Shown here piece after piece: positions 1 to 41,175 of a stretch of DNA of 41,175 nt. The stretch comes from Candidatus Rokuibacteriota bacterium (GTDB lineage: Bacteria > Methylomirabilota > Methylomirabilia > Rokubacteriales > CSP1-6), in NCBI GenBank assembly GCA_003220225.1, contig QHRU01000110.1, forward strand, positions 1-41,175. The letters are read 5' to 3'. The notes under the pieces are model-generated. The model searched no databases and was not told the DNA's origin. It worked only from the letters and a program-made list of their open reading frames with translations. Numbering within the stretch: position 1 is the stretch's first letter; every line of letters begins with the position of its first letter. The translations under genes and the position numbers were made by a program.

Positions 1-2607
1 CTGATCCCGACCATCTGCTTCAACTGCGAGGCGGCGTGCGGCCTCCTCGCGTACGTCGACAAGGACACGCTGAAGATCCAGAAGTTCGAGGGCAACCCGG
101 TGCATCCGGGCAGCCGCGGCCGCAACTGCGCCAAGGGCCCCGCCACCCTCAACCAGGTGCAGGATCCCGAGCGCATCCTCTATCCGATGCGCCGCGCGGG
201 GCCGCGCGGCGGCGGTCGATGGGAGCGCGTGACGTGGGACGACGCGCTCGACGACATCGCGGGACGGATCCGCAAGGCGCTCGTCGAGGGTCGCCAGAAG
301 GAAATCATGTATCACCTCGGCCGCCCCGGGCACGAGCTCGTCTACCTGCAGCGCGTGCTCCACGCGTGGGGGATCGACGGCCACAACAGCCACACCAACG
401 TCTGCTCGTCGAGCGCGCGCGCCGGCTACGCGTTCTGGCACGGCATGGACCGGCCCTCGCCGGATCACGCCAACGCGCGCTTCATCCTGCTGCTCTCCTC
501 GCACCTCGAGACCGGTCACTACTTCAACCCCCACGCGCAGCGGATCATCGAGGCCAAGATGCGCGGCGCGAAAGTCGCCGTCATCGACTCGCGCCTGTCC
601 AACACCGCCTCGATGGCCGACTACTGGCTCTCGCCGTGGCCGGGCACCGAAGCCGCGATCCTGCTGGCGATGGCGCGCATCCTGGTCGCCGAGCGCCGCT
701 ACGACCGTGCGTTCGTCGAGAAGTGGACGAACTGGGAGGAGTACCTGCGCGAGGAGCGGCCCGACCTGCCAGTAACCTTCGACGCGTTCCACACGGCGCT
801 CGAGGAGCTGTACGCGCCGTACACGCCGGAGTTCGCGGCGGAGGAGAGCGGGGTGGCGGCGGCCACGATCGTCGAGATCGCGCGCGCGATCGGGGCCGCG
901 GGCGGAGCGCTGGCCACCCACATCTGGCGCAACGCCGCGGCGGGCAATCTCGGCGGCTGGCAGGTGGCGCGCGCGCTCGAGCTGCTCGTGGTGCTGATGG
1001 GCGCCGTGTCCACGCCGGGGGGAACGGCGCCGAGCGCGTGGCACAAGGCGATCCCCGCGCCGCCCATGATGCCGCCGCCGAGCAAGGTGTGGAGCGAGCT
1101 GCTGATGCCGAGGGAGTATCCGCTGGCGTTCTTCGAGATGTCGTTCCTGCTCCCGCATTTTCTCCGCGAGGGCCGCGGCAAGCTCGCCATGTACTTCACG
1201 CGCGTCTACAACCCCGTGTGGACCAACCCCGACGGGATGTCCTGGATCGAGATGCTGACCGACGAGGCGAAGATCGAGCGCCACGTGTGTCTGTCGCCGG
1301 TGTGGAGCGAGACGGCGTGGTTCGCCGACTACGTGCTGCCGATGGGCCACGCCTCCGAGCGTCACGATCTCATGTCGCAGGAGACTCACGCGGCACGCTG
1401 GATCGGCTTCCGTCAGCCGGTGCTCCGGGTGGCGCTCGAGAAGCGCGGCCAGACGTTCGACCTCACGTGGCAGGCGCACGAGGCGGCTGGGCTTGGTCAA
1501 ATCTGGGAGGAGGACGAGTTCTGGATCGAGCTCTCCTGGCGCATCGATCCGGATGGTTCGCTCGGGATCCGAAAATATTTCGAATCGCCCTATCGCCCCG
1601 GTTCCAAGGTGCGCATCGAGGAGATCTACCGCTGGATCTTCGAGAACAGCGTGCCGGGGCTGCCGGAGGCGGCGAAGAAGGACGGCCTCACGCCGCTCGC
1701 CTACATGCGCAAGTACGGCGCATTCCTCGTCGAGGACAACGTCTACCGCACCTACGAGAGCCCCCAGGACAACGGCGTCGTCGTCGACGGCGTCGCGCGC
1801 GTCGGCTTCCCGACGCCCTCGCGCAAGCTGGAGTTCTTCAGCAAGACGCTCAAGGACTGGAAGTGGCCCGAGCACGCGGTGCCCGGCTACATCCGCAGCC
1901 ACGTCCACTGGTCGCACGTCGACCGCGCGAAGGGCGAGATGGTGCTGCTGCCGACGTTCCGGCTGCCCACGCTGATCCACACACGCTCGGGCAACGCCAA
2001 GTGGCTCTACGAGATCTCGCACACGAACCCGCTCTGGCTGCATCCGGAGGACGCCGCGCGCTTCGGCGTGACGACCGGCGAGCTGCTGAAGATCGCGACG
2101 GCCATCGGCTGGTTCGTCGACAAGGTCTGGGTGACCGAGGCCATCCGCCCCGGCGTCGTCGCGTGCTCGCACCACCTCGGGCGCTGGCGGCTGGCCGAGG
2201 CGGCGGGCGGCGAGCGGTGGTCCACCGCGCTCGTCGATCTCACGCGCGAGGCGCCCGGCAAGTGGCGGATGCGGCAGCTGCACGGCATCGAGCCGTTCGA
2301 GAGCGCCGATCCCGACTCCGCGCGCGTCTGGTGGGAGGACGCCGGCGTGCACCAGAACCTCACGTTCCCGGTCCAGCCGGATCCGATCAGCGGCCAGCAC
2401 TGCTGGCACCAGAAGGTGACCGTGTCGAGGCCCGGCCCCGACGAGCGCTACGGCGACGTCTTCGTGGACACCGACAAGTCGTTCGAGGTCTATCGCGAGT
2501 GGCTGGCGCTGGCGCGGCCGGCGCCGGGCCCGGGCAATCTGCGCCGACCGCTCTGGCTGCCGCGCGCCTTCAAGCCCGACCCGTCCGCGTTCCGGCTGGA
2601 GCCGTAG
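1..2607 (+). CDS. Molybdopterin oxidoreductase, DMSO-reductase superfamily (5' partial)
   Basis: Catalytic subunit of a complex iron-sulfur molybdoenzyme, cut by the window edge; the frame is open from base 1. The first visible residues hold the [4Fe-4S] signature C6-x2-C9-x3-C13-x29-C43, followed by the molybdopterin domains. A Cys at visible residue 135 (motif HTNVCSSSA) lies where this superfamily places its Mo ligand, which would fit the thiosulfate/polysulfide/arsenate reductase-like or PadB-like branches. The substrate cannot be assigned from sequence. The C-terminal third looks like the molydopterin dinucleotide-binding domain. Any twin-arginine signal would lie outside the window. It stops 47 bases before soxY on the same strand, which suggests a role in sulfur oxidation. 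It is not the sulfite-oxidase-type SoxC fold. Confidence 0.88.
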   Translation: MIPTICFNCEAACGLLAYVDKDTLKIQKFEGNPVHPGSRGRNCAKGPATLNQVQDPERILYPMRRAGPRGGGRWERVTWDDALDDIAGRIRKALVEGRQKEIMYHLGRPGHELVYLQRVLHAWGIDGHNSHTNVCSSSARAGYAFWHGMDRPSPDHANARFILLLSSHLETGHYFNPHAQRIIEAKMRGAKVAVIDSRLSNTASMADYWLSPWPGTEAAILLAMARILVAERRYDRAFVEKWTNWEEYLREERPDLPVTFDAFHTALEELYAPYTPEFAAEESGVAAATIVEIARAIGAAGGALATHIWRNAAAGNLGGWQVARALELLVVLMGAVSTPGGTAPSAWHKAIPAPPMMPPPSKVWSELLMPREYPLAFFEMSFLLPHFLREGRGKLAMYFTRVYNPVWTNPDGMSWIEMLTDEAKIERHVCLSPVWSETAWFADYVLPMGHASERHDLMSQETHAARWIGFRQPVLRVALEKRGQTFDLTWQAHEAAGLGQIWEEDEFWIELSWRIDPDGSLGIRKYFESPYRPGSKVRIEEIYRWIFENSVPGLPEAAKKDGLTPLAYMRKYGAFLVEDNVYRTYESPQDNGVVVDGVARVGFPTPSRKLEFFSKTLKDWKWPEHAVPGYIRSHVHWSHVDRAKGEMVLLPTFRLPTLIHTRSGNAKWLYEISHTNPLWLHPEDAARFGVTTGELLKIATAIGWFVDKVWVTEAIRPGVVACSHHLGRWRLAEAAGGERWSTALVDLTREAPGKWRMRQLHGIEPFESADPDSARVWWEDAGVHQNLTFPVQPDPISGQHCWHQKVTVSRPGPDERYGDVFVDTDKSFEVYREWLALARPAPGPGNLRRPLWLPRAFKPDPSAFRLEP

Positions 2608-2654
2608 GAGAAGCTGCCGAGTCGTAGTAGAAGTAGAGGACGAGGAGGGCACGC

Positions 2655-3158
2655 ATGGCAGGAGCAATGACGCGTCGCTCGGCCCTCGGCACCTTCGGCG
2701 CCGTCGGCGCAGCGCTCGCGACGGGGACGCTGAGCATCGGGACGCCGGCCCGGGCTCAGGCCCAGGGACAGTCCCAGGCGCTCGGCCTGCAGGAGTCCGT
2801 GCAAGACGGGCTCAAGCGCGTGTTCGGCGGCCGCCCGATGAAGGACGGCGCCGCGCTGATCAAGCTCGACATCCCGCCCATCGCGGAGAACGGCGCGGTG
2901 GTGCCGGTCAGCGTCGAGGTCAACGCGCCGATGACGCCGGCCTCCCACGTGAAGAGCATCTGGATCGTCGCCGACAAGAACCGCATCCCCATCATCGCGA
3001 AGGCCACGCTCACGCCGGAGGCCGGCCAGGCGTTCGTCGGCGCCAACGTCCGCCTCGGCGAGACGACCGACGTCCGCGCCATCGTCGAGCAGAGCGACGG
3101 GACACTGCTGACGGCGAAGCGCGAGGTGAAGGTCACCGTCGGCGGCTGCGGGGGCTGA
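2655..3158 (+). CDS. soxY: SoxY, sulfur carrier subunit of the thiosulfate-oxidizing complex
   Basis: SoxY carries sulfur intermediates covalently on its C-terminal cysteine in the periplasm while SoxXA, SoxB and others act on them. The 167-residue protein ends in Gly-Gly-Cys-Gly-Gly, the diagnostic swinging-arm motif. Its N-terminus has MTRRSALG followed by a hydrophobic stretch and an Ala-rich cleavage region, a Tat-type signal as usual for SoxY. An AGGAGGG Shine-Dalgarno sequence sits 4-5 bases before the ATG. The soxZ start follows 4 bases after the stop, so the two partners are coupled. The family assignment is firm. Confidence 0.95.
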   Translation: MAGAMTRRSALGTFGAVGAALATGTLSIGTPARAQAQGQSQALGLQESVQDGLKRVFGGRPMKDGAALIKLDIPPIAENGAVVPVSVEVNAPMTPASHVKSIWIVADKNRIPIIAKATLTPEAGQAFVGANVRLGETTDVRAIVEQSDGTLLTAKREVKVTVGGCGG

Positions 3159-3161
3159 GGG

Positions 3162-3494
3162 ATGAGCGACATCGGCAAGATCCGCATCCGCGTGCCGTCC
3201 AACGTGAAGGCCGGCGACGTCGTCCGTGTCCGCTGCCTCGTCATCCATCCGATGGAGATCGTCCAGCGCGACGCGCAGGGCAAGATCATCGATCGCAACT
3301 ACAACTACATCACCCGGGTCACCGCCACCTACCTCGGCAAGCCGGTGGTCGCCTTCGACCTCACGCAGAGCGTGAGCGAGAATCCCGCGTTTTCCTTCGC
3401 GCTCAAGGCGACGGCGCCGGGCCCGGTGAAGGTCACCTTCGTCGACACGCACGGCGGCAAGTACGAGGCCACGGCCGACATCGCGTTCGCCTGA
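3162..3494 (+). CDS. soxZ: SoxZ, partner of SoxY
   Basis: This 110-residue protein has the SoxZ pattern: an Ig-like beta sandwich starting KIRIRVP and ending in the motif VTFVDTHGGKYEA. It has no signal peptide, as expected for SoxZ, which is co-exported with SoxY through the Tat signal of its partner. It forms the SoxYZ heterodimer whose SoxY cysteine is loaded by SoxXA. The gene is immediately downstream of soxY and 7 bases upstream of the SoxXA fusion gene. Confidence 0.95.
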   Translation: MSDIGKIRIRVPSNVKAGDVVRVRCLVIHPMEIVQRDAQGKIIDRNYNYITRVTATYLGKPVVAFDLTQSVSENPAFSFALKATAPGPVKVTFVDTHGGKYEATADIAFA

Positions 3495-3501
3495 GACGCT
3501 C

Positions 3502-4800
3502 GTGCGATCCCTCCCGCGGCTGCGCTGGGCCGCCCTCGCGCTCCTCGTCACCGGATGCGCGCTCGCCGCGCGCGAGTCCACGCCGGTCGCCTCGCCAGGC
3601 CGGACCTCGCGGGCGATCGCCGAGGCGCGCGGCGACGTGCGCGTGAGCCCCGACGGAAAGCGCACGGCCGTCCGATACGCGGGCTGGACGACGCGCGACT
3701 TCGGCGCGTTCCGCAGCTATGCCTACGACGACGTGCGCCCCGAGCCGCCGGTGCAGAAGGCCGTCATGCCCGTGGGCGTCGTGGGCGATCCCAAGAAAGG
3801 CCGCGCGCTGTTCCTCGACCGGCAGAAGGGCCCGTGCAGCGGCTGCCACCTGGTGCCGGGCGACGACGTGTGGCCCGCCGGCAGCGTCGGACCCGATCTC
3901 TCCACGCTCGCCGATCGCACGCTGCCCGACGCGTACCTCTACCAGCAGCTCTGGGATCCGCGCGTGACGTTTCCGGTCACCGTGATGCCGCCGTGGGGCG
4001 CGCAGGGCGTGTTCACGCCGGAGGAGATCGTCCACCTCGTCGCGTATCTGCAGACGCTGCACGGCCCGCCGCCGCCGGAGAAGGACGCCGACCGCAATCC
4101 CTTCACCCGCCGGAAGCCCACCGGCTTCGGCGACAATCTCGACCCGACCAACAACCCCGCCGTCGTCCGGGCCGAGGAGGCGCAAGCGCTCTGGAGCGCG
4201 CGCGGACCAAAGGGCAAGGCGTGCGCCGACTGTCACGCCGGCCTGCCGCAGACGGCGATGCGCGGCGTGGCCACCCGATACCCGCGTGTCGTTGCCGAGT
4301 ACGGCCGCGTGATGAGCCTCGAGGATTTCCTCTCCGTGCACGCGGCGGCGACCACCGGACGCGCGCTGCCGTCCGAGAGTGCCGCGAACCTCGACGTGAC
4401 ACTCCTCGTCAAGATGGCGTCCAACGGCCTGCCCGTGGCCGTGGACACGACGAGTCCGGCCGCGCGCGCCGCGATCGAGCGCGGCCGGGCGTCGTTCTAT
4501 CGGCGCGTGGGCGAGCGCAACCACGCGTGCGCCGACTGTCACACGCCGGATCACGGCGCCAACAAGTTCCTGGGCGGCCGGTTTCTCGGCGACGTCACGG
4601 GGGGCCTCACGCGGCACTCTCCGACGTGGCGCACGAGCCAGAACGACGTCTGGGACATGCGCAAGCGGATGCAGTGGTGCATGACGCCGCTCGGAGCCAA
4701 CATGCTGGCCGCCGACGCCGTGGAGTACGCGGAGCTCGAGCTCTACCTGACGACGTTCGACGTCGGCAAGCCGATCAACGCTCCCGGTATTCGTCATTAA
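3502..4800 (+). CDS. soxXA: SoxX-SoxA fusion, tri-haem c-type cytochrome lipoprotein
   Basis: SoxXA oxidatively couples thiosulfate to the SoxY cysteine. Here both subunits are in one 432-residue chain. The N-terminus (GTG start) is a lipoprotein signal with lipobox LVTGC, Cys at residue 19. A SoxX-like monohaem domain has CSGCH at 112-116 and a distal MPPWG methionine segment. After a Pro-rich linker (about residues 190-205) comes a SoxA-like dihaem domain with CADCH at 241-245 and 343-347. Cys393 in MQWCMTP matches the conserved SoxA active-site haem-ligand cysteine that becomes a persulfide. In most sulfur oxidizers soxX and soxA are separate genes. The gene follows soxZ directly. A frameshift artefact is unlikely because the frame is open throughout. 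No SoxB or SoxCD is visible in the window. Confidence 0.88.
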   Translation: MRSLPRLRWAALALLVTGCALAARESTPVASPGRTSRAIAEARGDVRVSPDGKRTAVRYAGWTTRDFGAFRSYAYDDVRPEPPVQKAVMPVGVVGDPKKGRALFLDRQKGPCSGCHLVPGDDVWPAGSVGPDLSTLADRTLPDAYLYQQLWDPRVTFPVTVMPPWGAQGVFTPEEIVHLVAYLQTLHGPPPPEKDADRNPFTRRKPTGFGDNLDPTNNPAVVRAEEAQALWSARGPKGKACADCHAGLPQTAMRGVATRYPRVVAEYGRVMSLEDFLSVHAAATTGRALPSESAANLDVTLLVKMASNGLPVAVDTTSPAARAAIERGRASFYRRVGERNHACADCHTPDHGANKFLGGRFLGDVTGGLTRHSPTWRTSQNDVWDMRKRMQWCMTPLGANMLAADAVEYAELELYLTTFDVGKPINAPGIRH

Positions 4801-4802
4801 TA

Positions 4803-5045
4803 GTGGGGGCCCCGACATGGCCCCCACACCCCCACACGCTCGTCGCGCCCCGGCGGAGCCGTGGCGCTCCTCGATCACGCGTGCGTCGTAGGGGCCCCGA
4901 CATGGCCCCCACACCCCCAAACGGTTCACCGCAGGCTCGCCTCGGCCGTCGAACGGCCTGCGGCTTCGCACTCCCACGCGCCCCGGCGGAGCCGTGGCGC
5001 TCCTCGATCACGCGTGCGTCGTAGGGGCCCCGACATGGCCCCCAC
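4803..5045. repeat. Intergenic palindromic repeat block with a perfect 68-bp direct repeat
   Basis: The gap after the SoxXA gene contains three palindromes with arms GGGGCC and GGCCCC around the loop CCGACAT, at 4803-4827, 4890-4912 and about 5024-5044. The segments 4845-4912 and 4978-5045 are identical over 68 bases (period 133) and include a second inverted repeat based on GCGCCCCGGC. The hairpins could end sox transcription, although no U-tract follows. Related palindromes recur at 7334-7450 and 26940-27041. Short open frames across the block are repeat-derived and not annotated as genes. Confidence 0.85.
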
Positions 5046-5063
5046 GTAGTACGATTACGCGCG

Positions 5064-5600
5064 ATGCGCTCGAGCCTCACCGCCGCGCTCGCGCTGGTCC
5101 TGCTCGCCGCCGCGCCGGTCGCCGGCGCGCCCCTCGACGATCTCCTCGCGGGGCTGAATCTGATCGCGCTCCACGGTGCCGCGCCGGCCGCGCTCGCCCT
5201 CGAGCGCCTCGCCGACGGCAAGACGGTTGCGCTGCCGCAGCTGCGCGGCCGGCCCGTCATCGTCTACTTCTGGGCCACCTGGTGACCGTATTGCGCGAGG
5301 GAGTTGCCCTCGGCCATCGAGCAGGTCCACCGTGAGTACGGCCCCCGCGGCCTCGTCGTGCTCGCCGTGAACATGGAAGAGTCGCGCGCGACGGTGGGCG
5401 CCTGGGCGCACCGCCACAAGCTCACCATGGACGTACTCCTCGACGTCACCGGCGACGTGAACGGCGCGTGGCACGTCACGCACTCGCCCATGGTCTTTGT
5501 CGTCGGGCGCGACGGCCGGCTGATCGCGCACGCGATCGGCAATCGCGACTGGACGGCGCCCGAAGGCCGCGCGCTGCTCGAGGCGCTCCTGGTGCCGTGA
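5064..5600 (+). CDS. TlpA/SoxW-like periplasmic thioredoxin, candidate selenoprotein (in-frame TGA at the CxxC position)
   Basis: Read through one TGA (5283-5285), the frame encodes a complete 178-residue TlpA-like thiol-disulfide protein: signal peptide (about 1-22), thioredoxin fold, active site WATW-U74-P-Y-C77 and a cis-proline segment HSPMVFVV. The TGA stands exactly where the first active-site Cys of WATWCPYC is expected, and homology continues without a frame change to the natural stop at 5598. The simplest reading is selenocysteine insertion giving a UxxC redox centre, supported by a hairpin just after the codon. The alternative is a TGC-to-TGA nonsense mutation or sequencing error. 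It lies between the sox genes and an SDH/FRD-like operon; its stop overlaps the next GTG start. A role in reducing Sox or cytochrome c thiols (SoxW/SoxS/CcmG-like) is inferred from context. Confidence 0.8.
5283..5314 (+). promoter_or_regulatory. Candidate bacterial SECIS element after the in-frame TGA
   Basis: Directly downstream of the TGA, CGAGGG (5296-5301) pairs perfectly with CCCTCG (5307-5312) around the five-base loop AGTTG. GC at 5293-5294 can extend the stem with GC at 5313-5314, leaving G5295 bulged. The loop starts 16 bases after the TGA and has G as its second base. These features agree with the general bacterial SECIS model: short apical loop with an early G, and a loop about 16-37 bases from the UGA. 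In G+C-rich DNA such hairpins can arise by chance, so this supports but does not prove Sec insertion. Confidence 0.55.
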
Positions 5601-7327
5601 TCGACGCGTTCGAGTGCGACGTCCTCGTCCTCGGCGCGGGCGGCGCCGGCCTCTGCGCCGCCCTGCATGCTGCCGACGCTTCACCCACGCTCTCGATTGC
5701 GGTCGTGGTCAAAGGGCTCTTCGGCCGCGCCGGCTGCACCCGCATGGTGCAAGGCGGCTACAACGCCGTGCTCACGCCCCCCGACTCGCTCGAGGCGCAT
5801 CTGACCGACACGCTCGACGGCGGCGGCTGGATCAACGACCAGGAGCTGGTGTGGCGGCTGGTGACGGAGGCGCCCGGTCGCGTGCTCGAGCTGGAGTCGC
5901 GCTACGGCTGTCTGTTCGACCGCAACGCCGAGGGCCGCATCCACCAGAAGCCGTTCGCCGGCCAGACCCACGACCGCACCGTCCACAAGGGCGACCTCAC
6001 CGGCATCGAGATCATGAATCGCCTCACCGAGCAGGCGCAGGCGCGCCCCTCGATCCGCGCCTTCGAGGAGTGCCGCGCCGTCGAGCTGCTGCGCGACGAC
6101 GCCGGCCGCGCGGCCGGCGCGCTGGCGCTGGACGCGCGCGCGGGCCGTTTTTTCGCGCTCCGCGCGCGGGCGACGCTGCTGGCGATGGGCGGCGGGCCGA
6201 CCATGTACCGCGTGATCGCGTGCTCGGCCGACAAGGCGGCCGACGGCATCGCTCTCGCGTACCGCGCCGGCCTGCCGCTGCGCGACATGGAGATGATCCA
6301 GTTTCATCCCACGGGCCTCGTGATCCCCGGCTCGCTGATGACCGGCGCCCTGCTCGAGGAGGGCCTGCGCGGTGCCGGCGGGCAGTTGCGCAACGGCCTC
6401 GGCGAGCGGTTCATGGCGCGCTACGACGCCGCGCGTATGGAGCGCTCCACGCGCGACCTCGTCTCGCGCGCCTCGTTCCTCGAGGTGAGCCAGGGCCGCG
6501 GCACGCCCAACGGCGGCGTCTGGATCGACGTCTCCCACCTCGGCGCCGAGGTCGTGGAGCGCAACTTCCGCGGCATGGTACGGCGCTGCCGCGACTTCGG
6601 CCGCGACCTCGCGCGCGGGCCGGTGGAGGTCGGGCCCACCGCGCACTTCATGATGGGCGGTGTCGTCGTCGATCCCGACTGCCGCACGGCGATCGAGGGC
6701 CTCTTCGCCGCCGGCGAGGACACGGGCGGTGTGCACGGCGCCAACCGCCTGGGCGGCAACGGCGTCGCCGAGTCGACCGTGTTCGGCGGCATCGCCGGCG
6801 ACGTGATGGCGGCCTTCGTCGCGGGCCGCCCGATGCCGCGCGTGAGCGAGGCGGCGCTCGAGGCCGCGGCCGCGCGCTGCGCGGCGCCGCTCGGCCGTGG
6901 AGGCGGCGCGGAGGTCTACGCGATCCAGCGGGAGCTGCGCGACGTCATGTGGGAGCGCGCGGGGCTCGTGCGCGATGCCGAGGGCCTCGGCGTGGCCGCG
7001 GCCACGCTCGAGCGCCTGACCGAGCGCCTCGGCGTGGTGGGCGTGCCGGGCCACGGGCCGTTGAACACCGCGTGGCAGGACTGGCTCAACCTCGACAGCC
7101 AGCTGACGGCGGCGCGACTGATCGTGGCGAGCGCGCTCGCCCGCCGCGAGAGCCGCGGCGCGCACTGGCGGCGGGACTTCCCGGTGCCGGCGGCGACGCC
7201 GCCGGTGTGCGTGCGCGTGCAGGGGCGCGACGGCGCACCGCTCGTCTGGGCGGAGCCCGTGGCCATGACGCGCGCACGGCCGCCGGCCGGAGCGCGGCGT
7301 CCGGTGGCCGTCGAGATCGGGGACTGA
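5597..7327 (+). CDS. FrdA/SdhA-like flavoprotein lacking the flavinylation histidine
   Basis: A 576-residue FAD-dependent succinate dehydrogenase/fumarate reductase-type flavoprotein. The start is a GTG overlapping the thioredoxin stop. It has the dinucleotide motif GAGGAG (13-18), the substrate and catalytic motifs FHPTG, EEGLRGAGG, TAHFMMGG and ANRLGGNG, and the C-terminal RRESRGAH segment. At the position of the histidine that binds FAD covalently in SdhA/FrdA it has Cys47 (GCTRMVQGG), so the FAD may be non-covalent. The usual DRTGH-type segment is changed to KGDLTGIEI. It diverges clearly from the second flavoprotein at 21718. Partner subunits are probably at 9920 (anchor) and 11488 (iron-sulfur). 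Whether it oxidizes succinate, reduces fumarate or handles another dicarboxylate cannot be told. Confidence 0.88.
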   Translation: MIDAFECDVLVLGAGGAGLCAALHAADASPTLSIAVVVKGLFGRAGCTRMVQGGYNAVLTPPDSLEAHLTDTLDGGGWINDQELVWRLVTEAPGRVLELESRYGCLFDRNAEGRIHQKPFAGQTHDRTVHKGDLTGIEIMNRLTEQAQARPSIRAFEECRAVELLRDDAGRAAGALALDARAGRFFALRARATLLAMGGGPTMYRVIACSADKAADGIALAYRAGLPLRDMEMIQFHPTGLVIPGSLMTGALLEEGLRGAGGQLRNGLGERFMARYDAARMERSTRDLVSRASFLEVSQGRGTPNGGVWIDVSHLGAEVVERNFRGMVRRCRDFGRDLARGPVEVGPTAHFMMGGVVVDPDCRTAIEGLFAAGEDTGGVHGANRLGGNGVAESTVFGGIAGDVMAAFVAGRPMPRVSEAALEAAAARCAAPLGRGGGAEVYAIQRELRDVMWERAGLVRDAEGLGVAAATLERLTERLGVVGVPGHGPLNTAWQDWLNLDSQLTAARLIVASALARRESRGAHWRRDFPVPAATPPVCVRVQGRDGAPLVWAEPVAMTRARPPAGARRPVAVEIGD

Positions 7328-7333
7328 ATACAT

Positions 7334-7450
7334 GGGGGGCCCCGACATGGCCCCCCAACCCCCCCCCCGACGTTCGGAGCGCCCCGGCAAAGCCGGGTCG
7401 CTCCTCTAAAACCCCTAACGCTCGGAAGCGCCCCGGGAAACCCGTGGCGC
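7334..7450. repeat. Intergenic palindromic repeats (GGGGGGCC family)
   Basis: Three inverted repeats fill the gap after the flavoprotein gene. At 7334-7356, GGGGGGCC and GGCCCCCC flank CCGACAT. At 7376-7404, GGAGCG-C-CCCGGC pairs with GCCGGG-T-CGCTCC around a short A-rich loop and is followed by TCTAAAA. At 7428-7450 there is a GCGCC-based stem. The middle hairpin and its flanks are almost identical to 27001-27046. They may act as transcription terminators or attenuators, but the repeat-family character is the direct observation. Confidence 0.8.
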
Positions 7451-7475
7451 TCCTCGATGATAGGATCTGCGCGCC

Positions 7476-8321
7476 ATGGCAACCCGGCTCATCATGCTCG
7501 GCACGGGTGGCGGGCCACGGCCGCGGCGCGATCGCGCGGCGACGTCCCACGCGCTCATCGTCGACGACGTCCTCTATGCGGTCGACTGTGGCCATCCCGT
7601 CGCGCGTCAGCTGGCGGCGGCCGGCGTGGCGCTGCCGGCGCTACGCCACGTGTTCGTCACGCACCATCACTCGGATCACAACGCCGACTACGGCAGCCTC
7701 CTGCTCCTCGCGTGGGCGAGCGGGCTGCGGACGCGCGTGGACGCCTGGGGGCCGCCGCCGCTCGAGAAGATGACCCGGCTGTCGTTCGACATGAACGCTT
7801 ACGACATCGACACGCGCATCGCCGACGAGGGGCGTGTGCCGCTCGTCCCGCTCGTGCACGTGCACGAGCTGACGCAGGCGGGCCCCGTCATGCAGGACGA
7901 GCGCGTGAAAGTCACGTCGGCGCTGGTGGACCATCCGCCGGTGACGCCGGCCTTCGCGTTCCGCTTCGATGGCCCGGACCGGTCGATCGTGTTCTCCGGC
8001 GACACCAACAAGTCCGACAATCTGATCCGGCTCGCCCGGGGCGCCGACGTGCTCGTTCACGAGGCGCTCTACGTGCCGGCGGTCGACCGGCTCGTCGCCC
8101 GTGTGCCCAACGCGGTGACCCTCAAGAAGCACATCATCGACAGCCACACGGCGGTGGAGGACGTGGGGCGCGTCGCCACCGCCGCCGGCGTGACGACGCT
8201 GGTGCTGTCGCACCTCGTGCCCGCGGACGATCCGGAGCTCGACGATCAGACGTGGCTCGACGCCGCGCGGCCGCACTTCGGCGGCGAGATCGTCGTCGCC
8301 CGCGACCTGATGGAGCTGTGA
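7476..8321 (+). CDS. Metallo-beta-lactamase-fold hydrolase (RNase Z/arylsulfatase-like)
   Basis: A 281-residue cytosolic MBL-fold protein. It begins with the LGTGGG strand typical of the RNase Z/AtsA-type branch and has the metal motif THHHSDH at about residues 62-68. Later metal ligands appear in FSGDTN (Asp) and the C-terminal VLSHLVP (His). No signal peptide is seen. It is probably a hydrolase of a small phosphate, sulfate or lactone ester; the substrate is unknown. It sits inside the second SDH/FRD-like gene group, separated from the flavoprotein by the repeat block and from the next gene by about 50 bases. Confidence 0.82.
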   Translation: MATRLIMLGTGGGPRPRRDRAATSHALIVDDVLYAVDCGHPVARQLAAAGVALPALRHVFVTHHHSDHNADYGSLLLLAWASGLRTRVDAWGPPPLEKMTRLSFDMNAYDIDTRIADEGRVPLVPLVHVHELTQAGPVMQDERVKVTSALVDHPPVTPAFAFRFDGPDRSIVFSGDTNKSDNLIRLARGADVLVHEALYVPAVDRLVARVPNAVTLKKHIIDSHTAVEDVGRVATAAGVTTLVLSHLVPADDPELDDQTWLDAARPHFGGEIVVARDLMEL

Positions 8322-8373
8322 GGACGACTCGAGAACCTGTTCTTCCGGTGGCTCGACTGGAGAGGAGGCGCGT

Positions 8374-8745
8374 ATGGCATTCGACGGCGACGCGTTCGTG
8401 GAGCGCTTCAACCGCGTGTGGAATGGGCACGACATCGACGGGATTCTCGCGATGATGACGGACGACGTCGTCTTCGAGGCGTCGTTCGGCAAGGACCCGT
8501 GGGGCACGCGCGTGGTCGGCCGTGCGAACGTGCGACAGTTCCTGAAGGACATGTTCGAGCGCATCCCGGACGTCCGGTGGGACGAGACGCGGCACGTCGT
8601 GCACCCGGACGTCGTCGTCGTCGAGTGGTTGACCACGGGCACCCCGAAAGGCGGCGCGCCCTACGAGGTGGAGGGCTGCGACATCCTCTCGCTGCGCGAC
8701 GGGGAGATCGCCGCGAAGCGCTCGTACCGCAAGGGCCGCGCATGA
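8374..8745 (+). CDS. SnoaL-like/nuclear transport factor 2-fold protein
   Basis: A 123-residue protein with the SnoaL-like pattern: an N-terminal helix (FVERFNRVWNGHD), then MMTDDVVFE, a VVGRANVRQFL segment and beta strands ending in a short basic tail. Members of this fold act as small isomerases, hydrolases or ligand-binding proteins, so no reaction is proposed. The start is well supported by GGAGAGGAGG about 6 bases before the ATG. Its last codons overlap the ATG of the amidohydrolase (ATGA), showing translational coupling. Confidence 0.75.
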   Translation: MAFDGDAFVERFNRVWNGHDIDGILAMMTDDVVFEASFGKDPWGTRVVGRANVRQFLKDMFERIPDVRWDETRHVVHPDVVVVEWLTTGTPKGGAPYEVEGCDILSLRDGEIAAKRSYRKGRA

Positions 8746-9923
8746 TACTCCGCGGCGCCACGCTGATCGATGGCACCGGGGCGCCGCCCCTCCGCGACCG
8801 CGCCGTCGTGCTGGACGACCGGCGCATCGCCGCCGTCGTGCCCGACCACCAGGCGCGCGACGGCGCCGCCCTCGACCTCGGCGGCCTCACGCTGCTGCCC
8901 GGGCTGATCAACTGTCACGTGCATCTGTGTCTGTCCGGCGATGCCGACCCCTCGCGCACGCTGAGCGACGAGACCTACGCGGCCACCGTCGTCGGCGCGG
9001 TCGTGCACGCCCGCCGCACGGTGGAGGCCGGTGTGACGACCGTGCGCGACCTCGGCGGCCGTGAGTACGCCGAGATCGCCGTGCGCGACGGCGTGCGCGC
9101 CGGGATCATCGCGGGCCCGCGCGTCCTGTGCGCCGGCCGCGCCGTCTGCATGACCGGCGGCCACGGGTGGCGGATGCTCGGGCGCCAGGCCGACGGCGTG
9201 GACGACGTCCGCAAGGCGGTGCGCGAGCAGCTGCGCGCCGGCGCCGACGTCATCAAGCTCGTGGCCACGGGCGGCGTGATGACGCCGGGCGTGGACCCGC
9301 GTGCCGCGCAGCTGACGCTCGACGAGCTGCGCGCCGGCGTGGACGAGGCGCACCGCGCGCGCCGCCGCATCGCCGCCCACGCCATGGCCGACGAGGGCAT
9401 CGCGTGGTGTCTGGACGCCGGCATCGACACGATCGAGCACGGGGTGTTCCTCACGGAGGCGCTCGCCGCGCGCATGGCGACGCAGGGGACGGCGCTCGTG
9501 GCCACGCTGATCGCGCCGCACGCGATCGTGGAGGGCGGGCTCGCCGCCGGCATCCCCGAGTTCGCCGTCAAGAAATCGTCGGCGCTCCGCGAGCGCCACC
9601 TGGAGTCGTTCCGCCTCGCGCTGCGCGCGGGCGTCGCCATCGCCGCCGGCACCGACGCCGGCACGCCGCTCAACCCGCACGGCACGATCGTCCCCGAGCT
9701 GGCGCTGATGGCCGCCGCCGGCCTGGAGCCGCTGCAGGCGATCCGCTCGGCCACGTCGGTGGCGGCCAGGGTGCTCGGGCTCGAGAGCGAGACGGGCGCC
9801 GTGGCGCCCGGGCTCGTGGCGGATCTGATCGCCGTGGAGGGGGATCCCGCCACCGACCTGAAGGCGCTCGACGCCGTGCGCCTCGTGATCGCCGACGGCC
9901 GCACCGTCCTGAACCGGCTGTGA
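8742..9923 (+). CDS. Amidohydrolase (imidazolonepropionase/prolidase-like)
   Basis: A 393-residue metal-dependent amidohydrolase. Metal-site motifs appear in order: NCHVHL, the carbamylated-lysine segment VIKLVATGG, AAHAMADEG, IEHGVF and AAGTDAGTP. This is the imidazolonepropionase-like branch, which includes Xaa-Pro dipeptidases and carboxypeptidases. It has no signal peptide, so it is likely cytosolic. It overlaps the SnoaL-like gene by ATGA, and its TGA overlaps the GTG start of the membrane anchor downstream, so three unrelated functions are tightly coupled. The substrate is unknown. Confidence 0.85.
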   Translation: MILRGATLIDGTGAPPLRDRAVVLDDRRIAAVVPDHQARDGAALDLGGLTLLPGLINCHVHLCLSGDADPSRTLSDETYAATVVGAVVHARRTVEAGVTTVRDLGGREYAEIAVRDGVRAGIIAGPRVLCAGRAVCMTGGHGWRMLGRQADGVDDVRKAVREQLRAGADVIKLVATGGVMTPGVDPRAAQLTLDELRAGVDEAHRARRRIAAHAMADEGIAWCLDAGIDTIEHGVFLTEALAARMATQGTALVATLIAPHAIVEGGLAAGIPEFAVKKSSALRERHLESFRLALRAGVAIAAGTDAGTPLNPHGTIVPELALMAAAGLEPLQAIRSATSVAARVLGLESETGAVAPGLVADLIAVEGDPATDLKALDAVRLVIADGRTVLNRL

Positions 9924-10246
9924 CCGCCGAGCCGAGGATCCTCCGCCGCGAGTGGACGAGCGCCGAGGGCTGGCGTGGCACGCCCGCGGGCATGTGGGCC
10001 TGGCTCATCCAGCGCGTGGCGGCGATCTTGCTCCTCGTCGTCATCGCCGCGCACCTCGTCAACCCGTTCCGGCGCGGTGTGCAGGCCGCGCTGCTCGCCC
10101 TGGCGCTGCTGCACGCGCTGCTCGGCGTGCGCGCGCTGCTGCTCGACCTCGGCCTGCCGCTTCGCTGGCACCGCGCGCTGTTCGTGGCCGCCCTGGGACT
10201 CGCGGCGACGATCTTCGTCGCCGTCTGGACGTGGCGCTGGTATTAA
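9920..10246 (+). CDS. SdhD-like succinate dehydrogenase/fumarate reductase membrane anchor
   Basis: A 108-residue protein with three predicted membrane helices (about 26-47, 53-75, 84-105). Helix I has WLIQRV and AAHL. Helix II has H65-ALLGVRALLL-D76, matching the spacing of the haem-ligand His and quinone-site Asp of E. coli SdhD (His71/Asp82), but the following Tyr is replaced by Leu. It should anchor an SDH/FRD-like enzyme and bind haem b or quinone. The GTG start overlaps the amidohydrolase stop. Only one such 3-helix subunit is visible; type C enzymes normally have an SdhC as well. The AT-rich island starts right after its stop. Confidence 0.78.
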   Translation: MTAEPRILRREWTSAEGWRGTPAGMWAWLIQRVAAILLLVVIAAHLVNPFRRGVQAALLALALLHALLGVRALLLDLGLPLRWHRALFVAALGLAATIFVAVWTWRWY

Positions 10247-10311
10247 TGATCGAACGTCTCATTATCAGGACACTGCACAGCGGCGCCAGTACGGCTAGAC
10301 TATTAGGTGTT

Positions 10312-10413
10312 ATGGCCAAAGCAAAAAAGAAGATGGGCCACGACGGTTCAACACGGTTGCCGGTTCGTCGCCTAGGAAGCCGTGAGTTTGTCGAGACGAC
10401 TCCGCGACAATGA
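10312..10413 (+). CDS. Short lysine-rich ORF, possible antitoxin fragment
   Basis: A 33-codon frame starting with a Lys-rich stretch (MAKAKKKMGHDG). A short AT-rich stretch with TAGACTAT lies 15-20 bases upstream. It ends where the next frame (GTG at 10382) is already open, so the two may be pieces of one gene split by a frameshift. Its place before a PIN-type toxin relic suggests an antitoxin remnant, but I recognise no family in it. It may not be translated. Confidence 0.3.
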   Translation: MAKAKKKMGHDGSTRLPVRRLGSREFVETTPRQ

Positions 10414-10579
10414 CATCATTGCGGTTGTGCCGTCTGCCATCGGAGGTGCCGCAGGAAGGTTCGATCACTTGGATCTCGATCGCGATCGTCGAGAAATGTC
10501 TCCGTCCGACTATCAGTTCTTCACCAGGTTCGCCGGCGCGGAGGCCTTAGGCGTCAAAGATCACGACATCGAGGTCTGA
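10382..10579 (+). CDS. Hypothetical protein upstream of a PIN toxin relic (antitoxin candidate)
   Basis: A 65-residue acidic protein with a GTG start (SLSRRLRDNDII at the N-terminus, DHDIEV at the C-terminus). No known domain is recognised. It immediately precedes a broken PIN-domain gene in an AT-richer island, which is the usual place for a VapB-type antitoxin. It lacks a clear AbrB or ribbon-helix-helix signature. Together with the overlapping frame at 10312 it could be one disrupted antitoxin gene. Confidence 0.35.
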   Translation: MSLSRRLRDNDIIAVVPSAIGGAAGRFDHLDLDRDRREMSPSDYQFFTRFAGAEALGVKDHDIEV

Positions 10580-10591
10580 GCGATCGCCGTC

Positions 10592-11027
10592 TTGAGATTC
10601 CGCCAGGGTGTTGCCCTTCCACCCCGCGCGTATATCGATACGAACCTGTTTCTGCACACGCGTGACGTGGCATCGCACAGGTATAGGTCGGCGAGTGTGT
10701 GTCCCGCAGAATTGATACGACAGAGCGTTGAGTTGACTCGACTACAAACGGAACCAGTCAATCTGGCGGGATAATTGGCCACGCATTCGCCAAATCACAG
10801 AGGAACTGCTTGACTGGCCGAGACTCCGACTCCTTGATAGCCCGACATCCGAGACGCTCTTGAACGACGTGACGTCGTTGTCAGATGTGAATCCGCTCAC
10901 GCCTCGCGACGCGTTTCATCTGGCTCTGGCCCTTCACCACGACATCGACTCGTTCGTGACCGCCGATACTGACTTCGATGACCTTGTGCTGCCCGCCGGT
11001 CGATCCGTGACAGTGGTCAAATTTTAG
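10592..11027 (+). pseudogene. Frameshifted PIN-domain (VapC-like) toxin gene
   Basis: The first part (10592-10774) encodes a PIN start with the strand and first acidic residue, YIDTNLFLHTRD. The rest continues in a different frame from about 10776 to the stop at 11025-11027, with the characteristic PIN second half: TPRDAFHLALALHHDI and FVTADTDFDDL, holding the later acidic residues. Joined, they give about 130 residues, the normal VapC length, so the lesion is mainly one frame change near 10770. PIN toxins are Mg-dependent RNases; this copy should be inactive unless the shift is a sequence error. Confidence 0.7.
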
Positions 11028-11076
11028 CGGCCACGGTTCGACTCGATAAATGCGACGAGATCGTCCATAATCCTCC

Positions 11077-11094
11077 GGGCCCGGCAACGGGCCC
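11077..11094 (+). other. Small perfect hairpin upstream of the FxLYD-like gene
   Basis: GGGCCC (11077-11082) pairs with GGGCCC (11089-11094) around the loop GGCAAC. It lies between the toxin-gene relic and the next coding region, with no T-tract after it. It may be a weak terminator of the island or a leader structure; its function is not clear. Confidence 0.3.
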
Positions 11095-11122
11095 CGAGAC
11101 CACAGCGGCACCCGGGGAGGGA

Positions 11123-11488
11123 ATGAAGCCCAGAACGCTCGCGCTGGCGCTGCTGCTGTGTCTCGCCGCGAGCGGCGGTGCGGCGCTGGCCCAGACCCCC
11201 GGCGACGCCGACCGGTTCTTCGGCCTGGAATGGACGGGGGGCGAGCGCCGCGGCCGGTCCAACGTCAACGGCTACGTCGTGAACAACTATCGCGTGCGCG
11301 CCGCGAACATGCGGCTGCTCGTCGAGAGCCTCGACGCGAGCGGCAAGGCGATCGACACGACGTCGGGCTTTGTCGCCGACGTGCCTGCGGGCGGACGCGT
11401 GTACTTCGAGACGCCCGTCAAGCGGAAGGCGGCGCGCTACCGCGTCACCATCACGGGCTGGGACTGGCGGGACGGCGGCGGCCAGTAG
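11123..11488 (+). CDS. Exported FxLYD-like protein
   Basis: A 121-residue protein with a clear Sec signal peptide (MKPRTLALALLLCLAA, cleavage after ALAQ near residue 24) and one small beta-sandwich domain. The pattern GYVVNNYRVRAANMRLLVESLD followed by VADVPAGGRVYFETPV resembles FxLYD-type domains, which describe how proteins gain or vary exported decoration; the molecular role is unknown. The start is supported by GGGGAGGGA directly before the ATG. Its TAG stop overlaps the GTG start of the iron-sulfur subunit, so it is translationally coupled to an SDH/FRD-like operon. Confidence 0.65.
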   Translation: MKPRTLALALLLCLAASGGAALAQTPGDADRFFGLEWTGGERRGRSNVNGYVVNNYRVRAANMRLLVESLDASGKAIDTTSGFVADVPAGGRVYFETPVKRKAARYRVTITGWDWRDGGGQ

Positions 11489-12216
11489 TGGTCCGGCTGA
11501 ACGTCTTCCGCTGGGCTCCGGGCGAGGCCGAGCGCATCCGCGCTTACGAGGTGGAGGCGGTCGCCGACACCACCGTGCTGGACGCGCTCGTCGCCGTCCA
11601 GCGCGAGCAGGATCCCACCCTGGCCCTTCGCTACGCCTGCCGCGTCGGGATGTGCGGCTCCTGCGCGATGGTCGTCAACGGCCGCGAGCGCTGGGCGTGC
11701 CGCACGCGGCTCGCGTCGCTCGGCCCCGGGCCCGTGAGCGTCCGCCCGCTCTACCACTTCCCGCTGCTGCGCGACCTCGTGGTGGACATGACGCCGTTCG
11801 TCGAGCGGCACGCGGCCGTCGGCGCCGCGCTCGCGCCGGCGGCGCAGGCCGAGCCCTACGTCGTGATCCCGTCGGCCTCCGCCGAGCGCGCCGAGATCGA
11901 CGACGCCATCGAGTGCATCGGCTGCGGCATGTGCCTGTCGGCCTGCACGATGGTGGCGCACGACCGGCGCTTTCCGGGGCCGGCCGCGCTCAACCGCGCC
12001 TTCACGCTGCAGCGCGACCGGCGCGATGCCGCTCACGGCGCGCGCTGGGCGATGCTGCTCGGTGACGACGCGCTGCCGCGCTGCCACGGCCAGGGCAACT
12101 GCACGGACGTCTGCCCGATGGGGCTTTCGCCGACGCGCTCCATCATCCGCCTGCGCCAGATGGCGGTGCGGCGCATGGTCGGCCTCGCGGCCCCCCAGGC
12201 AGGGCGGGGTCAATGA
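11488..12216 (+). CDS. SdhB/FrdB-like iron-sulfur subunit
   Basis: A 242-residue iron-sulfur protein, GTG start overlapping the upstream stop. The N-terminal plant-ferredoxin-type [2Fe-2S] site is CRVGMCGSC followed after 11 residues by another Cys. The C-terminal part has CIGCGMCLSAC and CHGQGNCTDVCPMG for the [4Fe-4S] and [3Fe-4S]/[4Fe-4S] clusters. It should carry electrons from a flavoprotein to the membrane quinone. The likely partners are the divergent flavoprotein at 5597 and the anchor at 9920 rather than the main SDH at 20911-24278, which has its own iron-sulfur subunit. Confidence 0.9.
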   Translation: MVRLNVFRWAPGEAERIRAYEVEAVADTTVLDALVAVQREQDPTLALRYACRVGMCGSCAMVVNGRERWACRTRLASLGPGPVSVRPLYHFPLLRDLVVDMTPFVERHAAVGAALAPAAQAEPYVVIPSASAERAEIDDAIECIGCGMCLSACTMVAHDRRFPGPAALNRAFTLQRDRRDAAHGARWAMLLGDDALPRCHGQGNCTDVCPMGLSPTRSIIRLRQMAVRRMVGLAAPQAGRGQ

Positions 12217-12281
12217 GGAGGGCGAAGGTCTGGGTGGACGAGGCGCCGGCCGGCGAGTACGCGTTCAGCCTGGCGCGTTGA
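12213..12281 (+). CDS. Very short ORF coupled to the iron-sulfur gene
   Basis: A 22-codon frame (starting MRRAKVWVDEAPAG) whose ATG overlaps the stop of the iron-sulfur gene by ATGA. Its end overlaps the convergent LysR gene. I recognise no family. It could be a truncated gene remnant or a small coupled peptide; there is no evidence of function beyond the overlap. Confidence 0.2.
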   Translation: MRRAKVWVDEAPAGEYAFSLAR

Positions 12282-13209
12282 GCGGCGGCGTCGACGGCGC
12301 GAGCCGCGCGAACTCCTTGCCCGGATACGAGCGCCGCGTGTAGGCGAACAGCTCATCGACGAACGCCTGCGCGTAGGACGGCAGGTGCCGGCGGGGATCC
12401 CACACCGCGGCCGTCGAGCCGCCGATGGCGCGGCCGGCCCGCAAGAGCGGCGCGACGCGGAGCCCGCTCCGGCTGAAGATCGTCGTCGACGGCACGACGG
12501 CGATGCCATGGCCGCCGCGCGCCAGGCTCACCAGCGAGTGCGGGTCGTTGGCCTCCAGCAGCACGCGCGGCCGGGCCCGCGCGGCCTCGCAGGCGGCGTC
12601 GAAGCGAAGGCGCGAGGCGAAGTCGCGCCGCAGCAGCAGGACCGTCTCGTTGTCCAGCTCGCCCACCTCGAAGGCGCGCCGGCGGGCCAGCCGATGCCCG
12701 GGCGGCATCACCGCGAGCACCCACACGGGGAAGAGCGGCCGCGCGCGCAGATCGTCGCCGGTCGGCACCGCGCCCAGCGCCAGGTGCAGCTCGCCGCGCG
12801 CGACGCGCGCGCGCAGCCGCACGCCGCCGTCCTCGACCAGCCGTACGTCGATGCCCGGCCACGCCCGGCGGAAGCCGGTGAGGAACGCGCTGATCAGGCT
12901 CTCGAGCGTCTGCGCGGTGGCGCCCAGGCGCAGCGTGCCCGTGCGCCCGCCGGCCAGCGCGCCGGCGCGCTCGCGCAGCGCGTCCGCGGAGCGCAAGATC
13001 TCGCGCGTGCGCTCCAGGAGATTTTCGCCCTCGGCGGTGAGGTGCAGGCGCCGGCCGACGCGGTCGAAGAGCGGCAGGCCCAGCTCGCCCTCGAGATCCC
13101 GGAGCTGGCGCGACAGCGCGGGCTGGGTGATGTTGAGCTGGACGGCGGCCCGCGAGACGTTGCCCGCGTCGGCCACGGTGACGAAGTAGCGCAGGTGACG
13201 CAGCTCCAT
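12265..13209 (-). CDS. LysR-type transcriptional regulator
   Basis: A 314-residue LTTR. The winged helix-turn-helix is at residues 1-60 (ELRHLRYFVTVADAGNVSRA, then ITQPALSRQLRDLE) and a periplasmic-binding-like effector domain covers about 90-300. The ATG at 13209 gives the family-typical N-terminus MELRHLRYF. It is divergent from the methyltransferase gene and about 960 bases before aconitase, so an organic-acid effector and autoregulation at the shared spacer are plausible but inferred. It converges on the SDH/FRD-like iron-sulfur gene. Confidence 0.9.
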   Translation of the reverse strand: MELRHLRYFVTVADAGNVSRAAVQLNITQPALSRQLRDLEGELGLPLFDRVGRRLHLTAEGENLLERTREILRSADALRERAGALAGGRTGTLRLGATAQTLESLISAFLTGFRRAWPGIDVRLVEDGGVRLRARVARGELHLALGAVPTGDDLRARPLFPVWVLAVMPPGHRLARRRAFEVGELDNETVLLLRRDFASRLRFDAACEAARARPRVLLEANDPHSLVSLARGGHGIAVVPSTTIFSRSGLRVAPLLRAGRAIGGSTAAVWDPRRHLPSYAQAFVDELFAYTRRSYPGKEFARLAPSTPPLNAPG

Positions 13210-13230
13210 GCCTTTTGAGTATAAGCGACC

Positions 13231-13242
13231 CATAGAACTATG
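13231..13242. promoter_or_regulatory. Inverted repeat in the LysR/methyltransferase spacer
   Basis: CATAG-AA-CTATG is a perfect 12-base inverted repeat 21 bases upstream of the LysR start, in the divergent spacer and in an AT-richer stretch (GAGTATAAGC nearby). It is the right place and symmetry for a LysR-type operator. It also overlaps the upstream ATG (13240) of the methyltransferase frame, which favours the internal GTG start for that gene. Confidence 0.4.
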
Positions 13243-13281
13243 CATTGGATGTTGGGTGCGGGCGGGCGTACTCATGGGGGC

Positions 13282-14058
13282 GTGACGCAGGCGGCCGCGT
13301 GGGACCCCGCGCAGTACCTCCGGTGGAGCGACCACCGGCTGCGGCCCGCCGTGGACCTCCTCCAGCGCGTCCCGCTCGCGAGCCCGGCGCGCGTGGTGGA
13401 CCTCGGCTGCGGCACCGGCAACGTGACGGCGCTGCTGCGCGGGCGCTGGCCCGGCGCCCGCGTGACCGGTGTCGACGCGTCGGCGACGATGCTGGAGCGC
13501 GCGCGCGCCTCCGATCCCGGGGTCGACTGGCGGCAGGCCGACGTGGCCGCCTGGGCGCCGCCGGCGCCGGTGGACGTGCTCTTCGCCAACGCCACGCTCC
13601 ACTGGATCGACGACCACGCGGCGCTGTTTCCGCGGCTGGTCACGCTGGTGGCCGGCGACGGCGCGCTGGCCGTTCAGATGCCCCGCAACTTCGGCGAGCC
13701 CTCGCATACCTCGATCTACGAGGTGGCGCGCGAGGGGCGGTGGCGCGACCGACTCGAAACGCTCATCCGGCCGGAGCCGACGAAGCCGCCCGAGTACTAC
13801 TGGGACCTCCTGGCCCCCCGCGTAAGCGCGCTCGAGGTCTGGGAGACCGTCTACACGCAGGCGCTCACGGGCGACAACCCCGTCGCCGACTTCGTGAAGG
13901 GCTCGTGGCTCAAGCCGTTCCTCGACGCCCTCGACGGCGCCGAGCGCCCGGCCTTCGAGAGCGCGTATCGATCGCGCGTGGCGCGCGCGTATCCGCCGCG
14001 CGCGGACGGGACGACGCTGTTTCCGTTCCGCCGGCTGTTCATCGTGGCGCGATGCTGA
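13282..14058 (+). CDS. tam: Trans-aconitate 2-methyltransferase (Tam-like)
   Basis: An S-adenosylmethionine-dependent class I methyltransferase of 258 residues. It has WDPAQYLRW at the N-terminus, the SAM motif VVDLGCGTGN, an acidic ribose-binding residue in VTGVDASATML, the substrate segment NATLHWIDDH and AVQMPRNFGEPSH, all typical of Tam. Tam methylates trans-aconitate, a spontaneous by-product of citrate/cis-aconitate that inhibits aconitase. The aconitase gene starts 110 bases downstream, so the context fits a repair role. The GTG at 13282 is chosen because it aligns with known Tam starts. An ATG at 13240 would add 14 residues without a Shine-Dalgarno sequence. Confidence 0.88.
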   Translation: MTQAAAWDPAQYLRWSDHRLRPAVDLLQRVPLASPARVVDLGCGTGNVTALLRGRWPGARVTGVDASATMLERARASDPGVDWRQADVAAWAPPAPVDVLFANATLHWIDDHAALFPRLVTLVAGDGALAVQMPRNFGEPSHTSIYEVAREGRWRDRLETLIRPEPTKPPEYYWDLLAPRVSALEVWETVYTQALTGDNPVADFVKGSWLKPFLDALDGAERPAFESAYRSRVARAYPPRADGTTLFPFRRLFIVARC

Positions 14059-14069
14059 GCGCCGTCGCC

Positions 14070-14098
14070 TTGACCGCTTCGGCGCGGGGCGTTAGAGT
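14070..14098 (+). promoter_or_regulatory. Candidate sigma-70-type promoter for the TCA operon
   Basis: TTGACC (14070-14075) and TAGAGT (14093-14098) are separated by exactly 17 bases and lie just after the methyltransferase stop and about 70 bases upstream of the aconitase ATG. A leader hairpin (CGCCTCCC, 14115-14122, with GGGAGGCG, 14133-14140) follows before the AGGAGG Shine-Dalgarno sequence. A position upstream of the first TCA gene makes it a good candidate start of the long operon. Confidence 0.5.
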
Positions 14099-14168
14099 TG
14101 TCCGTCATTTACGCCGCCTCCCTCCCGCGTGGGGGAGGCGCTCGTTTGCTCGCGAATAGGAGGCTCCG

Positions 14169-16504
14169 ATGTCTGCGCAGATCAGATCGCTCTATGCCTC
14201 CATGCCCGACCGCCTCGCGCGCGCCCGCAAGCTGTTCGGCCGGCCCCTCACGCTCAGCGAAAAGATCCTCGTCGCGCACTGCCACGACTTCGAGACGCAG
14301 GAGTGGCAGCGCGGCAAGGCGATCCTCCGCCTGCGCGTGGACCGCGTGGCGCTGCAGGATGTGACGGGCCAGATGGCGATCTTCCAGTTCATGATGTCCG
14401 GCCGCAAGCGGGTGGCGGTGCCGTCGACGATCCACTGCGACCACCTCATCCGCGCGGAGAGCGGCGCCGCCGCGGACCTCAATCGCGCCGTCAGTGAGAG
14501 CGCGGAGGTCTACAACTTCATCCGCTCCGCGGCGCGCAAGTACGGCCTCGGCTTCTGGCGTCCGGGCTCCGGCATCATCCACCAGGTCGTGCTGGAGAAC
14601 TACGCGACGCCGGGGACGCTCATGATCGCCGCCGACTCGCACACGCCGAACGCGGGCGGGCTCGGCATGCTGGCCATCGGCGTCGGCGGCGCGGACTGCG
14701 GCGAGGCGATGGCGGGGCTGCCGTGGGAGGTGCTCCATCCCAAGCTGATCGGCGTCCACCTCACGGGCAAGCTCTCCGGCTGGACGGCGCCCAAGGACGT
14801 CATCACCTACCTCTGCACATTGCTCACCGTGAAGGGCGGCACCAACAAGATCCTCGAGTACTTCGGTCCCGGCGCGGAGTCGATCAGCGCCACCGGCAAG
14901 GCGACCATCTGCAACATGGGCGCCGAGCTCGGCGCCACCACCTCGATCTTCCCGTTCGACCCGCGCATGGCCGCGTACCTGCGCGCCACCGACCGCGCCG
15001 ATCTCGCCGCGCTCGCCGAGGAGTTCCGCGAACACCTCGTGGCCGACCCGGAGACCGTGGACAGTCCGGCGGCGTTCTACGACGAGCTGGTCGAGATCAA
15101 CCTCGACACACTGGAGCCGCACGTCGTCGGCCCGCACTCGCCCGACCGCGGCCGGCCCATCGGCAAGCTCGGTGGTGAGGCGCGCCAGAACGCGTGGCCG
15201 GCGCAGATCACCAACGCGCTCATCGGCTCCTGCACGAACTCGTCGTACGAGGACATGCGCCGGGCCGCCCACGTCGCGATGCAGGGGCTCAAGGCGGGCC
15301 TCAAGGCGAAGGCGAAGTTCCTCGTCACGCCGGGCTCCGATCGGATCTACCAGACGATCAAGCGCGACGGCCTCATCGAGACCTTCGAGAAGATCGGCGG
15401 CACCGTGCTCGCCAACGCGTGCGGGCCGTGCATCGGCCAGTGGAAGCGCACGGACGTCGGCCCCGACCAGAAGAACACGATCGTCTCGTCCTTCAACCGT
15501 AACTTCCCCGGCCGTAACGACGGCTCGCAGGAGACGCTCTCGTTCATCACGAGCCCGGACGTCGTCACCGCGCTCGCCTTCGCGGGCACCCTCGAGTTCA
15601 ACCCGCTGACCGACACGCTGACGGCGCCGAACGGCGAGCGGGTGCGCTTCACGCCGCCCGAGGGCGAGGAGCTGCCGCGGCAGGGCTTCGCGGGCGGCGC
15701 GGAGGGCTACGAGGAGCCGGCGGCCGACCCCGACTCCGTGAAGATCGAGATCCCCGCGAACAGCGAGCGGCTCCAGGTGCTCGGCCCGTTCGTGGCGTGG
15801 GACGGCAAGGACTTCATCGACCTGCCGATCCTCGTCAAGACCAAGGGCAAGACGACCACGGACCACATCTCGCCGGCGGGCCCGTGGCTGCGCTTCCGCG
15901 GCCATCTCGACAAGATCAGCGACAACATGTTCCTCGGCGCCACCAACGCCTTCACCGGCGAGACGGGCAAGGGCGTCAACCCGCTCACCGGCGCCACCAG
16001 CCAGCCGTTCTCGAAGATCGCCCGCGAGCTCAAGGCGGCCGGCGTGCAGTGGATCGTCGTCGGCGACGAGAACTACGGCGAGGGGTCGAGCCGCGAGCAC
16101 GCGGCGATGTCGCCGCGCTACCTCGGCTGCGCGGCCGTCCTCGTGCGTTCCTTCGCCCGCATCCACGAGACCAATCTCAAGAAGCAGGGCGTGCTGCCGC
16201 TGACCTTCGCCGACCCGGCCGACTACGACAAGTTCGAGCAGGGCGACCGCGTGTCGATCACCGGTCTCTACACCCTCGAGCCGGGCAAGCCGGTCACCGT
16301 GCAGATCAGGAAGCCCGATGGCCGGGTGGTCACCATCCAGGCCCGGCACAGCATGACGCGAGAGCAGATCGCCTGGTTCCGCGCGGGCTCCGCGCTGAAC
16401 GCCGGCCAGGTCATCGATCCGAAGACCGGGGCGCCGGCGAAACTGGAAGCCGTGCATCTCGAGCCCGGCGACACCAAGGCGAAGCCCGGAAGAAAGGACG
16501 TCTG

Positions 16505-16505
<1 letters not shown>
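14169..16505 (+). CDS. acn: Aconitate hydratase (mitochondrial/AcnA-like)
   Basis: A 778-residue cytosolic [4Fe-4S] enzyme converting citrate to isocitrate through cis-aconitate. Cluster cysteines are visible at C355 ([12 protein letters not shown]), C418 and C421 ([11 protein letters not shown]). The substrate-binding SRNFPGRN-type motif appears as [10 protein letters not shown], and the swivelling C-terminal domain has [15 protein letters not shown]. The length and [13 protein letters not shown] segment match the mitochondrial-type aconitase. The start has AGGAGG 6 bases upstream. The stop overlaps the isocitrate dehydrogenase ATG (TGATG), so the two consecutive TCA steps are coupled. Confidence 0.96.
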
Positions 16506-17767
<1,262 letters not shown>

Positions 17768-17783
17768 CCTATAAGGAGAGAGA

Positions 17784-18716
17784 ATGGGGGCGCGTCCCAA
17801 GATCACGGTGGTCGGCGCCGGAAACGTCGGCGCCACCGTCGCCCAGTACGCGGTGGAAAAAGAGCTCGGCGACGTCGTGCTGGTGGACGTCATCGAGGGC
17901 GTGCCGCAGGGCAAGGCGCTCGACCTCGCCCAGGCCGGCTCCATCCACCGCTACGACTCGACGCTCGTCGGCAGCAACGGGTACGACGAGACGGCGGGCT
18001 CCGACGTCGTCGTCATCACGGCCGGCCTCGCGCGCAAGCCCGGCATGACGCGCGACGACCTGCTGTTCAAGAACGCCGAGATCGTCGGCTCCGTGGTCAA
18101 CGAGATCGTGACGCGCAGCCGGGCCGCCATCCTCGTGCTGGTCACCAACCCGCTCGACGCCATGGTGCAGCTCGCCTGGAAGAAGTCGGGCTTCCCGACC
18201 CAGCGCGTGTTCGGCATGGCCGGCGTGCTGGACTCCGCGCGCTTCCGCACCTTCATCGCGCGCGAGCTGAACGTGTCCGTGGAGAACGTCACGGCGTTCG
18301 TGCTGGGCGGCCACGGCGACACCATGGTGCCGCTCCCGCGCTACTCCACGGTGGCCGGCATCCCGATCACGGAGCTCCTGCCGAAGGCCAAGATCGACGA
18401 GCTGGTGCAGCGCACGGCCAACGGCGGCGCCGAGATCGTGGCCCTGCTCAAGACGGGCAGCGCCTATTACGCGCCGGCGGCCTCCGCCGTCGAGATGGTC
18501 GAGGCGATCCTGAAGGACAAGAAGAAGATCCTGCCGTGCGCGGCCTACCTGGACGGCCAGTATGGCGTGCAGGGGCTCTACGTCGGCGTGCCCGTCAAGC
18601 TCGGGCGCGGCGGCGTCGAACAGGTCATCGAGATCAAGCTCACGCCCGAGGAGCAGGCGGCGTTCGACAAGTCGGTCGGCGCCGTGCGCGAGCTGGTCGA
18701 CAAGCTCAAGCTCTAA
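17784..18716 (+). CDS. mdh: Malate dehydrogenase (LDH-like)
   Basis: A 310-residue NAD-dependent enzyme of the LDH-like MDH type, oxidizing malate to oxaloacetate. It has the Rossmann motif [12 protein letters not shown], an Asp at the end of strand 2 (LVDVIEG) for NAD preference, the TNPLDAM segment, [12 protein letters not shown] with the substrate-binding Arg, and the catalytic His177 in [10 protein letters not shown]. An AAGGAGAGAG Shine-Dalgarno sequence precedes the ATG, 16 bases after the isocitrate dehydrogenase gene. Confidence 0.96.
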
Positions 18717-18727
18717 CGGAGGTGACC

Positions 18728-19267
18728 ATGGCCGCAAAGAAGGCCAAGGCGCGCCGGCCGGCGCGGGCCAAGCGGCCGGCCGCCACGCGCGTTCGACCGG
18801 TGCCGGCCGGCTACCACACCGTCACCCCGTATCTCACCGTCGACGACGGCGCGCGCGCGATCGAGTTCTACGCGCGCGCGTTCGGCGCGCGCGAGAAAGA
18901 GCGCATGCCGGGGCCCGGCGGCAAGATCATGCACGCCGAGCTGCGCGTCGGCGACTCCGTCGTGATGCTGAGCGACGAGTTTCCGGGCATGAGCACCGCG
19001 CGCTCGCCCAAGGCGCTCGGCGGCACCACGGGCGGGCTCTTCCTCTACCTGCCCGACGTGGACGCCGCGTTCAAGCGCGCGGTGGAGGCCGGCTGCAAGG
19101 TTCTCATGCCGCTCACCGACATGTTCTGGGGCGACCGCTTCGGCAAGCTCGAGGACCCGTTCGGCAACCAGTGGAGCCTCGCCACCCACAAGGAAGACGT
19201 GTCGCCACGCGAGCAGGCCGAGCGCGCGAAATCGGCGATGGCGAAGCTGAGCCCGGGCGGCGCCTGA
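18728..19267 (+). CDS. VOC-superfamily (glyoxalase/PhnB-like) protein
   Basis: A 179-residue protein: a basic Lys/Arg/Ala-rich N-terminal tail (about 1-28), then a vicinal-oxygen-chelate domain of the PhnB/YdcE-like type starting TVTPYLTVDDGARAIEFY and ending DPFGNQWSLATH. Such proteins include glyoxalases, dioxygenases and resistance proteins, so the substrate is unknown. It overlaps the fumarase alpha start (TGATG) and lies within the TCA operon, perhaps dealing with a reactive metabolite. The basic tail could be a disordered extension. Confidence 0.82.
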   Translation: MAAKKAKARRPARAKRPAATRVRPVPAGYHTVTPYLTVDDGARAIEFYARAFGAREKERMPGPGGKIMHAELRVGDSVVMLSDEFPGMSTARSPKALGGTTGGLFLYLPDVDAAFKRAVEAGCKVLMPLTDMFWGDRFGKLEDPFGNQWSLATHKEDVSPREQAERAKSAMAKLSPGGA

Positions 19268-20109
19268 TGCGCGAGATCCACGTCTCGGCCATCACGGACG
19301 CCGTCAAGAAGCTCTGCATGGAGGCGAACTGGAGCCTCGAGCCCGACATGCTGCGCGCCTTCGACCGTGCGCTCGGCACCGAGCGCTCGGCCGCCGGCAA
19401 GCAGGTGCTGACGATCTTGAAGCAGAACGCCGAGATGGCCCGCACGCGACAGATCCCGTACTGCCAGGACACGGGGATGGTGATCTGCTTCGTCGAGCTG
19501 GGGCAGGACGTGCACGTCACGGGCGGCGGCCTGTACGACGCCATCAACGAGGGCGTGAGCCAGGGCTACCGGGAAGGCTATCTGCGCGCCTCGATCGTGC
19601 GCTCGCCGTTCGACCGCGTGAACACCGGCGACAACACGCCGGCGGTGATCCACGTGGACGTCGTGCCCGGCGCGACCGTGAGGATCATGGTGATGGCCAA
19701 GGGCGGCGGCTGCGAGAACCGCTCGAAGTACACGATGCTGACGCCGGCGGCGGGACTGCCGGGCGTGAAGGACTTCGTGATCGAGTGCGTGAAGAACGCC
19801 GGCCCGGACGCCTGCCCGCCGCTCATCCTCGGCGTGGGCGTCGGCGGCACGTTCGAGAAGTCCGCGATCCTGTCCAAGAAGGCGCTCTTCCGCGAGCTCG
19901 GCTCGCCGAATCCGGATCCGACCCTGGACGCGCTGGAGCAGGAGCTGCTCGCGCGCGCCAACCGGCTGGGCATCGGGCCGCAGGGCTACGGCGGCGACAC
20001 CACGTCCTTCGGCATCCACATCCTCACCTACCCCTGTCACATCACCTCCCTCCCCGTCGCCGTCACCATCGAATGCCACGCCCACCGCCACAAGGAAGTG
20101 ACGCTGTGA
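19267..20109 (+). CDS. Class I fumarase, alpha subunit
   Basis: The 280-residue [4Fe-4S]-binding subunit of the two-subunit fumarase/tartrate dehydratase family, converting fumarate to malate. The three expected cluster cysteines are visible: C66 (YCQDTGMV), C149 (GGGCENRS) and C183 (DACPPLILG). It ends CHAHRHKEVTL. The final 38 bases of this coding region (20068-20105) recur exactly at 20214-20251, next to the beta-subunit start, showing that the gene junction was duplicated. Confidence 0.93.
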   Translation: MREIHVSAITDAVKKLCMEANWSLEPDMLRAFDRALGTERSAAGKQVLTILKQNAEMARTRQIPYCQDTGMVICFVELGQDVHVTGGGLYDAINEGVSQGYREGYLRASIVRSPFDRVNTGDNTPAVIHVDVVPGATVRIMVMAKGGGCENRSKYTMLTPAAGLPGVKDFVIECVKNAGPDACPPLILGVGVGGTFEKSAILSKKALFRELGSPNPDPTLDALEQELLARANRLGIGPQGYGGDTTSFGIHILTYPCHITSLPVAVTIECHAHRHKEVTL

Positions 20110-20251
20110 GGACGGCGGCGCTGCGCGATCTCCCCCTCCGTCCGAGCGCCGGCGTTGCCGGCGCCATCGAAGGGGGGAGGTTCGGAAGGGGGGCGCAGCC
20201 CCCCTCCGAGGAAATCGAATGCCACGCCCACCGCCACAAGGAAGTGACGCT
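20068..20251 (+). repeat. Duplicated fumarase alpha/beta junction (38-bp direct repeat, period 146)
   Basis: Bases 20068-20105, the last codons of the alpha subunit, are repeated perfectly at 20214-20251. The second copy carries the AAGGAAG (20238-20244) that serves as the beta-subunit ribosome-binding site, 7 bases before the ATG at 20252. In the second copy the old stop would overlap this ATG as CTATGA, which looks like the original coupled junction. The DNA between the copies contains a 74-base palindromic element. Confidence 0.85.
20143..20216. repeat. Palindromic element, copy A (intergenic)
   Basis: A 74-base element starting CGAGCGCCGGC and ending GAGGAAATC. It holds a GCCGGC-based inverted repeat and a strong hairpin (GGGGGG-CGCA-GCCCCCC). 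It matches 20267-20341 with few differences, including one base fewer. It sits between the alpha stop and the duplicated junction. Confidence 0.8.
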
Positions 20252-20914
20252 ATGAGCGATCGCGATCGAGCGCCGGCTTCGCCGGTGCCATCGAAGGGGG
20301 GAGGTTTCGGAAGAGGGGCGCAGCCCCCCTCCGAGGAAATCAAAGACGTGCGGACGCCGTTCTCCGACGCGGACGTGGAGTCGCTGAAGGCGGGCGATCG
20401 CGTCCGCATCTCGGGCGTCATCTATACGGCGCGCGACGCGGCCCATGCGCGCCTGCTTCCCCTGATCGAGAAGGGCGAGGCGCTGCCGATCGACGTCACG
20501 GGCCAGATCATCTATTACACCGGTCCGTCGCCGGCCCGGCCGGGCACCGTGATCGGCTCCGTCGGGCCGACGACCGCCAGCCGCATGGACAAGTTCACGC
20601 CGTCGCTCTTGAAGCTCGGACTCAAGGGCACGATCGGCAAGGGCTACCGCGGTCAGCCGGTGAAGGACGCGCTGAAGCAGTACAAGGCGATCTACTTCGG
20701 CGCGATCGGCGGCGCCGGCGCCGTGCTCTCCGAGTTCGTGAGGAAGGCGGAGGTCGTGGCCTACGAGGACCTCGGCACGGAGGCGATCCGCCGGCTCGAG
20801 GTGGACGCCTTCCCGGCCATCGTGCTCTACGACTGCCACGGCGGCGATCTCTACCAGGACGGGCAGAAGGTCTACGCGAGGGAGGACCCATACCCTCAGG
20901 GAGGGCACAAGTGA
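20252..20914 (+). CDS. Class I fumarase, beta subunit, with repeat-encoded N-terminal extension
   Basis: A 220-residue beta subunit completing the fumarase. The conserved domain begins near VRTPFSDADVESLKAGDRV (about residue 32) and contains YTARDAAHARL, GPTTASRMDKF and AIVLYDCHGGDLY. The ATG at 20252 is chosen for AAGGAAG 7 bases upstream; an in-frame ATG at 20219 lacks one. Residues 6-30 (RAPASPVPSKGGG through PSEEI) are encoded by palindromic element copy B, an extension absent from ordinary fumarase beta subunits. The stop overlaps the GTG of the SDH anchor (GTGA). Confidence 0.92.
   Translation: MSDRDRAPASPVPSKGGGFGRGAQPPSEEIKDVRTPFSDADVESLKAGDRVRISGVIYTARDAAHARLLPLIEKGEALPIDVTGQIIYYTGPSPARPGTVIGSVGPTTASRMDKFTPSLLKLGLKGTIGKGYRGQPVKDALKQYKAIYFGAIGGAGAVLSEFVRKAEVVAYEDLGTEAIRRLEVDAFPAIVLYDCHGGDLYQDGQKVYAREDPYPQGGHK
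20267..20341 (+). repeat. Palindromic element, copy B (inside fumarase beta)
   Basis: A 75-base copy of the element seen at 20143-20216. It has one extra T (GGTTTCGG versus GGTTCGG), which makes its length a multiple of three, and it has no stop in the beta-subunit frame. It contributes 25 residues rich in Gly, Pro, Ser and Arg to the N-terminus of the enzyme. Confidence 0.82.
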
Positions 20915-21717
20915 GCGCGCGGGTGACGGCGGCACGGCCGCCGATCGCGGCGCCCCATCTACGCCGGGACGCGTGGTGGGCGCTGCCGCTGACGGTCGTG
21001 ATCGTGCTCGGCAGCTTCATCGTGTATTCCACGTGGGCGGCCTTCCAGAACGCTCACTACTGGGCGCCGCCGTACCTGTCGCCCTTCTACTCGCCGTGCC
21101 TGTCCGCCACGTGCCTGCACGTGACCTTTGGCTACGGCCTGCCCGAGATCCAGCTGCCGATCATCGGCATCCTGTCGCCGGCGTTCCTGATCCTCTGGGG
21201 CCCTGGGCTCTTCCGGCTGACCTGCTACTACTACCGCAAGGCGTACTACCGCTCGTTCTGGCTCTCGCCGCCGGCGTGCGCCCTGCCCGATGCGCAGAGG
21301 CGCTACACCGGCGAGACGCGCTTTCCGCTCGTGCTGCAGAACTATCACCGGTACCTCTGGTACGTCGCCGTGATCTTCATCGTGCTGCTGACGTGGGACG
21401 CGGTCCTCGCGTTCCGGTTCCCGAGGCCCGCGGGCGGCACGGAGTTCGGCATCGGCGTCGGCACGCTCGTCATGTGGGCGAACGTGATCCTGCTCGCCGG
21501 CTACACGTTCTCGTGCCACTCGTGCCGGCACGTGTGCGGCGGTCACGTCGACGTGTTCTCGAAGGCGCCGACACGGTATCGCCTCTGGCACGTCATCACG
21601 CGTCTCAACGAGCAGCATCCGACCTTCGCGTGGCTCTCACTGTTCAGCGTGGGCCTGACCGACCTCTATATCCGCCTCGTCTCCCTGGGCGTGATTCGCG
21701 ACCTGAGGATCATCTAA
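20911..21717 (+). CDS. sdhC: Succinate dehydrogenase membrane anchor, 5-helix type with Cys/His-rich motif
   Basis: A 268-residue integral membrane protein with about five helices (roughly 24-46, 79-103, 143-166, 179-201, 240-262). The end of helix IV carries C202-H203-S-C205-R-H207-V-C209-G-G-H212. The gene sits directly before sdhA and sdhB, so it should be their anchor. Its size and helix number match the anchor of the mycobacterial Sdh1 type, for which a membrane-embedded Rieske-like [2Fe-2S] centre has been described. The Cys/His motif here could ligate such a cluster, but that is inference. The GTG start overlaps the fumarase beta stop. Confidence 0.8.
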   Translation: MSARVTAARPPIAAPHLRRDAWWALPLTVVIVLGSFIVYSTWAAFQNAHYWAPPYLSPFYSPCLSATCLHVTFGYGLPEIQLPIIGILSPAFLILWGPGLFRLTCYYYRKAYYRSFWLSPPACALPDAQRRYTGETRFPLVLQNYHRYLWYVAVIFIVLLTWDAVLAFRFPRPAGGTEFGIGVGTLVMWANVILLAGYTFSCHSCRHVCGGHVDVFSKAPTRYRLWHVITRLNEQHPTFAWLSLFSVGLTDLYIRLVSLGVIRDLRII

Positions 21718-23520
21718 ATGGCCAATCAGGACTACGAGGTGCACGAGCACGACGTCATCGTCATCGGAGCGGGCGGGGCCGGCCTGCGCGCGGCCATCGA
21801 GGCCGCCGCCCAGGGCGTGTCGGTGGGACTCGTCTGCAAGTCGCTCCTGGGCAAGGCCCACACCGTGATGGCGGAGGGCGGCATCGCCGCCGCGCTCGGC
21901 AACGTGTGGCCCGAGGACAACTGGCAGGTCCACTTCCGCGACACGATGCGCGGCGGCAAGATGCTCAACAACTGGCGCATGGCGCAGCTGCACGCCCAGG
22001 AGGCCCCGGAGCGCGTGCTGGAGCTGGAGCGCTGGGGCGCGCTCTTCGACCGCACCAAGGACGGCCGCATCCTCCAGCGCGACTTCGGCGGCCACCGCTA
22101 CGCGCGGCTCGCCCACGTCGGTGACCGCACCGGGCTCGAGATGATCCGCACGCTGCAGTACCACGGCATCCACCAGGGCCTCGACGTGTACATGGAGTGC
22201 ACGATCACGCGCCTGCTCAAGGACGGCGACCGCGTGGTCGGCGCCGTCGGCTACTGGCGCGAGAGCGGCCGCGTGGTGGTGTTCAAGGCGAAGGCGGTGA
22301 TCCTCGCGACGGGGGGCATCGGCAAGGCGTGGAAGATCACGTCGAACTCCTGGGAGTACACGGGCGACGGCCATTCGCTGGCCCTGTGGGCGGGCGCCGA
22401 CCTCATCGACATGGAGTTCGTGCAGTTCCACCCGACGGGGATGGTGTGGCCACCCTCCGTACGCGGCATCCTCGTCACCGAGGGCGTGCGCGGCGACGGC
22501 GGGACGCTGAAGAACAGCGAAGGCAAGCGCTTCATGTTTGACTACATCCCCGAGTTCTTCAAAGGGGAGACGGCCGACAACGAGGCCGAGGCCGACCGCT
22601 GGTACGAGGACAAGAAGAACAACCGCCGCACGCCCGATCTGCTGCCGCGCGACGAGGTCGCGCGGGCGATCAACTCCGAGGTGAAGGCCGGCCGCGGCAG
22701 CCCGCACGGCGGCGTCTTCCTCGACATCAACACGCGCCGCCCCGCCGACTACATCAAGAAGCGCCTGCCGTCGATGTACCACCAGTTCAAGGAGCTGGCG
22801 GGCGTGGACATCACGAAAGAGCCGATGGAGGTCGGGCCGACCTGCCACTACGTGATGGGCGGCGTCCGCGTGGACGCCGACACCGCGCAATCCACGGTGA
22901 AAGGCCTGTTCGCTGCCGGCGAAGTCGCCGGCGGTATGCATGGCAGTAATCGGCTGGGTGGCAACTCGCTCTCCGACCTGCTCGTGTTCGGCCGGCGCGC
23001 CGGGCTCTACGCCGCGCTCTACGCCAAGGACTTCGGCGGCACGCTGGTGGTGGACTCCGCACAGGTGGAGCAGGCCGCCCGCCAGATGCTGGCGCCGTTC
23101 GAGCGCACGGGCGGCGAGAATCCCTATGCGATCCAGTCCGACCTGCAAGACACGATGCAGGCGCTGGTCGGCATCATCCGCAACGAGGCCGACCTCAAGG
23201 AAGCGCTCAAGCGTCTGGACGTCCTCAAGGCGCGCGCGGCGAAGGTGCGCGTGGACGGCCATCGCCAGTACAACCCGGGCTGGCACACCGCGCTCGACCT
23301 GGATTCGCTGCTCACGGTCGCGGAGTGCTCGGCGCTGGCCGCGCTCGAGCGCAAGGAGAGCCGCGGCGGCCACACGCGCGAGGATCATCCGTACACCGAC
23401 GACACCTGGGGCAAGGTCAACGTCGTGGTTCGGCTCAAGGACGGGCGCATCCAGGTCAGCCGCGAGCCGCTGCCCGAGATGCCGCCGGATCTCAAGGCGC
23501 TGTTCCAGGAGCGCAAGTGA
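21718..23520 (+). CDS. sdhA: Succinate dehydrogenase flavoprotein subunit
   Basis: A 600-residue SDH flavoprotein. It has GAGGAG (17-22), the covalent FAD-binding His48 in KAHTVMAEGG, FHPTGMVW, TEGVRGDGG, TCHYVMGGV, SNRLGGNSL and the C-terminal RKESRGGHTRED. It oxidizes succinate to fumarate and passes electrons to SdhB. Unlike the divergent flavoprotein at 5597 it keeps the flavinylation histidine. The gene starts immediately after the anchor stop and its stop overlaps the sdhB ATG. Confidence 0.95.
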   Translation: MANQDYEVHEHDVIVIGAGGAGLRAAIEAAAQGVSVGLVCKSLLGKAHTVMAEGGIAAALGNVWPEDNWQVHFRDTMRGGKMLNNWRMAQLHAQEAPERVLELERWGALFDRTKDGRILQRDFGGHRYARLAHVGDRTGLEMIRTLQYHGIHQGLDVYMECTITRLLKDGDRVVGAVGYWRESGRVVVFKAKAVILATGGIGKAWKITSNSWEYTGDGHSLALWAGADLIDMEFVQFHPTGMVWPPSVRGILVTEGVRGDGGTLKNSEGKRFMFDYIPEFFKGETADNEAEADRWYEDKKNNRRTPDLLPRDEVARAINSEVKAGRGSPHGGVFLDINTRRPADYIKKRLPSMYHQFKELAGVDITKEPMEVGPTCHYVMGGVRVDADTAQSTVKGLFAAGEVAGGMHGSNRLGGNSLSDLLVFGRRAGLYAALYAKDFGGTLVVDSAQVEQAARQMLAPFERTGGENPYAIQSDLQDTMQALVGIIRNEADLKEALKRLDVLKARAAKVRVDGHRQYNPGWHTALDLDSLLTVAECSALAALERKESRGGHTREDHPYTDDTWGKVNVVVRLKDGRIQVSREPLPEMPPDLKALFQERK

Positions 23521-24278
23521 TGCCGACCGTCACCATGCACGTGTTCCGCGGAGACGCCCGCGGCGGGGACTTCAAGGAGTACCGCGTCGAGGCGGATCCG
23601 GGGATGGTGGTGCTCGACCTCATCCACCGCATCCAGGCCACGCAGGCCACCGACCTCGCGGTGCGCTGGAACTGCAAGGCGGGCAAGTGCGGCTCGTGCA
23701 GCGCCGAGATCGACGGCAAGCCGCGGCTCATGTGCATGACGCGGATGGATCTCTTCAATGAGGGCGAGCCGATCTCGGTGGCGCCCATCCGCGGCTTCCC
23801 GGCCATCCGCGACCTCGTCACCGACGTCTCCTACAACTATGTCAAGGCCAAGCAGGTGCCGCCGCTGCGCATCAAGCCGCCGGAGCCGGATGGCACCTAC
23901 CGGATGATGCAGGAAGACATCGACCGCATCCAGGAGTTCCACAAGTGCATCGAGTGCTTCCTCTGCCAGGACGTCTGCCACGTCATCCGCGACCACGAGG
24001 AGAACAAGCGCGCGTTCGCGGGGCCGCGCTTCTTCATCAAGCTGGCCAGCCTCGACATGCACCCGCTCGACACGGTCGACCGCTCGGCCTTCGTCAAGGA
24101 CGCGGCCGGCGTCGGCCTCTGCAACATCACGAAGTGTTGTACCGAGGTCTGCCCCGAGCACATCCATATCACGGACAACGCGATCATCCCGCTCAAGGAG
24201 CGGATGGCCGACGAGTTCTTCGATCCCGTCGTGTGGCTGCTGCGCAAGTTCCGCTCCAAGAAGAAGCAGCCCGCGTGA
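23520..24278 (+). CDS. sdhB: Succinate dehydrogenase iron-sulfur subunit
   Basis: A 252-residue iron-sulfur subunit. The [2Fe-2S] site is CKAGKCGSC plus a Cys 12 residues later (RLMC). The C-terminal clusters use CIECFLCQDVC and CNITKCCTEVC. The long spacer PPLRIKPPEPDGTYRM and the CCTEVC variant set it apart from the shorter paralogue at 11488. It links SdhA to the 5-helix anchor encoded upstream. Its ATG overlaps the sdhA TGA. Confidence 0.95.
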   Translation: MPTVTMHVFRGDARGGDFKEYRVEADPGMVVLDLIHRIQATQATDLAVRWNCKAGKCGSCSAEIDGKPRLMCMTRMDLFNEGEPISVAPIRGFPAIRDLVTDVSYNYVKAKQVPPLRIKPPEPDGTYRMMQEDIDRIQEFHKCIECFLCQDVCHVIRDHEENKRAFAGPRFFIKLASLDMHPLDTVDRSAFVKDAAGVGLCNITKCCTEVCPEHIHITDNAIIPLKERMADEFFDPVVWLLRKFRSKKKQPA

Positions 24279-24282
24279 CGGC

Positions 24283-25452
24283 GTGAAGATCCACGAGTAC
24301 CAGGCCAAGGCGCTGCTGCGCGAGTTCGGGGTGGCGGTGCCGAAGGGCGACGTCGCCGACACGCCCGCGCAGGCACGCGCGATCGCCCAGCGGCTGAGCG
24401 GCAAGGTCGTCGTCAAGGCGCAGGTGCACGCGGGCGGGCGCGGCAAGGCCGGCGGCATCAAGCTCGCCGACGATCCCGCGGCCGCCGAGCAGGCGGCCGG
24501 CCAGATCCTCGGCATGATGCTCAAGACGCCCCAGACGCCGCCCGAGGGCATCAAGGTCCGCAAGGTGCTCGTGGAGGAAGCCTCCGCCATCGACCGCGAG
24601 CTCTACCTCTCGATCACGCTCGACCGCGCGCGCGCCACCCACGTCGTCATGGCCTCGCAGGCCGGCGGCATGGAGATCGAGGAGGTCGCGGCGAAGACGC
24701 CCGACAAGATCCTGCGCGAGTGGGCGCATCCCGCCCTCGGCGTGCAGGATTTCCAGGCCCGACGGCTCGCCTTCGGCCTCGGCCTGGCCGGCGAGCAGTT
24801 CAAGCAGGGAGCGGCGCTGATCCGCAACCTCTTCGCGCTCTATCTCGCGAAGGACTGCTCGCTGGTCGAGATCAACCCGCTGGTGGTGACCAGGGACGGC
24901 CGCGTCTTCGCGCTGGACGCCAAGCTGAACTTCGACGACAACGCGCTCTACCGCCACAAGGAGATCGCCGAGCTGCGCGACACGAATGAGGAGACGCCGC
25001 TGGACGTCGAGGCGTCGAAGTACGGTCTGAACTACATCAAGCTCGACGGCGATGTCGGATGCATGGTGAACGGCGCGGGCCTCGCCATGGCCACCATGGA
25101 TATCATCCAGCAGGCGGGCGGCGAGCCCGCGAACTTTCTCGACGTCGGCGGCGGCGCCTCCCCCGAGCAGGTGGAGAATGCGTTCCGGATCCTGTCGTCC
25201 GATCCGAGCGTCAAGGCGATCTTCATCAACGTCTTCGGCGGCATCCTGCGCGTGGATCGGCTGGCCGAGGGCGTCATCGGGGCCGTGAAGAAGCTCGGCC
25301 TGAAGCTGCCCGTCGTGCTGCGCGCGGAGGGCACCAACGTCGAGCAGGGCAAGAAGATGCTCGCCGACTCCGGCCTGGCGCTCACGATGGCCGACGACAT
25401 GGCCGACGGCGCGACGAAGGCGGTGGCGCTCGCGAAGGGGCAGAAGCCCTGA
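24283..25452 (+). CDS. sucC: Succinyl-CoA synthetase beta subunit
   Basis: A 389-residue ADP/GDP-forming succinate-CoA ligase beta chain with an N-terminal ATP-grasp domain ([28 protein letters not shown]) and a C-terminal CoA-ligase domain ([21 protein letters not shown]). It makes ATP or GTP from succinyl-CoA together with SucD. The GTG start is chosen from the family N-terminus; it lies 4 bases after sdhB. The stop overlaps the sucD ATG. Confidence 0.96.
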
Positions 25453-26324
25453 TGGCCATCCTCGTCGACAAGTCCACGCGCGTCGTCGTGCAGGGCATCA
25501 CGGGCAAGGAGGGCGCCTTCCACGCCGCGCGCTGCAAGGAGTACGGCACGCAGGTCGTGGGCGGCGTGACGCCAGGCAAGGGCGGCACCACGCACGAGGG
25601 CTTCGTCGTGTGGAACACGGTGGCCGAGGCCGTGGCCAAGGAAGGCGCGAACTGCGCGCTCATCTTCGTGCCGCCGCCGGCGGCGGCCGACGCCATCATG
25701 GAAGCCGCGGCCGCGGGCGTTCCCCTCGTCGTCTGCATCACCGAGGGGATCCCGGTGGCCGACATGGTCCGGACCAAGCACTTCCTCGCGAGCACGAAGA
25801 GCCGCCTGATCGGACCCAACTGCCCGGGCGTCATCACGCCGGGCCAGGCCAAGGTCGGGATCATGCCGGGCCACATCCACAAGCCGGGTGACGTCGGCGT
25901 GCTCTCGCGCAGCGGCACGCTCACCTACGAGGTCGTCGGGCAGCTCACGAAGCGCGGCATCGGCCAGTCGACGTGCGTGGGCATCGGCGGCGATCCGGTC
26001 AACGGCACCAGCTTCGTCGACGTGCTGCGCCTGTTCAACGAGGACGCCGGCACGGGGGCGATCATGATGATCGGCGAGATCGGCGGCACGGCCGAGGAGG
26101 AGGCGGCGGCTTACATCAAGACGAGCGTCAAGAAGCCGGTGATCGGCTTCATCTGCGGCCAGACGGCGCCGCCCGGCCGGCGCATGGGGCACGCCGGCGC
26201 GATCATCGCGGGCGGCAGGGGGACGGCGGCGGAAAAGATGAAAGCGCTCCAGGAGGCTGGCGTGACCGTGGTCAAGAGTCCCGCCGAGATGGGCGCCACC
26301 GTGGCGAAGGTGATCGGCGCATGA
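25452..26324 (+). CDS. sucD: Succinyl-CoA synthetase alpha subunit
   Basis: A 290-residue alpha chain with the CoA-binding domain ([21 protein letters not shown]), the [10 protein letters not shown] segment, and the phosphorylated active-site His247 in [11 protein letters not shown]. Together with SucC it completes substrate-level phosphorylation. Its last codons, AAGGTGATCGGCGCATGA, include the ribosome-binding site and start of the next small gene, and the core of this sequence is repeated before ndk. Confidence 0.96.
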
Positions 26325-26523
26325 GCCGGACGGGACGCATGGCCGGACGCGGGCTCATGGTGGCCGGGGCGATCGTGACCGCCGTGGGCGTGGGAATCGT
26401 CCTGGTGCATACCATCGGGCTGCCACGATACTGGATGACGTTGATCATCGGCGTCGGGCTGCTCGTCGCGGGAGCGATCACGTGGGCCACGTCACGGAAC
26501 GGCGCGAGGTGATCGGCGCATGA
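26309..26523 (+). repeat. Direct repeat of the sucD/ndk junction (16 bp, period 199)
   Basis: GGTGATCGGCGCATGA occurs at 26309-26324 (sucD end, start of the small gene) and at 26508-26523 (end of the small gene, ndk start). Each copy carries a Shine-Dalgarno-like GGTGA, a stop and an ATG in a coupled arrangement. The pattern suggests that sucD was once directly coupled to ndk and the 199-base unit was inserted or duplicated between them. Confidence 0.75.
26321..26512 (+). CDS. Small two-helix membrane protein between sucD and ndk
   Basis: A 63-residue protein with a short basic N-terminus ([11 protein letters not shown]) and two hydrophobic helices (about 12-31 and 37-56) joined by a turn with PRYW. 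I recognise no family. Its ATG overlaps the sucD stop (ATGA), and its stop lies 8 bases before the ndk ATG, so it would be translated at operon levels. Normal third-position G+C use supports real coding. Confidence 0.6.
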
Positions 26524-26936
26524 CGCAGCGCACGCTGGCCATCATCAAGCCCGACGCCGTCTCCAAGGGTGCCGCCGGCGCGATCCTCTCGAAGATCGAG
26601 CAGGCGGGCTTCAAGGTGCTCGCCGCCAAGCTCATTCAGATGTCGTTCGACGACGCGGCGGGCTTCTACGCCGTCCACCGCCCGCGGCCCTTCTTCAAGA
26701 GCCTCTGCACGTTCATGACGCAGGGCCCGTGCATCCCGATGGTGCTCGAGGCCGACAACGGCATCCAGAAGTGGCGCGATCTCATGGGCGCCACCGATCC
26801 CGCCAAGGCGGCGGCCGGCACCATCCGCAAGGAGTTCGCCTCGTCCGTCGAGGCCAACGCCGTCCACGGCTCGGACGCGCCGGAGACCGCGGCGTTCGAG
26901 ATCGCCTACTTCTTCAGCGCGCTGGAGATCCATTGA
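26520..26936 (+). CDS. ndk: Nucleoside diphosphate kinase
   Basis: A 138-residue kinase that equilibrates nucleoside triphosphates through a phospho-histidine. It has [10 protein letters not shown] at the start, the FFKSL helix, and the active-site His116 in [12 protein letters not shown]. Its position behind succinyl-CoA synthetase fits use of the GTP/ATP made there. GAGGTGAT 8 bases upstream, within the duplicated junction, is its ribosome-binding site. A palindrome block follows directly. Confidence 0.95.
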
Positions 26937-26939
26937 AAT

Positions 26940-27041
26940 GGGGGGCCCCGAGATGGCCCGCCAAATGAAAATGGGGGGCCCCGAGATGGCCCCCCAAACC
27001 CCCCCGACGTTCGGAGCGCCCCGGCAAAGCCGGGTCGCTCC
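26940..27041. repeat. Palindromic repeats between convergent genes, likely bidirectional terminator
   Basis: Two tandem hairpins with arms GGGGGGCC/GGCCCCCC around CCGAGAT lie at 26940-26962 (one mismatch) and 26973-26995. A third hairpin, with GGAGCG and CCCGGC arms, is at 27013-27041 and is followed by TCTAAAA. They separate ndk from the convergent small membrane gene. The block matches the one at 7334-7412 almost base for base around the third hairpin. Confidence 0.8.
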
Positions 27042-27098
27042 TCTAAAACGGACAGCGCTCGGAAGCAGTTCGGGTTCCCGGGCCGCTCCTCGTTTCGC

Positions 27099-27356
27099 CT
27101 AGGGGCTTTCGACCGTCGGAGCTACGTACGCCAGCAGGACGACCGGCCCGCCGTCGTCCGGCGCGGCGGCCATCTGGCGGCCCTTCACGCTGGCGACGAC
27201 GAGGTACGCCACGATGATGACGACGATCACGCCCACGCCGACGAGGAGGAGGATCGTCCCGACCTCCAGGGCCTCGGCGCGCGCGGGCGTCACCGCGGTG
27301 AGCAGCAGAGCCACCACCAGCACCAGCGCGATCATCCGGTAAGGAATCATGTCCAT
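27099..27356 (-). CDS. Small exported or membrane protein, hypothetical
   Basis: An 85-residue protein with an N-terminal hydrophobic segment (about 8-24, then TPARAEA, possibly cleaved) and a second strong membrane helix (about 33-55, VGTILLLVGVGVIVVIIVAY), followed by a short polar tail with PDDGGP. I recognise no family. It lies 44 bases downstream of the Tat amidohydrolase gene on the same strand and may be the last gene of that operon. The start could also be the Met two codons in (27350). Confidence 0.5.
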   Translation of the reverse strand: MDMIPYRMIALVLVVALLLTAVTPARAEALEVGTILLLVGVGVIVVIIVAYLVVASVKGRQMAAAPDDGGPVVLLAYVAPTVESP

Positions 27357-27400
27357 ACCCTAGCACCCGGTCAGTGTGCGACCGTCACATTGAAGGAGGC

Positions 27401-28711
27401 CTAATAGCGGAAGGGAATCGGATACGGCCGGCCGAACGGACGGCCCTCCCTGACTGTCAGCACCGGGACGAGCTTCTTCGTGCCCGACTTCTTGTTCTGG
27501 CGCGTGTCCACGAACTCGACGGCCGGCCCGTCGCTGTAGTCGAAGATCGCCACGTCGGCGGGGGCGCCGACGGCGAGCGTGCCGAGCCCGGGCACGCGGC
27601 CGATGAGCTTCGCCGGCTCGATGGTGGCGCGCTGCACGACCTCCTCCAGCGACAAGCCCATCGCCATGAACTTCGACATGACCCACGGCAGCGTCGGATA
27701 GCCGGGCGTGTTGATCGACACGGCGTGGATGTCGCTCGAGATCGTGTCGACGTGGCAGCCCTGCATCATGGCCGGCTCGCAGACCGTGAAGTCGAACGAG
27801 CCGCCGCCGTGGCCGACGTCGAAGATCACGCCGCGCTGCTTGGCGGCCTTCGCGGCGGGAATCAGCTGGCCGTTCTGGACGATGTTGTTGCCGGCGCCGC
27901 TGTAGGAGTGCGTGAGGATGTCGCCGGGGCGCAGGAGATCCAGCACGTCGGCGAGGCTGCCGGGCGCCGATCCGATGTGGCACATCACGCGGAAGCCCTT
28001 GCCCGCCATCTCGGCGGCGCGCCGCGCCCGGCGCAGGGGCTCGACGCCGTTCTGCCCCACCACGCTGTCGGTGATCCGCACCTTGACGCCGAGCACCACG
28101 TCGGGGTTCTCGGCCAACGCCCGGGCGCAGGCCTCGATGTTGGCGTAGTCGATGTTCAGCATCTCGCCCGGCGCGAGCCCGCCCGAGAGCCCGATGGACG
28201 AGATGTGCACGAAGGCGTAGAGCCGCGTGCGCGCCTGGCCGATCACCCAGTGCTTGAGCGCGCCGAAGTTGTTGGCGCCGGCGTCGCCGGCAGAGACACC
28301 GGTCGTCGTCGCCGTGATCGGCACCAGCTCGTCGGCCGGCAGGCCGATGGCGCCGATCAGCGGCCCGTAGTGCGTGTGCAGGTCCACGAGTCCCGGCGTG
28401 GTCAGGCGGCCGCCGGCGTCGTAGCGCTGCGCGCTCCGGTCGGCGGCGATCGGCGTCGAGGACAGCACGGCGATCTGACCGTTCTTGATCCCGACGTCGC
28501 GCTTGCCGCGCAGTCGCTGGGACGGGTCGAGCACGTCCGCGTTCGCGATGACGAGGTCGTACTTCAGCGCCGCGTCGGCGGGGTCGAAGCCGCGCGGGGC
28601 CGGGCCGGCCTGCGCGAGCACAACGGGCGCGGCGGCCGCCGACCCGCCGGTCAGCGAGGCGCCGGCCGCGAGCGTGCCGGAGGCGAGGAAGTCGCGTCGC
28701 GAGAGATCCAT
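27401..28711 (-). CDS. Tat-exported amidohydrolase/deacetylase-type metallohydrolase
   Basis: A 436-residue protein beginning with a twin-arginine signal (SRRDFLASG) and an Ala-rich hydrophobic stretch, so it acts in the periplasm. Metal-site motifs appear in order: DLHTHYGP, VLGVKVRITDS (lysine), MCHIGSAPG, ILTHSYSG and SSDIHAVS, as in the amidohydrolase/dihydroorotase-like superfamily. The substrate is unknown. It is the gene after permease 2 in the ABC operon, 9 bases away, so it may process the compound that is imported. Confidence 0.82.
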   Translation of the reverse strand: MDLSRRDFLASGTLAAGASLTGGSAAAAPVVLAQAGPAPRGFDPADAALKYDLVIANADVLDPSQRLRGKRDVGIKNGQIAVLSSTPIAADRSAQRYDAGGRLTTPGLVDLHTHYGPLIGAIGLPADELVPITATTTGVSAGDAGANNFGALKHWVIGQARTRLYAFVHISSIGLSGGLAPGEMLNIDYANIEACARALAENPDVVLGVKVRITDSVVGQNGVEPLRRARRAAEMAGKGFRVMCHIGSAPGSLADVLDLLRPGDILTHSYSGAGNNIVQNGQLIPAAKAAKQRGVIFDVGHGGGSFDFTVCEPAMMQGCHVDTISSDIHAVSINTPGYPTLPWVMSKFMAMGLSLEEVVQRATIEPAKLIGRVPGLGTLAVGAPADVAIFDYSDGPAVEFVDTRQNKKSGTKKLVPVLTVREGRPFGRPYPIPFRY

Positions 28712-28720
28712 GGAGTCCTC

Positions 28721-29536
28721 CTATTTTCCGCCGAGGCGGAAGACCATCTGGGTGGGGCGCACGAAGCGGAGCGCGGCGACGAGCATGAGGAGCACGATGA
28801 CCATGTAGATGACGGCCATCGCGTCCACCGAGTAGATGGGCCGCATGCCGGCCGCGAACACCGCGTAGTAGAGCGCCACGACGAGCGTCTGGGAGCCCGC
28901 GCCGGAGAGCAGGAAGGACAGCTCGAAGTTCGCCACCGTGTTGACGAGGACGAGCAGGCCCGCCGTCAGCAGCCCGGGCAGCGCCAGCGGCAGGACGACG
29001 CGGCGGAACACCTGCCAGGGGCCGGCGCCGTGAACGCGCGCGGCCCACTCGAGGCTCTCGCTGATCTGCTCGACGAACGGCAGCAGCACGAAGATCGCGA
29101 GCGGCAGCATCGGGACGAGGTTGGCGAGGATCACGCCCGCGATCGTCCCGCCGATCCGGTACCGGTAGAGCGACGTGGCGAGTGGAATGCCGTACGTCAT
29201 CTGGGGGATCAGCAACGGCAGGAAGTAGAGGAGCAGCACCGCGTTCTTCGCCGGGAAGCCGCGCCGGGCCAGCACGTAGGCGGCGGGGAAGCCGAGGAGC
29301 AGCGCGAGCGCCGTCACCGTGACGGCCACCGTCGCGGTGACCGTCAGCACGTAGGCCAGCTGGAACTCGCGCCACGAGTATGCGTACCACTCGGTCGTGA
29401 AGGCGCCGGGCAGCGGCGTGGCGAACCAGCGCTTGGCGAGGGACGACACGACGACGTGGCTCACGATGCCGACGAGATTGAGCGTGAAGCCCAGCACGAA
29501 CAGGAACACCGCCAGCCGCCAGACGCGCCCACGCAT
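28721..29536 (-). CDS. ABC transporter permease 2
   Basis: A 271-residue inner-membrane permease of the spermidine/iron/thiamine-type importer family. About six helices are visible, with the EAA-like coupling loop in EWAARVHGAGPWQVFRRVVLPLALPG (written in part: VHGAGPWQVFRRV). It pairs with the permease at 29808. Its ATG overlaps the stop of the small frame created by the junction duplication (TGATG). Confidence 0.9.
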   Translation of the reverse strand: MRGRVWRLAVFLFVLGFTLNLVGIVSHVVVSSLAKRWFATPLPGAFTTEWYAYSWREFQLAYVLTVTATVAVTVTALALLLGFPAAYVLARRGFPAKNAVLLLYFLPLLIPQMTYGIPLATSLYRYRIGGTIAGVILANLVPMLPLAIFVLLPFVEQISESLEWAARVHGAGPWQVFRRVVLPLALPGLLTAGLLVLVNTVANFELSFLLSGAGSQTLVVALYYAVFAAGMRPIYSVDAMAVIYMVIVLLMLVAALRFVRPTQMVFRLGGK

Positions 29537-29808
29537 CAGCGTTTGCCCGCGATCGCGGTGACGCCGGCGCCCGGGCGTGGGCGCCGCGCGCGCGCCGAGG
29601 ATGGCTCGCCTGTACGCCGCAACTCGCTCGGGCGCGACTCGCGCGACCCCCCATCCCCCAAAGGGGGTCGCGCGGGGCGGAGCCGATCGTCGGCGGCGCG
29701 CTCGTCACGCCCTGCGCTTCGTGCGGCGACACGGCTCGCCATACGGCGCTCGCGCGGCACCCACGTTCGCACCGCGGCGCCATCACACTGCGCGCAGTCG
29801 ATGCTCAT
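29536..29808 (-). CDS. Junction-derived ORF between the two permeases (doubtful gene)
   Basis: A 90-codon Arg/Ala-rich frame (MSIDCAQCDGAAVRT at the start) that fills the duplicated junction between the permeases. It starts at the ATG overlapping the permease 1 stop and ends with GVTAIAGKR, almost the same tail as permease 1 (GVATVGAGKR). No domain is recognised and the composition is that of translated repeat DNA. It may only keep ribosomes moving to permease 2. Confidence 0.3.
   Translation of the reverse strand: MSIDCAQCDGAAVRTWVPRERRMASRVAARSAGRDERAADDRLRPARPPLGDGGSRESRPSELRRTGEPSSARARRPRPGAGVTAIAGKR
29641..29673. repeat. Strong hairpin inside the duplicated permease junction
   Basis: GCGCGACCCCC (29641-29651) pairs perfectly with GGGGGTCGCGC (29663-29673) around an 11-base loop. 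Imperfect GGCTCGCC-type repeats lie on both sides (about 29602 and 29731). It resembles a REP-like palindromic insertion. A transcription attenuator between the permease genes is possible. Confidence 0.6.
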
Positions 29809-30668
29809 CAGCGTTTGCCCGCGCCGACGGTGGCGACGCCGGTCGCGGCGAGACGGCCGCGCAGCCCGACGACGATGGCGAGCCCGAGCAGCTGGCAGAG
29901 GCCCATGACGACGGCGATGGCCGAGGCCATCGACATGTCGCAGTGCTCGAAGGCCTGCTGGTAGGCGGCGATGGCGATCGTGCGGGTGGCGCCCGCGGGC
30001 TGGCCGACCAGCACCGCGGAGGGGAACACGCCGAAGTTCATCACGAACACGAGCGCGAACGCGATGGCCGCGCCCGGCGCGATCAGCGGCCACATGACCC
30101 GGCGGAAGACCACCCACGGCCTGGCGCCCAGCACGCGCGCCGAGGCTTCGAGGGCGGGATCGATGCCCGAGATGTAGCCGAGCAGCATCAGGAAGCAGAA
30201 GGGGAAGTGCTGCACGAAGAGCGCGATCATCACGCCCGTGTAGTTGTGGGTGAGCCGGGGCGGATCGCCGAGGCCCGCCGCCTGCAGTCCCTGGTTCAGC
30301 CAGCCCTTCGGCCCGTAGAAGCCGTTGATCCCTTCCGCCACCAGCACCGTGCCCAGCGCGATCGGCAGCACGAGCAGGGCGGTGATCGTGCGCTCGGCCC
30401 AGATGCCGCGGCGCATCGCGTACGCGACCGTGAGCGCCAGGACCACGGTGACGATCGTGTTCGGCACCGCGAGCGACGCCGTCACCGCGATGGTGCGCAG
30501 CTGCCAGGGATCGCCGAAGAACGCGAGGTAGTTGGCGAGCGACGCGCCGGCGGCGCCCTTGGCGGGATGGAGCGAGAGGAACACGCCGTAGGCGAACGGG
30601 TAGACGAACATCACCAGGAGATAGACGACCGACGGCAGCACGAGCAGGAGCAGGCCGCCGCGCTTCAC
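29808..30668 (-). CDS. ABC transporter permease 1
   Basis: A 286-residue permease with six helices and the EAA loop VLGARPWVVFRRVMWPL. It is of the same importer family as permease 2 and probably forms a heterodimer with it. The GTG start at 30668 overlaps the hydratase stop. The N-terminus KRGGLLLLVLPSVVYLLV is a typical first helix. A longer upstream frame exists but would run into the hydratase coding region. Confidence 0.9.
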   Translation of the reverse strand: MKRGGLLLLVLPSVVYLLVMFVYPFAYGVFLSLHPAKGAAGASLANYLAFFGDPWQLRTIAVTASLAVPNTIVTVVLALTVAYAMRRGIWAERTITALLVLPIALGTVLVAEGINGFYGPKGWLNQGLQAAGLGDPPRLTHNYTGVMIALFVQHFPFCFLMLLGYISGIDPALEASARVLGARPWVVFRRVMWPLIAPGAAIAFALVFVMNFGVFPSAVLVGQPAGATRTIAIAAYQQAFEHCDMSMASAIAVVMGLCQLLGLAIVVGLRGRLAATGVATVGAGKR

Positions 30669-31440
30669 AGGAACGCCGCCTCGACGGCGCCGACCCGCTC
30701 GAACTCGGTGCGGATCCGGTCGCCGCGCGCGATGGGGAACTGCCGCGTGAACGAGCCGGTCATGATGTGGTCGCCGGCTTTGAGCCGGCGACCGTAGGCG
30801 GCCAGCTTGCCGGCGAGCCACGCGACCGAGCGCAGCGGGTGTCCGAGCACCGCGTCGCCGCGGCCCGCGCCCACCTCGGCGCCGTTCACGCTGACGCGCA
30901 CGCCGATGGCCGAGAGGTCGAGGTCCGCGCCGAGCGGCATCGGTGGGCCGAGCACGAAGAACTTCTGCTGCGCGTTGTCCGCCAGCGCAAGCGCCAGCTG
31001 TGCGGTCAGGTCGCCGCGCGTCTCGATGATCTCCAGCGCCGGATGGCACCGGTCCACCGCGCGCGCGACGTCGTCGATGCCGAGCTTGGCGCCGACGAGA
31101 TCGCGCCCGAGCACGACGCAGATCTCGTTCTCGAAGCCCGGCCTGATGAGGTCGTCGTAGCGGAACTGCCGGCGACTCTCGACCCGGCCCTCGCTGAGCA
31201 GGCAGCCGAAGACCGGCTCGTGCACCTTGAACTGCTCCTGGATGGGCTTCGCGGTGAGGCCCACCTTCCAGCCGACGTGCGTGACGCCGCCGGCGCAGCG
31301 CCGCGCGACGAGCCCGAGCTGGATGCGATAGGCGTCGTCGAGGTCGAGCCGACTCTCCCAAGCCGGCGGAAAGTAGACACCGCGCGCGCGCTCCGCCCAG
31401 AACTCGTCGATCACCTTGGCCAGCCCGCCGCGATCCAGCC

Positions 31441-31444
<4 letters not shown>
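30665..31444 (-). CDS. 2-keto-4-pentenoate hydratase-like (FAH-family) enzyme
   Basis: A 259-residue protein of the fumarylacetoacetate hydrolase superfamily, MhpD/TesE-like hydratase branch. It has HVGWKVGLTAKPIQEQF, the metal/acidic segment FENEICVVLGRD, ALEIIETRG, and the C-terminal MTGSFTRQFPIARGD. Such enzymes hydrate 2-hydroxypenta-2,4-dienoates in meta-cleavage of aromatics. It lies between the ATPase and permease 1 with ATG and GTG overlaps on both sides, which links the importer to uptake of an aromatic or keto acid, by inference. Confidence 0.85.
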
Positions 31445-32502
<1,058 letters not shown>

Positions 32503-32506
32503 CCCG

Positions 32507-33676
32507 CTAGAATTTCTTGATGCGCTGCGCGCCGACCTCCTTGTCCCAGCGGTCCATGGCGGCGATCAGCTCCTTGACCGGCAGCTGCGGCACGATCTTG
32601 TACTTCTTCTCCATGTCCGTGTACTCGGGCCGCCAGTGCTCCTGCACGAGCTTCTGGATGTCGGGCGGCGCCTTGTCGAGCGTGGCCGCTTTGATCGAAG
32701 GGCCGATGAACGCCTTCCACGTCAGCACCTGCTGGTCGGGGCGACGCATGAACTTCATGAGGTCGAGGATGATCTCCTGCTCGGCGGCGGCCACGCCCCT
32801 GGGGATTGCCCAGAAGTGACCGTCGATCACGAATGAGGTGTTGGGCAGGATGAAGATCTTCGACTCGGGTGGGATCGTCCCCTCGGCGCGCGGCTTCATG
32901 TCCCACTCCATGATGCCGGCGATGATCCAGCGCGTCCCCTCGGCGAACTCCTTCAGGGTGATGGCGGTGCCCGTCGGGTAGTACTCGATCGACTCGCCGA
33001 TCTCCTTGAGGAACGCCCACGTCTTGTCCCAGCCCGCGGCGGGGTCCATCGGCTTCTTGTCGCCGAGGATGAACGGCAGCCCGCACAGGATCGAGCGGCC
33101 GGGGCCGGAGTTCGCGGGTCGCGCGTACATGAACTTGCCGGGGTTGGCCTTGACCCACGCCTTGAGCTCGTCGGCGCTCTTCGGCGGCGACTTCACCTTC
33201 GACGGGTTGTAGATGAAGACGGGGCCGCCGTTGTTGACGACGGACGGCACCAGATAGCCCTCGCCCTCGGCCTGCAGCACCTTGCCGGCGTCGGTCAGCT
33301 CGTCCTTGGGAAAGAGCCGGTCGTACTGCGGGAAGAGCCTCACGAGCTGGCCGTTGGCGGCGAGGACGGAGCCGGCGTCCTGGCCCACCAGCAAGAGATT
33401 GACGTCCACGCGTCCCGCGTCCTGCTGCGCCTTGATCTTGGCGGGCAGCTCGGGGGCCGGCGCGCGCTGGAAGTTGACCGCCTTCACCTTGTTGGGATTC
33501 GCCTTCTGGTAGTTCTCGATGATCACGCGCGTCGACGAGAGGTCTCCCGACACGTCGATGAGCGAGATGGTGATCGGTCCCTGCGCGGCGCCCTGACGCG
33601 CCGGGAGGACCGCGCCGGCGACGAGCGTGAGGACGACGGCGACGAGCGCGAGGACGCGGAGACGGCGCTGGCTCAT
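32507..33676 (-). CDS. ABC transporter extracellular solute-binding protein
   Basis: A 389-residue periplasmic binding protein of the family 1 type (spermidine/iron-like). It has an N-terminal signal peptide (RRLRVLALVAVVLTLVAG, cleavage near ARQGAAQG) and two lobes with segments such as GYLVPSVVNNGGPVFIYNP and SFVIDGHFWAIPRG. AAGGAGGAG lies 4 bases before the ATG, which fixes the start. It is the first gene of the minus-strand importer operon and divergent from the oxidoreductase at 33743. The ligand is unknown. Confidence 0.9.
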   Translation of the reverse strand: MSQRRLRVLALVAVVLTLVAGAVLPARQGAAQGPITISLIDVSGDLSSTRVIIENYQKANPNKVKAVNFQRAPAPELPAKIKAQQDAGRVDVNLLLVGQDAGSVLAANGQLVRLFPQYDRLFPKDELTDAGKVLQAEGEGYLVPSVVNNGGPVFIYNPSKVKSPPKSADELKAWVKANPGKFMYARPANSGPGRSILCGLPFILGDKKPMDPAAGWDKTWAFLKEIGESIEYYPTGTAITLKEFAEGTRWIIAGIMEWDMKPRAEGTIPPESKIFILPNTSFVIDGHFWAIPRGVAAAEQEIILDLMKFMRRPDQQVLTWKAFIGPSIKAATLDKAPPDIQKLVQEHWRPEYTDMEKKYKIVPQLPVKELIAAMDRWDKEVGAQRIKKF

Positions 33677-33742
33677 GACGCTCCTCCTTGGGAATCCGCG
33701 GCGGATGGTACCATGTCGCGCCATACGCGCAGGGAGGCATCC

Positions 33743-34789
33743 ATGAGCGATCGACCGATCCGCATGGGCTTCGTGGGCGCCGGCCGCAACACTCGCAGCC
33801 GGCACATTCCGGGCTTGCAGAAGCAGCCGGGCGTCGAATTCGTCGCGGTCGCCAACCGCTCGCGGGAGTCCGGCGAGCGCGTGGCCAAGGAATTCGGCAT
33901 CCGCCGCGTCGAGGCCGATTGGCGCGACGTCGTGCGCGCGCCCGACGTCGACGCCGTCTGCATCGGCACCTGGCCCTACACGCACTGCGAGATGACACTG
34001 GCCGCGCTGGCCGCCGGCAAGCACGTCCTCTGCGAGGCGCGCATGGCCATGGACGCCGCCGAGGGCCGGCGCATGCTGGAGGCGTCGCGCAAGGCGCCGA
34101 GCCTGGTCGCCCAGCTCGTGCCCTCGCCGCCGACGCTCGAAGTGGATTCGACGCTGAAGGTGCTGCTGGCCGAGGGTTACGTCGGCGAGGTGCTCGTCGT
34201 CGAGCTGTCGGCGACTCGGCAGCCCTCGTTCCTCGATCGCGAGGCGCCGCTCCACTGGCGCCAGGACGTGGCGCTCAGCGGCCACAACGTCCTGACCATG
34301 GGCATCTGGTACGAAGCCATGATCCGCTGGCTCGGCCCGGCGCGCCGCGTGACTGCGATGGGCAAGGTTGCCGTCCCACGCCGCCGCGACGAGAGCGGCG
34401 CCATGCACGAGGTGAAGGTTCCCGACCACGTCGACGTCCTCGCCACGCTGGCGCGCGGCGCCGTCGCCCATCTGCGCTTCAGCGCCGTCACCGCGCTGGG
34501 CCCCGCCAACGAGGTGTGGATCTTCGGCAGCGACGGCACCCTGCGCCTCGAAGCCGACGCCAAGCGGCTGTCGGGGGCCCGGCGCGGGGACAAGGAGCTG
34601 CGCGAGATCCCGATCCCGGCCGAGCGGCGGGTCGGCTGGCGGGTGGAGGAGGAGTTCGTGAACGCCGTGCGCGGGCGCGAGAAGGTCTCACACACCACCT
34701 TCGAGGACGGGGTCCGCTACATGGAGTTCACCGACGCCGTCGCGCAGAGCCTGGCGCTGGGGCGTGTGGTGGACGTGGCCGACCTCTAG
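33743..34789 (+). CDS. Gfo/Idh/MocA-family oxidoreductase
   Basis: A 348-residue NAD(P)-dependent dehydrogenase. The N-terminal Rossmann domain has GFVGAGRNTRSRHIPGL, GTWPYTHCEM and the GKHVLCEARM segment, in which the usual EKP Lys region is ARMA; a C-terminal alpha/beta domain follows. Loss of the catalytic Lys-Pro suggests an altered reaction. The ATG at 33743 is preferred over one 30 bases upstream because AGGGAGG lies 6 bases before it. It is divergent from the ABC operon. Confidence 0.85.
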   Translation: MSDRPIRMGFVGAGRNTRSRHIPGLQKQPGVEFVAVANRSRESGERVAKEFGIRRVEADWRDVVRAPDVDAVCIGTWPYTHCEMTLAALAAGKHVLCEARMAMDAAEGRRMLEASRKAPSLVAQLVPSPPTLEVDSTLKVLLAEGYVGEVLVVELSATRQPSFLDREAPLHWRQDVALSGHNVLTMGIWYEAMIRWLGPARRVTAMGKVAVPRRRDESGAMHEVKVPDHVDVLATLARGAVAHLRFSAVTALGPANEVWIFGSDGTLRLEADAKRLSGARRGDKELREIPIPAERRVGWRVEEEFVNAVRGREKVSHTTFEDGVRYMEFTDAVAQSLALGRVVDVADL

Positions 34790-34876
34790 CCCCCGCAGAG
34801 TCGTTGCTCTAAATTTACTCAGCGGCCGAGGGGTAGTACGTTCGTGCCGCGCAATCTCCCGACGAAGGAGACACCC

Positions 34877-35737
34877 ATGGAACGGCACATGATTCTCCTC
34901 GCGACGCTCCTCCTTGGCGGAGTCCTCGCGCTTTCCCCGCGACCCGCGAGTGCCCAGCAACCCTATTACCTCTACGACAGGGGCGATGGCATACCCACAT
35001 CGCTGTTGGGCACCTACGTGCGCAAAGGCGAGCTTCTCGCCTACTCGTTTTACGAATATACGCGCGATTCGACTCACGAGTACAAACCCAGAGAAATGGG
35101 CTTCAAGGGACCCCGAGCCGGTGAGGATTTCTTCGGTAAGCTGGAGCAGCACGAGTTCCTCCTCTTCTTCGCCTACGGTTTCACCGACTGGCTCGCAGTG
35201 GAGTTCGAATCGGCCGTGTACACCACCGCGACACTGAAGAAGGCGAAGAGCGATCCCTCCACCATGCCCAAGAAGCTCCGGGAGGACGGACTGGGCGATA
35301 CCGAAATGCAGATTCGCTTGCGTTGGCTGAAGGAGGGAGATTACTGGCCCGAGGGGGTCTTCTTCTTCGAGACCGTGTTCCCCTTGCAGAGCGACAAGAA
35401 ACTGATCGGCACACAAGACTGGGAACTCTCGCCGGGACTCGTCTTCACCAAGGGCTTTGGGCCGTTCGGGACGCTGGCTTTCCGATTCGCGTTCACCTAT
35501 TCGGCCAAGGGAGGCGATTTCGAGTTTGGTGAATACGCAATCGAATACCTCAAGCGTCTCTCCCCGAACTGGCTCGTCGCGCTCGCGTTCGAGGGCGAGC
35601 AGGACGAGCAATCGATCATCGGCGAGGTGCAGTACTCTCTGAGCAAGAACATTGCGCTCAAAGTCAATTGCGGATTCGGCATCACGAAGAAGGCGCCCGA
35701 CTTCGCGCCAGAAATCGGCCTGCTGTTCCGCTTCTGA
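34877..35737 (+). CDS. Outer-membrane beta-barrel-like protein, hypothetical
   Basis: A 286-residue protein with a signal peptide (MILLATLLLGGVLALS, cleavage after ASAQ) followed by alternating amphipathic strands rich in Phe, Tyr and Trp, ending in LLFRF. The terminal aromatic residue is typical of BAM-assembled barrels. I recognise no named family. It could be a channel or a sensor of the outer membrane. The start is set by AAGGAG 6 bases before the ATG at 34877. The gene is clearly less G+C-rich than the operons around it. Confidence 0.7.
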   Translation: MERHMILLATLLLGGVLALSPRPASAQQPYYLYDRGDGIPTSLLGTYVRKGELLAYSFYEYTRDSTHEYKPREMGFKGPRAGEDFFGKLEQHEFLLFFAYGFTDWLAVEFESAVYTTATLKKAKSDPSTMPKKLREDGLGDTEMQIRLRWLKEGDYWPEGVFFFETVFPLQSDKKLIGTQDWELSPGLVFTKGFGPFGTLAFRFAFTYSAKGGDFEFGEYAIEYLKRLSPNWLVALAFEGEQDEQSIIGEVQYSLSKNIALKVNCGFGITKKAPDFAPEIGLLFRF

Positions 35738-35993
35738 GGGTCACGGCCGCCCTTTCACGACTTTCACCAGTTTCATCGTCCCGTCGCTCACCATTTCCGA
35801 TTGAATCCTTCGAAATCAAAGCGAGCGTCCAATAGATTGGGTTTCCAGTCTTAGACTGTATGTATTACGCCCTTCAAGACCAGCGGAGAGACGGCAAGAT
35901 GACGCCCGACGCAGAGCCTCCGAAGTGGCAACCGTAATAGGGGCCAAAGACTCATAGGCTCTCTGGCAGGGAACATGCAATCCTGTCCAGGAT
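35738..35993. other. AT-richer intergenic spacer
   Basis: A 256-base gap with lower G+C than its surroundings. It holds a 13-base perfect inverted repeat (CAGTC-TTA-GACTG, 35846-35858), a possible operator or weak hairpin. No coding potential, RNA gene or clear promoter is evident. Confidence 0.5.
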
Positions 35994-36986
35994 ATGGACT
36001 CCGCTCGCTGGAGGACTGCGCGGGTGCTGCTGCTGGTCTGCGGCGCCGCGTTGCTCACCATCCTCGTGTGGCGCAATGATCCCGAGGCCATCCTGCACTC
36101 GATCCGCCAGCTTGGATGGCGGATCCTCATCGTCATCGCCTTCCCGTTCACGATAGTGAATGTCCTCGACACTCTGGGGTGGCGGTTCGCGTTTCGGAGT
36201 GACCGCGTGCCGTTCGGGGCACTCTTCTCTGCCAGGTTGGCCGGGGAGGCGTTCAACCTCACGACGCCCACCGCGTCGGTTGGGGGTGAGGCGGTCAAGG
36301 CCTGGCTCATTCGCCACCACGCCCCGCTCGAGGAGGCTCTGCCGTCAGTGATCGTCGCCAAGACCACGATCACGATCGCCCAGGGCCTCCTGTTGATCGC
36401 GGGTCTGCCTTGCGCCTGGGCGCTGTTGCCACACGACTCGCCGCTGCTGCGGGTGATGTTCTGGCTGCTCCTGGTCGAGGTCCTGGCGGTGGGCGGGTTC
36501 GTGGCCGTCCAGGCCGGCGGCGTGCTCGGTCACGGGGGACGCCTCCTGGGCCGCTTCGCGTTCCTCGAGCGGCTGGCCGGCGGCCTCGGACGGCTCGACG
36601 ACTCGCTCGCGGTCTTCTACCGCCGCGAGCCGCTTCGCCTGGCGCTCTCGACCTTCTTCCACTTCCTGGGCTGGATCGCGAGCGCGGTGGAGGTCTCGGT
36701 GGTCCTGCACCTGCTCGGGGTGGAGCTGTCCCTGACGGCGGCGCTCCTCATCGAGGCCTTCAGCACCGCGGTCCGTTTCGCCACCTTCATGGTGCCGGCG
36801 AGCATCGGCGCGCTCGAGGGGGGCCACGTGGCGATCTTCACGGCGCTCGGACTCGGCGGCACCTGGGGGATGTCCTTCAGTATCGTGCGTCGCATCCGCG
36901 AGGCCACCTGGATCGGCATCGGCTTCCTGGCGCTGGCCGCCTACCGCGGCTTCGTCCCGGCGCCGGCGGCCGCGGGCGAGCACTGA
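35994..36986 (+). CDS. Flippase-like (LPG synthase transmembrane/UPF0104) membrane protein
   Basis: A 330-residue polytopic membrane protein of the lysylphosphatidylglycerol-synthase TM-like family, with about eight helices. Family motifs include the region FNLTTPTASVGGEAVKAWLI and the C-terminal MVPASIGALEGGHVAIF. It lacks the aminoacyl-transferase domain of MprF, so a lipid- or polyprenyl-linked substrate flippase role is more likely. It is 3 bases upstream of an asparagine synthase gene, a pairing common in envelope-glycan or hopanoid-type clusters. Confidence 0.82.
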   Translation: MDSARWRTARVLLLVCGAALLTILVWRNDPEAILHSIRQLGWRILIVIAFPFTIVNVLDTLGWRFAFRSDRVPFGALFSARLAGEAFNLTTPTASVGGEAVKAWLIRHHAPLEEALPSVIVAKTTITIAQGLLLIAGLPCAWALLPHDSPLLRVMFWLLLVEVLAVGGFVAVQAGGVLGHGGRLLGRFAFLERLAGGLGRLDDSLAVFYRREPLRLALSTFFHFLGWIASAVEVSVVLHLLGVELSLTAALLIEAFSTAVRFATFMVPASIGALEGGHVAIFTALGLGGTWGMSFSIVRRIREATWIGIGFLALAAYRGFVPAPAAAGEH

Positions 36987-36989
36987 GCC

Positions 36990-38861
36990 GTGTGCGGCAT
37001 CGCCGGCTTCCTGGCCCCGCCCGGCGTTCGCGCCGACCGCGCCATGCTCGAGCGCATGGTGCGCACGCTCGCCCACCGTGGTCCCGATACCTTCGGCTTC
37101 CACGTGGACGGGCCCGCGGCGCTCGGCATCGCGCGGCTGCGCGTGATCGACCTCGTCACCGGCGATCAGCCCATCGGCAACGAGGACGGCGCCGTGCACG
37201 TCGCCCTCAACGGCGAGATCTACGGCTTCGCCGCCCTGCGCGCGAGCCTCGAGCGCGCCGGCCACCGGTTCCGGACGGCCTCCGACACCGAGGTCATCGT
37301 CCACGCGTGGGAGGAGTACGGCGAGCACTGCCCCGATCACCTCAACGGCATGTTCGGCTTCGCCGTGTGGGACCGCCGGCGCGAGGTCCTCTTCCTCGCC
37401 CGCGACCGCATGGGCGAGAAGCCGCTCTATTACGCGAAGGTCGACGGCTGGTTCGTCTTCGGCTCCGAGCTGCGCGCGGTGCTGGCGCACCCGCACGTGG
37501 GGCGCGCGCTCGATCCCGAGGGGCTCGCGCGCTACCTCGCCTACGACTTCGTGCCCAACCCGCACACCATCGTCCGCGGCGTGCGCAAGCTTCCGCCCGG
37601 CCACGCGCTCAGCGCCGGCGACGGCAAGGTGCGCGTCGAGCGCTACTGGGAGCTGCCGTCGAGGCCCGATGAGGGCGACGAGCCGACGTGGCGACGCGAG
37701 ATCGTCAGGCGGCTCGACGCGGCGGTGTCGCTGCGTCTGGTCAGCGACGTGCCGCTCGGCTGCTTTCTCAGCGGCGGCATCGATTCCACCGCGGTGGCCG
37801 CCAGCGCCGCGCGGCTGAAGCCGGGGCTGCGCACGTTCTCCGTCGGCTACGCGGAGCGCTCCCACGACGAGCGCGGCTACGCGCGCCTCGCGGCGGAGCG
37901 GCTCGGCACCGTGCACGAGGAGCTGCTCGTCTCGGCCGTCGACGTGGCGCCCGTGCTCGAGCGCCTCGGCGTGCTGCTCGACGAGCCGATCTCCGACATG
38001 AGCTTCGTGCCGCTCTACCTGCTGTCGCGCTTCGCCCGGCGGGAGGTGACCGTGGCCCTCACCGGCGACGGCGGCGACGAGCTGTTCGGCGGCTATCCGG
38101 CGATGGCCGCCGACTGGTGGCATCGCGGCTTCGGGCGCCTGCCGAGGGTGGCGCGCCGCGGACTGGCGCGGCTCGGCGATGTGCCGCTGGCGCCCGAGCC
38201 GCTGCGCATGTTCTTCGGCGCGCTCGCGTACGCGCCGGACGCGCGCAACCAGGCGCTGCTCGGCGGGCTGCCGCCGGAGCGGCTGGCGTCGCTGCTGTCG
38301 CCGGCCGCGCGCGCGGTCCTCGTCGGCTTCGATCCGTACGCCGACATCGACGCGGCGCTCGCCGGCTGCACGAGCGACGATCCCACCACGCGGCTGATCC
38401 ATCGCTACTGCAAGCTCTACATGGCGGGCCAGAATCTGGCCAACGCCGACCGCGCGAGCATGGCCGTGGGCCTGGAGCTTCGCGCCCCGTTCCTCGACCA
38501 CACGTTCGTCGAGTTCGTGAGCCGCATCCCGGCGGGCCTGCGCCTGGAGGGCCTCACGCGGCTCAAGCGCCTGCTCAAGTCGGCGCTCACCGACCGCCTG
38601 CCGCGCGAGATCCTCGAGCGCGGCAAGCAGGGGTTCGGGGTGCCGTTCGAGGACTGGTTCCGCGGCCCGCTCGCGGCGACCCTCGACGACACGCTCGCGC
38701 CGGACCGGCTGGCGGCCGAGGGCCTCTTCGACGTGCGCGCCGTGCGTCGGCTCGTCGCCGAGCACGTGGCCGGGCGCCGCGACCACGTGTGCGCGCTCTG
38801 GTCGCTCTACACGTTCGAGCGCTGGGCCGCCGAGCACCTCGGCGGCGGGCGCTTGCTGTAG
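36990..38861 (+). CDS. asnB: Asparagine synthase (glutamine-hydrolysing), AsnB-like
   Basis: A 623-residue two-domain enzyme. The class II glutaminase domain has the nucleophile Cys2 (MCGIAGF), AHRGPDTFG, LNGEIYGF and SDTEVIVH. The synthetase domain has the ATP-pyrophosphatase loop SGGIDST (261-267) and TGDGGDELFGGYP. It forms asparagine or amidates a carboxylate of a glycan or lipid precursor. The GTG start is required for Cys2 to be exposed. It is 3 bases after the flippase-like gene, so a role in envelope glycan modification is possible. Confidence 0.93.
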   Translation: MCGIAGFLAPPGVRADRAMLERMVRTLAHRGPDTFGFHVDGPAALGIARLRVIDLVTGDQPIGNEDGAVHVALNGEIYGFAALRASLERAGHRFRTASDTEVIVHAWEEYGEHCPDHLNGMFGFAVWDRRREVLFLARDRMGEKPLYYAKVDGWFVFGSELRAVLAHPHVGRALDPEGLARYLAYDFVPNPHTIVRGVRKLPPGHALSAGDGKVRVERYWELPSRPDEGDEPTWRREIVRRLDAAVSLRLVSDVPLGCFLSGGIDSTAVAASAARLKPGLRTFSVGYAERSHDERGYARLAAERLGTVHEELLVSAVDVAPVLERLGVLLDEPISDMSFVPLYLLSRFARREVTVALTGDGGDELFGGYPAMAADWWHRGFGRLPRVARRGLARLGDVPLAPEPLRMFFGALAYAPDARNQALLGGLPPERLASLLSPAARAVLVGFDPYADIDAALAGCTSDDPTTRLIHRYCKLYMAGQNLANADRASMAVGLELRAPFLDHTFVEFVSRIPAGLRLEGLTRLKRLLKSALTDRLPREILERGKQGFGVPFEDWFRGPLAATLDDTLAPDRLAAEGLFDVRAVRRLVAEHVAGRRDHVCALWSLYTFERWAAEHLGGGRLL

Positions 38862-39102
38862 CCCGGTCGCCGCACTCCACGCGCTGATAAAAAATCCGCT
38901 TGACAGCCTTCGCCGCGGGCGCTCACCGCGGATCGGCAGCGCCTCGCGAATGCCGCTTCAGCGTTCCGCAATGGCGCGACGAGCGCGTATCGGCTGCCCG
39001 CACCGAAAAAATCGTCATCGGGTCACGATCGCGTCTTCTGGTGGCTGCAAGGCGTCTCCGAAACTGGGGTATAGAGTCGCCTCAGCACAAGGAGGATTCG
39101 TG
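38862..39102. promoter_or_regulatory. Intergenic region upstream of the DUF222/HNH gene
   Basis: A 241-base spacer with AT-rich patches. TTGACA (38900-38905) has no clear partner at the right distance, though a CCGCGG palindrome pair follows. TATAGA (39070-39075) lies 28-33 bases before the start and could be a -10 element. AAGGAGG (39089-39095) is the ribosome-binding site of the HNH gene. Confidence 0.35.
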
Positions 39103-40422
39103 ATGTCACCCGACCTTTCCAGCACGCTCGATCGGCTGGGCGACGAGATCGCCGAGCTGGCCGCGCACCTCGACGCCGCCACTGCGCGCCTGCTCGATCT
39201 GATCCGCGAGTTCGACGCGCGCGGCGGCTGGAACACCGGCTTCCTCTCCTGCGCCGCCTGGCTGACGTGGCGGGTCGGGCTCGACCCGGGCGCGGCGCGC
39301 GAGCGCGTGCGCGTGGCGCGCGCGCTCGGCACGCTGCCGCGGCTGGCCCAGGCGCTCGCGCGCGGCGAGCTCTCGTACGCGAAGGTGCGGGCGCTGACGC
39401 GCGTGGCCACGCCCGAGACCGAGGAGCGCCTGCTCGCGGTGGGTCGGGCGGGCACCGCGGCCCACGTCGAGCGGATCGTTCGCGGGTGGCGACGGGTGGA
39501 CCGGCTGGCCGAGGCCCGGGAGACCGCGCGGCGCCACACGAGCCGGGCGCTGCACGTGTATCAAGACGAGGACGGCATGATGATCGTGCGCGGGCGGGTG
39601 GCGCCGGAGGTCGGGGCGCTGCTCGTGCAGGCCCTCGCCGCGGCCCGCGAAACGCTGTATGAGCGGGCGCGGGCCACGGACGCGAGCGCCGGGCCGGCAG
39701 ACGTTTCGGCCGAAACGCCCACGCTGGCCCAGCAGCAGGCGGACGCGCTGGGCCTGCTCGCCGAGACGGCCCTGCACCACGGGATCGATCCCGGCGCGCC
39801 GGGCGAGCGGTACCAGGTCGTCGTCCACGTCGACGCGCCGGTGCTGGCCGATCCGGAGGCGCCTGGACAGTCGGTCCTCGAGGACGGCACGCACGTTTCC
39901 TCGGAAACGTGTCAGCGCCTGGCGTGCGACGCGAGCCGGGTGGTGATGCGGCACACTGCGGATGGCCGGGTCGTGGAGGTCGGCGCCCGGACGCGGACCA
40001 TTCCGCCCGCGTTACGGCGCGTGCTCCATCACCGCGACCGGGGTTGCCGCTTCCCGGGCTGTGGCCTCCCGTTTGGCCAGGGCCATCACATCCGCCACTG
40101 GGCCCAGGGCGGGCCGACCACGCTCTCGAACCTGGCGCTGCTCTGTCGCCGTCATCACCGCGCGGTGCACGAGGAGGGTTATCAGATGGAGCGACAGCCC
40201 GACGGCGAGCTCGAGTTCCGGCGCCCGGACGGCCGGCCGTTGCCCGAAGTTCCGGCTCGGCCACACGTGGCGGACGATCCCATCCACGTTTTGCGCGCGC
40301 GGCACGAGGCGCAGGGGCTGCGGATCCACGCACGCACGGCGATGCCGGGTTGGCTGGGGGAACGCCTGGACGTGGGCTGGGCGATCGACGTCTTGCACCC
40401 GTTGGCGGGCAATCCGGGCTAG
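39103..40422 (+). CDS. DUF222 domain/HNH endonuclease-like protein (13E12 repeat type)
   Basis: A 439-residue protein with an N-terminal helical DUF222 domain (ELAAHLDAATARLLDLIREF, WLTWRVGLDPGAARERVR in part) and a C-terminal HNH nuclease motif: CRFPGCGLP, HHIRHWAQGG, NLALLCRRHHRAVHEEG. This family is abundant in Actinobacteria, often in multiple copies, and its role is unclear (possibly mobile or defence-related). The ATG at 39103 is chosen because AAGGAGG lies 7 bases upstream; a GTG directly before is also possible. Its stop overlaps the stop of the convergent DUF488 gene. Confidence 0.88.
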   Translation: MSPDLSSTLDRLGDEIAELAAHLDAATARLLDLIREFDARGGWNTGFLSCAAWLTWRVGLDPGAARERVRVARALGTLPRLAQALARGELSYAKVRALTRVATPETEERLLAVGRAGTAAHVERIVRGWRRVDRLAEARETARRHTSRALHVYQDEDGMMIVRGRVAPEVGALLVQALAAARETLYERARATDASAGPADVSAETPTLAQQQADALGLLAETALHHGIDPGAPGERYQVVVHVDAPVLADPEAPGQSVLEDGTHVSSETCQRLACDASRVVMRHTADGRVVEVGARTRTIPPALRRVLHHRDRGCRFPGCGLPFGQGHHIRHWAQGGPTTLSNLALLCRRHHRAVHEEGYQMERQPDGELEFRRPDGRPLPEVPARPHVADDPIHVLRARHEAQGLRIHARTAMPGWLGERLDVGWAIDVLHPLAGNPG

Positions 40423-40940
40423 AAGAGCTCCGGCTCGCCTGGATAGGTCACCCGCCCGTTCTCGACTCGCGCGAAGTCGCGCAATGCGTGGGGCTCGGCG
40501 CGCTCCGGAGTGAGGATGTGCAGCACCGTTTCGCCCCGCGCAACCAGCGCGTCGGCGATCAGCGAGCGGTGGCAGCGCCACCACACGGCCTCCGCGCACA
40601 TGATCGCGACGCTCGCGCGGCGCCCGAGCGACACCAACCGATCGAGTTCCGCGGCGAACATGTCGTTCTGCATGTAGTCGGCGTACGCGCGGAACGAGGG
40701 GTTCTTCCACGCGCGGTTGATCGAGTCCGGCTGCTCGCGCCTGAGGCCGCCGAGGCCGGCGAAGTGCGTGTAGCCGAGGCCGGCGGCCGTGAGGGTGCCG
40801 GGCAACGTCTCGACGTTGAACTGTGGGTGGTGCCGCGAGCGCGGCAGCTTGCGGACGTCGGCGATCGTCGTCACACCGTGGGCGCGGACCAGCGCCACGA
40901 ACGTCTCCAGCGGATGAGTCGAGTGGCCGACGGTCCACAC
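40419..40940 (-). CDS. DUF488 family protein
   Basis: A 173-residue protein of the DUF488 family. It has the N-terminal WTVGHSTHPLETFVALV, IADVRKLPRSRHHPQFN and the conserved cysteine motif CAEAVWWRCHRSLIADAL. The function of the family is unknown. The start is a GTG at 40940 by alignment to the family start. It converges on the HNH gene with a CTAG shared by both stops, and is divergent from the CoA-ligase gene. Confidence 0.88.
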   Translation of the reverse strand: MWTVGHSTHPLETFVALVRAHGVTTIADVRKLPRSRHHPQFNVETLPGTLTAAGLGYTHFAGLGGLRREQPDSINRAWKNPSFRAYADYMQNDMFAAELDRLVSLGRRASVAIMCAEAVWWRCHRSLIADALVARGETVLHILTPERAEPHALRDFARVENGRVTYPGEPELF

Positions 40941-40983
40941 GCCACCAGCCTACCCGTCAGCCCCATACTGTAAAATTCTTGCG

Positions 40984-41175
40984 GTGGGGAGCGTTCCCGA
41001 GCATTTCAACGCCGCGGCCTTCTTCGTCGATCGCCACGTGGCGGAGGGACGCGGCGCGCGCACCGCGTTCAGGTTCGCCGGCCGCGCCATCAGCTACGGC
41101 GACCTCGCCGCCTCCGTCGACGGCTGCGCCAATTCTCTGGCCGGACTGGGCGTCGAAATCGAGCAGCGCGTCCTG
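40984..41175 (+). CDS. Benzoate-CoA ligase-like acyl-CoA synthetase (3' partial)
   Basis: The first 64 codons of an AMP-forming acyl-CoA synthetase, cut by the window end. The N-terminus HFNAAAFFVDRHVAEGRG followed by TAFRFAGRAISYGDLA is typical of benzoate-CoA ligases and relatives. The GTG start follows the AT-rich ATACTGTAAAATTC (40966-40979), which may hold a -10 element. With the FAH-family hydratase it hints at aromatic degradation, but the catalytic motifs are outside the window. Confidence 0.75.
   Translation, partial: MGSVPEHFNAAAFFVDRHVAEGRGARTAFRFAGRAISYGDLAASVDGCANSLAGLGVEIEQRVL

Follow-up and report, generated by a model that had tools for sequence, protein, structure and literature searches.

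SoxXA starts bacterial thiosulfate oxidation and is normally made of two periplasmic proteins. The DNA analysed here, hereafter the window, is a 41,175-nt stretch from a Candidatus Rokuibacteriota bacterium, and in one of its frames a preliminary description had recognised SoxX and SoxA fused into a single tri-haem lipoprotein. This raises the questions of whether the fusion is real or a product of assembly, whether the two halves are what they seem, and what a single-chain enzyme of this kind would do. We conclude that the gene product is very probably a single-chain SoxXA cytochrome, with a predicted membrane anchor, that loads thiosulfate onto SoxYZ. The features behind this reading are collected in Table 1.

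Table 1 Features of the fused gene and of the two genes ahead of it (positions in the window)
Feature	Position	Strand	Evidence
SoxY with GGCGG end	2655..3158	+	TIGR04488, 145.6 bits (cut-off 125)
SoxZ, 7 bp ahead of the fusion	3162..3494	+	TIGR04490, 80.1 bits (cut-off 76)
Fused SoxX-SoxA with three CxxCH haem sites, 432 aa	3502..4800	+	Families, PDB sequences, conservation, predicted structure
N-terminal signal with lipobox VTG-Cys19, predicted lipid anchor	3502..3558	+	Cys in 30/32 rows
SoxX domain, residues 83-187	3748..4062	+	NCBIfam; VIA-align 2oz1_D Z 11.9, 1h32_B Z 11.6
SoxX haem motif CSGCH, residues 112-116	3835..3849	+	C112, C115 and H116 in 32/32 rows
Met162 (MPPW), predicted distal ligand of the SoxX haem	3985..3987	+	Met in 32/32 rows; ligand role putative
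Interdomain linker, residues 188-203	4063..4110	+	Alignment, VIA-align boundaries
SoxA domain, residues 204-432	4111..4797	+	NCBIfam, PDB sequence match, 1h31_A Z 19.5
SoxA haem 1 motif CADCH, residues 241-245	4222..4236	+	Translation, SoxA-domain alignment
His280, presumed haem-1 distal position (Cys in standalone SoxA)	4339..4341	+	His in 36/36 fused-His rows
SoxA active-site haem motif CADCH, residues 343-347	4528..4542	+	Translation, SoxA-domain alignment
Arg389-x-x-x-Cys393 (RMQWC), active-site Arg and Cys ligand	4666..4680	+	55/55 rows; role by analogy (available part of PMC4423706)

A single frame with a SoxX and a SoxA domain

The gene starts with GTG and encodes 432 amino acids without an internal stop; the open frame comprises 456 codons, about 24 codons beyond the protein length, and the placement of the start codon is a prediction. 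Every position given in the preliminary description, namely Cys19, CSGCH at 112-116, CADCH at 241-245 and 343-347, and Cys393, was reproduced in the translation. The SoxX model (NCBIfam TIGR04485) matches residues 108-186 with 69 bits at a cut-off of 61, the SoxA model (TIGR04484) matches residues 219-431 with 145.5 bits at a cut-off of 110, and because both exceed their cut-offs in one frame the architecture is not a matter of chance. Pfam places a SoxA/TsdA and a cytochrome c domain in the frame. The PDB sequence that matches the frame best is SoxA of 1h31, aligned to residues 198-431 (E 2.7e-22), and the SoxX chain from that entry aligns to residues 93-166 (E 1e-07).

An AlphaFold2 model built on 32 aligned fused proteins has moderate confidence (mean pLDDT 66.9, pTM 0.64), and its weak stretches include 337-347 and 351-365 (pLDDT under 50) as well as 395-401. 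Foldseek ranks 1-4 are SoxA chains (1h31_A, E 3.3e-13) and ranks 14-19 are SoxX chains. In the fold comparison with solved SoxAX complexes, VIA-align placed residues 83-187 on SoxX (Z 11.9 for 2oz1_D and 11.6 for 1h32_B, with the diheme cytochrome c 7zs0-7zs2 next at about 11 and cytochromes c at 8-9) and residues 204-432 on SoxA 1h31_A (Z 19.5). The placements, with each domain taken separately, therefore match the two halves to the two subunits of one known complex. The outcome named beforehand as fatal to the idea, that residues 190-432 prove unlike SoxA, did not occur, and the order of SoxX then SoxA with three haem sites is upheld by families, PDB sequences, predicted structure and conservation.

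Arg389 and Cys393 are kept in 55/55 rows of the SoxA-domain alignment, a count that leaves out L074, a would-be exception that by eye is without the Arg four residues ahead of the Cys and has a Glu near the haem-1 position. In TsdA the corresponding residues are Arg119 and Cys123, according to the available part of PMC4423706.

The kinship with TsdA suggests another identity, a TsdBA-type fused thiosulfate dehydrogenase that yields tetrathionate and is not a SoxXA. The Pfam domain is named SoxA/TsdA, and 5lo9 stands at Foldseek rank 5 (E 5.5e-05) with TsdA chains next, but SoxA chains are ahead by orders of magnitude in the same ranking, the SoxA and SoxX equivalogs are both above cut-off, and soxYZ lies immediately upstream. 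We consider this identity highly improbable and rejected it on fold rank and family models.

Recurrence of the fusion and the question of an assembly join

A search for related loci, which the preliminary description had called for, returned 34 loci on contigs of other genomes; 33 have the fusion, several of these contigs being truncated, frameshifted or with N near the N-terminus, and L036 has ordinary SoxA genes instead. The taxon labels are mostly Rokubacteria, with Nitrospirae (L022), Betaproteobacteria (L028), Gammaproteobacteria (L029) and Rhodospirillales, Rhodospirillaceae or Alphaproteobacteria (L030-L033) making up the rest. The copies in L003 and L020 share 82-84% identity with the window protein, and comparisons of the window with L003, L020 and L004 gave dN values lower than dS for each of the SoxX part, linker and SoxA part. 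Alignment A1 left out 7 of 38 fused frames (L011 (minus strand), L016, L019, L021, L023, L026 and L027) for truncation, an N-run, a missing start or an N-terminal frameshift.

Across the window's phylum, the fused profile matched in 39/95 genomes at E <= 1e-20, and a single frame spans both domains in 34/57 genomes of the window's family and in 0/38 elsewhere in the phylum; the surveyed genomes overlap with the 33 fused loci and are not separate evidence. Two fused copies occur in 7 of these 34 genomes, and G042, G063 and G071 hold only pieces of the fusion. In a sample of the class of L029, 11/369 genomes match (E <= 1e-30), with six fused frames (L051-L055 and L057). A sample of the class of L033 gave matches in 35/385 genomes and two frames that span both domains (L071 and L072); among the 33 matches in that class without a full-length fusion, ten loci were read and none has three haem motifs in one frame. 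The survey indicates that Sox operons of this type are frequent in a single family of the Rokubacteria phylum, for which many of the record titles point to soil and groundwater.

Some genomes carry another fused SoxXA that shares 56-58% identity with the window protein (minus strand of L009, L012, L013 and L014; L025 at 4959-6278). It lies divergently oriented near the first copy and forms its own subclade in the SoxA-domain tree.

If separate soxX and soxA genes had been joined by an assembly or sequencing error, a missing stop could mimic a fusion. The draft genome consists of 167 contigs, of which the window is one, and standalone SoxX and SoxA lie on another of them; both facts would suit such an error. 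However, the fusion is found in 33 other contigs and 34/57 family genomes, it is present in Alpha- and Gammaproteobacteria, and the fused SoxA domain forms a clade separate from standalone SoxA. The chance of a join is negligible, and we rejected it because independent genomes carry the same fusion.

Descent and the haem-1 residue

The SoxA-domain tree comprises 55 rows, 38 fused and 17 standalone. Thirty-six fused rows form one clade (support 100/99), apart from the 17 standalone SoxA and two other fusions. These two, L055 (G443) and L057 (G419) from the class of L029, are placed among the standalone rows, although they are, like L052, long rows whose tree positions the program flagged as unsure. 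The fusion therefore probably arose more than once.

In diheme SoxA, a Cys is the usual distal ligand of haem 1, but it is not obligatory for SoxA, 3oa8_A having no first CxxCH at all. The residue-280 position holds His in 36/36 rows of the fused clade, whereas standalone SoxA has Cys in 15/17 rows and Ser in 2/17, with L074 again outside the counts; L055 and L057 carry the usual Cys. The window protein thus has His280 where a diheme SoxA is expected to have a Cys near haem 1, and the 1h31 sequence aligned to this stretch reads NACR, with a Cys that we take to be the haem-1 ligand in R. sulfidophilum SoxA. Judged from the alignment, the exchange should make haem 1 bis-His instead of His/Cys, a putative coordination.

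Predicted membrane anchor

The lipoprotein reading comes from the sequence. The lipobox column has Cys in 30/32 aligned rows, L022 and L029 being those without it, and the anchor is predicted to be usual in the Rokubacteria and Rhodospirillales forms. It does not appear to be a property of the whole clade: the strict pattern [LVI][ASTVI][GAS]C fits only 7 of the 30 rows, and the distant fused proteins L052, L053 and L072 have signal-like N-termini without a lipobox (by eye). Lipidation of Cys19 is a prediction.

The protein could instead be a soluble periplasmic fused SoxXA in which signal peptidase II leaves Cys19 unprocessed. The same exceptions speak for it, namely L022 and L029 without the Cys, L052, L053 and L072 without a lipobox and the strict pattern in just 7/30, and because Cys-less fused relatives exist the enzyme can work without an anchor. 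In the other direction, 30/32 rows keep the Cys in one column with a small residue ahead of it while the surrounding N-terminus varies freely. We regard a soluble form as unlikely and keep the anchored chain as our reading; that the fusion sets its stoichiometry and its placement at the membrane is what we infer.

Operon context and other Sox genes of the genome

The gaps between soxY and soxZ and between soxZ and the fusion are 3 bp and 7 bp. Nearly every locus with sufficient sequence has soxY and soxZ immediately upstream of the fusion, with the exceptions of L008 (partial soxZ only), L027 (which begins inside the fusion) and L028 (neither gene); L025 was oriented by its divergent copy, so that its soxYZ lies on the other strand. 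Most loci with enough sequence have soxB directly after the fusion, as in L004 (TIGR04486, 777.7 bits). This operon soxB is missing in the window, L003 and L020, three loci that group in the SoxA-domain tree, and it was also not seen after the fusion in L008 and L028.

The genome of the window does encode SoxB, on contig C159 (838.5 bits), and SoxC, on contig C99 (581 bits), both above cut-off, and the genomes of L003 and L020 have a SoxB as well. With soxYZ adjacent to the fusion and a soxB on another contig, outside the operon, the genome has the marks of a Sox thiosulfate oxidation system. The C159 SoxB, the only one above cut-off, shares 85-87% identity with its counterparts in the L003 and L020 genomes, against about 57% with the SoxB proteins encoded in the operons; therefore, the genus seems to have lost the operon soxB while keeping another lineage. 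We assume that the fusion is paired with the C159 SoxB. Contig C80 of the same genome holds a standalone SoxA, a SoxZ, an AACIE-type SoxY and the end of a SoxX. Its SoxY (L044 8637-9113, genome G000) belongs to the AACIE-arm type (TIGR04487, 212.9 bits) and not to the GGCGG type. Given this standalone cluster, the fusion need not be the sole SoxXA of the genome.

The flanks of the operon show further features. Upstream, a molybdopterin oxidoreductase gene (window 100-2607 (+)) is apparently cut by the contig start and scores far below every equivalog cut-off; such a gene adjoins soxYZ-soxXA in several Rokubacteria loci. Downstream, the place that soxB takes in relatives is occupied in the window by a spacer of about 250 bases (4803-5056 (+)). 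It contains GGGGCCCCGACATGGCCCCCAC in three exact copies, and a perfect 69-nt repeat includes two of these. There is a fourth near-copy at 7336-7357, similar repeats occur in the same gap of L020, and the repeats may be a trace of soxB loss. The gene for a fumarate reductase/succinate dehydrogenase-like flavoprotein (5597-7327 (+)) starts at about the end of the TlpA gene described below, and many relatives likewise have it downstream of their Sox operon.

The operon leaves room for a substrate other than thiosulfate or a partner other than SoxB, such that in this genus the fusion would load SoxYZ as part of a different route, one example being joint action with the upstream molybdopterin oxidoreductase (100-2607). 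The missing operon soxB in the window, L003 and L020, the different lineage of the genomic SoxB and the molybdopterin gene adjoining the operon in several loci are in line with such a route. Against it stand the SoxB genes in all three genomes, the soxB directly after the fusion in most relatives, and the intact active-site residues. We judge this other route to be rather improbable, and a membrane-anchored SoxXA that conjugates thiosulfate to SoxYZ remains the most likely reading.

A probable selenocysteine TlpA gene downstream

Shortly after the fusion, a TlpA/ResA-like gene (5064-5600 (+)) reads W-TGA-P-Y-C, with an in-frame TGA at 5283-5285 that likely encodes selenocysteine. The same TGA is present in 10/10 TlpA motif matches from the window and loci L002-L036, and an invariant CGAGGGAGTTGCCCTCG comes after it; TlpA matches in L009, L014 and L017 do not fit the TGA motif. 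The genome encodes SelB (372 bits) and tRNA-Sec (69.7 bits), both on contig C5. The folding energy of the putative stem-loop is no better than that of shuffled sequences (z -0.57), which speaks against a claim based on energy, and the support comes from the invariance. A UGC-type TlpA is listed in a 2026 selenoproteome review, as is a Methylomirabilota MAG that has 63 selenoprotein genes, and a U-P-x-C TlpA was not found in the available part of that review (PMC13188914).

Proposed mechanism

According to the available part of PMC4423706, SoxAX conjugates thiosulfate to a SoxYZ Cys, SoxA has a Cys-ligated active-site haem, and substrate is bound by the Arg that is invariant in TsdA and SoxA; for R. 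sulfidophilum SoxAX, it gives a haem-haem edge-to-edge distance of 10.7 A. The precursor would be exported, fitted with three haems c and lipidated at Cys19, and so be kept periplasmic on the membrane. Thiosulfate would bind at the Cys393-ligated haem, be joined oxidatively to Cys393 and then be passed on to the C-terminal Cys of SoxY on SoxYZ, and the SoxX haem would hand two electrons on to an acceptor in the membrane or the periplasm. SoxB, encoded by the next gene in most relatives and here probably by the soxB on another contig, would then free sulfate. The fusion would keep donor and acceptor haems at 1:1, and the anchor would keep the enzyme close to its electron acceptor.

Haem 1 of classical SoxA is thought to be idle. 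A bolder and, in our view, doubtful proposal is that the fusion is a separately evolved SoxXA of single origin, a single lipid-anchored chain with a bis-His haem 1. If true, haem 1 would take part in or tune the passage of electrons, at the membrane surface, from the Cys-ligated active-site haem on to that of SoxX. It would do so in step with the selenocysteine TlpA of the same gene cluster, which would reduce or repair the active-site Cys of the fusion or SoxY.

Comparison with known systems

The SoxX-SoxA architecture is already in print: the available part of PMC8877833 describes a Halorhodospira protein in which SoxA carries SoxX at its N-terminus. The likeness is close, in that SoxX lies N-terminal to a diheme SoxA in one triheme protein. 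In contrast to the window genome, Halorhodospira are phototrophic Gammaproteobacteria, and in that part of PMC8877833 neither a lipobox nor a change of haem ligand is described. No Halorhodospira sequence was identified among the genomes covered, and PufM was above cut-off in 0/8 genomes with a fusion. The part of the open-licence literature that was examined yielded no SoxXA fusion outside Halorhodospira, and no report of a fusion in Rokubacteria or of the His change. The fused clade looks like a new and distinct lineage, with the Halorhodospira fusion compared by description only.

The SoxXA proteins of Rhodovulum sulfidophilum (1h31/1h32) and Paracoccus pantotrophus (2c1d) resemble the window protein in both domains, by sequence and by predicted fold. 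They consist of two chains, whereas here and in the relatives SoxX and SoxA share one frame, in the window with a predicted lipid anchor, and the Cys of NACR near the haem-1 position of 1h31 is matched by His280. The diheme SoxAX type represented by 3oa8 has the SoxA fold in common (VIA-align Z 18.0), but 3oa8_A is without the first CxxCH, which the window protein has. TsdA and TsdBA (4wq7, 5lo9) contain a related catalytic cytochrome domain, and TsdBA is an example, within this superfamily, of a catalytic domain fused to its electron acceptor (available part of PMC6879331); they rank lower by fold, and the window protein has soxYZ next to it. SoxAX has been called "highly recalcitrant to mechanistic analysis" (PMC4423706, in the part available). 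A natural single-chain enzyme with a 1:1 ratio and an altered haem-1 residue is a useful comparison for SoxAX, as it separates the contributions of heterodimer assembly and of haem 1.

Follow-up and report, generated by a model that had tools for sequence, protein, structure and literature searches.

A predicted selenocysteine-containing TlpA/ResA-type oxidoreductase encoded beside sox genes in Rokubacteria

The open reading frame (ORF) at 5064-5600 on the + strand of the window, the 41,175-nt stretch of DNA analyzed here, is almost certainly a genuine selenoprotein gene. With scarcely less confidence, its predicted product can be described as a selenoprotein of the TlpA/ResA-type family. The source, a soil bacterium, belongs to the Rokubacteria, which are members of the Methylomirabilota (GTDB). 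The gene, referred to here as tlpA, opens with ATG at 5064, runs to a TGA at 5283-5285 (codon 74) and then stays open until the TGA at 5598-5600. A first-pass annotation of this DNA had claimed that the frame is broken only by the codon-74 TGA, and the translation agrees: this TGA, located within WATW-U-PYC, is the sole interruption. It had also claimed that automatic annotation would split the gene and miss the active site. Under the standard code, tlpA is indeed reduced to a 73-aa stub and a TTG-started fragment of 98 aa (5304-5600). The gene and its surroundings comprise the following features.

2655..3158, + strand: soxY, thiosulfate oxidation carrier with a GGCGG C-terminus (TIGR04488, 145.6 bits; translation)
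3162..3494, + strand: soxZ (TIGR04490, 80.1 bits)
3502..4800, + strand: fused soxX-soxA c-type cytochrome (TIGR04485 and TIGR04484 above cut-off in one ORF)
4803..5056, + strand: repeat-bearing spacer between soxXA and tlpA, the soxB slot in most relatives
5064..5600, + strand: tlpA, predicted selenocysteine (Sec)-containing TlpA/ResA-type thiol-disulfide oxidoreductase (178 aa, stop codon counted; translation and homologues)
5064..5129, + strand: probable N-terminal signal peptide of TlpA, MRSSLTAALALVLLAAAPVAGA (judged by eye from the translation)
5283..5285, + strand: predicted Sec codon UGA, residue 74, at the first cysteine position of the CxxC active site (translation and homologue alignment)
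5296..5312, + strand: predicted bacterial SECIS hairpin CGAGGG-AGTTG-CCCTCG, starting 10 nt past the UGA (invariance, covariation, loss in a Cys homologue, bSECIS limits)
5597..7327, + strand: fumarate reductase/succinate dehydrogenase-type flavoprotein, whose GTG start overlaps the tlpA stop (GTGA)

With Cys placed at codon 74, TlpA matches PF00578 over residues 49-154 (78.2 bits, cut-off 26, E-value 6.7e-22) and PF08534 (67 bits, cut-off 26.6), and both models of the TlpA/ResA-type domain (AhpC-TSA/Redoxin clan) therefore score above their curated cut-offs. The PF00578 match spans both sides of the TGA, as expected from the earlier observation that homology continues past it in the same frame. 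By PDB sequence match, the closest solved structures are several of ResA and the thioredoxin-family entries 3hdc and 3kcm. Together with the domain matches they fix the fold of TlpA, which is considered settled. The NCBIfam equivalogs for ResA, TlpA, StoA and DsbE all remained below cut-off (77.3 against 170, 45.3 against 230, 63.3 against 210 and 38.4 against 123 bits, respectively), and no SoxW model was present among the NCBIfam matches of TlpA. The designation as a UxxC oxidoreductase of TlpA type, already proposed in the first pass, is upheld. Judged by its sequence, the product is a TlpA/ResA-type UxxC oxidoreductase, a kind of selenoprotein that is already known.

Described selenoproteins of this kind include the Prx-like thiol:disulfide oxidoreductases (PF00578, UxxC) and the thiol-disulfide isomerase-like proteins (cd02966, UxxC) (PMC13188914). 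TlpA shares their domain, the UxxC motif and the active-site position but, compared by description only, differs from them in its location within a sox cluster. With the WAxxUGC ResA-like selenoproteins (NF041054) it shares the ResA-like fold and an active-site Sec; however, at 41.9 bits the match is weak, far below the 300 bits of the cut-off, and TlpA has U-P-Y-C in place of U-G-C. A W-U-G-C motif does occur in the same genome, in a separate gene (L140).

Homologues were searched in 148 genomes, and 30 loci, window gene included, were taken as best matches. Inspection of codon 74 in relatives had been recommended, and TGA was found in 28 of these 30 best loci (exactly one TGA each), whereas the other two have a Cys codon. 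The two Cys homologues are L160 of genome G055, in which a sox cluster is present, and L167 of genome G004, which is without true SoxY or SoxB. The former (also designated L032) is nested in the Sec clade as sister to L044 and L045 (support 100/98).

The hairpin downstream of the UGA, an element absent from the first-pass annotation, is invariant among the Sec orthologues and is marked by its codon choice. In all 28 Sec orthologues it is covered by the codons AGG, GAG, TTG or TTA, CCC and TCG, whereas in nine neighbouring genes of the window AGG makes up 1.0% of Arg codons, and TTG and TTA 1.2% and 0% of Leu codons. As these codons are nearly absent from the neighbouring genes, it is the RNA that is constrained here, not the protein. 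The Cys homologue L032 serves as a control: its stretch reads TGT CCC TAC TGC GCG CGG GAG CTG CCC TCG, with common Arg and Leu codons, one broken stem pair and a loop changed from GT to GC. Its SECIS hairpin has thus been lost together with Sec.

Covariation points the same way. At the matching position, a paralogue group around G000:C113:97388 carries hairpins in register with that of tlpA, such as GGAAGG-AGTTG-CCTTCC and GGGAGG-AGTTG-CCTCCC, and when its hairpins are pooled with those of tlpA (56 sequences), 336 of 336 cells are paired. In these 56 sequences, two-sided changes occur in three of the six stem pairs, with 63 such cells versus 25.8 in shuffles, and the covariation score is 0.457 versus 0.213 when shuffled and at most 0.221 when slid; since much of the change separates two clades, the shuffle numbers overstate the count of independent events. 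One stem pair varies inside the paralogue group as well (A-U, G-U, G-C). The bSECIS limits (PMC13188914) require a loop of 3-9 nt, a stem of 4-16 bp, a G within the first two loop positions, a UGA-to-loop distance of 16-37 nt and an energy of ≤ -7.5 kcal/mol. The tlpA hairpin lies within all of them (loop of 5, stem of 6, AGU loop, 16 nt), with -17.5 kcal/mol for the 48-nt stretch that holds it. Taken alone, this energy is unremarkable (z -1.7) and is weak evidence; the argument draws on the choice of codons, on covariation and on the control given by the Cys homologue. A scan of the window for a perfect 6-bp stem at 8-12 nt spacing from a TGA, with GT in a 3-7 nt loop, gave a hit after one of 394 TGAs on the + strand, that of tlpA, and after one of 484 on the - strand. 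An Rfam scan of the window returned no match.

The assembly to which the window belongs, as contig C65, comprises 6.03 Mb in 167 contigs and is 97% complete; all four genes of the Sec machinery that the first pass had advised looking for are found in it. The selA and selB genes are adjacent (TIGR00474, 585 bits, and TIGR00475, 373 bits, both above cut-off), tRNA-Sec (selC, anticodon UCA, 69.7 bits) lies ~1.3 kb from selA, and selD (335 bits) has an in-frame TGA of its own in the motif CAG-U. The UGA at codon 74 would be decoded by this tRNA-Sec (UCA) and SelB, guided by the hairpin 10 nt downstream.

The first-pass annotation had further tied the oxidoreductase to sulfur oxidation. This association is supported, more strongly than the first pass was aware, by the gene order: soxY, soxZ and soxXA lie upstream of tlpA in the window, and in 16 of the 20 stretches from relatives soxB lies upstream on the same strand (tblastn; in L151 as a contig-end fragment only). 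In relatives with soxB, soxXA, soxZ and soxY follow further out wherever the contig reaches. In the window and in AR40 the soxB slot is a short repeat-bearing spacer, and in AR29 it holds other ORFs; AR40 and AR29 are the nearest named genomes (Candidatus Rokuibacteriota). The spacer at 4803-5056, like that of AR40, contains 69-nt and 36-nt repeats that include GGGGCCCCGACATGGCCCCCAC. The true soxB of the source genome is located on contig C159 (120975-122657, 838 bits), and the ORFs scanned around it include no further sox gene. A molybdopterin oxidoreductase related to PhsA/DmsA (window 100-2607) directly precedes soxY and recurs in relatives. Downstream, window positions 11158-26933 hold a long run of TCA-cycle genes, comprising succinate dehydrogenase/fumarate reductase subunits, aconitase, malate dehydrogenase, fumarase, succinyl-CoA ligase and nucleoside diphosphate kinase.

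As for the first-pass label SoxW-like, which is tentative, tlpA shows the linkage to sox genes that is looked for in a SoxW. A soxV (CcdA-like) gene is absent beside it; two DsbD/CcdA-type genes, on contigs C159 and C110, are not adjacent to tlpA but are possible electron donors. In three of the 20 stretches (L152, L162 and L167), a molybdopterin oxidoreductase lies directly upstream of the tlpA homologue and sox genes are lacking. A strict coupling of Sec and Sox, considered across the few genomes examined, is refuted by two of them: G055 combines a sox cluster with the Cys homologue, and in G003 (89% complete), where the Sec gene is present, neither SoxB nor SoxY gave a true match. G004 (100% complete), with the Cys form and without true SoxB and SoxY, is the one case that fits the coupling. 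On genomic context, the relation of tlpA to Sox can be called strong, but not strict.

In the mechanism we propose, TlpA would be exported to the periplasm and act there as a Sec-x-x-Cys reductase. It would receive electrons from a CcdA/DsbD-type membrane protein and reduce thiols of the Sox machinery, foremost wrong disulfides on the cysteine of the SoxY GGCGG motif. The nearest precedent is provided by SoxS/SoxW of alphaproteobacterial sox clusters, where a thioredoxin-fold protein is likewise encoded with soxYZ; these periplasmic proteins are described without Sec, by which TlpA is set apart from their descriptions. Wrong disulfides on SoxYZ are reduced by SoxS (PMC10451225), and by analogy the SoxY cysteine is the likely client of TlpA. 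We consider the chance that TlpA is a Sox-connected reductase to be about even, most of the remainder falling to a different client in the periplasm, e.g. apocytochrome c. The fuller proposal, in which a Sox-dedicated Sec-TlpA keeps the SoxYZ carrier cysteine reduced across a family of Rokubacteria and their sulfur oxidation is partly selenium-dependent, falls just short of an even chance.

The same selenoprotein could instead serve mainly apocytochrome c, in the manner of ResA/CcmG (e.g. for SoxXA), or general periplasmic disulfides, and not SoxYZ. The best named models (ResA, StoA, TlpA and DsbE) and the ResA structures agree with such a client, as does the nearby c-type cytochrome gene soxXA, and no sox gene separates the molybdopterin oxidoreductase from the Sec gene downstream of it in L152 and L162. 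Yet the scores for these four models are all under cut-off, and as far as neighbours were searched for, those that recur are soxY, soxZ and soxB, not cytochrome-maturation genes. We regard this client assignment as a serious contender of somewhat less than even probability.

No literature joining selenoproteins, soxB and thiosulfate oxidation was found in a search that covered subscription journals thinly. The protein type is known, whereas the fixed place of a Sec thioredoxin in a sulfur-oxidation gene cluster seems to be undescribed. Standard annotation cuts tlpA in two with loss of the active site, presumably likewise in the 27 related genomes, and because of this split the gene would be missed when Rokubacterial sulfur metabolism is reconstructed. 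Should the Sox role prove true, thiosulfate oxidation in this soil group would be influenced by the supply of selenium. The Sec and Cys forms in close relatives offer a direct test of the benefit of Sec in a periplasmic disulfide reductase.

Two other readings of the TGA at 5283-5285 were weighed against a Sec codon. It could be a nonsense mutation in a pseudogene or a sequencing or assembly error for TGC/TGT, and the genome is indeed an assembly of 167 contigs. However, with a TGA at codon 74 in 27 other genomes, a sequencing error is very unlikely, and synonymous sites within the hairpin are under constraint. The frame decay after the TGA that the first pass had proposed to check for is not seen either. 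The dN/dS of tlpA is 0.32 after the TGA and 0.17 and 0.29 before it (two congeneric genomes), which indicates that selection on the TlpA protein persists downstream (dN/dS ~0.3); this reading retains a negligible probability. Equally negligible is genome-wide reassignment of TGA (e.g. to Trp) or readthrough without SECIS, for which the open frame speaks and nothing more, since TGA terminates tlpA itself and other genes of the window, the genome holds a complete sel gene set, and the 10 of its 21 PF00578 matches with one in-frame TGA each have it in a redox-active motif.

The ten TGA-bearing PF00578 loci are L128, L129, L131, L133, L135, L136, L138, L140, L141 and L144, and several of them have plausible SECIS hairpins. 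The source genome is, as predicted from such genes, rich in selenoproteins. In its large selenoproteome it resembles a Methylomirabilota genome for which 63 selenoprotein genes have been predicted, as far as that genome is described where it is cited in PMC13188914. Within the window, a screen of same-frame ORF pairs gave a candidate for a second Sec gene at 35994-38861, which proved to be two unrelated genes. Elsewhere, L201:7389-7907 encodes a putative Sec-TlpA paralogue with the motif WATW-U-PDC. Its neighbours suggest no client; it has its own covarying SECIS, and its TGA is kept across most of the family.
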